Shown: piece after piece, positions 1 through 64,000 of the stretch | How the letters are laid out: every line of letters begins with the position of its first letter | Position numbering within the stretch: position 1 is the stretch's first letter | Assembly: GCA_029834535.1 (NCBI GenBank) | Contig: JAQMWT010000200.1 | Span: forward strand, 1 to 64,000 | DNA: 64,000 nt | Origin: Chrysophaeum taylorii | Lineage: Eukaryota > Sar > Pelagophyceae > Pelagomonadales > Pelagomonadaceae | Direction: 5' to 3' | Program-made: the position numbers and the translations under genes | The notes under the pieces: model-generated | The model's input: the letters and a program-made list of their open reading frames with translations, nothing else | What the model was told of the DNA's origin: nothing | Database searches by the model: none

Positions 1-670
1 CGTCGGCAGGAGTGGCGGTTGAGGAACGAAAAATCCTGTTCAGGTGTCTCGTCGCGGATTTGGATCAGCAGCGGAGGTTGGGTCCGGTTCTTTGTGCTCG
101 TCGTCATCTTTGGGTTTGTCATCCTGGTCGTCATCTTGAGTCTCGCCCTCATTTGTCGATTCCTGTCTAGCTTCCGGCATTGGCGTTCGCTGTGGCGAGC
201 AGGACCTCTGTGATGCCTCGGACGGGATCCTGATTGGGTAGCGTCCGTTTCGATCTCGCTTTGTTGCGGTTGACCAGCATGTGCATCAACGTGGAAGTCG
301 TTAGAGGTGACGATTTTCCATATCGCCCCTGATGTACAAGCAGGATAGAGCGTGAACATCACGGACGAAATGGGTCCGTCAGGGAGGTTGAGGGGGCATG
401 GTGAAGAACAGTGAGATGGAGGCGGGGCAGGAGGGTTCCAGCTTGGGACTTTGAGGGTAGACAAAGGTGACAGGGTGCATAAAGGAAGAGCTAGAGCCGG
501 TGCCATGGGTGACACTTGATAGCGCCGGGGACAGTGCAAGTCAGGTTTGTGTGCGCGAAGCAGTCCAGGCGCGCTGATTGTCAGCTTGGATCTTGGCAGC
601 AGAGCAAACGGGTGATAGTACTCGGCGGCAATGGACCCTTCGATGCGGACACTGCGCAGATTGAGGCGAA

Positions 671-2136
671 CTACAGTGCGCCAAGGGTGTTTTCCTTGAT
701 GATGACCGCAAGTTTCCGCTGGTGGAGGTGGCGACCAATGATTTGAAACTGGATACCGAGTTGCACCTTGAGCGGGTGGAATGGCGCCTGAGCGGAAAAG
801 TTGGAATAAATCGGACAGAGATGATTTTCATTTGCATAGAATTCGACCTTAATCACATTGACCGTGAGGAAGCCAGCCAGAGCGTCTGTGCGTCTACTCT
901 CAGGAAATAGACCCCCGCGTGTGCTGAATAGCCGCACAAAATGCGTTGACGAATCCACCATAACGTCGAGTGATGCTCGAGGTATGAACATCATGTAGAG
1001 ATAATGAGCCAAGGCATGTAAACTGGATTCATCTGCGACCACAGAAGACGCCCACAGCAGCCAGCACGATATGCGTTAGCAGGGCTTCGAATTCGCACAG
1101 TCTTGCAGAATACCGATCATCACCTGGGCGGAGAATTGGTACGTGGCGGCAATCGTGGCGGCGAAGAATGGGTTGCTGGTGAGGATGCGGTGCCAGCAGT
1201 GACCAAAGGGCACTCGAAGCGATGGTGCCGGGCTTGTGCAAGGGCAGAGCGCCAGTCAAGCGCTGGGGGCTGGGTCGCTTGTCGACTCGGACTTTAGCAA
1301 CGGCCCTCGGCGAGGCGTCTCGGGTTTTCGATTTAACTTGCTCATGGATCGCATCATAAGTGGGCATCTGCTACGGCGTTGGAGAGGTGAGGTTGAGTCT
1401 CTTCTCTGCTAAGAGACGGCGGAGATGTTAAGAAAGAAATAAAGGTTAGGATGTGCCGGGGCTGGGGATGCCATTGCGTGGTGTTGCTCATTCAGATGTG
1501 AAAGTTCACGTGGTGGTGCGGTCGTGGAGTGCAAGGACAGCGCTGTACTTTGCATGCAGGATGTGATGCGGAACAGCTGGCCAATTCTTAAACGCGAAGT
1601 ACGGCAGGTGTTGTTGGAACAGGCGGAGCAGTTCGGTCCGAGTGGTGTCAAACTTTGCGATTTCGTTGAGGTCGCATAGCGGATGTGGTCTGGAAGATCG
1701 CAGCAAGGCATTGAAATGGCGCAGTGTTGGTTGGGTACAACCGGTGACCGGGCAACGCAGTGCTATTCTGACGCGTGTCTCCGATGTGGCCGACATAGTC
1801 CGCGTAAGTGGGACATGAAAGACATTGGAGTCCGCTGGGGTCATCGAGAATGATTGGCCTCGTGAGTCGATGGCAGCAAAGCCAAGATGCGAAAGCGTTC
1901 AAGCGATGGACCCAAGTGGACGGGCACGAAAACGGCGGCGGCCAAGGGGGTGGTAGGCGACGACCAGAAAGGCCGTGCCCTTGGGAACATTCGGAGAAAA
2001 GGCGTGCGTTGGGGAGAAGATTGCGGGTTGGTGGGAACAGTCCAATATCGGAGGGGGCCTGGAGTGTAGGGTGAGGGAAGCGCGGGGGAAGTAGCCACAG
2101 GCGACGGCAGTAGCGACGGTGCCGGTGATGAGCCAA
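671..2136 (-). pseudogene. Element A integrase region
   Basis: This holds the broken integrase of element A. It aligns with the D-element segment at 41.25-42.6 kb, where the zinc-binding half shows His residues followed by a DCGEC pair and the catalytic half shows HMDVSYPS and SSDAF patterns typical of a Copia-like DDE integrase. Both copies are interrupted, and only the shared pieces make the family assignment possible. Confidence 0.6.
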
Positions 2137-3316
2137 ATGTGCGGCATTGGGACTCTAAAGCGCGAAAACAGCGGAGAGGTGTTCAAGCGGCGAGTTGAGA
2201 TGTTGCGACAAAACGGGTTGCAGTGCAGCAATGTGAACCAGGCAGGAGATGCGTCATGCGGAGCGTAGGGGTGCAGCCGTCAGTATCTAGACCGAATCAT
2301 AGAAGGGCAGTGAAAGCGTGCAACGTGGAACAGACGCAGGCATTTTCGAAAATCGAGTTTAAAGGCGGCGGGTGCGTGGGAAAAGGGCCTTGTGCTGGTA
2401 ATAGATCAAAGGTGGGCAGGGCACAGTGCCGCGAAGGGCAGGGTTGGCGATCAGAGTGACGGGGGTAGTGTGACTGGGGTCAAGTGGAACACTGGAGGGC
2501 GTTAACCAAGGAGAAGCGGTTTTCTCGAGGTTCTCGGTGAGCGGGTGTCGGGCATAGACAGCGAGATAGCGGGACTTGCGATGACGTCGCCAAAAGCAGG
2601 GGCGTCGTAGACACAGGTGTGCAGTAACCCAAGCGCTGATGGCGGCGGCGAGTTGGGTGTACTCGTGATGGTTCAGGGGTTTGGAGGACGTTAAACAATG
2701 GTGTAGGTCGGGAGCGTGCAGCGAACAAAGCGGAGTTGTTATGTGACAAAAAGGTCGGCGGTCACCGGGGTGGCGTAGCCGTCGTATTCTTTCATTACAC
2801 TCAAATGTTGACATGGCAGTGTGAAGACGGCTAGGTCAAAATGAGATAGTCGTATTTTGCCGGTTCGCAGAGCGGCATTGAGCTTTTTTAGATCCGCATA
2901 ATGCTGAGCGTGCGGAAGGGTGGTCGCGCGGGCGCGCATAATAGGGTGGTACAGGTGACCACGACAGTAATACATCTGCGTCAGCGTTCGCGAGTAAAGC
3001 GGCTTGGTGAATCCACCTGCAATAATGCATTTTTAGCGGAGGGTTGTGCGTGCACAGAGGTCCGCTGAATGGTGTACATTGGACGACTGTACGGGAGGCT
3101 AGTGAGTTCCGATAGGAACTGAGTGATGCTGTAGCTTAGCAAAATCTAACACGTGAGATTGCGAGCGTGTATTTGAACATGCTGTGTGTGATGTTGTCGC
3201 AAGTTCGTCGCATAAGGCACGTGCGTTCCGGTGTGAAAAGACCACAGCGCGGAATGTTTTTGGATGAGACGGCAGGAACAACAGACCATGGTTTGGCGAG
3301 TGGCGAGGGCGTTTTC
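2137..3316 (-). other. Element A interior between protease and integrase, unassigned
   Basis: This stretch lies inside element A and has only short open frames. One piece near 2.4 kb (LIANPALRGTV) recurs in element D near 40.57 kb, so it is ancestral element sequence. No methyltransferase motif of the kind present at this place in B and C was found. Confidence 0.45.
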
Positions 3317-3685
3317 CTAGAAGTGGCCTGTCGTGGGGTCCAGGTTGACGTGTTCCATTCGCGCATGGCGTGAGTCGTGTGACAATGGCGGGTCGGTTCC
3401 TTGTACATTCAGAGCTTTAAGCTGAGACGTCGCTGTAACCTGTAGACCTTTTCGGAATTGCGGGACGACCAGAAATACGAGATATAAGGCGTAACCGGTT
3501 GATTCTTTTATATCCTTTGAGGAGAGACCTGCGGCCTGCAAGTACAACGGTTTAACACCGATGAAATGGCTGGTTAAGGTGCCTCTTCCCATACGTGTGG
3601 TGTGTTCGGGAATCCGGCGTGTGGACTCGGGAACAAAGCGTAGGATTGTGCGCGTGAAGCAAAAGGATGCGCCATCGTCAATCAA
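3317..3685 (-). pseudogene. Element A aspartic protease-like region
   Basis: The frame begins with an IDDGAS-type active-site motif, close to the D-S/T-G-A motif of retroelement aspartic proteases, and continues with hydrophobic beta-strand-like segments. It lies between the gag-like region and the integrase, where Copia elements carry their protease. In the family this enzyme cuts the polyprotein. The assignment rests on one motif and on position. Confidence 0.5.
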
Positions 3686-3923
3686 TGAAGTTTCAGTGCC
3701 GGGTCCATTGCATCCGTGCAGCGAGTTAGTCTCCTTTGAGGTCTTTCATGGAGTGTAAGTAGCACAAAGAAAATCTGCGACTCTGGGAGATATTGTTGAT
3801 GAGGTCGGGAAATTCGTCATCGTGAGGCTTGGGGCCTGATTGAGTAAGATGTGGTTGGCGGCACAGGCGTCGTCCGCAACCATCAGCGAAAAAGCTGACA
3901 CTGGTGGAGACACGCGTGTGCTG

Positions 3924-4712
3924 TCACGTGACGTGCGTAGTCTTCGGCGGAATCATCTTCTCGTGGATTTCGGGGATGGTGTCGTCGTAGAGGCCTAGCT
4001 GTCCGTGATCATCATAGAAACCGATATGGCCTTGGTCATCTTTTTCATCAGTTTCGCCCTCATCAGGTGGATCATCCTGAGAATCGGACGATAGCACCTC
4101 AAGAAAATCCTCGGCATCGCAATCGGCATCGGAGAGAAGTATCTCATCGGAGTTGGAGGTGGTGAGGTTTAAGATGAGCCCAAAAGTTGCGCTCAAAGGT
4201 GGAGATGACTGTGATGAGCGATTAGCTTGGGGAGATGGTTGATGGCTTCTTTGTCTTCGTCGAGTAATAGCGAGTCGTTTGGGGTACGTGGACAATTGGC
4301 AAGACGCGCAAGCCCTTTGATGTTGGGGCGCAGAGTCAAACTTGGGGGGTACTTGAAGCGTAGGAGTTGGTGGATTTCCTCGAGGATCTTCGTCGGGAAG
4401 TTGGAGAGAGGAATCGTTGGTGATTTGGCGGAGTTGCTGGTGAACATGGCGCAAATAGTCGATATAATGCGCAGGCTCGTGGATCTCCGGGTTGAACGGC
4501 GTGTCCAGGAAGGCATTATAGACATAATGCGCATGGTGGACATGATCCTGGCCCGTGTGCTTGTCGAGTGCGAGGCGAACTTGGAGTACGAATTCAGGTC
4601 CATCGGATGGGAAGATCAGGTCGTCAATTTCGTCGTATGCGCGTGCTTGACAGGTCGCGCCGGCATGCATGAAACGGCGAAATGGAGGTTGCACGGTCTC
4701 GCGGAGGTACAC
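3924..4712 (-). pseudogene. Element A gag-like region
   Basis: A 262-residue reading, rich in His and Pro and with a very acidic tail (repeated Asp/Glu and GHIGFYDDHGQLGLYDD), lies between the coiled coil and the protease of element A. Position suggests a gag (structural) protein. No zinc knuckle was seen. The family-level gag assignment is inference. Confidence 0.45.
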
Positions 4713-5148
4713 GACGAAGTCGGCTTATTTTCCTTGGAGGTGATGTTGGGTGATCGGATAGAACTGGCCTTTCGTCGTATCGGTCGGGTCCTTGTCTTGG
4801 TCTTTAAGTTCTCGGCACGAGCTCATGCTCGTTTGCTCCCAAGGTGGTTTGCCGAACTTGCGATAAATACCCTTGTAGTAGACGACTGCCTTGGAAATCT
4901 TGCGTGTTCCCGGCGGTATAGTGGCTGTCGGGATCCTTGTCGTATTCCTTGATGGTTGCTGGAAGAGCGTCAGCAGATCGTTGATCCGCGCAAGACGGTT
5001 ACGTTGGCAACCCCTGCAAAAGTATTGTGTGTTGTGCCTGTTTCAGGCATCAGATTTCAACGAACAGCGCATAACACGAAACGCAATTGGGGCGTGACTT
5101 GCGCAAGTCCATTGACTGAGGACGGCGCTAGGTGGGGCACTAAAGGTG

Positions 5149-5376
5149 TTAGCCGGTCTTGGGGTCTTGTTGAGCTGGAGGGGGTGGTGGAGCCGCAGCA
5201 GCGACGGCAGGTGGTGGTGCTTGCGTTGCTTGCATTTGGGCGGCGAACGCGTTGAATTGAGCATTGAATTCTGCCCTCAAGCGAAATTCTTGGTCTTGCA
5301 TCTCCTTTTTATGCCTTGCTTCTAAGCGAGCTTCCTGTTCTCCTATCTCCTTTTGGAGTTCTTGATTGGCTGGCAT
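5149..5376 (-). pseudogene. Element A gag N-terminal coiled coil
   Basis: A 75-residue reading starts MPANQELQKEI, forms a strong Glu/Lys/Arg-rich coiled coil and ends in a Pro/Ala-rich tail. It starts about 55 bp after the tRNA primer site, where gag should begin. The start of element E's gag-like frame near 55.06 kb has the same design (Met-Ala start, alanine-rich coiled coil). Confidence 0.5.
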
Positions 5377-5432
5377 TTTGCTAGGGTTCAGGAAGGTCGG
5401 GGAGCGGCGGGACTCTTCTGGAAATCACGAGG

Positions 5433-5447
5433 GCTCTGCTGATACCA
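5433..5447 (-). promoter_or_regulatory. Element A primer-binding site
   Basis: On the minus strand this reads TGGTATCAGCAGAGC. It closely resembles the plant-type Copia primer site TGGTATCAGAGC, which pairs with the 3' end of initiator tRNA-Met. It lies directly after the LTR-like segment, as expected. Confidence 0.65.
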
Positions 5448-5670
5448 GGACTGGTGCCCAATACGAGGCAGTGAGAACCAACTGTATTACCCTTCAGCAG
5501 AGCGAGAGAGCAGTGGTAGTCTGCCCTCGAGTCTGTCTCCTAAAACGAGGACAGCCGGGGTGTGAATAACACAGCGTTTTCTTACATCAAAAGGCGCTAA
5601 AGTTAAGGGAACTAACCCTACAATAGGATGTACTAACCCTAATTCGGATTTTCTATCTCTACCTTGAATA
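5448..5670 (-). repeat. Element A 5' LTR-like segment
   Basis: Minus-strand sequence beginning near TAGAGATAGAAAATCC and ending at the primer site is shared, with divergence, with segments at 45.51 kb (plus), 40.29 kb (plus) and 54.65 kb (plus). Shared landmarks are CGCTGTGTTATTCACAC, CTGTCCTCG and GGCAGACTACCACTGC. These mark one LTR family spread over the window. Confidence 0.65.
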
Positions 5671-7173
5671 GGGCTACCAGCAAAAAATTGGTATTAGTAG
5701 TGGCTGGAAATAGCCGATTTTCCATGTCACGGAGGTTTATGACAGCAGTGTTTAAATCAGATCGTAAAGCGGCATTTTCGGCAGTTAGGTGTGGAAGCGT
5801 GGGTCCAGTTGCCATATGACACGCAGAGAGCCTAACCTGTTGAGCAAGTTGAGATTACCCAGAGAAGATAGCCTCAGGTCTTAGGGAGGTGGTAGTAATA
5901 GGGTGCGTTGGTGCCGGGACAGTAGATGCCACTGGCGAGTAGTTTAACGAAGTTTCGGTCGCAGCGGCAAGTTCGTCATAGAGATCAGGGAAGCGTGATG
6001 ATAAGAGCTTAGCAAACTCTTGCGATCGGTATCGTGGAAGGTAGTCGGTGATGATATTCCGCCAAAGATAGACGGTGGTCGTTCATCATCAGCTAGAGTG
6101 TTGTACTCGGCAATGTGCTGTACGAGGGAGCGGCAGAGAGCGTGAACCAAAGGCTGATAAGCACTTGCCTTAATAATCGACTGCTTCTTTGCATGTGTGC
6201 GAACAATTGTCACAATAAGCGACAAGTGTTCCAGATGAAGCCGAGAAATAAACTTGAGGTTGAAGGGGTAGGCCACCACTTGTTGATAATCGGTTGAGAG
6301 CGAGGAAGGCACAATTATATCCGCGGGTAGAGAGTGTTCCTTTATTAGTTCTTGTAGCAGTGCGTGCAGATCCATTGGGGGAAAGTAAAAACGCATGATG
6401 GTGGCACGGAGGTGACCAGCGGGTGATGACTCACAAGGAAAAACGACCAGACGTGCGTTCCACGCGAAGAAAAGAAACGAGAAGATATTGTGGTCGGAAT
6501 TTCTACACTCGCAAGACATACCCATAGTAGGAACAGAAACAGGTATGACGGCGTTCATAATATGTGATTCGCTGGCGAGATGTTCTAAGACAGCGGCAGG
6601 TAGCTCATCTATCATCCGTTTTTAATTGGAGACACAGATTTGGAGCGGTTTGCCGTCCTTGTTGAAACACAAAAGACAGTGGAATGTGGATTGCTGAGTC
6701 TCCTTCTTGAGACCTCGATAACAGAGTGTAGCATGTATTGCAGGTGCAGAGGGAAGAGGGAAGACGACTGGTGTCCTGACTGAACAAAAGTTCGACAATT
6801 CCATGAAGACCTGGTCGTCAAAGTGATCGCGCGATGCGTATATAGAATCAAGTGCTTTGGATAGGTCGGTATGTAAAAAGGACGATAGTAAACTGGTGAA
6901 ATGAGGTTAGAATTTTTGGTCTGGCAGGATAGATCATCCTTGTTCCTGCTGAGGGACATTAAACACCACAGCGTCGGCAAATGTTGCTGGAGAGTTGGAG
7001 CCAGGACGGATCACAGCAGCAGAAGACGAGAGCAAACGGGTAATGTCGTCGCGATTCGGCTTCCTGCGGTTCGGAGGCGTGTTGGTAGACGATTCAGCGG
7101 GCGCAAGTGTGCGAGGCAGTTCGCGACGGGCGGGCGTGACTCCACGTGGGTGGCTGCTGCGCCAGTGATGCAT
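5671..7173 (-). pseudogene. Element B extra 3' coding region
   Basis: Downstream of RNase H a further coding region begins with a Pro/Ser/Arg-rich N-terminus and continues into a folded-looking part. This aligns with element C's 3' region: LLQELIKE...ISRLHLEHLSLI in B against LLKEAI...ISSVNLEILVAA in C. The tail (AENAALRSDLNTAVINLRD) looks like a coiled coil. No signal peptide or membrane segment was seen, so it does not resemble an envelope gene. The position between pol and 3' LTR is where Sirevirus-type Copia elements carry accessory genes. Function is unknown. Confidence 0.55.
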
Positions 7174-7245
7174 AGGCGACGCACAAAAAAATGTAGTGGC
7201 AAAAGATGAGGGCTAGTTTAATGACATTGCGGTCAGGGCTAGAGA

Positions 7246-8889
7246 TTAGGTATCTTCTTGGTCTGAGTCAGTAGCATGGTGCATACCTAGAAGAGAACGA
7301 AACGTGGCAAAGTCGGATGCAAGAGGCTTTGTAAAGCCATCAGCTACATTTAACTTGCCAGGGACATGGTGAACACGAATCTTCTGTAGTGCGACATATT
7401 CGCGAATTTTGAACCATCGAGTAGAAAGGGCTTTGCTGCGAGAAGAGCCGTCAGGGTTGTTGGGAGTGTGCACAGCTGCAGTATTATCAGACAAAAGAGG
7501 TAGGCATCTGATGAAGCGCATATCCTCGGCAATAGGATTGTCATCAGCGTCAGAATCGGATGGAGGGTCAGCTCGCGTATTCATGTAGAATGTCGGATTA
7601 ATAACAAACGAAAGCTCAAGAAGTAACTTACGGAGCCAGACTGCTTCGTCAGCGCAGATGCTGAGACCAATAAGCCCAGCTTCGTGGGTAGAACACGAAA
7701 CGATGGGTTGTAGTTTGCTTTTCCAGGGCGATGGGGCAGTTGAACAGGTAGAAAACAAAGCCAGTAGTGGACTTCCTGTCTTCCTGTTCCAGCGAAGGAG
7801 CATTGTCAGCATCCACCATAGCGACTAGAGGGTCGAACTTGCCAGTAGCAATGTCTTTGTCCCGGTAGTCGACTATGGTTGACAGGTCAACTCTGTTGGA
7901 GGAAATGACGCGTTGATGATCTTCGATAGCGTTCCCTTTAGGGTGAAACCAGAGACGAAGAGCTCGATTGGCAGTTTTGCTGAGGTACCTTGGGAGGTGA
8001 CAGAGCATTTGGACATGCACATAGGTGGGAGAGTGCATACCTCGGGGACAGCGTCCTAAAGCTAGGGGGAAATCGGGGCTACAAGCAACTTGCATGAAGA
8101 CCAATTTGCCAAGTAGAGTAGCGAAGTGACCGTGGATATAAATTTCCACGTCGGTAGAAGGCGAGCCTTCTTTATGAGTGAAAGCGGACGACATAGGATA
8201 CTTCAGTGGAGTGAGATTTTTTAATATAGGGCGATCGTTGAATAGTGCTTCTAGTTTGGCGTGGACATCTAACGATATGGATCCATCTGGCGTTCGGCAG
8301 ACACGCATACCCAGAAGAGTATGGACGGGCTCGAATTGTTCCACGGAAAAGCGCTCGTGTAAGTAAGACTCCTAATAATAAATTATTGTAATTCTGTGCG
8401 GAGAGTGTCGTCATTCAACACTATAACAATATCGTCCACTGCTAAACTGCAGATAACGAAGCGAGCGTGCGTAGACGTGCGAACATATAAACAAGTATCC
8501 GCATGGAGTCGCTTGTATCCAAGACTCCGAAAGAAGCTGTCAATCTCATTGTTCCAGAGATAAGGAGATTGTCTGAGTCCATAGAGGGATTTCAGCAGCG
8601 TGGGTAAACGGCGGCAACGGTGTTTGTCGTATTGTGGGTCGAGTAGTTTGATTCCATGCGGGAGCTGGACGTAGACGTGTGCGTCAATGTCGGACTGGAC
8701 GAACGCGTTGGGCACGTCACGGTGGTAGACCGGTAGGTTCTTGTAAGCCGCAATTGCTAAGATGACACGTATAGCAGTCATAGTTGCCATAGAGCTAAAC
8801 GTCCCAAAGAAATCTGCGCCAAGTGAAGCTAGAAATCCACGCGATACTAATCTGGTCTTGTGCTCGATGTAATGGCCAGACGCGTTCAT
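7246..8889 (-). pseudogene. Element B reverse transcriptase and RNase H
   Basis: Typical Copia RT signatures are visible: KTRLVSRGFLASLGADFF at the fingers, LPVYHRDVPNAFVQ, LYGLRQSPYLW, and the catalytic box AVDDIV in place of the usual YVDD. The RNase H part shows ADNAPS, ERKSTTGFVFY-like and KLNVADGFTKPL motifs near the end. It aligns with C's RT-RNase H at 24.8-27.0 kb. The reading is broken in places. In the family these enzymes copy element RNA into DNA. Confidence 0.85.
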
Positions 8890-9075
8890 CTTGATCTTGA
8901 GGACGAGCCGGCTGTCAATTGGACGAGTACACGCATCGGGTAGAGATAGTTTGAAGCAGCCGAAGCGTACTATGTCGCGTAGTTCCCTTGCGATGGCCTT
9001 GACGTAGGCTTGTCTGTCTTCAGGAAAATGGCCTTGAAGACACTTGAGTTAGTAATCGTCAATGGACACGACGGC

Positions 9076-11949
9076 CTATTGGACCTTGTATTCGTCCGGA
9101 CCTACGGTGGCTGGAGAGCCATAGTTTAACGACGTTTCGGTCGAAGCAGTGTAAAGGACTTCAGGATATGCGCGAGTGGCGCAAGTGGAAGGGGTAGAGT
9201 TGTCAGGTTCCAAGGCGACCACAAGGAGTGGTTCCTCGTGAAGTACCTGGGTGATGTACTCGGTAGAGCATATGCGGTATTCCGGCAGGTCAGACAATTC
9301 GGCGGATGTAGCGCCAAACTCAGATGGCGAGTGATCGATGAGACTGGTGGGTGCCAGGTAACAGTAAGCGTATTGCAATGGAGAGACACCAAACGCGGAA
9401 GCATGTTCCATGAACATAGCGACAAGCGAAGACGGGAGGTGGCCACACGGAGTGTCATCGGTGAGGGGGTGTGTAGCTACTGGAATGCTGGATGCGCATT
9501 TCGTTTGCGAGAAAACACCATCAAGTAAGGGATAGCGAGACAGAAGGTCGGTGCGCAATGGAAGGAGGTGTTTGACCAGCAGAGCCTGTTCCCCCTCTGG
9601 GCAGAGAGCCGTCCAGTGGATGCCACCAGAGGTGTTGAGGGCGGAGAGGGTGGGTGATTTGAAATCGAGAAAGCGATGTTGAAGGTCCCAGCGGAAGCCA
9701 GCGAGTTTGCCACCAGCGGCTTTATAGGCACCAACCGTAGAAAATTGGAGCCGAGCATTGACAGAAGTCATGGAGGAGGCTTTGCGCTGGTTGGGACGCT
9801 TAGTCCCCGGGACAAGTTGAAGGTTCTCTTGAGAGAACAAGTCCTTGTACGAGGGAAGAATTGGCGGTGGCGAAATGGTATTGTCGTCAGCCGGAGTATT
9901 GTCGTCAGCAGGAGGTGAGGCTGCTGGTGTAGGCTTAGGGGGATGGGGCGGAGTCGGCGACGGAGCAGGAGCGGGAGGGTGCCCCGTCTCAGTATGAATC
10001 CCCATCTGCAACGCATCATCGGGGTCTTCATCTCGATGAGGGTTAATGTCGAAGGATACTGGCGGAGCATCAGGTGGAGGAGCATGTTCAGGATCCAAGG
10101 TGGAGCGGCGAATCATGTAGGTGAAGGTCAGTTTGGAGGTGATGCGAAGCTGGCCATTTTCAGGATCAAGGACAACATCAGCTTGATGGTCAACATGAGG
10201 AGAGACAAGTGGATTTTGGGAGTTGGCGCAGCACAGGTAGAGATAGCGTCGCCGAGAGGGCTCATACTTGTGGTGTTCATGAGGCTCAAGGAGGAGGAAG
10301 CACTCGCTGCCAAAGATCTTGAGGAGATCATGTTGAGGTGTTGCTAGTTGATTATACAGAAACTGCTGAGGGCTGATGATGGCATGGTGAATGCGTTCGA
10401 GTGAGGCATTTGGGAGGATTTTGTATGATTGAATGGTGTGGATCACAGCCCACGGGAAGTGGATTGCAGGTTCCACGATCTTGGCGCCACGGTAATGAGC
10501 ATCGAGAAGGTCACGGAGGCGAGTTGAGGAGGCAGGAGCGATAAAGCCTATGCTCTGTTCGACTTCGTGGTTACAATGGTGAAGGTAAGGCGGGAAAGCA
10601 ACAAGGTTGATGCCGTGCTCGACCCTGTAGGGAGTAGTGATGTGTTGGCTGAAGTACGGCCGGAACGCGTCGGAGTATACTGTGCGTAGATGCACATTGA
10701 GTTGTGTCTTGCAAAAGGCATGTAAGTAGTCTAGTGCTTGCGTAAATTCGGTCGCGTTGGTAGTGCGAGTGAAGTAGGCTAGTAGGAACTTCGAGAGTAG
10801 TTCTTTGAAGACAATAATGTGGGTGAAGCCACCCCATTCAGAAGGTATGGTTACGTAGCCACCATCGCAAGCCCAGACTTCACCGGGTCGGTGGGTCTGT
10901 TCAAAATTGGGCTTGGTTTCGTTATTATGGGCGTGACGGTGGCGTTTGTCGTGGCAAATGCAGTCTATGCACATATCCCTGTATGGAATATCGGATGCTG
11001 AGAAGCCAGGGCGAGCAAGGACGTCTGGGGCTTTAGCAGCAACGTTGTCCGGACAGTGATGTACGTTGTGGAAGCGGCTGGCGCGTTCTTTGGTATTTTG
11101 GTATTCGACGGTGCCATGGGCGGGCGATTTGCGCGGAATAGCCTTGACCGGAATGTGTTTCTTCCGACGGACATTGAATTTGAGTTCAGTGGATGCATCT
11201 AGTGATGGGGCATCAGGATCATCGCTGGTGTCCGCATCATCAGCAGTGGGGGTTGTAGAGAGGGCTTCTTCAGGTGTTATTCCTGAGGAGCGGTAGTTTA
11301 ACGACTTTTCGGTCCAGCTGCAGTTGGAAATGCGGCTCATGAATGCATCCGCCTGAAAGATAGTATCTGAACTGTGACTGGAAAGAAGCAGTTCGCAAGT
11401 GAGGAAGGTAGATACATAGGTCTTCTTCAAGGTAGCATTGTCATGTTGAAAGGAGGGGTCCAACATAAGTGACTTCATATCGACGACCACGCGACAGATG
11501 TGAGTGTAAAGGGTGTGATAAGTGCCCGCAGGTAGGGCATTGCTGAGTAGGTCGCAGCATAAGTCTTTCTTCAGTGAGAGTAAGAAGGACGTCTGGGAGC
11601 GAGTATGGTTGCTGGCTTTGATAAGCTCGGCTCGAGTAGGGTAGCGGAGTTTGCCATTGCGAGGGTCCAACAAGATTGTATTAGCATAACCCCTGATAGT
11701 TGGCAATGGAGAAGACATAGAGTGAATTTCGAATCCAAGCTTGCGGTAGCTGCCATGTAAGTAGCCAATATACCGGCTATGAGAAAGATGGTAATCTTCC
11801 AAGGAAAAAAATCTGTCCTTGAAAGTGAATTGATCGGAGGTTTGGTTGTATGAGAGACAGTTCGGCATATCAAGAGAGCACTGTTGGAGTAAGTTGCGGA
11901 TGGCAGGGACAGTGTTGTGGGCTGTGTTGACTGGGGGGTAGGCTTGCAC
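9076..11949 (-). pseudogene. Element B integrase with long N-terminal extension
   Basis: A 957-residue open reading. Residues ~1-270 are an extension of unknown function shared with C. A zinc-binding segment follows (NVHHC and, 30 residues on, MCIDC; HHCC pattern), then the catalytic core with ACDGGY, VYSDAFRPY and NHEVEQSIG as likely D, D, E sites. The C-terminal half holds a Pro-rich linker and leads toward RT. In Copia elements integrase precedes RT, as here. Three short stretches contain the element's recurring SLNY mini-repeat. Confidence 0.85.
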
Positions 11950-12054
11950 TAGCCATAAATATCCCTGAAACGAATCGAGATGGAGCGTCTTATCGGCGGG
12001 GTTGTCGCTGGCGGTTATGGTGCAAGTAGATCCATGTGCGTCGATGGAAGCCTG

Positions 12055-13172
12055 CTATTTGCTCGCTTTGTTCTCAACTAGTAAGTTGCCGTCAGAGTGG
12101 TGTCCACCGGTAAGGATGTGGATATTGAAGGTAGATGAGGAAGTTGTAAGAAATAACCTAGGTGCGGGCTGGTTAGTTTCGAAAATCGCAACATAGTAGG
12201 ATACAGGTGTAGGGTTGTTCGGCGAGATTCTGGCGAACAAATTGTATAGAGTGACGAATGCCTTGAGGCGGAGAGGATTTGAAGATCCAGGTAGTGGTTG
12301 ATTAGAGGATCTCTTGAAACCAAGGTGATGATAGGAACACTCCGAGTGCGTTTTGTGAGTATGTTGTTCGAAAGCTTGCTGTGAATGAAGCCGGAGAAAA
12401 AGTAGGTTGAGGGTCTCAAGCTCATAGAAGCTTAACCGAACGGAACCAGTGCGAGAGTACACAGGAAGCGTCTTGGGAGATTGAACCAGTGGTGGATCTG
12501 GGTAAGTGCGAACCCAGCCTTGAGATAGAGTCTTGGAGAGCCAGAGGGTTTTAGGCACCGGGCTAATAATATCTGATATGTCCAAGAAGCGCCTCGGGTG
12601 CTGGTTCGGCCAGGACAGGATGTCCATGGGTCCAGTGTTGTACCTGCGAGCAATGCAGATCCATCGTTCCCGAGATTGGTAATCGCCGCACAGATAAGTA
12701 GGGAAGCGGTCGACTACATCAACGGTGTAGTCCAGTGTGGCGTGAATGAGGTTAGCCACGGAGATGTGATCCCTGTGGATACACTTGTGAGGGGGTGTCA
12801 TCTCCGCAAGTAGGACTAGGGGTTTTAGTAGTTTGATGACAGATAGCATACTGTCAAAGAGGGAGTCGTCGAGCAAACTGACCAAGTCGGATGTTTTGGT
12901 GCTCTTGAGAAGATTTCGGTTGGTGCAAGGGGGAGTGATTTCTATCACATCACAGTAAAAATTCCGTCTTTCATCTTCCGTTATAGAATGGAGATGATTG
13001 AGGAAAGAAGGTGTAGAGATTCGAAAATAATAATCATTGGAAAGTGTTTGCGTAACATGCGTACAAGCGTTTCATCGGACTCAACGACAATCTTAACATT
13101 GATGTTTAAGCCCAAGTCATTAGTGGCTTGTGACAGAAACGCAGGTGTTGACAATCCAGAACATAATAGCAT
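12055..13172 (-). pseudogene. Element B cytosine-C5 DNA methyltransferase-like domain
   Basis: Between protease and integrase lie pieces with the ordered motifs of cytosine-C5 methyltransferases: motif I-like LLCSGLSTPAF (~13.17 kb) with acidic VVESD after it (motif II), the motif IV-like EITPPCTN with the catalytic Pro-Cys pair (~12.93 kb), LVLLAEMTPP at the motif VI position with its Glu (~12.8 kb), and GDYQSRERWICIARR (~12.67 kb), a very good match to motif VIII (GxPQxRERvfiig). A later SVRLSFYELETL resembles motif IX. In known enzymes the motif IV Cys attacks cytosine C6 and S-adenosylmethionine gives the methyl group. The region is broken. Target specificity and past activity cannot be judged. 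Confidence 0.75.
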
Positions 13173-13232
13173 GACCGTTGGTTTGCGAGAACCATTGTTG
13201 GTAGTTGATAAGAATGCTGGGCGAGTGCGCAG

Positions 13233-13907
13233 TCAAGGGGGAGGTGGAGTATTGTTCCCAACATATTCATTCTGCTTCCGAAGGTTGAGAAGCAGAGTGC
13301 GCAGCCACGGCCGAGTTTCGAGCTTGGTGACCAGGTAATTGTAATAGTGACAAAGGTCACGGTTTTCGTTGTACCTCTTCAGCGGGAAGGATATTGAACG
13401 TAGCTCAAGGTCCCTATCGCACGCAAGAGTGCAAGGTAGGCACGGTAGTGCCGGGAGGTCGTGGTCGACGTAGTGAATGGGCATATGCGCGTCTTTATCA
13501 AGTAAGCTACTGAGATGCGACATATTTGGCTGTTCCCTGACATTATGAGTGACAGTTAGCTGTGCCTTGTTCCACTCGGGGGCACTTAGGATAAACAAGT
13601 GTCGACCCTGCACTGGCTTGAGGAATAGGGCGTAGTCAAGCTCGACGTAGCCGATGCCTTGGTGAGCAGGTAGGGGAGATACGATATTTTTGGTGATCAT
13701 AATAGGCGACACCTGCTGTTGTCCAGTGGCAGTTTGGACAACTGGGGCACATTTAGGGTCTATGGGGACAATATGATTCGGCAAAGCAAAATCGAATGTG
13801 GTAATCAACGAGATGGAGGCACAGCTATCCAAGTATAGAAATTGGAAACGAAGGGGGGGATTATGGTCTCTCCGGTATTTGGTGAGAGAAGCGTTTTCGC
13901 GAGGCAC
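13233..13907 (-). pseudogene. Element B aspartic protease-like region
   Basis: The N-terminal part shows FLYLDSCASISL, a hydrophobic-hydrophobic-Asp-Ser pattern like the active site of retroelement aspartic proteases, where the usual Gly is Cys. Element C has YADTCASQHV at the same place. The rest (PLPAHQGIGYVELDYALFL) aligns with C (ALPKHPNVGYVKLDVALFL). Position after gag and before the methyltransferase supports the call. Confidence 0.6.
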
Positions 13908-14069
13908 ACTCGTGACACTGGTAGAGGGGATGCTGGCTGCGAACGAGTTCGTTAGAGTAAGTAGTTTTGAGGTGACCCCAGCTTGTGAAAAGGGAATAGG
14001 AACGACGGGCGCGGTAGGTTCGCCGTTGTCCTTGCCGAGACCGTTGTTAAGATCGAATGGTGAGAGGTC

Positions 14070-16053
14070 TTATGGGTTACTCGATAATGTAGTATTGGCC
14101 GCTGCTTGATCGGAGCTCCTACGGCACATTGCTGCAGTGACATGTGACGAGAGCTCAGTCAGCCGCTCAGGTGATAATTTTGCTATAGCGTCAGCAGTAA
14201 AATTGACTGATTCCGCGGGAGTAGTGGCTGGTGAAGAGCTGATGCCACTTGTGTTAGATGGAGTAGAGGAGTTGGGTGCAGACACAGTAGGTTGGTCTCC
14301 CCCATAGTTTAACGACGTTGCGGTCGAAAGCAGGTGCACGTCAACATTCCGAACGATACCTTCGGCATAGGAAAATTGATCATTTAAGCGGGGCAAGTCT
14401 GTATTATCGTATGGGTTAGACGTAGTGGCGATAATATCGGCAGATTGCAACAACGTTTCAAATAGCTTTGTAATCTTATCTTGCAGCTGAGAGGTAGTGG
14501 TAGTTTGATTAATGTATTTGGAGAGTTCGCGGAATTGATCTTTGAGTGCATGCATAGCATGCTTAGTGCGATCTAACAATTTCATATCCGATCGAGAAGG
14601 TCTGTCGAAGGTACGAGCATACTCAGGTCGGTCGTTAGATTGACCAGGACCGCGAGCTCTGGTGACATAGGAGCCACCGGACCGGTAGTAGCTAAGATCG
14701 TTGGGAGAGAAGGGCTGACTAGCGTCTTTTGAGTTACGTAGGCGTCGTGCGTTAAACGCGGGTTTCGACTGTTGTCCATTGGCTGAATTGGCAAGTGACG
14801 CAAATACACGTGCTGTGTGCGCCAGTTCAGTGTCTGTTGAGTCCAGCAGTGGGGTTAGCAGTAATTTGGGTTTTTGATGTGTGGACTATCCTTCTACGAA
14901 AGGGATCCTAGAGACTGGCGGTTCAAGACGTTTTTTATCGCTTGTAGTATTGGACACTGAGTTGTAGAGGTCCAGTGCGCACTCAAGAATAGCTGAAGAG
15001 TCAGAAGGATGACATAGCCTGTTAGCTTCGGGTTGTGCTCTGGTGGAAGAGCGTGTCTCGTAGATGAGGCACCAGTCGACCCATCCTCTATCGTAGCGAT
15101 TGTTGCTGGTGTTATCGGCGAAATGGCGGTGAATTTCTTCGTAAATTTTGCTGCAGAGCGTGGATTCATCAAACTGTAGGTCAGTTTCTTCCTGATTAAG
15201 TTGGAAAGAGAGATGTCTGAAGGACTGCACGCATTCAATGAAGACATGTACATACCAGTTGGGGTTATACACAACAGTATTAAATTGCTGTTTCAGATAC
15301 GAAACGTCATTACTAGAGACTGTTTCGTAGAGGTTAAAGGCAATGAGCATGATAGCTCGAGTTTTATTAGGGTGGTAATGCCGATTGTATACCTCGGTAA
15401 TGGCTGGCCAGGCCGCAAGAGCGGGTTTCCCCACACTTTCGTGGTTAAAGAAGGTATATAAAAAGGTGGCATAGGAAGATTGGTAGGTTTGCCGATCGGA
15501 ATGTGAAAGGGCAAAGGTGGACACTGGAGCGTCAATTCCTGCATCAAAGGCAAGTTCACGAGGATGCTCGCGATTGAGCTCCCGTTCAGCGTCTAAGAAC
15601 AAGTTATTTATTTCTGGGCGAAGGGCTTTGACCTCATTATTATAGCAGACAGTGGCCAACTGTGCAACTTCAAGGTCAGGTAAGTTAGGGAACGCCTCGG
15701 ATGTGAAGTGCCAGCTCTGATATTCAGGAGGCAAGTCTTCAACATCTGGGAGGTTGAACTCCTCCACTCTGGCGCGTTGCCAGGCCCGGAAGACCCGGTC
15801 GAGAATCCTATTGCGCTTGACTTCGTAGTCAGGGCAGGACCTCGTATAAGCCTCGTACGAGTCGAACTCGAACGGCTCCTGCGTGGTGGAAACGCAGTAA
15901 TTGCTTAATATGTTTCACTTGAAGTGAGACCTTGCGACTTAGGATCTGGAATCGGTTCCCATCATTGAGATACTCAACAACAGGGGCTTCTAATTTCAAA
16001 ATACCCGCACCAGTGACTGCATTGGGTGCGGCTCTTGCTGCTCGTTCAGCCAT
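14070..16053 (-). pseudogene. Element B gag-like region
   Basis: Broken coding region from a Met-Ala-Glu start near 16.05 kb. Its middle, with FLYTFFNHESVGKPALAAWP and HYHPNKTRAIMLIAFNLYE, aligns with C (FLYTFFYLESQDKPALAMWP; HPNKLRAVMLLAYHYYE). A coiled-coil-rich C-terminal part (14.07-14.58 kb) follows. No CCHC zinc knuckle was seen. The gag role is inferred from being the first gene and from size. Confidence 0.65.
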
Positions 16054-16474
16054 GAGGACGGTGACGTGAACCTATAGTTCAGTCATAGAGCAGTTGACAC
16101 AGTTAGACATTCTAAGGGGGTCTGTCTAGCGGTGTCTATGTACACTCATCAGGTAGACAATGGAGGCGCCTATATGGCAACTGTGCAAACTGTGGTTCCT
16201 GTCAGTGTGAAAAGGTATGCACTGAACAGGCAGTTGGTAAGGTGGTGCTCGGAGAGCGGTAGGTTTGTACTATCGTGGAGTGTCCTAGTGGACATACCCA
16301 AATATTCCAAGCGCGCATGCAATCAATACAAGACTAGTACAGATTACACACACACCGACACTGTCACGACAATACGATACTATAAACAAGCACACAGGGG
16401 GTACGCAGTCTTTAACGTGTGCGATGTAGCTATGTACAACCCATGTTGTAGCGTATACAAACAATGGTGTTGCA
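16054..16474. other. Junction between elements B and C
   Basis: No gene is visible in these 420 bases. They lie between the gag start of B and the 5' LTR of C. Read on the minus strand, the stretch starts with TGCAACACC exactly where C's LTR begins on the other strand, so it could be B's 5' LTR and leader, back to back with C. No second copy exists in the window to prove this. Confidence 0.3.
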
Positions 16475-16878
16475 TGTCCAGAGAGCTACACTATTATGTG
16501 TGCGACACTTGAACATTTCACGCCTATCTCTACACGAGGGTTTTCTCTTCGTAATACGGCCTTCCCTCGTTCCTCCCTTCCTTCCTTACCCTTCCGCAAT
16601 TATATTTTCGTGACTATGAAGAACCCAGTCTGAAGCTCTTTCCCAACATGGAGTAGGCCTCCAGGTGCGTACCGTCAGGCACGGGGTTTTCTGTTTAATG
16701 AACAGAGGCCTCGTTCCTCGTTGTCAGTGTAAACGCTTCTATGGGACCTAATGTCCTTAACGAGTTAGGGCTTAAATCCCTACCTTGTGTAGTAGCATGT
16801 GGCAAGCGGAATGGTCTGTACACGCCTAAGACTGCACGCAGTCTCTACCATGTACCCGGAGAGGGTCAAATCTCTCCA
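16475..16878 (+). repeat. Element C 5' LTR
   Basis: Starts TGTCCAGAGAG and ends TCTCTCCA, giving TG...CA ends. It is repeated in the same orientation and at the same length at 29386-29789. The primer site follows directly. The left neighbour is the 5' region of B. Confidence 0.85.
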
Positions 16879-16892
16879 TGTTATGGGCCCAG
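16879..16892 (+). promoter_or_regulatory. Element C primer-binding site, half-tRNA type
   Basis: TGTTATGGGCCCAG directly follows the LTR. Thirteen bases (GTTATGGGCCCAG) are complementary to the anticodon arm of eukaryotic initiator tRNA-Met (CUGGGCCCAUAAC), not to its 3' end. Drosophila copia is known to prime from a cleaved 5' half of this tRNA, and this site fits that mode. Confidence 0.75.
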
Positions 16893-17140
16893 ATGCGTAG
16901 GTGTGTTTGCCCAACTGTGTTGTACGTATAAATGGAGTGATCAATTTGCGCCTGACCACGAGTACAATGCGACAATGTGTTTGGCGGTGGTCTATTGTAC
17001 ATGTTTGTTATGTGACGGTATATGCCCACCAGTTAATTTGGTTTGTGACCGAGTTGGGTCGGTCACTGGTCATATGCACTCTCATAGCTAATAAAATTAT
17101 AATTTTCCCTATACAAGCCGCGGAAACTTGCACGGGTTTC
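16893..17140 (+). other. Element C leader, left part
   Basis: Untranslated leader of element C between the primer site and the Helitron remnant. It contains no recognisable gene. Confidence 0.5.
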
Positions 17141-17230
17141 CTAACTACTAATCGACAGATGTTTGTCTGTCTGTTTGTTTGTCTGTCCCCCGATTTAGGG
17201 TAAGGATCATGTAGGCCCGCGAGCCAGCCA

Positions 17231-17790
17231 TTGATCCTCGAAGCCGTCTACGGCGACCTCGCACACTATTTCCACGACCCGCGGCGGCTCTTTCAGCGCG
17301 CCATTCTCACGCCCCGTCGAAACGATGTTGTCGATGCTGACAACGCGCGCATGACCGCGGCTTTTTTTTTCCCGGGGACGAGGCGTCGGAGTTCTTTTCG
17401 GCCGACTAGGTTGGGTCGGAAGACGACGCCGCGCTCTTTACAGTCGAGTTTTCGACTCCCTGACAACCAACGGCATGCTGACTTTGATCGCGAGCTTAAG
17501 GTCTTCGCAACCTCGACCCGTCGCACGGCCACTGCAGCGGTACCAGATACGTGATCGATCGTGTCGTGTCGCCGAGGCTCCTCCAACCTGTATCCCTTAA
17601 GGCCCGCCGACGCCAAACGATCACCAAGAGCCAGGGCCAGACGCCCCGCGAGGTCGGCGTCCTCTTGCCCAAGCCCGTCTTCTGTCACGTCCAGCTCTAC
17701 GTGGCTCTCTGTCGATCGGCAACCCCGAGGATATGCTCTTCTGAGTCGACGACACCACCCTACCCCACACGTGCTGCGCAATACCGATAA
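17231..17790 (+). pseudogene. Helitron helicase (Pif1 family) C-terminal remnant
   Basis: Two neighbouring frames together show the end of a Helitron Rep/helicase protein. The first (17231 on) gives DPRRLFQRAILTPRRNDVVDADNARM, like the Helitron segment ERAILAPTNEDVDxINxRM. The second (17551-17790) gives ITKSQGQTPREVGVLL and HVQLYVALCR, the conserved late helicase motifs (INKSQGQTL... GQLYVALSR). A frameshift separates them and the Rep domain and Walker motifs are absent, so it is a dead 3' fragment. The intact protein would unwind DNA during rolling-circle transposition. Confidence 0.75.
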
Positions 17791-17814
17791 GCCCCCTCCC
17801 GGCGTCTACACGCG

Positions 17815-18153
17815 CACTGTAGGTGAACTTACTGGGGCCAGGTGAACTTACGGAGGTTAGAGTTTGGGACTAGGTGAACTTTAGTGACCAGGCGAACTTA
17901 CTGAGACCAAGTGAACTTACTGGGGTTTTAAGAGTAAACTTAAAGGTTAGCGGCGTGTGCGGATCAAAGCAGCTTAGATTGGCGGGGGTGAGAGCGACGA
18001 GTTCAAATGAGAGTGGGGTGAGTGGATGTGAACACGAGTGGGTTTACGCCGAATTTACGGAGGTTGGAGATTGGGACTAGGTGAACTTAACGGGAACAGA
18101 TGAACTTACTAGGGTTGGAGATTGGGACTAGGCGAACTTACTGGCCTGCACTC
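17815..18153 (+). repeat. Helitron subterminal motif array, copy 1
   Basis: At least eight imperfect copies of AGGTGAACTTACTGGGG, several followed by GGAGATTGGGACT, with irregular spacing. The same array, inverted, lies at 51.95-52.28 kb. Repeated subterminal motifs near a transposon end may be transposase-binding sites (inference). Confidence 0.75.
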
Positions 18154-18379
18154 GTTTCCTTCTATTCCCCAACAAAAGACTGACTGCTCGAGAATTAATC
18201 CATTCTTCAGTCTCAAGTCATCCTGTTTTAAAATAGCATGTTGATTTGTTTGGTCTTGTAAATAAGCCCACGCTGAAAATAGCGTACTGTACATAGAACC
18301 CGCACTCGATAAACCCTTCATTCTTATGTGTCGAATATGTCTATCAATTCTACAACCTATTCCTTTATAGGTCACAATC
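18154..18379 (+). other. Element C leader, right part
   Basis: Short untranslated stretch between the Helitron remnant and the first gag codon of element C. No feature recognised. Confidence 0.4.
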
Positions 18380-20349
18380 ATGTCAAAACAAAAACCAGTA
18401 TTCACTACGGATATCTACGAGCAAGAACAAATCCTCGTTGATAAAATTAACGCAGGATTGCGTTTCCAAGACAATTCAACCAAGGTGAGCTTGCAAATTG
18501 AGGTGCTTCGCAGGCACATGACTAGTCCATTTGTGGACGCGTTATTCTGCTTCGATTCATATAAAGCTTACACCCGGAATGCTCCGGAGTATAATCAACT
18601 TCTTGAACAAGAAGTTGATATCATCTTCGCTCAATGGAAAGCTGAACGAGTAAACGATTTAAACTTACCTGATGAAGATGCCCTGTTTGATCATCTTAAA
18701 ACTTGGCACGTCAATTCATCACATCAACTAACAGTTGATGTCCGTAATAATCTCGAACGACTTTATTACCAAGAGTCGTATAATCTCGTTCGTCCCGAAT
18801 TAAATGAGGATGTTGAACGTGTCCTCGATTTATTAGATACCCACTCCCTAAATCAATTGTGTATGATTCTCCTCTAACTACCATATCCTTTACAGGTCTA
18901 TATAATACCGACTGGATCAAACACTGCGAAACTTATGCTGGTTTCTTGTACACATTTTTTTATCTGGAATCACAAGACAAACCAGCACTCGCTATGTGGC
19001 CTCAATATATATATGCACTTACTGCACATCCTAATAAACTACGTGCAGTAATGCTTTTAGCTTACCATTACTATGAGACAGTGTCTTGTACAGATGTTAC
19101 TGAGCTTAAATCTCAGTTTAATCGAATGTCTTTAAATGTTAATTGGTATGCCCATGTATTTGTCGAACAACTCCTTGCCTTCCAATCTCAGGCAAAGCAA
19201 TTAAATAATGATGAAGCATCAATCCAATTTAATAACTCCATAATCACTCTTAAAGCTCACGAGGAGATCTACCGTCTATATGCTAATCCCTCGGATCACG
19301 AGCGCTATTCTCAATGTTTATTGGAATGGTGTAAACTCTACGAGACACGCTCTGGGAACAACTCGATTCACGATCCTGAATTGTTAAAGCTAGTTGATCC
19401 TAACGACGTTCGTCCGCTATTGGAGTTCTTGTTAAAGGTATACAATGAAACAAAGTTCTTCTCTAACAGACGCTTGGATAAACCCGTTTCCTGGATCCCT
19501 TACATCCCTGGTACTACCGCTACCAAGCCACCTAATGTATTATTGATGGATACTATTCATCAATCCCACGACTCTCTAAACAACGCTTACTCGTTGTTAG
19601 ATACTGTAGCTGGACAGTCTGGCTTCAACGCTCGTAAGCTTCGTAATGCAAAAGACAAAGCATCGACAATTTTCCCTCGTGACACGTCGTACTATCGTCC
19701 ACCTTCAAATTATAACGTCAAAGGTACCAGCTTCGATCGTCCTGTCTACTCACCTTCCTCTAACCGTAATGCACGCTCTAATATGTCTCTTATGGACCGG
19801 GCTACTTATCAAGTTGATCGTCTTCGCCACCTGTTTGGTAAATTACAGGAAGCGAATCCCAACCCCTCTACCGACTCTAAAATGGTACAGGAGGAAATGA
19901 AAAGCTTACTGAGTACCCTCTGGACAACCGCTTCTCAAGCTTCGACACAGTCCTTAGATCCTGACGAAGCCACCCAAGTTCATCTCTACTTATCTCGAGT
20001 TGATACTATATCCAATACCATTGTGAACCTCTTAGAATCCGATAAGGAATCCCATGTTTCAGAAGAAAAGTATCAAACTGAAGCATCTGCTCCTGAAGCG
20101 TCCCCCAGTGATGCGGAGCAGAGGGGGACTGCTAATACAGAGAAAATGTTCCACACTTTTCTGTCCATTAAAGATGATGAAATCAATAACATCCCTCAGC
20201 CGCTATTGCAGCACATAAATGCTAAAGCTCAGAATGCTATCGTTCGTCGTCAAGCTCGGGGAACTTCCTCGCACTCTGAGCTCCCCAATAATCTACCCAA
20301 CGAAGATAATGAAGATGACACATACCCCCCTGTGTTGCTACCAAATTAA
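18380..20349 (+). pseudogene. Element C gag-like region
   Basis: Two frames cover a gag-like protein from MSKQKPVFTTDI onward. The middle aligns with element B (see there). The C-terminal part is rich in charged and polar residues and predicts helices (MDRATYQVDRLRHLFGKLQE). A short stretch DAEQRGTANTE is encoded by a purine-rich mini-repeat that recurs at 24.3 kb. There is no zinc knuckle. The region is broken. As first gene it would supply the particle protein. Confidence 0.65.
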
Positions 20350-20372
20350 ACACTGGTTTTACACTCGTCATT

Positions 20373-21113
20373 GTGCCTTCCGAACAAACGCAAAGTTTCA
20401 TGACACAGTACGTGTTTGGTCAAAGCTCAACACATGCCTGTTATGCAACAATGCTTAAACTGTACAACGAGTACAATTTGCCGCTAATGACTACGCCAGG
20501 ATATGCTGACACATGTGCTTCTCAACATGTAATTAACTTTAAACGTTATGCTGATCCTATCCACATCGTAAAGCTACCCGAGTCCTTATCACCTGCTATC
20601 CAGACTGCTACGGATACGCAGAGAATCACACATGCTATGATTATAAGGACCGTCATTCCCGCTCTCCCAAAGCATCCAAATGTGGGATATGTAAAGCTAG
20701 ACGTTGCGCTTTTTCTACCCAAGCAAAACGACCATAACGATCCCGATCTGCACATCATCAGTATGACTCAATGGGGAGAAGATAAACTTGGTATACATCT
20801 TTATGGAGTTGAATTTAAAGGACAATCATCTATCCAGAGTAAAATTGATGATAATGTCAAGATTACTTTGTTTAGACTCAGTAACCTGTTGCCAACTCTA
20901 CCAATTTATTCGCTACAACAAGCAAAAGCGCGTAAAATGGAACTTCGCTCACTACAGTTCAGACTATGTGCTTTTAATGAACAACGCGAAATGCTTAAAC
21001 TATATTCCACCCTCATGGAACGCGTAATTTACGTCCCATGGCTTAAAACCATCCTGGAGTCAATGCATTCGCAGCTGCCTTACATACGCAAGCATTTCCC
21101 ACCTCCCGTATGA
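20373..21113 (+). pseudogene. Element C aspartic protease-like region
   Basis: A 246-residue reading with PGYADTCASQHV, a D-T-C-A variant of the retroelement protease active site, and a body aligning with B's protease. The C-terminal third (ARKMELRSLQFRLCAFNEQREML) also aligns with B (DLELRSISFPLKRYNENRDL). Its end lies 18 bp before the methyltransferase-like frame. Confidence 0.6.
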
Positions 21114-21131
21114 CGCAAGGTTACCACACGT

Positions 21132-22190
21132 TTGCTTCACACAGTAACTTCGTCTCCTAGCCCACGAACACCTACTGTAACTCTACTTTGCTCTGGGATG
21201 TCCACTCCTGCATTCTTGGCTTGCGCTTCTAATGACTTGCAAATCAACATCAACGTTAAAGTTCTTGTTGAGAGCGACGACAATATCACGCACATGCTAC
21301 GAAGACGTTTTGATAATTCCATCGAAGTTTTCCCATCCCCACCTAAGTTTCTGACATATCTCCATCGAGCGTCGGAGGCTGGACGTGCACGATATTACAC
21401 CGATATAATGGAATTGACGTCACCATGCACAAATCGCAACATAATCAGTGGGAGATCCATTTCCACCTTCGAGCGTGATATGGATGATTCCTTGTTTCCA
21501 AGTGCTCTAAGTGTACTTGAGCTTTTAAAGCCGCTTGTTCTTTTCATGGGAATGATACCACCACACTCCGCATCGTATGAAGACCATATACGAGTTGCTA
21601 ATCTCATCTTCTCAACGATGCACTATACGGTGGATATATGCGACCGATTTCCATGCTATCTGTGTGGAGATCATCAAGCCATATAAAGATGGATCCTCGT
21701 TGCACGCAAATATAACACCGGCCATCTTGATCTGCTTTCATGGCCTAACAAACAAGTCACTTCCTTTCTGGACATTGCAGACCACGCTAATTCCATCAGT
21801 CGCAAGTTAATAGTCGACGAACCTTGGACGCAGGTCTTTCCTGACGTACCATTCGTGTCCACACCTAAAACCTACAACACTTTCAGTCGTACAGGATCCG
21901 TGCGCTTAGCTGTGACTGAGCTTGAAAACTTAACTATGCTGTTCCTTCGTCTGCACTCTAATAAAACAGTCGAACATCCCAGTCAAGATGAAATGGAGGG
22001 CATTTCTAACTTTCGCCTGTGATTATTGACTAATTCAAGAAAACCACTTGTTTGCATGAGATCCCCTATTGAACTCAAAGCTTTCGTGCTCCTCTATAAT
22101 ATTATGGGACGCTTATTCCCTAAATCTATCACATTACCTGTGTCCTCTCGTATTACAACTATCGAATCTAACCAATCATCTCACAGGTTA
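21132..22190 (+). pseudogene. Element C cytosine-C5 DNA methyltransferase-like domain
   Basis: The frame starting at 21132 gives motif I-like TLLCSGMSTPAF (~21.18-21.22 kb), acidic VLVESDD (motif II), MELTSPCTNRN with the catalytic Pro-Cys (~21.42 kb) and YLCGDHQ at the start of motif VIII (~21.66 kb). Further on, SVRLAVTELENLTMLF and IELKAFVLLYNI match the same C-terminal pieces in B. The region is broken. The spacing I-IV-VI-VIII fits a compact C5 methyltransferase fold. The two copies support each other, since B keeps motif VI and VIII better while C keeps the I-to-IV stretch. Confidence 0.72.
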
Positions 22191-23540
22191 TTTTAAATAA
22201 ATCCTCTACTTCCTCATCATTTACATCACCGGTGGAAGACATACAGGCGGAGACATAACAGTTTCTAACTCCTCTTCTAAATACCAGGCACATATAAATG
22301 CTTTTGGCGAAACCTATACCTTCCTAACACATGATGCCGGAATCGATAAGACTGCTTCTCTCGAACCTGTTACTGGTTTTCTTTGGCTTTGCCAAGCATA
22401 CCATCACAATAATGAAAATCAAGACACGCGTCGTTTAGTACAAGCACTGGTCACCTATACTTCTCCTGTATTTCACGATTCTTTTGTCTTCTACCCTCAG
22501 GAAAATCGTCTCGAGTATATCGATAAAATGTTTGCTTTAAGTGACATGCATTTGTCCCAAAGCAGATATCTGGGCTTTATTACATCAAGCGATAGGAAGA
22601 TGGGTGCCAAAGTTCATTCTATATACACTCCCACTCCTACCATTCGTGGATTTGCTAATATGCTCGTGTACGATCCACGACTCGATCGCATCCGACACTA
22701 CTCAACTCGCGAATTGGCACGCGCCAATAACTTCACAGCGCACCAAATCAATTTTCTTCTGTCTTTGTCCCCGGACCTATGCTGTGATATAATCGCGAAT
22801 GCTATTCCAGCTGGAACATATCATATAATTTATAAACATTTGTGTCAGCTTGTCTATGACTTGCGTAAATTAACGCTATCACCATCGTTTGACCCTGATC
22901 ATGCCTCTCTAACCAAAAACTATAGGTCAACCTTCTTCACAAATATATTCCCAACAGATACATCCTTATTACACCAGAGTTCCATTACAATGTTCTACAT
23001 CTCCAATAAAAAACTCTCATGTTGTGATAATCCTGCTTCTAACCACGAACTTCCATCTTTTCATCTCGATTCAGTAGCTCATGTCTTCCTCTCTAACACC
23101 TCATCCGCAGATACATCATCTCCTACTAAAGAAAAACACATTCCTTATAACGCCAAGACAGCTCCATGAGAAGCATGCGCCCTTCGATAAGAAAGTCATG
23201 CCAGGGGCACCCTTGCATTTCGAGATGCGCAACAACGAGCTACCAATTTTCACAACATCCACCATTCTAGTGATTCTCAAGCTATAAAAGCTGTTCAGGT
23301 TATTGCCAGTCCTGGACACCACCCATCTGACGTACCCTACCGTAAGTTCTGTGTGGATTGTACGATTCATAAAAACGCTTTCCTCATCCACATCACCCTA
23401 CCAAGCAACCATCATCCGAAAATATTTTTCAACCTGGTGAAGCCCGGGCATGTGACGGTGGTTTCGTATCTGTGCTCTCGGAATGGGGATCCTTTCGACA
23501 TATCATTGTTTTTTAATGTCTCATTTCTAAATTTCTGTTA
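22191..23540 (+). pseudogene. Element C integrase N-terminal extension
   Basis: The extension seen in B recurs: LSDMHLSQSRYLGFI, PTPTIRGFANMLVYDPR and LCCDIIANAIPAGTYHIIYKH align with B (LEDYHLSHSRYIGYL, LPTIRGYANTILLDPR, LCCDLLSNALPAGTYHTLYTH). Function unknown. Near 23.35 kb the zinc-binding CVDCTIH matches B's CIDCICH. The region is broken. Confidence 0.65.
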
Positions 23541-24903
23541 GTGTACTTTTGTCGTAGCACTAACTCCAGCGAATTTTGTAACGCCCTTGAGTTTGTCCGC
23601 AATTTTTGCTCTACTTATGTTCATGTACAACTAAAACAAATCTATTGTGATTCCTTTAAACCCTATTTATCTCAGCATGTTACAACCCCCTTCCGTGTGG
23701 AACATGGTATTAATATGTCCGCGCCCCCCCCCTTACTTACATGTCTTTAATCATGAAGTAGAAGCCGCTGTTGGTCACATAGCCACTGCCGCGTCTACAC
23801 GACTCCGGCATATGCTTAATGTATCCTATAAAGGTCACCCCCTAACAGATCCGGCACCACACTACCCGTGGGCTGTTATACATGCCATCCAATCGTATAA
23901 TCTCCTCCCTAACGTTTCCCTCGAACGTATTTACAATAAAGTCCTAAGCCCCCAACAAGTTTTGTTAGACCAATGTAATGTTCCCCAACAGGACTACCTC
24001 AAACCTTTTGGTTCTGTTTGTTATCTGCATTTGGAACCTAACGAATTTCATAAATATGAACCCCGATGTCGTCCCTACATCTACTTATGTGGTGCTAACG
24101 TTATAAACCCTTTAATAACACCCCATGTTAATCATTTAGCCGATGTTGTCCTTAATCCCGAGAATGGTCAAGTCCGTGTTTCCTCTAAACTGACTTTTCC
24201 TCATCTTATTTCTAAATCTTCTCCCGATTATGAACAGCATCCACCTCCCGCACCTTCACCCGACATTCCCTTCTCTGTTCACAGCACCCCCAATGATGCG
24301 GCGCAGAGGGGGAATGCTATGCCTACCGACACTGACCATGAGAGGGGGACTTCTTCTTCTCATTTCCATGCTCCCTCTCCCGCTCCCGCATGTGCTCCAG
24401 CTGCTTCTGCACCCGCTACTTCCGCCACCACACCTACATCTGACGTGTCTTCCAACACTTTGCCACTTTTACCATCTTATCGGTCTCTCTATTCCCAGGA
24501 TGTCCTACGTCTCACCCGTGGTCCTCATCACCCTCAGCCTCGTCGCAAAACCAATCTCAAGGATGTTCTTACTCGTATTGCCTCGCCTACTGTTGCCGCT
24601 TATAAACAAGCCGGTGGTACGCTTGCCGACTTCAAGTATGACCTCTCCAAGCAGTACATAAGCTCTGCGACCCCACCCTCCACTCCCTTCATCTTGCTCA
24701 TGGCATCCACTGGACGGCTATACCTCCAGAGGGGGAATTTACACCATCCCTTCATCACCATGTGCACCAAGCGATCTCACAGTCCTCTTCAGTTATGTGT
24801 CATAGGAGCCATAGCCACCCATCGCCTGATGCTCCTCATGTTCACTTCTGCGACGACGTCAACCTTGCAGACTTTCACCTTCCTCAAGCTCTCGTTCATT
24901 TAA
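23541..24903 (+). pseudogene. Element C integrase core and linker
   Basis: Shows IYCDSFKPYLSQHVTTPFRVEH (second Asp) and FNHEVEAAVGHIA (Glu), matching B's integrase, then PLTDPAPHYPWAVIHAIQSYN and a long Pro/Ala/Thr-rich linker. Two copies of the purine-rich mini-repeat lie in the linker (24.30 and 24.35 kb). In the family this enzyme inserts the DNA copy into the genome. Confidence 0.8.
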
Positions 24904-27035
24904 TTTCTGAACATGCTCACGCCTTTCAAGTTCCTCCCGCTCAATATGTTTATGCTTTGTTCACGCCCCACTCCATTTTGGATCATAATGACGCTTCTTA
25001 TGGTGCCTCCGAGCCTCATCTCTCCGCCATCGAAGACTATATCACCGTGCAATCGCATTACATTGAGGCCCACCTTGGTGATGCTCCTCTACTAGTTGTT
25101 CAACTCGTCGAAGATCCCGATCACGCTCATCTGCACGATAATGTCGCTTCTTACGCGATTACTCATCTGACGACGACTCATTTCCCCAGCACGGTTGGTT
25201 CGGACGAATACAAGATTCAAGCCAAAGATATCAAAATTGATGAATATGAGTTGAACTGCCTCAAAGGTCTCTCAGACGCTGATCGCAAAGCTTATGTTGC
25301 TGCCATCTCCAAAGAGATTTTTGACATTGTTAAGTTTGGCTGCTTTAAACTAGCGCTGCCAATGGTCAACTCAAAGCCTATTGACACCCGCCTCGTCCTA
25401 CGTATAAAAACCAACGCTGCTGGTCAGTACATTAAACATAAAGCACGCCTGGTCCTACGAGGATTCTTAGCCTCTCTGGGCACCGATTTTTTCAACACAT
25501 TCAGCCCTATGGCACAGCTTACTGGCATCCGTTGTGTTCTGGCGCTAGCAGCTCATCTGCGACTTCCCGTCTACCATGTCGACGTCCCTAACGCTTTTGT
25601 TCAAGCTCCCATCGATTCTCATGTCTATGTCAAACTGCCACAAGGCATTTACCTTCTCGATCCCGAAGATACTAAATACCAAGGCCGTCGTCTCCCAAAG
25701 CTACTTAAATCTCTCTATGGATTACGTCAGAGCCCTGCCCTTTGGAATCAAACCATAAACGGCTTCTTTGATTCATTAGGCTATACACGATTTCGAACAG
25801 ACACATGCATTTACGCTAAAGTCCAAGCTGACGCTACATTTCTAATTTGCACGCTCTCAGTAGACGACGTCGTCATTACTTGCACTTCGGAAACTCTACG
25901 TCGTGAGTTCCAGCAAGCCCTGAAAAAGGAATACTCAGTCGACACCTTCGAGGAAGTCCATACTCTGCTAGGCATGCGCATAACGCGTACAACTGATGGT
26001 TCTATATCACTGGACTGTCAGGCTAAACTTGATGCATTGTTCGAAGAGTACCCCATTTTAATGCAGTTACGTCCCACTTCCACACCGATGTCACCATCAA
26101 CCACGTATAAAACTGGAGAGCCATCTTCTGATATGGACAAGTTCATCCTTCACACCTTCTCCACTCTACTCGGCAAGCTCACGTTTGTCCAATTGGCCTG
26201 TCGCCCCGATCTATCACAAAGTCTTAGTCGTTGCTCTCGAGGAATGCATAATCCAGCATTTCTACATGTTCAAGTACTAACAGGAACGCTCCGCTACTTG
26301 CGCAAGCCCGAAAATCGCAATCTTCGCCTCTGGTACTACTCTGGTTCTTCCGCTCTAATGGACCATCTTCGACTTCTTATCGGTAATCGTACTGACATGG
26401 CCACCATGTTGGATTACACTAAAGAACAAGTTAATTCAGGTAATTTTGATCCATTGGTCGCGTTCGTTGATGCCGACAATGCACCCTCTTATGAACAAGA
26501 CCGCAAATCTACAACCGGTTACGCTATCTTTTTGTTTGGTTCTCTCATCACTTGGAAGTCTAAGTTGCAGCCTATTACAGCTACTTCTACGCATGAGAGT
26601 GAACTTATCGCCCTTAATATGTGTGCCGATGATGTGGTCTGGTTACGCAAATTGTTAACGGAAATGGCATTCGCTATAAATCCTCACTTCTATCTCCGCC
26701 AACCTTCAGGGAAAGACTTGCTACTAGATTATGATGCTCACGACAATCCCCTCCCATCGGACATGTCGTTCATACGTAACAGTCCTATACTGGGAGACTC
26801 TGCCTCTGCTATTCATCTTTCCAACAATCCCGACAGTGCGACTAAGGCCAAAGCTATCAGCACACGCTGGTTCCGTATTCGCGACTACGTACAGTTAAAA
26901 CGTATACGTCTACATCATGTTTCCGGTACCCAAAATATCGCCGATGGATTTACTAAACCCTTTGGAGCTCCGCTCTTCAGCAGATTTCGCACGTTACTCG
27001 GCTTACAACAACCCATAGCTCAACAAGATGGTTAA
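24762..27035 (+). CDS. Element C reverse transcriptase-RNase H
   Basis: A 757-residue open frame. The first ~140 residues are a spacer containing ITVQSHYIEAHLGDAPLLVV. RT follows: ARLVLRGFLASLGTDFFNTF, LPVYHVDVPNAFVQAPID, LLKSLYGLRQSPALW, SVDDVVITCT (catalytic DD) and LLGMRITRTTDGSISLD. RNase H shows AFVDADNAPSYEQDRKSTTGY, ATSTHESELIALNMCADDVVWL, DSASAIHLSNNP and TQNIADGFTKPF. All Copia landmarks are present and this part looks whole, although the element around it is broken. Confidence 0.92.
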   Translation: MHQAISQSSSVMCHRSHSHPSPDAPHVHFCDDVNLADFHLPQALVHLISEHAHAFQVPPAQYVYALFTPHSILDHNDASYGASEPHLSAIEDYITVQSHYIEAHLGDAPLLVVQLVEDPDHAHLHDNVASYAITHLTTTHFPSTVGSDEYKIQAKDIKIDEYELNCLKGLSDADRKAYVAAISKEIFDIVKFGCFKLALPMVNSKPIDTRLVLRIKTNAAGQYIKHKARLVLRGFLASLGTDFFNTFSPMAQLTGIRCVLALAAHLRLPVYHVDVPNAFVQAPIDSHVYVKLPQGIYLLDPEDTKYQGRRLPKLLKSLYGLRQSPALWNQTINGFFDSLGYTRFRTDTCIYAKVQADATFLICTLSVDDVVITCTSETLRREFQQALKKEYSVDTFEEVHTLLGMRITRTTDGSISLDCQAKLDALFEEYPILMQLRPTSTPMSPSTTYKTGEPSSDMDKFILHTFSTLLGKLTFVQLACRPDLSQSLSRCSRGMHNPAFLHVQVLTGTLRYLRKPENRNLRLWYYSGSSALMDHLRLLIGNRTDMATMLDYTKEQVNSGNFDPLVAFVDADNAPSYEQDRKSTTGYAIFLFGSLITWKSKLQPITATSTHESELIALNMCADDVVWLRKLLTEMAFAINPHFYLRQPSGKDLLLDYDAHDNPLPSDMSFIRNSPILGDSASAIHLSNNPDSATKAKAISTRWFRIRDYVQLKRIRLHHVSGTQNIADGFTKPFGAPLFSRFRTLLGLQQPIAQQDG

Positions 27036-27109
27036 TCCTTACCCTTCATTATGTCCGAAATGACTTTAAACTAACCCTGCTATGTAAAGGAATACTGGCT
27101 CGCTAAAAT

Positions 27110-29270
27110 GTGAAATGCAATGAAAGATGTGATGTGGATATTCCTTTTACGATGAATCCCACTAAAAACAAAGATGCTGCGAGCCGGCGCCATTCTACCC
27201 TGAACCGTGGTCGTGGTGGTGCACTGTCACTATCCCCACCTTTTAATGCTCTAACTCCAAGCGTTGCACCGACTAGTTCCCCTAATCGGAAGCATCAAAC
27301 CTATTTGTCGGTGGCTCAAGGACATCAATCTACGCCCGTTACGCCTAAGGCACCCAAGGCAACTGTCCAACAACCGTCTAAATCGCAACCATCAAAGTCT
27401 GAGTATTTCCTGCTTAAACATTGCAAATTTGACGCACTTGCGATGATGTCAGGGAACACATCCGCCCTTGGTGCATCCCCGCCGAACTTTCTCATCCCTC
27501 AGCATAAGAATCCTCAGTGTTGGCTTAAGTCTTTGCAGCAGCTGCTTACCGAAGCACAACAGACAGACTTTGTGGACGACATCCAATATCTTAGTTCATT
27601 GCTGTGCGTCAAAGCAAAGCGCATTCGGAATGCCCCCGCTATATCTCCTAATGAAGGTATTCGCTTTCACCGCTTTCCACCCATTAAAGGGGTTGTCAAA
27701 GTACATGTGGCGTGTACAAAGTGCATTCACAACGTGTTGAAATCGCCATGCGATGTGACTGACAACCAACTCGTCGATAACATACAACTTACGTGCCCTC
27801 GTCACATGTATCTGGCGATCAGGTACAGAGTGCTATAACAAAACTGAGATGCCGGGCACACCCCTCGTGCTCATCATCTGTACTGAAGATGAGCTTAAAA
27901 CTGACAGGACTCGCCAAATTATTGAGGATCATCTCGCGTCTGAGCAACATGCATCGCACTGCTTTGATGTACCGCGCCCTTTCTTTTTGTTGATTTGTGT
28001 GATGTGAAATTCGTCACACCATGGGATAGCTTTAATTCGCAATAATCAGCAACCCTTCCAACTCTCTTGTTATAATGATCCAGCTGCCCAAATACGAGCT
28101 ATAATCCTCCGCGTTGGAAAGTCCATTGCTATTAACAAGCTGCTCAAAGAGGCAATCATGCAGACTGCAACATCCCGTAACGTTGATGCTTCTAAAATTC
28201 TCGTCAACCCTGACGCTAACACCATGGTCTTACTGCAGCTGCCCTTCATTTCGAGTGTAAATCTTGAGATTCTTGTAGCAGCTTGGTCTTTGTTACAGTC
28301 TGTGGAAGATAAAACCTGCGTAGTTACCAATCCTGAGGAGTTACTTAACGTGCTCATCGAACGCTTTGTTAACGATGTTTCTCATCAACTTGACGCAACT
28401 TCTTCCGAGACGGTACCGCCAATGCTACACTACTTTTGCCAACTTCCACCTAATCAACAACTAGCATTTAAAAACGTGTTAATCCAAGTTGGCTACCCAT
28501 CCCACATCATTGATACCTTTAATGATAATACCCCTTCTGAAGATGTGTCACCAGCGCCGATCGATAATCCACCCGCTGAGCCCACGCCAGATAAAGCTAA
28601 CGACGATATGGCTGAATCCTTACACCAATTGAAAGAAGAGATTCGGTCTTTATCCTTACGTCTCACTAACACCGAACAGCAATTGATGGCACGAGAACAT
28701 CAACTATCGCTTGCTCTAACGTCTCTCACACAGATGCAAGAAACCTACGAAACCCTTAATACTCAAGTGACCGAGAACATTAAACATGTTTCTTTGTTAG
28801 ATAACATTTTGTCAAGTCTTCAAATGCATCAGAACACCATAATACCGACCTCTGCTGTATTTGTCCATATCATTTCTCGGTCGCTTATCTCGTCTATTGG
28901 ACAGCTCCCTCCAGGTACGTATAATGAGGCACAGCGAGTTCAAATCGACGCAGCAGCTCATCAGCCCCACACAGCTATGTCTGATGCACATGATCGTGTT
29001 ATTCCTGCATTGGATCTACACGCTCTTACACCAGATGCTGCTATGTCTTTCCTTTCGTCTGTCATGTCACCCTTGGTCACCTTGCGTGATGCAATGACTA
29101 CGCTCAATACCAACACTGCTAACGACCTATCCTCTGATAATCATAATTCGTCTTCTCCAGAGTTAAAGGAACTGGACGATAATAGCGAGGATGAATTGGA
29201 CCACACATCTGATGTTGTGGATACCGATACAGCTTCTTTGCGCAACATCACAACACGCTCGACATCATAA
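27110..29270 (+). pseudogene. Element C extra 3' coding region
   Basis: Between RNase H and the polypurine tract lie two readings. The first (27110-27838) has a low-complexity Ser/Pro/Arg-rich start, then a domain with Cys pairs (CTKCIHNVL..C) suggestive of zinc binding. The second (28158-29270, 370 residues) has a helical domain, a clear coiled coil around residues 150-215 (LHQLKEEIRSLSLRLTNTEQ) and an acidic tail. B carries the same region. No membrane segment or signal peptide. Function unknown; extra 3' genes are known in Sirevirus-type Copia elements. Confidence 0.6.
27839..28157 (+). other. Linker inside the extra 3' region of element C
   Basis: About 320 bases between the two readings of the 3' region. 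Short in-phase pieces align with B, so it belongs to the same ancestral gene. No separate feature. Confidence 0.4.
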
Positions 29271-29380
29271 TTAATTTGTCCTGTTCTGTTGTTGTTTGTT
29301 CCACTGTTCACTGTTCTCATGCATATTGCTCAAGTTCCGCTTCAAGAACGTCTGAAATGCAAAAACCGTTTTCACACGTC

Positions 29381-29387
29381 GAGGGGG
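29381..29387 (+). promoter_or_regulatory. Element C polypurine tract
   Basis: GAGGGGG lies directly before the 3' LTR, the standard site where plus-strand DNA synthesis starts. Confidence 0.7.
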
Positions 29388-29789
29388 TCCAGAGAGCTAC
29401 ACTATTATGTGTGCGACACTGGAACATTTCACACCTATCTCTACACGAGGGTTTTCTCTCCGTAATACGGCTTTCCCTCGTTCCTCCTTTCCTTCCTTAC
29501 CCTCCCGCAATTATTTATTCATGACTATGAAGAACTCAGTCTGAAGCTCTTTTCCAACAAAAAGTAGGCCTCCAGGTGCGTACCGTCAGGTACGGGGTTT
29601 TCTGTTTAATTAACAGAGGCCTCGTTCCTCGTTGTCAGTGTAAACGCTTCTATGGGACCTAATGTCCTTAAGGAGTTAGGGCTTAAATCCCTACCTTGTG
29701 TAGTAGCATGTGACAAGCGGAATGGTCTGTACACGCCTAAGACTGCACGCAGTCTCTACCATGTACCCGGAGAGGGTCAAATCTCTCCA
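29386..29789 (+). repeat. Element C 3' LTR
   Basis: Same length and orientation as 16475-16878, ~95-96% identical by eye. It ends TCTCTCCA. The sequence beyond (GGTACTCGCG) does not repeat the left flank. Confidence 0.85.
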
Positions 29790-29817
29790 GGTACTCGCGT
29801 TCTTGGCTGGCTTGCCA

Positions 29818-29848
29818 GAAAGAAAGAAAGAAAGAACGAACGAACGAA
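29818..29848. repeat. AAAG/AACG microsatellite
   Basis: Tandem GAAA units turning into CGAA units, between the end of element C and the lipid-binding-protein-like gene. Confidence 0.8.
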
Positions 29849-29904
29849 TACAGCCAGCCAGCGGATCATATTATTTCATTCCGAGGAGCGACGCTGTCAT
29901 ACAC

Positions 29905-30404
29905 TCACGCCTTGGCCATGAAGATGACGAAAAACGTGCCGGTTTTGGTGTTTGTCATCTTGCGGGTGAGAGAGTCGCCTACGCACGCGTCCCGCGACTA
30001 CCACGACAAAAGCCTACCTTCGAGCTTGAACTCGTGGGTAATGAGGTCGCCGTCGGCCTTGATCGTCTCGGAGATGGTGATGGTGCCCGGACCGACGGCG
30101 ATCGTCTTCGTGCCCTCGCCCGATGGCGTCTTGTCGTCGACCGGCGAGCCGTCGAGCGGCACCCCCGGGTGCACGAGGTTCGACATCATTCCAACCTCGG
30201 TCTCGACAAAGGCGCCGCCCTCGATCGCGATAATGATCTGCCCGCGCGTCGCCATCAACTCGGCGGCTTTGCGAATAGGCAGGGGCACGCCGCGTTCGAT
30301 GAGAAATCCCGAGAAGTCCCCCTCCTGCTTGGTAACCTGCGCGGTGTTACGACGAACCGGCCTGCCACGCTCGCCTTCCACGTGCCCGCGAATGCCTCAG
30401 CCAT
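29905..30404 (-). CDS. Fatty-acid-binding-protein-like (lipocalin superfamily) gene, three exons
   Basis: I read exons 30404-30369, 30336-30018 and 29978-29905 on the minus strand, with introns of 32 and 39 nt (GT...AG); these join in frame to 142 residues. The protein starts MAEAFAGTWKAS, the hallmark first strand of intracellular lipid-binding proteins, then FSGFLIERGVPLPIRKAAEL fits their helix-turn-helix cap (xxFLKxLGVxxxxRK). Alternating beta strands follow (FVETEVGM, TITISETI, HEFKLEGDSLTRKM). Size matches the usual 130-140 residues. The role would be binding fatty acids in the cytosol. A GC-AG reading of intron 1 (38 nt) is also in frame. Next to it lie the end of element C and a LINE. 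The fold call is moderate and the exon structure is inferred. Confidence 0.6.
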
Positions 30405-30680
30405 TTCTTTCAAAGATGTGCAAAAAAGTCACCACGGTTGTTGTATCTTTCCTTGAAAAAAAACGAATCAGAAATCAGAAACACGTACGAAATCAGAATC
30501 TTTCGAGGTCTAGGGTGACGCAACACAATAGATCATGTCATGTCGGAATACGACAACTCGTCTCACTTGCCGGGCATCGCCAAGACGACGCGTCGGGGTG
30601 CGCGGACGGGCAGCCTTGCGAAGATTTCCTACTCGGCCTCCAGAGATGTTCCGGACAAATTATTGGAGGCAGACACATTA
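30405..30680. other. Intergenic stretch upstream of the lipid-binding-like gene
   Basis: Contains the putative promoter of the minus-strand gene (an A-rich tract near 30.46 kb) and then unremarkable GC-rich sequence up to the LINE 3' end. No gene supported. Confidence 0.4.
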
Positions 30681-31223
30681 TTTTTTATTTTCATTGTGGT
30701 TTGCAACTCCCAGGCTCAAAGAGCCAGAATGGATGGGCGTAGAGGGAAACAAGGAAGCAGCAAGAATGCACAAAGGGGATGAGCGCAGAGTGAAACAAGG
30801 ATGAAGTAAGAACGCAAAGGTGGGGAGCAGGGCAAGAAGGAGTGACGCAAGGAGCTCAAAAAGAGGGCAAACGAAAAGTAACGAAGAAGTGAGAGTAGCA
30901 GCAGGCGTGGTGATGAAGAAAGACACGATTAGACAACGCTAAACGACGACGGTTGCAGCATGATGCCAGACCTCCCAAAAACAGGCCCCCATAAATTGGT
31001 CCAGGCGAGGCGGCCAAATGTCGCGAGGACACCAAGGTAACCACACGTCATCAGCATCAATGTCACGAGCAAAAAGGATGTCAATAAGCTCTGCCGGCAA
31101 ACGACCGCGCACGAAGTCATAAGCAGTGTCGGTGCCATACGAAGAACCAGGGCGGCGACAACGGCGACACGTGTGATCAGGGACAACGAATCGCCAGGCA
31201 TCAGCAGGGCGCTGTCGGGTGGC

Positions 31224-31976
31224 TTATTGCGCCATGAGGAACTTAACATGCATGGCATACGTCATGAATGACTTGCACGGACCGACAAAAGATGTTCGGA
31301 AGAGTAAAGTGAGGGGATCGACATCCGCAGGCTCGTATGCACAAAGGCGCGCAATACCTAGCTGCCTCAGCAAAGTGGAGCAAACCCCATCAAACACACG
31401 GCGCCGCTGGAAGGTGACATACCAACGTCGGCCATCGCAGGAATGCGAGCAAGAAAGGTCATCCGCACCCGCTCTACTTCGGCCACGCGCCGCAAGGCCA
31501 TTAGCAAGTTTTTGCAGAGACTCGACAACGGTGAACTGGGAAGAAGATGCGCTACGTTCCGGGTGGCCGCATACCCACTCGAGGTCGAACGAACCAAAAA
31601 TGTGCCGTGAAGCGTGAAGCGCGAAGTGCGTAATCTCATCCCAAGTATCGCTGGATGTGACTGGCACGCGCTGCGAGAGGCGAGAATATGCGAGCACAGC
31701 GCTTTTATTGTCAAGGGCAGCTTTCACGGGTAACTGAGGCACGAAGACACCTAAGTGCAGCTTGTGCGGCATAGATGCCCATGACCTCAGCTCGATACGC
31801 AGATAGAGCTCCAGGACCGGGAGCCACCCGCAAAAAGCGAAAGTGTAGAGGCGTGGGGCGACAGGATCGAAAATGACTGCAGCAGCTCCGCCCTCGCCTT
31901 TGGACACGGGTCCGTCGCTGGCCACGTAGAGATGATCGAAGGGCGGTCTAGCTCCACGGCCCTCAAGCGCAGACAT
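31224..31976 (-). pseudogene. LINE RNase H domain
   Basis: A 250-residue reading with the RNase H order: LYVASDGPVSKGEGGAAAVIF (Asp), IELRSW (Glu), ALDNKSAVLAYSRL (Asp), then WVCGHPER (His) and LANGLAARG where N-x-x-A-D is expected. The final Asp appears replaced (NGLAARG), so activity is doubtful. RNase H in some LINE clades removes RNA from the RNA-DNA hybrid. It lies at the C-terminal end, after RT, as in those clades. Confidence 0.65.
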
Positions 31977-32239
31977 GGCCCACGTAGGAAACCGGGCGGC
32001 GACAGTCGCAGGGTAGGTGCCCGAACCAAGGTCCGGGGACGTGGGATGCAGGGTTGGATGTGTGGCATGTGTGGCGGCGGGTATGGAAACAAGTAGTTTC
32101 GTTGCGCATTGCGGCGGGACTTAACGACAAAGAGAAAGGTTCCCGATAAACTCGCCAGCGGGGCGGCGGCGTTTTAGGGGAAGGCGACGCATACCGACGC
32201 TAGAGACCGCAATGGCCGTGGCTTTCGGGACAAACCATG

Positions 32240-33096
32240 CTACAGGATCCAGTCAATAGACAAATCATAGGGAAGAACACGAAACAGTCGCACGGCCTTT
32301 GGTGTCAAAGGGGACTGACTGGTCGCCACCAGCGAAAAAAAGGATGCGGGTGTGTCTGCCGCGGGCCGTGTCGCCGTGGATACGACCCTCATACCAAACC
32401 CCATCGAGTTTACCGTCGGCTGTACCTGGCTAAAGCTCGCGGTGATATGTCCAGGATTCCAATTCACAGACAAGCGCGTTATCACCATCCGTGTCTTGCA
32501 CCTCAACTATGCGCAGGTGGCCGTGAAACACCCACAAAGCAACGTCACCACGGATGATACCTGCCATGACGCGATCGGCCCGATATTCGGGCCCAACATG
32601 GCCGGCAGCATCCACGTGGAGTAATGTCTTCAAGCGCGCGACGAACCAAGCACGGTCCACTGCTGAAGGAGAAATGCATGCGCCATGGAAGGTATATCGG
32701 TCCACCGCGAGGAAGGAAGTGGACCACCAGGCCTCGCTCTCGTAGCACACCCGCTGCAACTTTTTAATATCAGGGGCCAGCCAACCAACAGCGAGCGCAA
32801 GATCGACGACTGTTCAATCAGATGATGCAGCGGCGGAGCCGGCGAGCGGACCACCCCTAGCAAGTTGCACATCATTTTGAGCTGGCCCACACGGTGGTGG
32901 TGCCCTCGACCCATCCGAGACGTGTGCGGTCCGTCGTAACAGAGCTGAGCCACTTGGCATTTGCAGCGTGGCGGGATTCGAAGACAAGGGAAATGGAGCC
33001 TAAATGCAATTGAGCTTGACGAATGACTGCGTTATTCTTATGGGTAAGAACTCCTAGGCCCGAAGCCAATAAATTGCAAGCAACTCCCAGGATCAA
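32240..33096 (-). pseudogene. LINE RT-downstream region
   Basis: Overlapping minus-strand frames give NAVIRQAQLHLGSISLVFESRH, AKWLSSV and GWVEGTTTVWA, similar in style to the thumb region after LINE RT, then CYESEAWW and RLKTLLHVDAAGHVGPEYR. No YxDD box is present. The reading changes frame, so it is dead. Membership rests on being contiguous with the RNase H domain. Confidence 0.45.
33038..33095 (-). repeat. Two LINE 3'-end stubs
   Basis: On the minus strand, GATCCTGGGAGTTGC and GGGCCTAGGAGTTCTTAC are two more 3' termini of the LINE family, about 30 bp apart, meaning very short 5'-truncated insertions in tandem. Confidence 0.55.
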
Positions 33097-33200
33097 AGAC
33101 CAACATCATTATTTATCTACCTCGGTTCACGTCATCCACTTGGGTTCATGTGCAAGAAAAAGGCGCGGCAGTCGCAGCCGCAGCGATGCTGTGATTGCAC

Positions 33201-33812
33201 TTAGATGCCGCCAGGCCAGAGGGAAACACCGAGCTCCTCGTGGACCATAAGCGCGAGGATGCCCATCATGGCAGCGCGGCCGTTGTTGAGCTCGATCGCA
33301 CGTTTGCTCAGCTTCTCCTCAGCCGAGAATGTGTCCCAGCCAAAGTCCAGAGCGCCGTTGCGGAAGTCACCCGGGAACTCGCCGGGAGCGGCGCCGTTGG
33401 CCGAGTCCTTCATCACGAAGAGCTCGAGGAAGCCGACGAAGGCGACGATCTGGGCGATGCCGGCCGGTTGGATCGCGGAGAATGCACCAAAGCCGGTGGG
33501 GACGTCGGAGAACTTGGTGCCCGAGTAGTCGATGGTACCCGGGAGGAAGATCCCCGCCTTGGTCACGATCTGGCCGAGGACGGCAAGCATCGAGATGCGG
33601 CCGTGCTTGATCTCGACGTAGCGGAGGCGCTCGAATTTCTCCTGGTCGGCATCCGCGAGGAGGCCGAGAGGGTCAAAGAAGCCGAGCGGGGGCTGGACGC
33701 CGAGCTCGGTCTCGAAGGCCTTGACGACGGTCTTGGGGGCTGCGTGGGAGGCCACGGGCGCGAAAGCAGCAGCCGACGTGAGGCAAAGCGCGACAACGAC
33801 CTTGGAGAACAT
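33201..33812 (-). CDS. Fucoxanthin-chlorophyll a/c light-harvesting protein, copy 1
   Basis: A 203-residue single-exon protein. It starts MFSKVVVALCLTSAAAFAPV, a signal peptide ending in the AAAFAP motif that directs proteins into secondary plastids. Three thylakoid helices follow: helix 1 around residues 57-88 with VEIKHGRISMLAVLG (Glu and His chlorophyll ligands), helix 2 around 115-135 (GIAQIVAFVGFLELFVM), helix 3 around 168-193 with AIELNNGRAAMMGIL. Length and motifs fit the Lhcf group of FCP antenna proteins, which bind fucoxanthin and chlorophylls a and c and pass energy to the photosystems. About 95% identical to the copy at 36.2 kb, same strand, so a recent tandem duplication separated by LINE debris. 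Confidence 0.96.
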   Translation of the reverse strand: MFSKVVVALCLTSAAAFAPVASHAAPKTVVKAFETELGVQPPLGFFDPLGLLADADQEKFERLRYVEIKHGRISMLAVLGQIVTKAGIFLPGTIDYSGTKFSDVPTGFGAFSAIQPAGIAQIVAFVGFLELFVMKDSANGAAPGEFPGDFRNGALDFGWDTFSAEEKLSKRAIELNNGRAAMMGILALMVHEELGVSLWPGGI

Positions 33813-34045
33813 GCTTTTTGTTTGTGCTTTGAACGCTTCTCAACGCGATCTTTGGGACGAGGGTTAAAATTCGCCCGATCTTGAACCTCAACCAAATCTT
33901 GGCTACCCCCCTGTATAGCACCCACCGCTACCCGAATATAGGGTCCACTTTTTGAATACTGGGTAGGGTTGGTATTCTAAACGACCCAGCCACATGTGCT
34001 TGTCCAGTCTTTCTCTCGCTTTCTGCATGTTCTTCTTATTATATA
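33813..34045. other. Upstream region of FCP copy 1
   Basis: Putative promoter and 5' UTR of the minus-strand FCP gene. The first ~20 bp upstream are A/C-rich. Beyond that it does not resemble the upstream region of FCP copy 2. No gene. Confidence 0.4.
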
Positions 34046-34049
34046 TAGT

Positions 34050-34690
34050 AAGCAACTCCTAGGCTCAAAAGAAAGGTTGGGCGCAGAGGAAGAGAAATAA
34101 AGAAGTAAATAACCAAAGTGGGCGACGAAGAAGAAGTTAGGAAGCGCAAAGGGGGAAGGAAGTAAGGTGCCGACGGAGAGAAAGAAGAGGAGCAGAGAAA
34201 AGAAGTGGGGACACTAAAGAGGGACAGATGCAGGAAAAGAGCAAGAGAAAAAGATGGGAAAATGTGGAGAAGGAGAGCGAAGAAAGGTAAAAGCATCAGG
34301 GGTATTGTTGAAACCCCCGGGCTCAAAGAGCCAGAATGGATTATTATTAATATTATGGTTTGCAACTTCCAGGCTCAAAGAGCCAGAGTGGATGAGCGCA
34401 AGGGAGGAACAAGGAAGCACCAAGAATACAAAGGATATGCGCGCAGAGGGGAAGGCGGATGAAGCAAAAACGCACATTCTCATCAGAGGCAAAGGTAGGA
34501 AGAAGGGACTAAGGCAAGAAGGAGTGACATGGATGGATTAGGGCAGAGCGAAACAAGGAAGAAGCGAGAACGAAAAGGGGGACGGTCAAAGTAGGAAGAA
34601 GGCAGTAGGGGGAGCAGGAGAGACGCTCTATGCTCTAGAAGAGTTCAAGGGAAAAGAAAAGAAGCAGAGAGAGTAGCGAAGCAAGACACG
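34050..34690 (-). repeat. Cluster of LINE 3'-end fragments
   Basis: At least three further 3' termini of the same LINE family occur near 34.05, 34.31 and 34.36 kb, each with CTCAAAGAGCC (plus strand) or a variant, followed by purine-rich 3' UTR. The terminal segment can fold as a short hairpin, GGCTC-TTT-GAGCC. Tails beyond GTTGCAAACCA are (TAA)n-like. The purine-rich plus strand makes long meaningless open frames here. Confidence 0.7.
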
Positions 34691-34950
34691 ATAAGACGAC
34701 GCCAGGAGACGGTCACAGCATGATGCCAGACCTCCCAAAAAAGGCCGCCATTATTTTATCCGGGCGAGGCGGCCAAACGTCCCGAGAGCACATAGGCAAA
34801 ACACACGGCATCAACATCAACGGCGCAAGCAACGAGGATGTCAATAAGCTCCGCCGCCGGCAAATGACTGCGCACGACGTCATAAGCAGCGTCCGGGCCA
34901 TATGCAGCGGGGAGAGGAGACGAACGTCGCGCTCGTAAATCAAGAGTAAG
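34690..34950 (-). mobile_element. Second copy of the LINE 3' UTR
   Basis: About 250 bp match 30.93-31.15 kb (shared landmarks TGATGCCAGACCTCCCAAAA and GATGTCAATAAGCTC). It is a 5'-truncated copy, diverged by point changes and small gaps. Confidence 0.7.
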
Positions 34951-36243
34951 GTAAGTTCAGAGAGACGGGAATTCGACCAGTCCCGTAAAGTCCTAAGCTC
35001 GCGAGTACGTGCAAGAGGATGAAGCAGCAGAGTAGCCGCGTGACTCTGTCTCGCCGTTGTTGAAGTGGGGTATAGTCAAGAGATGGTGAAGCGAATCGAA
35101 AGAACACATTCTTCGCTGGCCACGTCCATCGCGGCGTGGCCGCCCCAAAAACGCTCTCGGGAACGGTCTCAGCTTCTTACTTTGACGTGTTGACACAGCC
35201 TAGAGCTCTTTGTTGTAAACACGAGGTCGCCTTGGAACAGCCGCGTCGGTAGCGTTGTGCTGGGCTGCCTGTCAAGATTGATGTTCTTGTTCGTAGCGCT
35301 TCCAGCGCCTCTGTATACCGTGCTTCTTCGTCTATTTTTTGCTTTCTTCTGTGTCTCGTCCTCCCTTCACTTCGCTGCCTTGAGGGTTGCTGGCACGAGC
35401 GAGGGAAGACAGACGCCCCCCCTTGATGTTCGCATTTTTTGGCACGGAAATGAGCCCGTGGAGTGAGCCTCCTCATTTCGCTTTGCTCCTGAGGAGGTAG
35501 TCGTCCTCGCCGGGAAGTGTGGCGCTGGATTACCTTGAGGTCGTCAACGTGGTGTTCAACGTACATTCCCGCCGCAAAGTCCGCGAGTACTTTTTGGACG
35601 TGTCCGCGAGTCCGTCGAACGCAAGTCGTACAGTCTCGCGAAACAGCGCTCGGCGGTGTCGAGGACGCGGTCGCCCCGCAGTCCCTACAATACGTAGATC
35701 CCAGCGTCGTACTGTCCACGGCGCAGTCCTGTGAAAAGAGTGCACTGGCCGCACATTCAAACTAAGTCTCCGTGTCCATCTCGGCGGCCCACTCCTCCGC
35801 CATCTTCCGGAGTTCCGGCGTCTTCACCCCCAGGTATCTGTCATAGCGCCCTTCCGGTAGTTGATGTTGATCTACGCGGCGGTCTTCGCGTCTGCAACAG
35901 CGGCGAGGAGCTCTGGACACGGTCCGCATGATGATGATGATGATAATGATGATGATGGGCTAGGCTTCCTCTTAAAATGGTGGATTGGGTTCTACCACAT
36001 CCGGCCACACTACTAGAAAAGCTCTCTGCATGGAAATCCGCATCTAAACACAGATGATGCCCTCGCGCCCGATAAGACAAAACAACCACGGGAAGGTCGG
36101 CTACCTTCCTCAGGTCCTCGGTTAATAAATAAATCGAAGAGCCGCCTATCATGTGTAGATAGGCACAACAGAGAGAGGCCCAGCCATCGCGGCCGGGGGG
36201 GGATACTGATATCCATGAGATGATCGCCGCCACGAAACGGGCG
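34951..36243. other. Intergenic region between FCP copies
   Basis: No supportable gene in about 1.3 kb. Open frames on both strands look like composition artefacts. The only clear feature is the ATG microsatellite near 35.94 kb. Confidence 0.5.
35928..35957. repeat. (ATG)n microsatellite
   Basis: Nine to ten ATG units with one ATA variant. Confidence 0.9.
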
Positions 36244-36246
36244 CAC

Positions 36247-36861
36247 TTAGATGCCGCCCGGCCAGAGGGAGACACCGAGCTCCTCGTGAACCATGAGCGC
36301 GAGGATGCCCATCATCGCTGCACGGCCGTTGTTGAGCTCGATTGCGCGCTTGCTGAGCTTCTCATCCGCCGAGAACGTGTCCCAGCCAAAGTCGAGCGCG
36401 CCGTTGCGGAAGTCACCCGGGAACTCGCCCGGGGCGGCGCCGTTGGCCGAGTCCTTCATGACGACGAGCTCGAGGAACCCGATGAAGGCGACGATTTGGG
36501 CGATGCCGGCCGGTTGGATCGCGGAGAAGGCGCCGAAGCCCGTCGGGACGTCGGAGAACTTGGTCCCCGAGTAGTCGATGTTGCCCGGAAGGAAGATCCC
36601 CGCCTTGGTGACGATCTGGCCGAGGACGGCAAGCATCGAGATGCGGCCGTGCTTGATCTCGACGTAGCGGAGGCGGTCGAATTTCTCCTGGTCGGCATCC
36701 GAGAGGAGCCCGAGAGGGTCAAAGAAGCCGAGCGGAGGCTGGACGCCGAGCTCGGTCTCGAAGGCCTTGACGACGGTCTTAGGGGCCGCGTGGGAGGCGA
36801 CGGGCGCGAAGGCAGCGGCCGAGGCGAGGCAGAGCGCGGCAACAACCTTGGAGATGAACAT
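36247..36861 (-). CDS. Fucoxanthin-chlorophyll a/c light-harvesting protein, copy 2
   Basis: A 204-residue single-exon paralogue of the gene at 33.2 kb. It differs at about ten residues, mostly in the signal peptide and conservatively elsewhere (LLSDADQEKFDRL against LLADADQEKFERL). It has the same AAAFAP targeting motif, EIKHGRISMLAVLG in helix 1 and ELNNGRAAMMGI in helix 3, and the same C-terminus EELGVSLWPGGI. It would act in the thylakoid antenna. Its start codon lies 126 bp from the start of the divergent membrane-protein gene on the plus strand, so the two may share a promoter region. Confidence 0.96.
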   Translation of the reverse strand: MFISKVVAALCLASAAAFAPVASHAAPKTVVKAFETELGVQPPLGFFDPLGLLSDADQEKFDRLRYVEIKHGRISMLAVLGQIVTKAGIFLPGNIDYSGTKFSDVPTGFGAFSAIQPAGIAQIVAFIGFLELVVMKDSANGAAPGEFPGDFRNGALDFGWDTFSADEKLSKRAIELNNGRAAMMGILALMVHEELGVSLWPGGI

Positions 36862-36987
36862 GATATTATTATGAAATGCAAACGATGCGATCTTTTCGAA
36901 AGATCATCCATCAACTCTAGACCGTCGTGTGTACTTACTGTAGAGGGTTATTATTATTATTATTTTTAATCCAACAAGTAGTACGAG
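36862..36987. promoter_or_regulatory. Divergent intergenic region with (TTA)n
   Basis: A 126-bp gap between two divergent start codons. It holds ATTATTATTATT-type repeats (36949-36964) and must contain both 5' UTRs and promoters if both genes are as read. Confidence 0.5.
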
Positions 36988-39069
36988 ATGGAGACGAAAG
37001 TTTTCAATGAGTATCGGTACAGCGACCTGTTGTCGCTGTGGCCCACGAGGGAAGAAGAAGAGGAGCCGGCGACGGAGTCCTCGAATGTGTCGTTGAGCAG
37101 CCCAACGCCAGGCGTCGAAGGTGGTTGGGAAGAAGAAGCCTCGTGGGCGGGGCGGTCGACCGTTAGGGACGTGCTTCGGTTTCACCTCGCTGCCTTCGAG
37201 CGCGGGTACTTGACACTGCGCGACGCGCATCGCGCAGTAGTACGGTTCGAGGACGGGAGATGGCGCTTTACTTCGGGGGACGTGGTCGAGTGGCGGGGGT
37301 CGGACTTGCGGTGGCGACTGGGGATGGTCGTAGAGGGTCGCGGGGTGAACGTGCATACCGTGTTTTCCCCCGCCGGGCTCCACATGACGTTTGGCGATTC
37401 GCACGCCGACGCACCCTTGCCGAGGCCCTCGAACAAGCTGCTGCGAGTGCTGTTCGGGAGCACGCCGTGGCGCTGGCAGCAGCACGCGCTGTTGCTTGCC
37501 GAACGCGAGATGGTGCACCGGCGATGCTCGCCCGTAGACTTCCAAAACGTCGAGTGGGCTGTATGGGCCGAGGAGCGGTGGGAGGCCTGGATCGCGGCGG
37601 CGGCACCGCCATCAAAGCACGGAATATTTGGCGAGCTCTATCGAAGCCAGCCGCCGGGGGCTCGGCGCGCGCTCGCGGCTCTGATTCTCGAACCGTTCAA
37701 GCTGATCGACGAGATCAACGAGACCTGGGACGTGGTTCCGGAGGAGCTGTCGCCGTACACGTATTTGGCGTGCTTGGGCTCGGGGGTTTTTATGGTCCTC
37801 GTGTGCCTCGCCATCCAGCTCGGCGCGGCGTTTTGCTTGTGGCGGTTTCACCTCGTCGTCGACGCGGAAGACGACCGCAAGGAGTGGGCGGACTCCGAGG
37901 AACTGCTTCCGTGCAAGCCGTACGGGGACCGCGGCCCGTGGCTGGGGCGGCTCATGATTTGCATCGTCGCTCTTTACTACCTAACCAAGGTCGTTCCCGA
38001 CACCTTTTCCGCGGCGATGAAGCGTATTGCCTTCAAGCACGCGAGGTTTTCGTCGCTCGGAGGAGGAGGAGGAGGAGGAGGATCTGCCGTGCGCGGCCGC
38101 GACAGGATCGGTGCGCTGCGGCGCGAGATCAGAGCGAGCGACAAGGACACGCTGAAAATGATCTTAGGAATGCGCCTCGACGAGATTATGAACACGGCCT
38201 TCGATTCGCTCCTCTACCTCCTCAATCTCTATCTTTTATACGGTTCAAACTCCGTCCTCGACATACTGCTCAACTGCGTCGCCGTCGAGTGGATCCGCGG
38301 CATCGACGAAAGCTTCTGCGCGGCCCCCTGGTGGGACCCGAACTCGAGGTACATCAAGGCCGCGGCCGTGGAGATGGTCCTCCGAAAGTTCCTCGATATA
38401 CGATCCCTCGAAGCTCGGTATCGCGAAAAAAAAGAGGGGAGAAAGATCATCAAAGAGACGCTGGTCGAAATTAGTAGTTCGGACGACGACGACTCGTCGT
38501 TTGTGGCAACCAAGCTTCAGTCCGAGCTTCAGAGGTTTTACGGCGACGATCTCCGGAAGGACAATTCGACGCTTTTCGTACCAGTGAAGGGCTGCAACAG
38601 CTGGATGTTTGGGCGCTACAAGCTTCGCGTCTTCGGTCGATGGGAGAAATTTTTGGATGGAACGATCGACTGGGAGCGCGAGGTGTCGGACTTCGACGCG
38701 GAGACGCACTCTGCCGCAGTCCGACGAAGTTTTTTCTCGTTGCGCCTCGTCTACGGCGACGTCCCTGGCTTTCCGAACGCCTTTTTGAAACCCAACGCGC
38801 GCTATAAACTCGCTTCCTTCCTCCACAAGTATCCCGCCCTCGCAAACATCATCACGACGACCCTAGGCCTCAAAATTTATCGTGCGATTCGGTACCAAAA
38901 CCCACTCTCCGGCTTCAAGAACGACCTGCCCCACTCCCCTTCCGAGCGACGTCTCCGCACCTTGGCCAACCTCCTCGACGCTCTGGCCGAATTCGCCTCC
39001 CTCTGGGTCGTCGTCGCCTTTCCCTGCGTCATCTTCGGCTCGATCTTCTTCTTCCCCTTTTGCTACTAG
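36988..39069 (+). CDS. Unknown 693-residue membrane protein
   Basis: Long single-exon reading with host-like GC-rich codon use. Residues 1-250 are soluble, acidic at first (REEEEEP), with Trp-rich segments (SSTVRDVLRFH-like, STPWRWQQHALLLAE). Four hydrophobic segments follow: about 257-287, 318-337, 402-433 and 668-690. A Gly9 run (358-366) lies in the loop after the second. The third contains NSVLDILLNCVAVEWIRGIDE. A long hydrophilic domain (435-660) carries a Ser/Asp cluster (ISSSDDDDSS) that could be a phosphorylation site. I do not recognise the family. It lies divergently from FCP copy 2 and only 15 bp before another membrane-protein frame. Confidence 0.85.
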   Translation: METKVFNEYRYSDLLSLWPTREEEEEPATESSNVSLSSPTPGVEGGWEEEASWAGRSTVRDVLRFHLAAFERGYLTLRDAHRAVVRFEDGRWRFTSGDVVEWRGSDLRWRLGMVVEGRGVNVHTVFSPAGLHMTFGDSHADAPLPRPSNKLLRVLFGSTPWRWQQHALLLAEREMVHRRCSPVDFQNVEWAVWAEERWEAWIAAAAPPSKHGIFGELYRSQPPGARRALAALILEPFKLIDEINETWDVVPEELSPYTYLACLGSGVFMVLVCLAIQLGAAFCLWRFHLVVDAEDDRKEWADSEELLPCKPYGDRGPWLGRLMICIVALYYLTKVVPDTFSAAMKRIAFKHARFSSLGGGGGGGGSAVRGRDRIGALRREIRASDKDTLKMILGMRLDEIMNTAFDSLLYLLNLYLLYGSNSVLDILLNCVAVEWIRGIDESFCAAPWWDPNSRYIKAAAVEMVLRKFLDIRSLEARYREKKEGRKIIKETLVEISSSDDDDSSFVATKLQSELQRFYGDDLRKDNSTLFVPVKGCNSWMFGRYKLRVFGRWEKFLDGTIDWEREVSDFDAETHSAAVRRSFFSLRLVYGDVPGFPNAFLKPNARYKLASFLHKYPALANIITTTLGLKIYRAIRYQNPLSGFKNDLPHSPSERRLRTLANLLDALAEFASLWVVVAFPCVIFGSIFFFPFCY

Positions 39070-39084
39070 GGTACTTCCTTTTTT

Positions 39085-39825
39085 ATGATTGGACAAAAAA
39101 ATGATATGATCCCCGGAGGACGACGAACAGTGCTCGCTGCGAGCTGGGTGTTCTGCGGGGCGAGCGCGCTCCTGCTTCTCGAGTTCGTGACGTTGCGGTG
39201 CGGCGCGTACGTCGGGTCCTACTACACGGGGTCGCCGGCCTCGTGGGCAACTTCTCGCCACGCGAACCTCTTCGGGGGCGCGAGCTGCGTGCTTTGGGTC
39301 GTTGGGTTTGTGCTTATCGTGGATTGGGTCACCCCCCAGTCCTCCCGCGCAGCCCTCGCCGCCGCCGTCTGCAAGCTGATCGCGTCGGTCCTCTTCAACG
39401 TGCAGCCGTGGTCGGCTCTCGTCGTAGGTTCTACCGAATCCTATCTCGTTCGCGGCGTGGGCGTACCCTGGTCAAACTTTGTCGGCATCTGCTTCTTCCA
39501 CGCGGGAAACTGCGCCGATTTCGTGCGTCTCGTCACCACCACCCCGCGCGGTCTCCCTTTGGCGGGCATGACCGCCTACGTCCTCGCGACGACCTGCCTC
39601 TGCGTCGGCGATGGCATCGAGTACTTCGCGCTCGACGGCATCTACGCCCCGCCCGCTCACCCCCACATATCGCGCGCCCGCCTCAAGTGGATCGCCCCGC
39701 TCCAGATTACGGGGAGTGCCCTTCTTCTCCTCGGCAGTCTCCTCTTCGTTCTGTGGGCCTCCCCTCCTCGTCGCAACAAGCACCCCTATGGATCCCCCCT
39801 CCTCGACGACGCCGACTCGGTCTAA
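39085..39825 (+). CDS. Unknown 246-residue multi-pass membrane protein
   Basis: Frame with about six hydrophobic segments: residues 14-36, 62-80, 86-105, 128-146, 157-175 and 203-225, with a hydrophilic tail PRRNKHPYGSPLLDDADSV. A second Met at residue 8 (39106) is an alternative start. It follows the 693-residue gene by only 15 bp on the same strand, too short for a normal promoter and terminator, so the two may be on one transcript or parts of one spliced gene. No family recognised. Candidate roles cannot be named from sequence. Confidence 0.75.
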   Translation: MIGQKNDMIPGGRRTVLAASWVFCGASALLLLEFVTLRCGAYVGSYYTGSPASWATSRHANLFGGASCVLWVVGFVLIVDWVTPQSSRAALAAAVCKLIASVLFNVQPWSALVVGSTESYLVRGVGVPWSNFVGICFFHAGNCADFVRLVTTTPRGLPLAGMTAYVLATTCLCVGDGIEYFALDGIYAPPAHPHISRARLKWIAPLQITGSALLLLGSLLFVLWASPPRRNKHPYGSPLLDDADSV

Positions 39826-40291
39826 TAATCATCTGTAGTGGTTTTCTCTCAGACACCCGCCCCTCTTGGCCAGCCGAGAGGCCTCAACAACCCTTTCTCC
39901 CAACGCGACGAACCGCGGGTGAAACCACCACCGAACCGCGGGCGAAACCGCTCACGCCATCTCGAAATCGGACAATCAAAAGAGGGTAATAGCAAGAAGA
40001 CTGCAAGAAAGCAACACAAATGCCTGGTACATTGGGCTCGGTGGACGCGCCGGCGAGGGTGCGTTTCCAGGCCTAATTCTAGTCGAATCCACGCTCCAAC
40101 ACCTCACCACCCGCATCACCCACCCCCCATGATTCGAACTTTCGGCCTCCCCCCGCCACTTTGGACGACTCCGTCGCCCGCCACCACACCCACTCCGCAC
40201 GACCGCAACCTCTTCGGCTACTTCCCCGCCGTCCGCTCTTTTCCTTCTTCGACCTTTTTTTGGTCCAGAGCCTCTACCCCCGAGTTCGCTC
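39826..40291. other. Intergenic stretch after the membrane-protein genes
   Basis: GC-rich, no supportable gene. An open frame running into the next LTR is Pro/His/Arg-rich by composition only. Confidence 0.5.
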
Positions 40292-40540
40292 TGCGAGGGC
40301 GTAGACGTAGAAAATTTCATTTTCGCCATGACCCCCCCCCCCACCACCACACCACACACCCGCCCTCTCACCACACACCCGCCCTCTCTTCTCTCTCGCT
40401 AAAACACACTACGTACACGCTGCTCAAGAAGCCCGTCACCTGACGCTGTCAAGTGCTGTCCCTGCGTCGAAGAAGGAGACAGGACGCACAGAGGACAAGC
40501 ACTTCTACCACTGCAACAAGGACTCCGCCCAGGCGACATC
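40292..40540 (+). repeat. Element D left LTR-like segment
   Basis: Begins TGCGAGGGCGTAGACGTAGA, like the right segment (TGTGAGGGCGTAGAGATAGA), and contains GGAGACAGGAC and TTCTACCACTGC, which match A's LTR. A C-rich tract (CCCCCCCCCCC and CACAC) lies near 40.33 kb. Confidence 0.55.
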
Positions 40541-41252
40541 AAATTTTCTGTTTCTACTATCCCCGACGATCTCTTGATCGCCAACCCCGCCCTTCGTGGC
40601 ACAGTGACGCGCTCCACCTTGGACTATTACCAGAACAAGGCCACCTTCTCATACAAACCCGCCAACGCCTCAAAACTCTCGATTTCCAAGAATGAACACA
40701 TCTGCCAAATGCTCGCGCGCGTTTGAAGAAGAAGCCCTTCACGGATCTAGGACTCGTCGACGCCGACGGCACCCCCTATGCCTCGATGACCAATGTCTCC
40801 AATCTCTTGGCATTCACATTGCTGCACAATATCACTTGTCGCAACATCCTACTCTCACCGCATGGAACAACACACTCCGCTGTTTTCATGCCTCAGAGTC
40901 TCAATGTGCTTATCATTTGGATGGAGCCATCACCGGCACTGTCGCTACTGCCGTCGCATGTGGCTACTTCCCGCGCGCCTCGCTCACCCTACATTCCAGC
41001 CCCCCCCCCCCGGATAATGGACTGTTCCCACCAACCCGCTGTCTTCTCCCCAACGCACACCTATTCCCTGGATGTCCCCAATGGCACCGCCTTTCTGGTC
41101 GTCGCCTACACCAACTCCTTGGCCGCCACCGCTCACAGCTGCTCGCGCCCCTCCACGTGGGTCCACTACATGAATCGCTCGCATCCCGGCTTCGCCGCGA
41201 TCGATTCACGAGGGTGAATTACTCTCGATGACATGACCCCACGGGACTCATA

Positions 41253-42973
41253 ATGTCCGAAGCACGTCCCACTTACGCGGACTATGTCGGCCACATCGGA
41301 GACACGCTCCAGAAAAGCACCAAGTGCTACTCGGTCACTGGCTCGTACCCAACCAACACGAGCTACTCCAATGCCTTGTTTCTGATCTCTCCCGACCACA
41401 CCCGATATGCGACCCTCAACGAAATCGCAAAGTTCGGACACCACTCGGACCCGGAACTGCTCCGCATGTTCCAACAGCACCCGCCGTACTTCGCGTTCAA
41501 GGCACTGGCCAACGCCGTCCCGCACAACATGCTGCAGGCCAAGTACAGCGCTGTCCTCGCACTCCACGAATCGCACCACCACGTGAACCTTCACATCGAA
41601 TAGGCAACCACTTACGAAATGGCATTCCCAGCCCCGGAGACATCAACCTGGTTGCAGAATTCTTCTTGAACATCTCCAGCCGTCTCTTAGCAGAGGAGGA
41701 CCTCAACCTCACCTCCCTCTTCAATGCCGTTGCAGATGCTCACCATGCTGCGATCCGCAAGCCAAGCAAATCGAAAAACCTCGAGACGCTACTCGCCGAG
41801 GCCACAGTTGCTACTAAAGTCCGAGTTGACAAGCGACCCAGCCCCCCTAGCGCTTCAACTGCAGCCCTGACCCCCTTCCACAAGCCTGGCACCACTCAGC
41901 ACGCAAAAAGAGTGCTTCTGGTCACTCGCTGGCACCGCATTCACCATCAGCAACCCGAGATTCTTCGCCGCACGATTGCCGCCAACGTAACGAATCTCCG
42001 CTCAGGTGATGATCGGTATTTGCAAGACTGCGGCGAATGCAAGCGCTTCAATCGCATGCCAGCTTCCGTCACAAGAACACTTCCTGGTCACAGGATGAAC
42101 TAGCCTATGCTCCTGGCCAACATCTCCACATGGATGTCTCATACCCGAGCATCAGCAAATGCTATGGTGGCTTTCGTTACATCATGCATTTTGTGTGTTT
42201 TATTTCGGCACACAAATGGGGTATACTTCCTGAGGAAACTAGACGCGCAGGACGTTATGGCTGGTATCCTCTACGCGGTCAATGTGATTAAGGTCGAATT
42301 CGATGTAAGTGTGAAAATCATCTCATCTGATGCCTTTTCCACTTTCCGCTCCGAAGCTTTCCACCCGCTCAAGGTGCAACTCGGTATCCAGTTTCAAATC
42401 ATTCGTCGACACCTACACCAGCGGAACTTCGCGGAAAACATCATTACGGAAAACACAAGAGGCACTGTCGTCCGCCTCCTTAACCTTCGCAGTGTCCGCA
42501 TCGAAGGAAAGCCTATTGCCGCCGAGTATTATCACCCGTTTGCTCTGCTGCATAAGATCCAAGCCGACAATCAACGCTCTCATGGACTGCCCTCGCGCAC
42601 TAACATGACCTGCACCGTTCCCCGGCGCATCATGTCACCCATGGCACCGCTCCTGAAGCTCCTTCCCTTTGGCGACCCTGTCACCTTTGTCTATTCTCAC
42701 AAAGCCACAAACTGGAACCCTCCAGCGTCTCCGCCTCTTATTTTCATAGCAACAATTACCTCCCGAACCTCCCCGGCACGGACCGATTTATCCGTGATGT
42801 TCATAGCTCTATCCTGCTTGTACATCAGGGGCGATATGGAAAAATCGTCACCTCTAACGACTTCCACGTTGATGCAGACATGCCAGTCAACCGCAACAAG
42901 GAGATCGAACGGATCAAAGCACTCACGCAGATCCCAACAGAGGCGCGGCAAGAGGACCCGCTCCCAGCTATAA
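41253..42973 (+). pseudogene. Element D integrase region
   Basis: Shows HHQQPEILRRTI and YLQDCGECKRF (HHCC zinc site), GQHLHMDVSYPS (first Asp), IISSDAFSTFRSEAF (second Asp region) and AAEYYHPFALLHKIQADNQR further on. The order fits a Copia-like integrase. The upstream reading (41253-41603, SEARPTYADYVGHIGDTLQK) recurs in A at 1.5-1.84 kb. Broken. Confidence 0.65.
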
Positions 42974-43518
42974 GCGAACAGCAAATGCCGGAAATTAGAC
43001 AGGAACCGCAAGATGAGGGCGAGACTCGTGATGACAACCTGGATGATAAACCCGACGATGACGACGAGCACAAAGAACCGGACCCAACCTCTGCTCCTAA
43101 TCCAAGTCCCGTCAGCGACGAGACACCTGAACATGATTTTTCGTTCCTCAACCGGCCACCTCCGCCGGACGGTAGCATTCCGATGCCCAAGCGAAAGGAT
43201 CGCCTAGAGGTTGTTCTCGATGATTCAGGTTTTACTCCGGTCCTCGTACATCGCAACCAGAGCGACAAACTCAAGGCAGATCTCAAGGACGAGCGCGGAT
43301 TCCGCATTCCCAAGGATCAACTCTATATCGTGAAACGTGTCGACGATGGAAAACTTACTTTTCACCAGACGCATTATTTCTTCAGAGTATGGTCGCAACT
43401 GGAAATTCCAGTAGGAGCAACCCACAGCTCGCGCCACAGCCAACATGTCCAGCACATTGATGTTCCTCATCAGTGTCAGCGCTCTGCACCAGGGCCATGC
43501 CGCCAGCATCGCATCTGA
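42880..43518 (+). pseudogene. Element D integrase-RT linker
   Basis: A 212-residue acidic, Pro-rich reading (DDNLDDKPDDDDEHKEPDP; PPPPDGSIPMPKRKDRLEVV) that ends in a chromo- or SH3-like beta-rich piece (RGFRIPKDQLYIVKRVDDGKLTF). Position between integrase and RT matches the variable linker of Copia polyproteins. Its reverse complement marks position 1 of the window in A. Confidence 0.5.
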
Positions 43519-44105
43519 TCTCAACATCAGAAGGGACGCTAAACCGCCAGATGATGTTCCGAAAGGATGTCTCCTCGTAAATACCACCCAAGACTATGGT
43601 ATCATGGGCGGCACTGCACTGGATCTGCAGAGAGAAACCGACGAAGAACTCTTGTACGTAGACTTCCCAAGGAAGCCGTACCACTCATCTGTATTGGTCG
43701 ACCACCTGGACAACGACAATTCTGTTCTCGACAACTATGTATGCCATGACGAATTGTCACCGGCAGAGTACTATGCGCGTCCGTCAATGGAACCAAGAAT
43801 TCTGTTGTGTGAGTTCCTCTCTCTTATTGGACATCTCAGCGCGTCGGCACTACCACTTAGCTTCTCGTCACAGACACGCCTTCATGCACGATTCTGGCGA
43901 ACTCGGACACCTCTTTCTAAGTCAAAGTGATCCGAATCAAGACATTCTCCAAGAAGTCATGGACTATGACTTGCAGCACATCGACCATGTCGCGTTACAA
44001 CTCGTGACAGCTAAAGATATTGTCTATGAGCCTGAGAAGATTGTCGAACTCAAAGGACTCAGCGAAGAAGATAAGTTAAAGCATATTGCTTCGATTCGCA
44101 AATAG
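43519..44105 (+). pseudogene. Element D region before RT
   Basis: Broken coding sequence with IVYEPEKIVELKGLSEEDKLKHIASIRK just before RT, comparable to the IKIDEYELNCLKGLSDADRKAY stretch before RT in C, so it is the N-terminal edge of the RT domain. Confidence 0.5.
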
Positions 44106-44781
44106 ATTGAAGGACTGTGCTCCAACGGCGTCTTTAAGCTTGAACCTTTACCGCCAGACCGTTCGTCTATCTCGACAAAACTCGTGCTGAAGATCAAGTA
44201 TTTTGCTGACGGCACTCCAGACCGCTATAAAGCTCGTCTAGTTGCCCGAGGTTTCTTGGCACGTGTAGGCATTGACTTTTATGACACATCTTCACCAACC
44301 GCAATGCTCGCCACCAATCGGTTATTGCTCGCCGTCGCTGTGAAGCATAGGCTCCCGGTCGCGCACGCGGACATTCCCCAGGGATTCATCCAATCGGCAC
44401 TTGATCGCCCGGTATGGATCGACATACATCAGATCCTTCCTTGGTATCGATGTACACTACAATGTCTCCGCTGGTCACCTCACTATGAATGCAGCCGCGA
44501 AGATAAATAAGATGCTCGCCGAGCATATAATCAAGCTCCGTACTACTGATGTCCCCTACTCTGACATTCTCGTACAGAAGCCTCCTGCTAAGCTTCTCTC
44601 CGACTTGGCTCTCACTTTAGACATATTACGCAAGCATTCTCCTCACTACTGTGGCACTAGTAATCACTTGTCTGTCACATGTCGCCCGGATATCACCACT
44701 CTGCGCAACAAATGCTGCAAGGGTATGCACAATCCTGAGCAGACCCATCTTCTACATTTGTATGTTTACTTCGCTATTTGA
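44106..44781 (+). pseudogene. Element D reverse transcriptase
   Basis: Copia RT signatures: YKARLVARGFLARVGIDFYDT, LPVAHADIPQGFIQSALD, then VTCRPDITTLRNKCCKGMHNPEQTH from the later part. The central catalytic stretch is missing from the readable parts. Broken. Confidence 0.75.
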
Positions 44782-45021
44782 AGGGTACTCCGAATGATTC
44801 TCTAGATTATTTATCCCCTCTATTACGCCCATTATTCAGCATCTGATCGGCAACTACCCAGAATTGCATCACCTTCGTTCACCCTTTATTTGTTTTGCTG
44901 ATGCCAGTTTGCTGACCGTTCTGACCCTCGCTTAAGATCTCATTCTGGTGCATGTATTTTCGTATTTGGCAATCTCGTATTCTGGTCTAGCAAACGCCAA
45001 ACTCTTACTGTCAAAAGCACC

Positions 45022-45474
45022 ATGGAAGCTGAACTCATCGCCGCTAGCTCAGCCGCTGATGAAAGTCAATGGTTTCGCAAGATCTTCTCCTCTCACCCTT
45101 ATCTGTTTTCACGTGATCAAGCTCACGCTATCCCCCTACTTATTGACAACGCTAGCGCATTCCAGGTCGCTAATCACCCTAAAGTCAGTGCTCCCTCTCG
45201 TCATATCAATTTACGAGAATTTCGCATTCGTGACTACCAGGCCAATTCGGTCTTTCGTCCTCTCTGGAGTCGCACTCACTACCAGGTAGCCGATCACTTT
45301 CCCAAGCTTCTTCCCCGCAGTTTATTCCACAAGTTCAAGAACGCCTACGGCGTTCACTCTACATTGTCTTCACCACCATCTCATCAAGTTACTCTTTCTG
45401 CTACTCTTCCACCGTACGACACCGTCCAGGACACTATCGATGTTCTTGTCGATGGCAAGTCACCACCTGCTTAG
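45022..45474 (+). pseudogene. Element D RNase H
   Basis: MEAELIAASSAADESQWFRK (Glu motif of Copia RNase H), LLIDNASAFQVANHP (Asp), INLREFRIRDYQ and TRTHYQVADHFPKLL-like end, matching the NVADGFTKPL position of B and C. It ends 33 bp before the right LTR-like segment. Confidence 0.75.
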
Positions 45475-45506
45475 TTTGATCCAGATTTCGCTCACCAAGT
45501 TCAATC

Positions 45507-45712
45507 TGTGAGGGCGTAGAGATAGAAAATTTGAATTAGGACTAGTACCCCCCTATCCCAGGGTTAGCCCTCTTACTTTTAGCACCTTAATTCAGAAAAA
45601 CGCTGTGTTATTCACACCGGCTGTCCTCGTTATAGGAAACAGATACGAGGGCAGACTACCACTGCTCTCACTGTGCTGAAGGGCAACACAGTTGAAATTA
45701 CTGTTCTCTATC
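45507..45712 (+). repeat. Element D right LTR-like segment
   Basis: Begins TGTGAGGGCGTAGAG and runs through GTGTTATTCACACCGGCTGTCC to about CTCTATCA. It matches A's LTR well in reverse complement. Confidence 0.65.
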
Positions 45713-46008
45713 AACGATGACGAGGTATCGCGAGATACGCGGCGCATAATTCTCTGCATCCAGTACAATCGATGAGCGTGTTCAGCGTGTGTGCCCTGTA
45801 CATAACCATATTGTAATTCAGGGTGCGTTATCTCATTGAAGTCGCGATTGAGTTGGGAGGATTTCGCAGAATAGTGAGTTTCCGCAGGGCACGACCTCGC
45901 CAAGACCGCGCGCAGTGGCGGTCCACCACCAACAAGTCCGCCCTCGTCCCTCTGCCCCAACTGCGTGAGTTTTCTCTATGATTCCGCACCGGCTCCTGCC
46001 GGTCCGGC
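45713..46008. other. Gap between element D and the Harbinger-like element
   Basis: No gene seen. A GCACCGGCTCCTGCCGGTCC hairpin-like stretch lies at its right end. Confidence 0.4.
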
Positions 46009-46050
46009 CTGGCTCCCATGCTCAGGAGAGGTCTGAAATTAGTTTGTTAC
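46009..46050 (+). repeat. Left terminal inverted repeat
   Basis: CTGGCTCCCATGCTCAGGAG and the following AGGTCTGAAATTAGTTTGTTA are mirrored, with a few mismatches, at 51883-51927. Confidence 0.65.
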
Positions 46051-46285
46051 TTCCGCTGGGCTGAAACCCTGAAATAAAAAAGCGAACGGTCATTCAACGA
46101 CTCTAAAACGGCTACGTAATAACGGCTCTACAAATTTATCGAAAATGTCAGCACAGAAAAAAAATTGCTTTCAATGTCGACCCTTTCGATAACTTCTACA
46201 ACCAAATGCTTCAACAAAAGCAGCGGTTGGCTACGGCGGGCGTCGTGATACGGTTCGAGATGTTCTTCGCGTCTAAGTCGTCGTT

Positions 46286-47101
46286 CAGCAGCAGCACCTG
46301 GCGGACCCGAAGATCAAGGAGACCTTCGTCCGCAACTGGGTGGCCTTCGACCCGTTCAACGCGAGGAATGACAGGACGAAGATGTGAGGGGACTTGTGCG
46401 CTGAGTTCACCAAGGCCACCAACATTGGTGTTACAAAGCCGACGTACGAGAAAAAGATGAAGTGGTTGATCAAGGAGCGGATCAAGGCTGTCGCCGAGCA
46501 GGCGGAGGCGAAGGACACGGGCAACAATGACAAGGAGGACGTGAGTGAGTACGAGCGTGTGCTGGACGAGGCGGTCGAACAGCAACGGCAGGCTGAGGAG
46601 AATAAAGACGGCTCGGCCGCAGAGCGGAAAGAGAGGGCCGCAGAGCAGGAGAAGATCGAGTCTATCCGCAACGCTACGTTGAACACCGCCATGCAAAGAA
46701 TGGGCGCAAAGATGAAGGTTTGGGGCGTTGCTGGCGACGAGGAGGAGAACGACGACGACGACTACGAATTTGATCGGGATTGCGGGTCGGGTGGGCAGCC
46801 GAAGAAGAAGAGAGCGAAGGTTCCCCGGTCGCGTGCGGCTCCCATGGTCGACTTGACGAACCTGGGTGGGGACGATGACGGCGATTTCGACAAGGCTTTT
46901 GCCAAGTACCTGGAATAGAAGGCAGAGGCCGAAGAAAAAAAGTGGGAGATGGAGAAGGAGCGAATGGAAGTGGATAAGGCGCGGATCGAGAAAGATGCAG
47001 CGATCGAGAAAGATGCAGCGAACGAAGCGGCCAGAATCGCAGTGCAGGCAAAGCAGATGGAACTCATGATGGCAATGTTCAACCAGAAGACCCAGTCTTA
47101 G
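46286..47101 (+). pseudogene. Myb/SANT-like protein of the Harbinger-type transposon
   Basis: One frame gives LADPKIKETFVRNWVAFDPFNARN, GDLCAEFTKATNIGVTKPTYEKKMKW and KERIKAVAEQAEAK, in the style of Myb/SANT-like DNA-binding domains of transposon-derived proteins (hydrophobic helix, DPF/NPF turn, GVTxxxxxxK helix). A long charged coiled coil follows, with KKKRAK as a possible nuclear signal. Two in-frame stops occur: TGA at 46385-46387 and TAG at 46916-46918, after which coiled coil continues to 47099-47101. In Harbinger elements the Myb-like partner brings the transposase to the nucleus and the DNA ends. No start codon could be fixed. Confidence 0.6.
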
Positions 47102-47215
47102 TCCCCCCCCCCCCTCTCCACTAAGACCGCAAACAAGACCTCCCTTCACCTCCCTTCTCATCACCTCGGAGCTTTCTCTCCAACCCTTTTCCATAAAAAA
47201 CACTGCCGACGATAC

Positions 47216-47473
47216 TTAGATGGCGCTAAGAGATACGAGGTAATCCGAGAGATCTGGGGCGGGGCAGCCGAAGTAGCTGGCAGTTTCATGGCCGTAGAAG
47301 CAGACATGGCAGTTTCGGAGGAAGGTGGCGACGTGGAAGAACCTGCCGCAGGGCTGAAGGCCCATCTTGATGTTCTTCTTGAAGTCGACAAAGGCGAAGT
47401 AGCGGAGCACATCACCGAAAGCCCATTCCAGGCGCGTCGCCCTGTGAAGGTTGCGGCGGATTGTCCGTGCCAT
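47216..47473 (-). pseudogene. Harbinger-type DDE transposase, C-terminal end
   Basis: An 85-residue reading: RATRLEWAFGDVLRYFAFVD, FKKNIKMGLQPCGRFFHVAT, NCHVCFYGHETASYFGC and APDLSDYL. This matches my memory of the C-terminal part of fungal and oomycete Harbinger-like DDE proteins (SVEWxFGxIxxxFAFLDFKKNxKxxLxPVGxxYxVxxLLxNxxxCxYGxxTxxYFxxxPPxLEEYL), where the VEWxFG Glu is the last catalytic residue. The catalytic Asp residues are missing upstream because the frame is cut and a Gypsy fragment starts soon after. It converges on the Myb-like gene. Confidence 0.65.
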
Positions 47474-47832
47474 ATTTGTTGAAGTACTTGCTGCGGCAGG
47501 AAAAGGTTATGCGCGCTGACTTCTTACCCTGCTTCGACTGTGCCCTCGACGCCTCGAGGGTGCCGAGCGGGCTGAGGAGCGCTTCCTTCCTGTCGATCAA
47601 CCTTCGAACTGCCCACGAGCTTCAATCCGAAGACTCGTGAAATGATTTATGGTTGAGATTAGTCGATTTGAAAAAGGGAAACGCCTGGTGGCGTTGTAAT
47701 ACGTGCGTCAGGGGTTGAAGTAGAGTCCAGTAAACAGGAAGTGGGGTAGAGAACTCCATAGAACTAAGGGGGAAGGGTGGCGGCGGTAAGGGTTACCGCC
47801 ACAGGACTCCCCTGCTTTGATAGGAGCTGTCC

Positions 47833-50337
47833 TCAGCGATGGCGATGATGCGACTGAAGAGAGGTTCGGCGCGGACCGTCGGTGGACGGGACTTGATTGC
47901 GCGTCTGATGAGCGCGTCGTTGAGCTTGGAGTTGTTCTTGTTCTTGACGAGCGCGATGCGCGAGAATATCTTTGACTCGCTGGACGATCGGAGGAGGAAC
48001 TGATTTGCCCTGGAGCTTGAACCGGGGAACTAGGTCGTCGATCTCGTCTGGGGCGAAGTCGGTTACGCAAGGGGTGCACTGAGGTGTCAGTTTCTCGGTG
48101 CGAGTGAAGCTGCGACCGAGTGCCGTCTTGAATTCCGGGCTCAGCGTGCGACCTTCAAGCGGTGAAGTTGGGTCGAAATACGATGGGTCGTCGCGCGGGC
48201 CCAAGTCGGAGTAAAAGTGGAGGGCGACTCGGTCTTGAAGATGATCATAATCCTCGAAAACCTCGGCGACGTAATTCTTCTTGCGCCAATCGGGGTCTCG
48301 GGCCGACGGGATGCGGGAAATGACGAGCTTGCCGCGCTCGTACTCGTCGCGGAATCCGGGGCTCGGACGACGGATCGTGGCGTCGAGTGCGGGAGGCATC
48401 GATACCGGGGTGATCTGCTGGACCGATACGATTCGCTCTTCGGCGGCTCCGTAAACCGACCGGATCTTGTACGAGACGGGTGAGAGGCGCTCGGTGATGA
48501 GAAAGGGGCCGCGCCACTCCGGTCGCAACTTGTTTTGGGACTGCGGAATGTACAGCAGCACGTGCGAGTTGACGTTGTATTCGACGTCGATGTGCTCGGC
48601 GTCGTACGCGAGCTTCTGCGTCTTCTTGGCCTGCTCGTGTGCTTCCGCGACGACTTTCGAGTAGTATTGGAAGTTTTGCTTGATCTCCAGGAGCGCGTCT
48701 GATCGGGGTCGCGGCAGAACAGGATCAGGCTGAACCAACAATGTGTAGTCCATGGGCAACATCGGCTGCTGGTTCAGGCGCAACATGAATGGGGAGATTT
48801 GCGAGCCGGGGATGAACTTTCGGTTGTAGCAGAACGACACGTACCGGACGAAGGCCGGCCAGTCGGTGATGCTGCGACCCTCGAGGCAGGCTCGGAGGAA
48901 CGCCTTGAGGAGCCGATTGACTCGCTCCGCGGGGTTCGCTTGGGCGTGGTACGGAATCGTTGTTCTGTACCGGACGTCGAATTCCTCGAGGAAGGCCCGT
49001 AGCAGCCGGTTGACGAACTCGCGACCATTGTCGGTGAGGATCATACGCGGGAGAAATCCCTGAAGGAGGATGTTTCGCACGAAGGATTCTAAGATGGCGT
49101 CGGCGTGCTTGGTGTTTATGACGTCCAAGACCAGATAGTGCGAAAACGGGTCGAACATTACGAGGATGTAGGTGGACTTGCCAGCGCTCGGCAGGGGTCC
49201 GAAAAGGTCCATGCATAGAACGGCGCCATCTCCGTCGTATATCGGCTGCTGGAGCATCCCTTTTCGCTTCGGCTCCGGGGTTCGCGATTTCCGGCAGACT
49301 AGGCATCCGTTGACGAAGACTCCAACCTGGTGGGACATGCGCGGCCACCAGAGCCGTTCGGCGATCGCGTTGACGGTGCTATCGCGTCCGAGATGTCCTC
49401 CCAGGGGCGAACTGTGGTGGATGCGCATGATCCTCTCTCGCAAGGTTGCGGGTGCTACGATCACCGGTCGGAGGTCGATGTCATACCGGTACAAAACTCC
49501 CTTCCATACATCATAGCGGACGTTGCCTCCGAATCGGCGGCGAGAATCGCTTTGGTTCATCCCGGCGCGGATACTATCGCATAGAGGGTCGTTCTTCTGG
49601 GCTTCAGCAATCTCTTCCAGCGAGATGTTGTCAGGGATTTTGTCGATGAATTCCTTGTGTAGCCCGACGTCGGTTTGAAACGGTGGCTTGCGCGACCGCA
49701 GGGCCACTTTCTTGCGATGTTGCGCGGCGTGCGAGGCGGCGTAACCCATCGGATCGTCCGGAGGGTCCTCGAGGTCCTCGGGTATCTCGGTCTGCATCAA
49801 GTTGAGGATGACGTGACACCCGGCTTCGCCGTCGGGGAGAGGCAGCTCTTGCACGACCAAGTACGCGTGATTGAGCGGCTCTCCGAATTCGTCGGTCTCG
49901 ATGACATGGTCGATCGGATTCCTCCAGAGGCAGTCGGGGATGCTCATTCCCGGGGACTTGCCGGGCTTATAGCCGAGTTCGGGGTCGAAATTGGCCAGCC
50001 GCATTGCCCATCGGGCGAGCTGCCCGGTGGAGTGGGTTGTGTTCCGGAGGAAGGTCAGATTCCGGTGGTCGGTTTCGAGGACGGTTCGGTGGCCTTCGAT
50101 GAACGGACAGAAGTGTTCGAGGGACAGGATCACTCCCAGGAGCTCCAGGCGGCGCGGCTCGTACTTACGCATCTCTTTGGGCACCGCTCGCCTCCAGTAC
50201 TCGATAACTCGTTCTTCACGACCGGTGTGTCCCTTGTCGTCCTGGACTTCGGCGATTTGGAAGAGACAAGTTCCGAGACCGTCTTTGGAGGCATCGGTCC
50301 TGATGTGGAAGGGGAGGTCGTAATCCGGATGGTACAT
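47833..50337 (-). CDS. Gypsy RNase H-integrase polyprotein part
   Basis: An 834-residue open frame. RNase H: FHIRTDASKDGLGTCLFQ, ELLGVILSLEHFCPFI, VLETDHRNLTFL and LADFDPELGYKPGKS-like ANFDPELGYKPG. Integrase zinc site: RIMRIHHSSPLGGHLGRD with His residues and NGCLVCRKSR (HHCC). Core: MDLFGPLPSAGKSTYILVMFD (Asp), LTDNGREFVNRLLRA (Asp) and PYHAQANPAERVNRLLKAFL (Glu). C-terminal module: HVLLYIPQSQNKLRPEWRGPF, the GPY/F-type domain of Gypsy integrases. This part looks whole although the element is not. Confidence 0.93.
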   Translation of the reverse strand: MYHPDYDLPFHIRTDASKDGLGTCLFQIAEVQDDKGHTGREERVIEYWRRAVPKEMRKYEPRRLELLGVILSLEHFCPFIEGHRTVLETDHRNLTFLRNTTHSTGQLARWAMRLANFDPELGYKPGKSPGMSIPDCLWRNPIDHVIETDEFGEPLNHAYLVVQELPLPDGEAGCHVILNLMQTEIPEDLEDPPDDPMGYAASHAAQHRKKVALRSRKPPFQTDVGLHKEFIDKIPDNISLEEIAEAQKNDPLCDSIRAGMNQSDSRRRFGGNVRYDVWKGVLYRYDIDLRPVIVAPATLRERIMRIHHSSPLGGHLGRDSTVNAIAERLWWPRMSHQVGVFVNGCLVCRKSRTPEPKRKGMLQQPIYDGDGAVLCMDLFGPLPSAGKSTYILVMFDPFSHYLVLDVINTKHADAILESFVRNILLQGFLPRMILTDNGREFVNRLLRAFLEEFDVRYRTTIPYHAQANPAERVNRLLKAFLRACLEGRSITDWPAFVRYVSFCYNRKFIPGSQISPFMLRLNQQPMLPMDYTLLVQPDPVLPRPRSDALLEIKQNFQYYSKVVAEAHEQAKKTQKLAYDAEHIDVEYNVNSHVLLYIPQSQNKLRPEWRGPFLITERLSPVSYKIRSVYGAAEERIVSVQQITPVSMPPALDATIRRPSPGFRDEYERGKLVISRIPSARDPDWRKKNYVAEVFEDYDHLQDRVALHFYSDLGPRDDPSYFDPTSPLEGRTLSPEFKTALGRSFTRTEKLTPQCTPCVTDFAPDEIDDLVPRFKLQGKSVPPPIVQRVKDILAHRARQEQEQLQAQRRAHQTRNQVPSTDGPRRTSLQSHHRHR

Positions 50338-50351
50338 TCCGCGGGAGTCCG

Positions 50352-50645
50352 CTAGTGCGTCGATGATGGTGTCCCAAGCCTATTGGCACACTCTGGCGTC
50401 CATTTGAACGGCACTTCCTCCAACGTCAGGCGTCGCAAGGGGTCCGCGATCTTTGAATAGTCCTTGATGTATCTCCGGCCGTAGTTGCTCATCCCGATGA
50501 ACGAACGGATTTGCGTCTTCGGGGAGGTTTTCTTCAGCGTCCCAGGAATCGGCATCTTTCGTAGTGCTTCCGACATTTTGGGGTTAGGCTTCAATCCGTC
50601 GGGGGTTGAGATATGACCAAGGAACTCGATTTCGTCTTGGAGCAA
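50352..50645 (-). pseudogene. Gypsy RT, C-terminal part
   Basis: QDEIEFLGHISTPDGLKPNP followed by RSFIGMSNYGRRYIKDYSKI and ADPLRRLTLEEVPFKW are the standard Gypsy RT thumb/connection signatures (FLGHxVSxxGIxxDPxK; FLGLxNYYRRFI; PLxxLLKK). The palm with YxDD is absent. Confidence 0.85.
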
Positions 50646-50650
50646 GTGGA

Positions 50651-51882
50651 ATTTGGCTGTCCGGCCACTGTATCCTTGCGGAATCCGCGGAATGCCTTGT
50701 TGAGACCCGGCACGTGAACTGTGGGGACTCGCGCGGATGTTTCGAGGCGCACCTTCATCGACTAGAAATCATCGTGGTGTTTCGGGTCGTGGCAGGCCTT
50801 GACGGTAGCCTCGGGATCTAACGAGATGAGGTAGGTGAACCAATAGATGGGCCTGCTGTTGTCGTCTGTGCCGAAGGGCTGGCGGCCAGGATGCGTCCCG
50901 AGCCCTTGACGTAGTAGATGCTGTGCAGCACCGGCTGCTTCTTCCCATTGCCGAGTCTCTCCAAGGCCTCGTCGAAGTCCTCGGGGTCGAGCTGGAGGAC
51001 CTCGTACCAGGTGCACTTAGGGTGGCCAGCCCAAAAAAGGTGGGACCGGGCTTCACGCAGAAGGGGATGCCTTGGAGTGCGCCATTCAACTTGACGTTGA
51101 GGCCTTCGAACGCATCCAGCAGCACCTTTGATAGGAGGACCTGCGTCGAGGCGCAGTCACGGTACGCTCATGCGAATAAGCGGCCGGCACCGGCCGGCGT
51201 GCTCACGCCCCAGGCGAGAAAAACCCGGTCCGTGCCGCCGCCCACGCGACACACACAAATTCGCGCGCCGCGGCGCCGCTTACCATGACAAGGATTTGTG
51301 TCAAGGAGGTCCCCCAGCGAGTTCGGTCACTCCTCCTCCACAAGCATCGACGGCCGGCGCCACGGCGTTCGGCCTCCGGATCTACTTCCTTTGTGTTGTG
51401 GCTAGCACCACTCAGACATATAGGCCAGCGCGGCGTGCCGCGCTCTCGCCCAAACATGCGCAGAGCGCATCGCTGCGCGAACCTGGGTGGCAAGCGGCTG
51501 CGCCAACTTCACAGAGGCAAAGGCGGCCCAAAAAAAACTCGCCGCATCTACCATGAGTGGGGGATCGCCAACGCATTAGGCCGGGCTCGCTGTGCCCTCA
51601 CCGCCCTCACCCATGTCGCCGCCTCGGGGAGCCCCACCCAGGCCGCCCGCTCCCAGCAGGACGTCACCCTTCGTCGCACATACGTCCGGCGGCAGCATGC
51701 GTAAGACCTCCGGGCGGGGCCCGTCCTCTCTTCGCCTGCCCCACGACTCGGCGATGACCCCGACTAGGTCCCGCATACTTATCTCCGCCCGTCAGGCACA
51801 TCCTTCCTGCCCGACAAAACCACTCACATCCTTCATGCCTCACACACACACACACCCCTTTTAGCAGTCGACCTTTAATAAC
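50651..51882. other. Right interior of the Harbinger-type element, no gene recognised
   Basis: A minus-strand frame near 50.9-51.0 kb reads HPKCTWYEVLQLDPEDFDEALERLG and another KVLLDAFEGLNVKLNGALQG, host-like in codon use and possibly a captured gene fragment, but I do not recognise a family. The rest is GC-rich, with a GGCCGGCACCGGCCGG palindrome near 51.19 kb and (CA)n near 51.85 kb. Confidence 0.4.
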
Positions 51883-51927
51883 TAACTAACTAACTAACTT
51901 CAGACCTCTCCCAAGCATGGGAGCCAG
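51883..51927 (-). repeat. Right terminal inverted repeat
   Basis: Inverted counterpart of 46009-46050. A TAAC tandem repeat forms its inner end and CTCCCATGCTTGGGAG inside it is itself nearly palindromic. Confidence 0.65.
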
Positions 51928-51954
51928 CTCGACCTTTAAAGACAGACAAGTGCA

Positions 51955-52280
51955 GGCCAGTAAGTTCACCTACTCCCAATCTCTAACCCCAGCATTATCA
52001 CCCCGTTAAGTTCACCTAGTCCCAATCTCTATCCCCAGTAAATTCGGCGTAAGCACACTTGTGCTCACGCCCACTCACCACACTCTCCTTCGAGCTCGTC
52101 GCTCTCACCTCCGCCAATCTAAGCTGCTTTGATCCGTACACGCCGCTAGCCTTTGCGTTCACTCTAAAACCTCAGTAAGTTCACTTGGTCCCAGTAAGTT
52201 CACCTGGTCACTAAGATCACCTAGTCCCAATCTCAAACCCCAGTAAGTTCACCTGGTCCCAGTAAGTTCACCTACAGTGC
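51955..52280 (-). repeat. Helitron subterminal motif array, copy 2
   Basis: Plus-strand CAGTAAGTTCACCTGGTCCC-like units, eight or more with irregular spacing, inverted relative to copy 1. Confidence 0.75.
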
Positions 52281-52303
52281 GCGTGTAGACGCCGGGAGGG
52301 GGC

Positions 52304-52863
52304 TTATCGGTATTGCGCAGCACGTGTGGGGTAGGGTGGAGTCGTCGACTCAGAAGAGGATATCCTCGGGGTTGCCGATCGACAGAGAGCCACGTAGAGC
52401 TGGACGTGGCAGAAGACGGGCTTCGCCAAGAGGACGCCGACATCGCGGGGCGTCTGGCCCTGGCTCTTAGTGATCGTTTGGCGTCGGCGGGCCTTACGGG
52501 ATACAGGTTGGAGGAGCCTCGGTGACAACGACACGATCGATCATGTATCTGGTACCGTTGCAGTGGCCGTGCGACGGGTCGAGGTTGCGAAGACTTTAAG
52601 CTCGCGATCAAAGTCAGCATGCCGTTGGTTGTCAGGGAGTTCAAAACTCGACTCTTGAGAGCGAGGCGTCGTCTTCCGACCCAACCTAGTCGGCCGAAAA
52701 GAACTCCGACGCCTCGTCTCCGGGAAAAAAAGGCCGCGGTCATGCGCGCGTTGTCAGCATCGACAACATCGTTTCGACGGGGCGTGAGAATGGCGCGCTG
52801 AAAGAGCCGCCGCGGCTCGTGGAAATAGTCTCCGAGGTCGCCGTAGACGGCTTGGAGGATCAA
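52304..52863 (-). pseudogene. Helitron helicase C-terminal remnant, copy 2
   Basis: The first frame gives EPRRLFQRAILTPRRNDVVD and ADNARMTAAFF; the second gives ITKSQGQTPRDVGVLLAKPV and HVQLYVALCR. Both copies need a frame change between these parts, so their common ancestor was already damaged or the joint is a spliced site. The Walker motifs are missing. Confidence 0.75.
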
Positions 52864-52941
52864 TGTGTGGCTCGCGGGCCCACATGATCCTTACCCTAAA
52901 TAGAGGGACAAACAGACAAACATCTGTCGATTAGTAGTTAG

Positions 52942-53007
52942 CAAAAGGAAGGGTAGGAATGCCGGTCCTGGTGTGTGCGAGTGCCCGGGGCTATATATAC
53001 CCCTGTG
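52942..53007 (-). repeat. TRIM LTR (3')
   Basis: Contains GGGGTATATATAGCCCC, a palindromic TATA-box-like core. Ends are CA...TG, not the usual TG...CA. Confidence 0.8.
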
Positions 53008-53076
53008 CTTCCCCATCATAGTGAAACGTGAACATCTGGGGCGAGTCAAGCATGTATGTGTATGCGAGACGATGGG

Positions 53077-53225
53077 GACCCAGCAGACGACGATGCCATC
53101 TGCTTAAGATGAACATCTGCGTCGGAGATGAACACCCGGTCCTGGTAAGTGAAAGCGCCCAGATGAGGGGGGTCTAGTGTTTGTGCTAGACGACGGGGCT
53201 CCAGCAGTTGGCGATGGCAACTGCT
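53077..53225. repeat. Hairpin pair inside the TRIM
   Basis: Two related units end in stem-loops: AGCAGTTGGCGATGGCAACTGCT (near 53.2 kb; 8-bp perfect stem) and a weaker AGCAGACGACGATGCCATCTGCT (near 53.08 kb). They may be an RNA packaging or dimer structure (inference). Confidence 0.6.
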
Positions 53226-53301
53226 TCGCAGGCACTCACACACTCCTTGCGGCGCAGCGGTGGGGCGGATTCGAACGCGCGATCCACCTCGAGCGCTTTA
53301 A

Positions 53302-53312
53302 GGGCCCATAAC
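53302..53312 (-). promoter_or_regulatory. TRIM primer-binding site, half-tRNA type
   Basis: Minus strand GGTTATGGGCC(C), complementary to the initiator tRNA-Met anticodon arm, directly behind the 5' LTR. Confidence 0.7.
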
Positions 53313-53379
53313 CAAAAGGTAAGGGTAGGAATGCCGGTCCTGGTGTGTGCGAGTGCCCGGGGCTATATATACCCCTGTG
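53313..53379 (-). repeat. TRIM LTR (5')
   Basis: One inserted base relative to the other LTR. Borders GTTAG at 53380-53384. Confidence 0.8.
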
Positions 53380-53384
53380 GTTAG

Positions 53385-53710
53385 GACATATACCTCGTAC
53401 TAACAATACAAAATTCTAAACAACTGGCCGCACCCGGACAAAAATTGAGGGCCAGACAAAAAGATAAAATCGCGAAAGCGATTAGCGCGCACAAACATCC
53501 CGAAATTTTGTATTCGTACTAGCAATAACGTCCGTTTCGGCGTCCGTTTTGAGTACTTTTCAGTATATGAGGACACCAGACACTAATCAATGGCCTCTCT
53601 GCCTAGTCCGATTATTTATGTATGGGTATGTCAGGGTAAGGCATAAATTCCTAAACCCTGCACCCCATGATACGGAGGCACGTGTCTCACGGTGTCTGCC
53701 AATCAATAGC
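53385..53710. other. Upstream region of the CREG gene with inverted repeat
   Basis: CGTACTAACAATACAAAATT (53.40 kb) is mirrored imperfectly by AAATTTTGTATTCGTACTAG (~53.51 kb), about 100 bp apart, which may be a small MITE or a hairpin. The rest is unremarkable and must hold the promoter of the CREG-like gene. Confidence 0.45.
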
Positions 53711-54295
53711 ATGCTCCTGTGGTTGATTGCGAGCGCCTCGGCGAATCCCCGGCCGCCGTTCTGGGAGAAGGCGTCGTACGCGCGTTGGATGACGGGGAAT
53801 CACTCGTGGGGGATCATGTCGACGATCTCGACGATGGATACGATCCTTGGGTCACCCTTTGGGAACCCCGTGTCCTACGCGGACAACTACACCGGCGTGC
53901 CGTATATGTGTGTCTCCGGTCTCGACCAGAGTATCATAGATCTCCAGACTGACTCGAGGATGTCGCTGACAATAAGTGAGGCTGTGTCGAGAACCTCCGC
54001 GTGCAAACCCTCGTCCTACGGCGACCCCGAGAACCCGCCCTGCGCTCGATTGTCGCTGACGGGGACCTTCGCTAACGTCACGGGCGACGAGTGGGACACG
54101 GCTGCCGCGGCGCTCAAGGCGAAACACCCGGCAATGGAGAACTGGGGCTGTTTCGGGGGGTCTGGGATCCCCGATCACGGTTTCTATGTCGCCAAGCTTC
54201 AAGTGGACCAGGCCTGGCTCATTGACATTTACGGCGGCGCGTCCGTCCTAACGGCGGACGACTACTTCGGTGTTGATGGGCTCCTTTCTATGTAA
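53711..54295 (+). CDS. CREG1: CREG-family secreted/lysosomal protein
   Basis: A 194-residue protein from the ATG at 53711. This start gives a signal peptide (MLLWLIASASA) before NPRPPFW; the longer upstream reading has no support. The body matches animal CREG1 along its length: YARWMTGNHSWGIMSTIS, TGVPYMCVSGLDQSIIDLQ, DSRMSLTISEAV, NPPCARLSLTGTFANV, KAKHPAMENW, HGFYVAKLQVDQAWLIDIYG and DDYFGVDG. CREG has a split beta-barrel fold like FMN-binding pyridoxamine-phosphate oxidases but binds no FMN; it is a secreted glycoprotein of the endo-lysosomal system. NYT and NVT are possible N-glycosylation sites. Single exon, somewhat shorter than the ~220 residues of animals. Flanked by TE remnants on both sides. 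Confidence 0.93.
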   Translation: MLLWLIASASANPRPPFWEKASYARWMTGNHSWGIMSTISTMDTILGSPFGNPVSYADNYTGVPYMCVSGLDQSIIDLQTDSRMSLTISEAVSRTSACKPSSYGDPENPPCARLSLTGTFANVTGDEWDTAAAALKAKHPAMENWGCFGGSGIPDHGFYVAKLQVDQAWLIDIYGGASVLTADDYFGVDGLLSM

Positions 54296-54651
54296 GAAGG
54301 TTGTAGCCCCTTTTGAGCAGAAGAGACTCCAGCCCTGCAGAGGAATCTGCCACATCTGCCACATCTACCCCTCGCACCGCCCTTTAAGAACGATAATATC
54401 TCTGCCTTACCCTTCTTCTTCTTCTTCTTCCCTTTTCAATTCAGTTCCACTGGACTTCCGCAGAATCCCCTAGCCATGTGCCCCATCCCTGATAGGTGGT
54501 GGATAATGAAGGAGTCTATGCATGTCGATTCTACAACGGATCGGGGTCGCACTGTAGGGATTACTTACCCCTCTACGTCACCCCCCGATAATCGGGCGAC
54601 TACTCGGTGCGGAACCTCGCGGACTCCGCGGAAGCGCATTCGCCCGAGCAT
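54296..54651. other. Region after the CREG gene
   Basis: 3' UTR and intergenic sequence with a (CTT)n tract at 54411-54432. No gene. Confidence 0.5.
54411..54432. repeat. (CTT)n microsatellite
   Basis: Seven CTT units. Confidence 0.9.
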
Positions 54652-54868
54652 CTGCATTAGAGATAGAAAATTCCATTTAGGGTTAGAACCTTCCCCCCCT
54701 TTAGTCTCACACTCACACTAAACAACACCGAATCGCTGTGTCGAACACGCGTGCTGCTCTTTGTGTCGTTAGAGGACAGGACGAAAGGCAGCACTACCAC
54801 TGCCACCATTCTCTACCAGAGGCACAGTGGTTTGTACTGTTCTCTAGGTTTGGACCCAGTCCGGTACT
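54652..54868 (+). repeat. Element E 5' LTR-like segment
   Basis: Shares with the A and D LTRs TAGAGATAGAAAAT near the start, CGCTGTGT in the middle, and AGAGGACAGGACGAAAGGCA with CACTACCACTGCC near the end. Diverged. Confidence 0.55.
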
Positions 54869-55004
54869 GGTAGAGAAACGTCCTCCGAAAGACAACGATC
54901 TCGATCGACGTCTCGGACAAAGACTCAGGATTTCCAGGCAAGAGCAATCTCCTGAAGTTCCTGAAAGTTTTAAGACCGTAGTCAAGTCTCATCACTAGCG
55001 ACTG

Positions 55005-55553
55005 GTGAACAAGTGTGAAAGGCAAAACAACAACGCGCAAAACGCACCCCCGAAATCGATGGCGACTCACGACCCACAAGTCCCGAGTCTGGAATCAGCG
55101 ACGCAATTCGCTACACAACAAGCTCTCTGGCACCAGCTCCAAGCTGATTTCTCTAAACGGATCGACACTGTTTTCGCTAATCTCAGAGCCAAACACGCTG
55201 CCGAAAATGCTGCTCTCGCCGCAAAAATCGCCGCCGCAATCGCAGCTCAAGACGTGCAACTCGATCAAGACGAGCAATTCGAACAAGCTTCCACAACAGC
55301 TGTTCTTACGGCAACCCCCCTCAAGCAAAAGCAAACTTCTCACGAAGTCGCGACCCAAGAACCGATCATCTCGAGGGTCACCCCCCCTCGTGCCGACAAC
55401 TCCGCCGGATGTCAAACACTTTACGGCAAAGTCTCAGACCCCACTGCCTTCCCTCCGGACCCAGGCATAGCCAAGGGGTTACTCCACAACCTGGCACACC
55501 CCACATTCACGAGGACACTCCACCTTGTTCGAATATCGCACCAGCAATGTTGA
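55005..55553 (+). pseudogene. Element E gag-like coiled-coil frame
   Basis: 182 residues; the likely start MATHDPQVP at residue 19 mirrors A's gag start. An alanine-rich coiled coil follows (RAKHAAENAALAAKIAAAIA), then a Ser/Thr/Pro-rich stretch. No enzymatic motif. Related in design to A's 5149-5376 frame. Confidence 0.45.
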
Positions 55554-57561
55554 ACACTCCACCACCACCACCACCACCGCCACCACTAAACATTACTCCC
55601 TTCACTCCACCAACCCCACCGGAGCCTCCACCTCCTTCACTGGAGCCTAACTCTCCACTATCGGCGACTCCCACTTCACAATCTACTCAAGTTCTCCAAC
55701 ATCCTCGTCAACCCCCTCGCCGCACCACACATCCCCTTCCTGATGATCACGCCACCTACGGCCATGACGGCCCCGGCACCGTCATCCCTGACCAAGCCCC
55801 CACCGCGGCTCAAGCTCCTACCGCCCCACCGTCGGACTCTCCTGTCCAATATCCATCATCTTCCGCAAGTCACTCTCCTCAAGACTTTCATCTCCATTCA
55901 CAAGACCATGCCACCTACGGCCACGACGGCCGCGGCACTTCCATTCCTACCCCAGCTCCTTCCGCGGCTCAAGCTACTGCCGCCCAACCATCGGACCCCA
56001 TCCTGACCGACCTTGATCACCTTTCGAAAGTTGTTGTTCCCCCGATTTCCATCTCCACCCGCGTGACTACGCACTCCACGGCTACGACCATTCCCCCGTC
56101 TCCACCCGAGCAGCACTCCACCTCCTTTCTCAAAGTTCCAATGCACCTCCGTCTGCGCTCCAACGCGAGTTGGCCACCACTCAGGCTGCATTCCGCTCCC
56201 AAACCGCTGACTTGGCCGCAACCAAGGCCATGCTCATTCGCAAGGACGACGCTTTGTCCTCCACAGCCGCTAAACTCACCATAACTGACGCCGCCCTAGC
56301 TTTCGCCACTGCCCAGCTCGCCATCCAAGCCGACGAACTGGTCTCCACCCACGCGGAACTCCATCTCACCCACACCCAGTTCAAGGCACTCGAAACTGCC
56401 CACGCTGACATCCGCAACTCCCACTTTGAAACCAACGCCGTCCTCCAAACCATCCTCACCTCTTTGGATGCCACCCACCCCACCCAAGATGCTGCATCGC
56501 ATCTTTCACCTCCTTTCCCCATCAACAACCAACCTTCATCCCCTTCCGAACCAACCTCCAATGCCTCTCCCCCGATTCTACCCGAGCATCCTCACCAACT
56601 CCACGGATGCCCCGGACCTGATTCTCCTGGTTCACCACCCACTCCGTCTCTCTGTTCTCAACCCCCCGCCATCTCTGGCCCCTCCTCCTCTGCCAAAACA
56701 CTCGTCGCGTCTCTGGCACCCCCTGAACCCCTTTGCACCCGCTCGCCTTCTCAGCCACCTGGTTCATCCCAACTCGACCACATCCCCGCGTCCGAGTTGC
56801 GAGGGCGTACATCCAACACCGGCGACGTTCACCACGTGCAAAGTCCCAACAAGAAACAAAACCACCAACATCAGGAGTCGACAAGTTCCGAACTATCAAA
56901 AGATAGCTCTTTGCCTGATGGTCATGCTCACCATCATGCTGCCAAAACATGCATAAGGGCTTCTTCTCTCTTCGGGCACAACGGCCCAGGAAGTAGTCTT
57001 GTCGAAGGAACACCAAGCCACCTCGATCCCACTTTCGACAAGTCAAAGAACAAGACACCTCGAGATGTTCCCGAGTATTATGCCGAGTATGGCAACCACA
57101 CTCAAGGACCCAAGGCTCCGCCGTATTCTATGCCCAAGGCACAAGAGCCGCAGGCCGCTGACAACATCCCCTCGGATTCAGCCCCCTGGTATGATGCACA
57201 CAGCGAAGAAGCAACACCGACTTCACTAGCCTCGAAGATGGTCTCCTCGACCATTCCAGATCAGCCGCCTGATCCAAGCACCATTCAATGCCCCCGCAAT
57301 GCCGTATCCACAAGGACAAGACATGCTGTAAACGGTCCCACGGTCAACATACTCGCAGGCACTCACTGCACCTGCTGGTGTCAGCTCAGATTCACTAGGC
57401 ACTCCCGCCTTGTTCGATATCTCTCGATCAGCAGCTCCCGACCACTTCGAAGCTCGTTCCACCTCGCCGCCTTCTCTCCCCGAAGACAGGCGCGCACTGC
57501 CGCTCACCGGCGCTCGCTGCTGCATCCACCATCCACCTTCTCGGCCGGATGCACTGGATGA
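55550..57561 (+). pseudogene. Element E proline-rich and coiled-coil region
   Basis: Overlapping frames: a (CCA)n-coded Pro run near 55.56 kb; a ~54-residue unit repeated twice (HATYGHDGPGTVIP and HATYGHDGRGTSIP, 55.75 and 55.91 kb); then a coiled coil from 56.17 kb (LAATKAMLIRKDDALSSTAA) with heptad-like hydrophobics, and a Ser/Pro/His-rich tail. No known domain. Composition is strongly C-rich, unlike host genes. Confidence 0.4.
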
Positions 57562-60500
57562 CACTGCTCAGCAGGTTGCTTGGACCCATCTGCGAGCACC
57601 ATGTCACGATTCGATGGATGTCTTCGCACGAGCACCAGTTGCAGCACATGATCACCCGCTCCCCAACTTTCAGTCAGAGGACGCAATCCTTTCGGCTGCC
57701 GATCCTTGTGTCTCACCGCGACCAAGCTTCTGGAAGGCCTTCCCCATGGCCGCATTAATAGACACAGATTTCGAGAGTTCTGAACGGCCCGATCAGCCGC
57801 AAACCATGCACGCTTCTATTGCGACCACTTCGGTCCTTTATGTCCCCTTGCATAGCTCTCTTCTGGACGCCACACGCTTGCGCTGCCTCCGGAATATCGA
57901 TGTTGCGCTCTCAGACGACATTCTCCGCGCATAATGCACAGACTCGCTCCACCTGAACCGCTTCTGTCAGCAATTTCGCATCACAGGAATGTACGACAAG
58001 CGTTCCACGCCAGCTGCCGGCTCCACCATAAACATGCACCCAAGTCACGCACGTTGCCTCCCTCAAAAGCGTCTTATCGCTCGGCACGTTACTCCTCATT
58101 CGAGGACGCATGTCACATGCCCGCACCTCGGAATGCCCTACACGCCTATGGGCAACCCTGGTCACTACGGCACTCACTGCTCTGGTCCTCGCATCTCCGA
58201 AATTGAGGATGCACCCAGCATAACTGGCCCTTTCATCGCCCTTGGTTCTACTGCACTCTCCTTCGGCGATCCCCCTTTTCGAATTCCCGCGCTGGACCCC
58301 CAGCATTCCAGGCCGGATACTCCCCACCACGGGATCTCAGCTCACGCGCCCATCTGCCCTACCTTGCAGACAGGTCAGCCGCGAACCACACCCCTTTTGG
58401 CACAGACTTCGGACCACCCGCATCACGCGCTTTTGCTCTTGGAGCATGACACGCTTTTCGATGCTCACCACGTCACCGCCTCTAACACCAAGACACTCGT
58501 CATTTCCACCGACGCTCCGCGCCGCAACATATCTCACGACCTTCAGATCACCAACATAAGTCGCTCGCGCCCGCACCACGTCGCGCACGCCTTACGAGGG
58601 CGTATTTCAATTGGTGACCTCACAGGTCTATCGATGCATTTTCCGACGTCCGACATTGAACTTACGAGTCACTTTATGGCAATCCCCAATGCCATGACGT
58701 CTGAAGCTGCGCAATCATGTCTCTGGAACTCCAAAGCCACAGAAACTCGCAGACAAGAAAGCAATCAGCTCTCAACAGCTGCTCAACAGCTACTTATAGT
58801 CTCGTACATAGCAACGAGTACTATCTCGCGGTCTCTATTGGACGACAAGACGGAAGATAAGACCACAACGGCCAGCTACACCAGCCAGCCCATTGATGTA
58901 GCAGACGAGACAACGCAAACCAACTGCACAGCACGGTTCCAGACTACGCAGACGATGCTCAGGTCCAACGCTCAATTGCTCGACCGCGCACGCGTTCTGT
59001 CACCTGACCTTGCACTGCTACTGGCTCCTGTCTCATTCATAGCTGATGCACCCCGTCCGATGGACCAATCCTTAACATATGTCCCGCTCGCAGAAGCACC
59101 ACCACAGGACACACAAGTACATCATGAAGACACAGGTAAGCGCACCACGATCACGCGCACGCAAGCTCATTGCGCCTATCCGATCACGACGAGACGAAAC
59201 TACAGCTTTGCTTGTTCCCTTCGCCTCTGGAAGACAAAGGCCGCCTTTCAGCCTCCCAGGCACTTGACCCGTCCCTGTCGCAGCAATCCGCATTAGCACA
59301 GACGATCTCGCCTCCCTGCACGACTGCAGATCAGGCACAAGCAAATGTCGGTATTCTCCAGAATTATGCGCACCCGCTGGAATCTTACCAGCAAGGCTAC
59401 CTCAGCCAGTCAGGTCACCGCACCACCTCGGCCTCCCCTGACACCAGGTCGACGCATCGCGAATGAGCTCATGTCACCTATTGGACGACTATGATCTCGA
59501 GCATGAACTCATCGCAACGCTTGAGTCATACCCAAGAAGAAATCCTACTTTGGAGTCACCTCAACCACTCCCACAGGAACTTTGGCCACCAGACGCCATC
59601 CATGTGCTCGTGGTTTCTCCGTTGGTATCCTCCAGAGCTTTTGACTGCAGCAGAGACAACATGCAACCTTCCCTTGCGACTATACCCGCATTCTCGTTTG
59701 GGACATAAGCTTTTACTTCATGTCAGATGTTTACGCTCATAGTACCGCCACACACGGCAACCAAGATAGAAGTGGACAGCGTTCCACCCTCATCTCTGAG
59801 CGCTACCCCCGACATGCTGCTCCCGGCACTACTAGCCAGTCCCATCACGTCTGATTCAGCTCCCATCGCCTTGTATGACGTCATACGTTATATTCCGACT
59901 AAAGCCCAGACACCGCACAGGCAACTATGCACTCGCGACGGCACGCTCACCGCCTCTCTCGGTTTAGACTACGGACATTGCGCCATACCCATGGTACACT
60001 CACAGTCAAGTGAGACGCACGCTCGCTTGTCGCACAGTACGATGCCCGAACACCTTTTTGATTCAGGATAAGCAGAACACTGTCGTCTCTGCCACCGCTG
60101 AAGCGCCTCCTCCGACCCGCCGCCCGGCTCTGCGCTCGTTCCACAACCATGGTCTCTCCGTCTCACCAGCAATTCGAAGATTTCACCCAGTTCGAATTAC
60201 GAGGGCGCATTAGTTTTCCACCGACGACAAGATTCGTTTCGATTCGTATCAGTCATGTCTCCTATGGCTACTCTTGCTAAATCGGAACTCACTTCAAGGC
60301 ACGTACCGAAGTCCCTCTTTCCAAGAACCTCTGTCACACGCCAAGACCTGATGAGCATTCGTCGTTCCTCCCCGCTTCAACGCGACTCCCGACGACTAAA
60401 TCCCCGACGATTTGTGATGACACTAAGTTCCGTCATCAATGCAATTCAGAGCCTCCCACGCTCTTCCGTCAGTCTCTTGCAGGTCACACCTCTCAAGTTT

Positions 60501-62200
60501 CAGCTCGCTCGACTTTAACCTGCACGCTGCCATATGCAAACGAAGTTCTGTCACGCCAAGGCCACACGTCGCAGTTATTGCTAGTCTCGCGCAATAAATG
60601 CCCTCCACCAAATGATAGCCGCACGCAGAGTCCTTTGCTCACCTCTTTTCACGTCCCTCCCAGCACCATGCTTGACGTTGAAGCTCTGCACCACTATGGT
60701 TCGGTTACAACACAACTTCACGCGACATCCTCGCCCAGTTCTGATCATGTTTCGCATCTGTCGACATTACTGTCAGAATACTGCTTCGGATATAGCTCCG
60801 ACTACACTCGCGTATTACACTCTTATGACGCACCCGGTTCGCTCCTCTCCGTTCGCACTGCAGGTTCCATCTTGCAGAACTCTGAGCCCAACAGCCGCCA
60901 TTGCGATTCGCACCCAGTCGACACTTTCCGTAGCACCCGCGAGGAGGGATATCCCCCAATCTCCACAGGTTGGACACGCGCTCTGCTCTAAGCATCCCAC
61001 CCCGAATCTCACTGCCGCACACCGCTAGCCCCACCCAGTTGTGTTACGAATCAAGGGAAGTTAAAACTGCCATGCCTATCTACTCTTCTTCATTCCAACA
61101 CACTCGCTGCTAGTCACAGTCTCGCATGACTTCTTATCGGACAGTTCTCGCATTATGGACATCACCCCACATCATGTTCATTCTTCGGACATCCCCCGTC
61201 CACAGATTAATCCTCTCTTGAAACATACGCGCCCTGCACGTTGTATACTGTACAGCTCTCGCATATCGACAACACCCTTCTGTCGAACGTCTCCCCTTTC
61301 AGTCACTGCGCGATTCACCAGGAATGTACCACGCTCCCTGGCGCTTGTACATCAAGGGAAGTTTGATTCTGGTGAAAACGACTCCGTAGATGAAATGAAT
61401 ACTGGATCAGTCGATTGTCACAGTTCAGGATTACATTTTTGTCGAATAGAACACGAAAGATGCGACTTTGACCATACCTTCGAAGTCAACTTTCCCCCTG
61501 GCACGGACAATATCTTCAAGCAGTCCATCGCCTTCAGGCATTGTCTTCTGATCCCCGACTCTTCTGCATTTTCTGCGCAGGGCACCGACTCTTCAGCACA
61601 GGACGCGCGCCTGCATCCACCATCATACGCGATACACTCGCAAACCTCAGTCTCAGCCCAATCATCGTTCGATGATAGCCACTGGCGACTTACACGAGAC
61701 TACAACTCCAAGTCTACAGCAAATTTTAGAGTTTTCGTATTTATGGCCAACCCCAGACGACAACTTTATCCCGATATCCTCATCGCGCTACGATTATCCG
61801 CGTATTACTTTACACGCTCATAGCCTAGCTTCAGCTGTCCCACGGTACACTCAGGACGACAGCTTCGACACGTATGTGACAGGCAATTCTGGTACTCTCA
61901 TCTTCCAGGAACAGCTCCGCCTTACTCGCTATCGTTAAGACGAGATTACCCTACCATCCCGTCGAAATCGCTTTGGTTCCATATGGTCATATCTCTTCAT
62001 GGGATCCAACGCTGCCGCTCAGTCACATCGTCAAACCTTTATTAGCCCAACAACATTAGTCACAATAGAATCTCATCATCCCTACGGCCACTCTCACTAT
62101 TCGCCTTCGGATCAATCATTGGGCTGCTGCACAATCCCCGACGGCCTGGCCCATGATCCCTATACTGTTGCTATCAGTTAGACCGCCTCGTTCTACTACG
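57562..62200. other. C-rich region of element E without recognisable genes
   Basis: About 4.6 kb where open frames on both strands are low-complexity, and none shows a known motif. The longest (57989-59296, 435 residues) has no recognisable domain and I do not call it a gene. GAGGGCG motifs, each preceded by a TTC/TTA-rich stretch, occur at 58596 and 60201. Confidence 0.45.
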
Positions 62201-62287
62201 AGGATCCCCCCCCCAGGGCCAAGCCACTTAGGATTTATCCACCGGCACGCACCGTCCCCTATCTCACCAGTCACTGAACACTTTTAT

Positions 62288-63256
62288 TCACTCGGATTCG
62301 GGGGTGTGTTGTTGTTGTTTTTTTTTCTCGCATTTGAGGACCGCGCAGTACGAACCTTCGCGGCGCACCTCGACGTGGTCAAAGCCTGCCTCTATGGCGA
62401 GGTCCTCGAGCTCGGAAAGATCGAAGAAGCGGAAGCCGGTCGGGCGATTCGACGACGAGGTCCCGAGGGCGCCCGTGAGAAAGGTGGTGGCAAAGAACTT
62501 ACCGCCTTCGGGGGTGAGGGCCCTGTGGATCTCGGCGAGGGCGTCCTCGAGGCGAGGCCAGCAATGCATGGCGGCGCCGGCGTGGATCGCGTCGACGGAC
62601 GACGTCTGAAAAGGGAGCTGGGCTGCGTCGACGCGGACGAGGTCGGGAAGTCTCGAATCGATGCGGCGGCGGGTCTCGAGGAGCATCGCCTCGCTGTAAT
62701 CGGCGGCGATGATCCGAGTCTCCGGCAGCTGCTTCAAGAACCGGCGCGTCATAAGACCGGTGCCGCAAGAGAGGTCGACGAGGACCCCAACGTCCCCGAA
62801 GAACTCCTTGGCTTCGGCAAACTCCTTGTCGGGGCCCGGGAAGCCGTTGCGCTCAAAATTCTGGCGCCAGCCTCGTTCGTAGAGGAACGCGGTGAGCGGC
62901 GAACGGAACGTGTCGGTTTGGACTCGTACCGACGGCGACCGCGCGAGGAACCGCCGCAACGAAACCCCTAGGTCTTCGAAACTCGGGGGTTGTTGCTTGG
63001 GGTCGACGAGGTCGAGGTAAGCGTTCTGCTTGGTGCCGTAGACGGCTGTCGGCGAGACGAAGGTGGTCTCGGGGTCGCCGCCAACCATGCGCAGCGTCCG
63101 TTCCAAAAAGGGTGATTTGGTGACGGGGTCGGCGAGGACGGGATCGCGCACTCCAACGAACAACGACCGGAGCGTTTCCTTGGGGGCAACGACGGCGGTG
63201 AGGGCGCGCGCCGTGCTCGAGACGACGACGAAGAAGACGAGCCACCTCATCACCAT
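62288..63256 (-). CDS. Plastid-type SAM-dependent methyltransferase
   Basis: A 322-residue single-exon protein. An N-terminal hydrophobic signal (RWLVFFVVVSSTARALTA) suggests import into the secretory route and perhaps the plastid. Class I methyltransferase motifs: GVLVDLSCGTGL (motif I, residues ~157-168), IIAADYSEAML (~182-192), DAAQLPFQTSSVDAIHAGAA (~210-229), MHCWPRLEDALAEIHRALTP and GGKFFATTFL. VDAIHAGAAMHCWP is a close match to the plant chloroplast family of Arabidopsis At2g41040 and At1g78140, whose substrate is not known; the fold is UbiE-like. A Cys/Ser zinc motif before motif I, seen in some relatives, is not evident. Its start codon is 35 bp from that of DDX47 on the other strand. 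Confidence 0.92.
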   Translation of the reverse strand: MVMRWLVFFVVVSSTARALTAVVAPKETLRSLFVGVRDPVLADPVTKSPFLERTLRMVGGDPETTFVSPTAVYGTKQNAYLDLVDPKQQPPSFEDLGVSLRRFLARSPSVRVQTDTFRSPLTAFLYERGWRQNFERNGFPGPDKEFAEAKEFFGDVGVLVDLSCGTGLMTRRFLKQLPETRIIAADYSEAMLLETRRRIDSRLPDLVRVDAAQLPFQTSSVDAIHAGAAMHCWPRLEDALAEIHRALTPEGGKFFATTFLTGALGTSSSNRPTGFRFFDLSELEDLAIEAGFDHVEVRREGSYCAVLKCEKKKQQQHTPESE

Positions 63257-63291
63257 TCTAACGGATACTCCTCCTCAACGGACGACGAGGG
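63257..63291. promoter_or_regulatory. 35-bp bidirectional intergenic region
   Basis: The start codons of the methyltransferase (minus) and DDX47 (plus) are separated by only 35 bp, so transcription start sites must lie within the gap or the neighbouring coding DNA. No TATA box. Confidence 0.6.
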
Positions 63292-64000
63292 ATGAGCGAC
63301 GACAACAACACCTGGGAGGCCCTGGGGGTCCACCCAAAGCTGAGCGAAGCGTGCCTCGCGCTCGGGTGGTCGAAACCGACCCCGATCCAGGAGCAAGCAA
63401 TCCCCCTCGGAATCGAGGGCCGCGATGTCATCGGACTCGCCGAGACGGGGAGCGGTAAGACCGGGGCCTTTGCCGTGCCCGTGATTCACCGGCTCCTCGA
63501 CAAGCCCCGGCGGCTATACGCGGCGGTGCTCGCGCCGACCCGCGAGCTCGCCTTCCAGATCCTCGAAGTATTCCAAGGCCTCGGCGCGGGCCTTGGGCTC
63601 CGAGCCGTCGGCGTCGTGGGCGGCGTCGATATGGTCGACCAGGCGGTCGCTCTCGCGAAGTATCCTCACGTCGTCGTGGCGACGCCCGGACGGCTCGTCG
63701 ACCACCTCCAGAATACCAAGGGGTTTTCGCTGCGGTCGACGCAGTGTCTGGTGATGGACGAAGCCGACAGGATGCTTTCTATGGACTTTGAGAAGGAGCT
63801 GGACGCGATTCTCCAATCGACGAACGAGGACCGGCTGACGATGCTGTTTTCGGCGACGATGACCAGCAAGGTCCAAAAACTCCAGCGCGCCTCGCTCTCG
63901 AACCCAAAGCGCGTCGAAGTTTCGGACAAATACAAAGCGCCGGCAAAGCTGTCGCAGTTCTACCTCTTTGTTCCCGCGAAATTCAAGGACTGCTACCTCG
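63292..64000 (+). CDS. DDX47: DEAD-box RNA helicase DDX47/Rrp3, N-terminal part
   Basis: 236 residues are visible before the window ends. Q-motif: WEALGVHPKL...GWSKPTPIQ (8-33). Motif I AETGSGKT (50-57), Ia PTRELA (82-87), GG (110-111), Ib TPGRLVDHL (131-139), motif II DEAD (156-159), motif III SAT (187-189). GRDVIGLAETGSGKTGAFA, NTKGFSLRS, SATMTSKVQKLQRASL and FVPAKFKDCYL match DDX47/Rrp3 rather than other DEAD-box groups. In yeast and human this nucleolar ATP-dependent helicase acts in 18S pre-rRNA processing. Only a 7-residue N-terminal tail precedes the core, so it is a short form. The C-terminal RecA domain lies outside the window. Start codon chosen as the first ATG after the divergent gene. 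Confidence 0.96.
   Translation, partial: MSDDNNTWEALGVHPKLSEACLALGWSKPTPIQEQAIPLGIEGRDVIGLAETGSGKTGAFAVPVIHRLLDKPRRLYAAVLAPTRELAFQILEVFQGLGAGLGLRAVGVVGGVDMVDQAVALAKYPHVVVATPGRLVDHLQNTKGFSLRSTQCLVMDEADRMLSMDFEKELDAILQSTNEDRLTMLFSATMTSKVQKLQRASLSNPKRVEVSDKYKAPAKLSQFYLFVPAKFKDCYL

Follow-up and report, generated by a model that had tools for sequence, protein, structure and literature searches.

C5-methyltransferase-like domains in the Pol region of copia retrotransposons from a probable ochrophyte genome

Introduction

Retroelements that encode cytosine-C5 methyltransferases (C5-MTases) have been published in two lineages. According to the available text of PMC5890265, they occur in LINE, DIRS and Gypsy elements, and their hosts are dinoflagellates and a charophyte, as the preliminary description of the locus studied here also states. 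The same text describes the Copia elements of Symbiodinium as devoid of a DNMT domain. In yeast, de novo methylation of CG was observed for two SymbioDIRS-Dnmt3 domains; methylation of element cDNA is the role that the authors propose. The KnitGypsy-Dnmt3 and SymbioLINE-Dnmt domains gave no methylation in yeast; the authors call these results inconclusive, since human DNMT3B was inactive there too, and for SymbioLINE-Dnmt they suggest RNA as the target. More recently, the available part of PMC12344493 (2025) places some DNMT3 members in 'LTR Copia and DIRS' elements, citing the 2018 paper (PMC5890265). Since the 2018 paper says Gypsy, this mention of Copia may be a slip. A survey of stramenopile DNMTs (PMC9998398) refers, in its available part, to MTase-carrying retroelements only by citing the 2018 paper. 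As for host enzymes, DNMT5 of Cryptococcus is described as a maintenance MTase without de novo activity (PMC9246332, available text). No ochrophyte copia element with an MTase was found in the open PMC literature.

Results

Element B carries an MTase-like domain between protease and integrase

The window, that is, the whole stretch of 64,000 nucleotides analysed here, contains copies of three related copia elements, A, B and C (Table 1). Element B displays the order gag position, protease-like frame, MTase, integrase, RVT_2 and RNase H-like end. The preliminary description had reported ordered C5-MTase motifs in this element, and these were confirmed in two minus-strand frames, 12981-13232 with motif I (LLCSGLSTPAF) and 12055-13071 with motifs IV (TPPCTN), VI (LLAEM) and VIII (GDYQSRERWICIARR). 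The position that it assigned to the domain also holds, between the protease-like frame and the integrase of the copia polyprotein. The two MTase frames overlap by 91 bases; a frameshift that lies past motif II and ahead of motif IV thus splits this copy. No LTRs of element B were found in the window. Taken together, element B is very probably a decayed copy belonging to a large group of Ty1/copia LTR retrotransposons that have a C5-MTase domain in Pol, in the interval between protease and integrase.

Table 1. Positions of the retroelement parts and light-harvesting genes in the window
Feature	Position	Strand	Evidence or remark
Element B, MTase motifs I-II frame (LLCSGLSTPAF ... VVESDE)	12981..13232	-	aligned with element A
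Element B, frame of MTase motifs IV, VI and VIII plus the C-terminal region that follows	12055..13071	-	aligned with family rows
Element B, protease-like frame	13233..14069	-	DSCA motif by eye; without Pfam hit
Element B, two gag-position frames	14070..15914	-	position alone; no Pfam family above cut-off
Element B, post-MTase region and integrase	9076..12054	-	rve at residues 388-470, PF00665 E 2e-4, below cut-off
Element B, copia reverse transcriptase (RVT_2)	8383..9048	-	PF07727 E 2e-35
Element B, C-terminal RT and RNase H-like part, two frames	7246..8371	-	resembles L029 3' end by eye; no Pfam hit
Element A, coding region from gag position to RNase H	18371..27035	+	RVT_2 within 24642-27035; PF07727 E 2.3e-42
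Element A, MTase from motif I	21114..21683	+	stop codon within motif VIII; motif-VI Glu replaced by Gly
Element A, 5' LTR	16476..16881	+	95.3% identity to 29387-29792 over 406 bp
Element A, 3' LTR	29387..29792	+	
Element C copy	40556..45710	+	88% and 83% identity to L010, two stretches
Two similar, closely spaced light-harvesting genes in the same direction, PF00504 chlorophyll a/b-binding (FCP-like)	33201-33839, 36247-36903	-	

Element A spans 16476-29792 and matches the DNA of element B at four stretches in conserved order, and to the extent of this similarity its parts are arranged as in B; no target-site duplication was seen in its printed flanks. The window copy of element C is 5'-truncated and begins past motif VIII, so that MTase motifs I-VIII are gone. 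The window copies of the MTase-bearing elements are defective and belong to a large system that selection maintains.

Several further features were observed around these elements. Element A has two extra plus-strand ORFs between RNase H and the 3' LTR, at 27107-27838 (243 aa) and 28008-29270 (420 aa). The 420-aa ORF, whose best Pfam match (FAM76) is below the cut-off, resembles a minus-strand ORF beside element B (5944-6621) at 23-31% identity over short stretches (best E 0.004), and elements A and B may thus share an extra 3' gene, as far as these alignments go. One copy of a 1-kb inverted repeat (17137-18155 and 51946-52945, 91% identity) separates the coding region of element A from its 5' LTR. 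Finally, an 848-aa minus-strand frame at 47833-50379 with RNase H, Integrase_H2C2 and rve represents a second retroelement type, presumably Gypsy-like from its domain set.

The domain resembles C5-MTases beyond chance

The window stretch 12055-12948 (P0001), taken unaltered, scored 31.9 over motifs IV-VIII against a C5-MTase reference profile. This is the highest score among 294 query segments; the top score among the 292 segments from 36 database copia polyproteins is 25.1. The motif-I stretch alone (P0002) is not significant against the same profile (16.1). Matched to a profile built from ten enzymes (eight C5-MTases of bacterial plasmids, host DNMT2 and host DNMT5), a profile of 17 rows from families A and B reached 46.6 (E 1.8e-5), and motifs I, IV, VI and VIII each aligned with their counterparts, as compared with at most 30.2 for 100 column shuffles and 19.8 for the reversed profile. 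A family B profile (A1) scored 45.6, and the family C profile scored 64.4 against a maximum of 22.3 in 100 shuffles. The signal is confined to the expected part of the element: in a family B copy, L029, the MTase stretch alone scores (33.5), whereas the remaining segments, from gag to RT, stay at or below 16.1. For a SAM methyltransferase of the window that is not of the C5 type (62288-63274, Methyltransf_25), the scores were 23.8 (C5 profile) and 16.4 (A+B profile). The likeness to C5-MTases thus exceeds chance, with the window stretch first among 294 segments and the family profile above 100 of 100 column shuffles.

The PF00145 search proposed in the preliminary description returned no match for the MTase frames of element B in the window (12055-12948 and 12981-13172). 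A family B relative with an open domain, L030, does match PF00145 (20.6 bits, E 3.4e-4), under the 22-bit cut-off, and at E up to 10 the family was recovered in three rows of a 15-row alignment and in two rows of a 17-row one. When the window MTase frames and the family rows were scanned with Pfam and NCBIfam, PF00145 was the sole family below E 0.01 in A/B, with 3.4e-4 as its best value. Family C copies pass the PF00145 cut-off, L010 with 32.1 bits (E 1.1e-7). In the PDB, neither single A/B or C sequences nor the B profile (A1) retrieved an MTase; the C profile retrieved one cytosine-specific methyltransferase (E 0.023). No match up to E 10 was obtained for the B or C MTase stretch in a protein-database search for it within polyprotein-length proteins, and IMG/VR scans for the B domain (plus one A row) and the C domain found none. 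AlphaFold models from the window sequences alone had pLDDT values of 39.0 and 32.1, too low for an assessment of the Rossmann MTase fold. Overall, the C5-MTase-like domain of element B is confirmed as real at the level of sequence.

Catalytic motifs are conserved in part

The motifs are interpreted here by the catalytic meaning that they generally have in C5-MTases. The catalytic Cys of motif IV (PC) is invariant in the 33 aligned rows (17/17 for A+B and 16/16 for C). The Glu of motif VI is found in 15 of 17 A+B rows, the exceptions being the A copy of the window and L063. All 16 rows of family C have Glu-Asn at this position, whereas the Asn is absent from A/B (EMT). For motif VIII, 16 A+B rows extend far enough, and 15 of them have QxRxR; the Gln is kept in 17 of 17 A+B rows. 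In family C the motif mostly reads ISKTR, with the last Arg invariant. Motif I departs from the SAM consensus FxGxG, reading CSGxST in most A/B rows and IAGGL in most C rows. No motifs IX-X were recognised in A/B or C, the profile alignments of both stopping past motif VIII. Judged by these residues, the retrotransposon MTase domain may be active as an enzyme.

Three abundant families in one genome

Three MTase-bearing copia families, A, B and C, are present in the 70.8-Mb genome. The MTase domain was found at no fewer than 119 places for B, 150 for A and 116 for C, many of them fragmentary or with stops, so that the search for more copies proposed in the preliminary description did find them. 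These counts are lower bounds from the candidates scored: 119 of 1117 for B (122 matches), 150 of 831 for A (150 matches) and 116 of 662 for C (125 matches).

In copy L010 of family C, a frame of 1952 aa contains, one after another, PF00145 (E 1.1e-7), rve (E 0.006) and RVT_2 (E 1.6e-38); its rve match, like that of element B, is below Pfam's own cut-off. Among 19 family C loci compared end to end, eight have LTR pairs of 172-208 bp with 94-98% identity, which lie 8.6-9.4 kb apart from start to start, and four more have shorter or weaker pairs. A 5-bp target duplication was seen by eye in three of seven copies (L020, L021 and L024). Judged by these LTR pairs and duplications, family C copies appear to be mobile and young.

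In L010, gag (790-2523) and pol (2487-8342) share 37 bases, read in different frames, an arrangement like that of elements with ribosomal frameshifting. In L029, all coding-strand frames of at least 150 aa share one reading frame.

The place of the MTase relative to the protease is fixed. For 61 of 139 scored matches to the protease frame, the MTase list contains a same-strand match at 0-2.5 kb downstream, and for none does it contain one upstream; since 61/139 refers to the matches listed, it is no measure of domain loss. In 36 of the 61 pairs, the matched protease and MTase stretches are separated by a gap of exactly 219 bases.

The MTase domain is under purifying selection

Among open copies, the median dN/dS of the MTase domain is 0.057 in family A (45 pairs from 10 copies), 0.154 in B (63 of 66 pairs from 12 copies) and 0.154 in C (55 pairs from 11 copies), after removal of pairs with dS of 0.03 or less, with saturated dS or with 100 codons or fewer; because the copies were selected for open frames, these values are biased downwards. 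Synonymous sites were saturated in the A-B pairs tried and in pairs of the window frame with family B. When regions of family C were compared, dN/dS was 0.146 for the MTase (15 copies), 0.124 for RT (5), 0.088 for the integrase (9) and 0.245 for the post-MTase region (12). Purifying selection on the domain in open copies of all three families implies that it does something for the element.

The elements were also examined for traces of methylation. In nine LTR pairs, 10 of 138 CpG positions carry transitions, compared with 32 of the 766 other C/G positions; the difference is not significant (Fisher p 0.12). The observed/expected ratio of CpG is about 0.84-1.04 in the elements and 1.17-1.42 in host stretches; the direction is as expected, but the comparison is confounded by base composition.

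Origin of the elements and of their MTases

Among integrase-RT relatives in the protein database, a transcript of the pelagophyte Aureoumbra lagunensis comes closest (P0003, MMETSP0892; E 8e-194); its RT is 48.5-52% identical to those of families A and B. P0003 stems from a transcriptome, so relatives of these elements probably undergo transcription in a pelagophyte. This affinity, together with the PF00504 light-harvesting genes of the window, agrees with the earlier view that the host is ochrophyte-like. Within the ochrophytes, the host resembles a pelagophyte. In a midpoint-rooted tree of 36 RT domains, A and B group with P0003 (support 0.997), C groups with P0004 (0.913) and all of these form one clade (0.959). 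This clade is apart from plant, fungal and Closterium copia and is joined next by P0016 (0.866).

The MTase domains were also compared with known classes of C5-MTases. In hhalign comparisons of A/B with single reference C5-MTases, scores were at noise level (at most 24.7), and those with host DNMT2 (16.3 for A/B and 18.3 for C) were not beyond noise either. No affinity to DNMT3 was seen in a weak test against a single reference, one DNMT3A domain (16.1 for A+B and 21.0 for C). The C profile is nearest to a bacterial Dcm-type DNA enzyme, Acinetobacter dcm (48.2), whereas A/B showed no preference for DNMT2, DNMT3, DNMT5 or a bacterial type. Identity among the MTases is about 14%. The preliminary description had suggested an acquisition similar to the published ones. 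This stands insofar as a C5-MTase is borne by a retroelement; the published LTR and DIRS cases are, however, DNMT3 relatives, and that affinity did not appear here in the weak test.

A/B and C could have acquired their MTases separately, at the same place in Pol. We consider this somewhat unlikely. Direct comparison of the A+B and C profiles is weak (Prob 4, E 0.01), and motifs I, VI and VIII differ between A/B and C, as separate uptake would lead one to expect. On the other hand, the RTs of A/B and C cluster together, separately from the copia elements of plants, fungi and Closterium (support 0.96), the domains of both lie between protease and integrase, and motifs II, IV, VI and VIII are in register even in the weak A/B-C alignments. 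A single uptake of the MTase at the base of A/B/C is the simpler, though unproven, reading.

Host DNA methyltransferases

A six-frame search of the genome with PF00145, in which 123 of 474 candidates were scored and which can miss intron-split genes, yielded 57 places over the cut-off. One is host DNMT2 (L001, C634; PDB DNMT2 match, E 3.9e-39). Another is a DNMT5-type gene (L009, C621), a 2086-aa frame with MTase and SNF2 domains that matches PDB 7r76 (E 8.6e-128), an entry labelled 'DNA repair protein Rad8' which we take to be Cryptococcus DNMT5. The other 55 places include 49 of family C, of which 48 overlap places of the L010 domain, while one on C64 matches the L010 domain too. Six further places (on C193, C395, C490, C23, C216 and C683) were assigned to none of these groups. 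No DNMT1, DNMT3 or DNMT6 was identified among the 57 places, and within the same search DNMT2 and DNMT5 are the only non-transposon C5-MTase genes identified.

Discussion

A possible role in element self-methylation

An element that conserves a cytosine MTase presents a paradox, because cytosine methylation is a standard means of silencing retrotransposons. The best overall explanation of our data, to which we assign a probability of about 0.5, is that this copia group has a selected C5-MTase domain in Pol that would methylate the element's own cDNA, with upkeep by DNMT5. As to the course of events, we propose tentatively that the MTase methylates new element cDNA and that host DNMT5 copies the marks. 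The MTase, either cut from Pol or still joined to it, would act within the particle; being encoded in Pol between protease and integrase, it would share the particle with the cDNA. There it could methylate cytosines of the fresh cDNA before or at integration, and host DNMT5, by analogy with the maintenance enzyme of Cryptococcus, could then copy the marks. With its cDNA methylated and the marks kept, a new copy would resemble resident DNA that is already silenced. Such an appearance might limit damage to the host or evade an attack on unmethylated foreign DNA. Self-methylation of the element is our best guess for the likeliest role of the domain. For the cDNA step we argue by analogy with the SymbioDIRS-Dnmt3 domains (PMC5890265); the homology to C5-MTases, the conserved residues, the purifying selection, the fixed place in Pol and the young copies of family C also favour the proposal. 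Against it stand the degenerate motif I, the changes in motif VI (A/B) and motif VIII (C), the unaligned motifs IX-X, the non-significant CpG test on LTR pairs and the lack of methylation by the KnitGypsy and LINE domains in yeast. The suggestion in the preliminary description that the family may methylate its own copies or the cell's DNA, and thereby tolerate or evade silencing, thus keeps the rank of a possibility, the window copies moreover being broken.

Three other readings have to be weighed against this one. An unlikely but credible one is that the domain is a former C5-MTase which has lost methylation and is retained for nucleic-acid binding or for the structure of Pol, for example to guide integration or hold the cDNA. 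The degenerate motif I, the altered motifs VI (A/B) and VIII (C), the unrecognised motifs IX-X and the lack of significant CpG decay in LTR pairs are all compatible with such a loss, and in yeast neither the published Gypsy domain nor the LINE domain showed activity, although inconclusively (PMC5890265, available text). However, a purely structural role would not require a Cys that is invariant in 33 rows or a motif-VI Glu that is missing in just two. It is improbable, but conceivable, that the domain acts on RNA and not on DNA, the substrate being the genomic RNA of the element or the priming tRNA, much as DNMT2 acts on tRNA. Pol proteins are packaged together with RNA. Moreover, SymbioLINE-Dnmt was inactive on DNA in yeast, and its authors suggest RNA (PMC5890265, available text). 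Neither A/B nor C, however, is closer to host DNMT2 than noise (16.3 and 18.3), and the nearest relative of the C profile is a DNA enzyme of the bacterial Dcm type (48.2).

The remaining reading, that the likeness to C5-MTases is due to chance, with four short motifs picked by eye from a long polyprotein, we regard as very improbable. It could draw on the missing Pfam match for the window frames, on the noise-level hhalign scores of A/B against single references (at most 24.7) and on the PDB profile search that returned no MTase for A/B. Yet it is contradicted by the shuffle, reversal, segment and 292-segment controls, by the PF00145 match of the open-domain relative L030 (E 3.4e-4) and by a second family, C, in which a domain at the equal place in Pol is over the Pfam cut-off.

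Returning to self-methylation, a bolder extension of it would be that hundreds of copia elements supply the missing de novo MTase, seeding methylation on their own cDNA and, by leakage, on the genome, with host DNMT5 maintaining it. We consider this a long shot; if true, the methylome of the host would be written by its retrotransposons. In a wider context, the parasite may itself be equipped with the means by which cells keep it silent. Retrotransposons become candidate starters of methylation in DNMT5-only algae, and the question becomes testable. The host would represent a third eukaryotic lineage with retroelement MTases, with three element families in one compact genome.

Comparison with known systems

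Among copia elements, the Aureoumbra protein P0003 is the integrase-RT kin of A/B; as recorded, it begins at the integrase side, and no MTase was found in this part of the element. Plant, fungal and Closterium Ty1/copia elements (among P0004-P0038) have RVT_2 in common with the elements described here, and an integrase domain is listed for most of them. Unlike the window stretch, no segment of the P0003-P0038 polyproteins (292 segments) exceeds 25.1 against the C5-MTase profile. The RTs of P0005 and P0008 are 24-34% identical to those of our elements.

Among retroelements that do carry a C5-MTase, KnitGypsy-Dnmt3 of Klebsormidium nitens is likewise an LTR element with the C5-MTase in Pol and the domain under purifying selection (PMC5890265, available text). 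It differs in being a Gypsy element with a DNMT3-derived domain and a charophyte host, and its stated copies are fewer than those of Symbiodinium. SymbioDIRS-Dnmt3 and SymbioLINE-Dnmt are likewise high-copy retroelements with a C5-MTase, the Ka/Ks of which is mostly below 0.2, whereas their backbones are DIRS and LINE, with a tyrosine recombinase or an endonuclease and not a copia integrase (PMC5890265, available text). New in the present case are the ochrophyte host lineage, the absence of any sign of DNMT3 origin in a weak test, the copia backbone and the place between protease and integrase. Common to these copia families and to the retroelement DNMTs of PMC5890265, as far as its available text goes, are a C5-MTase within the coding region of the element and purifying selection.
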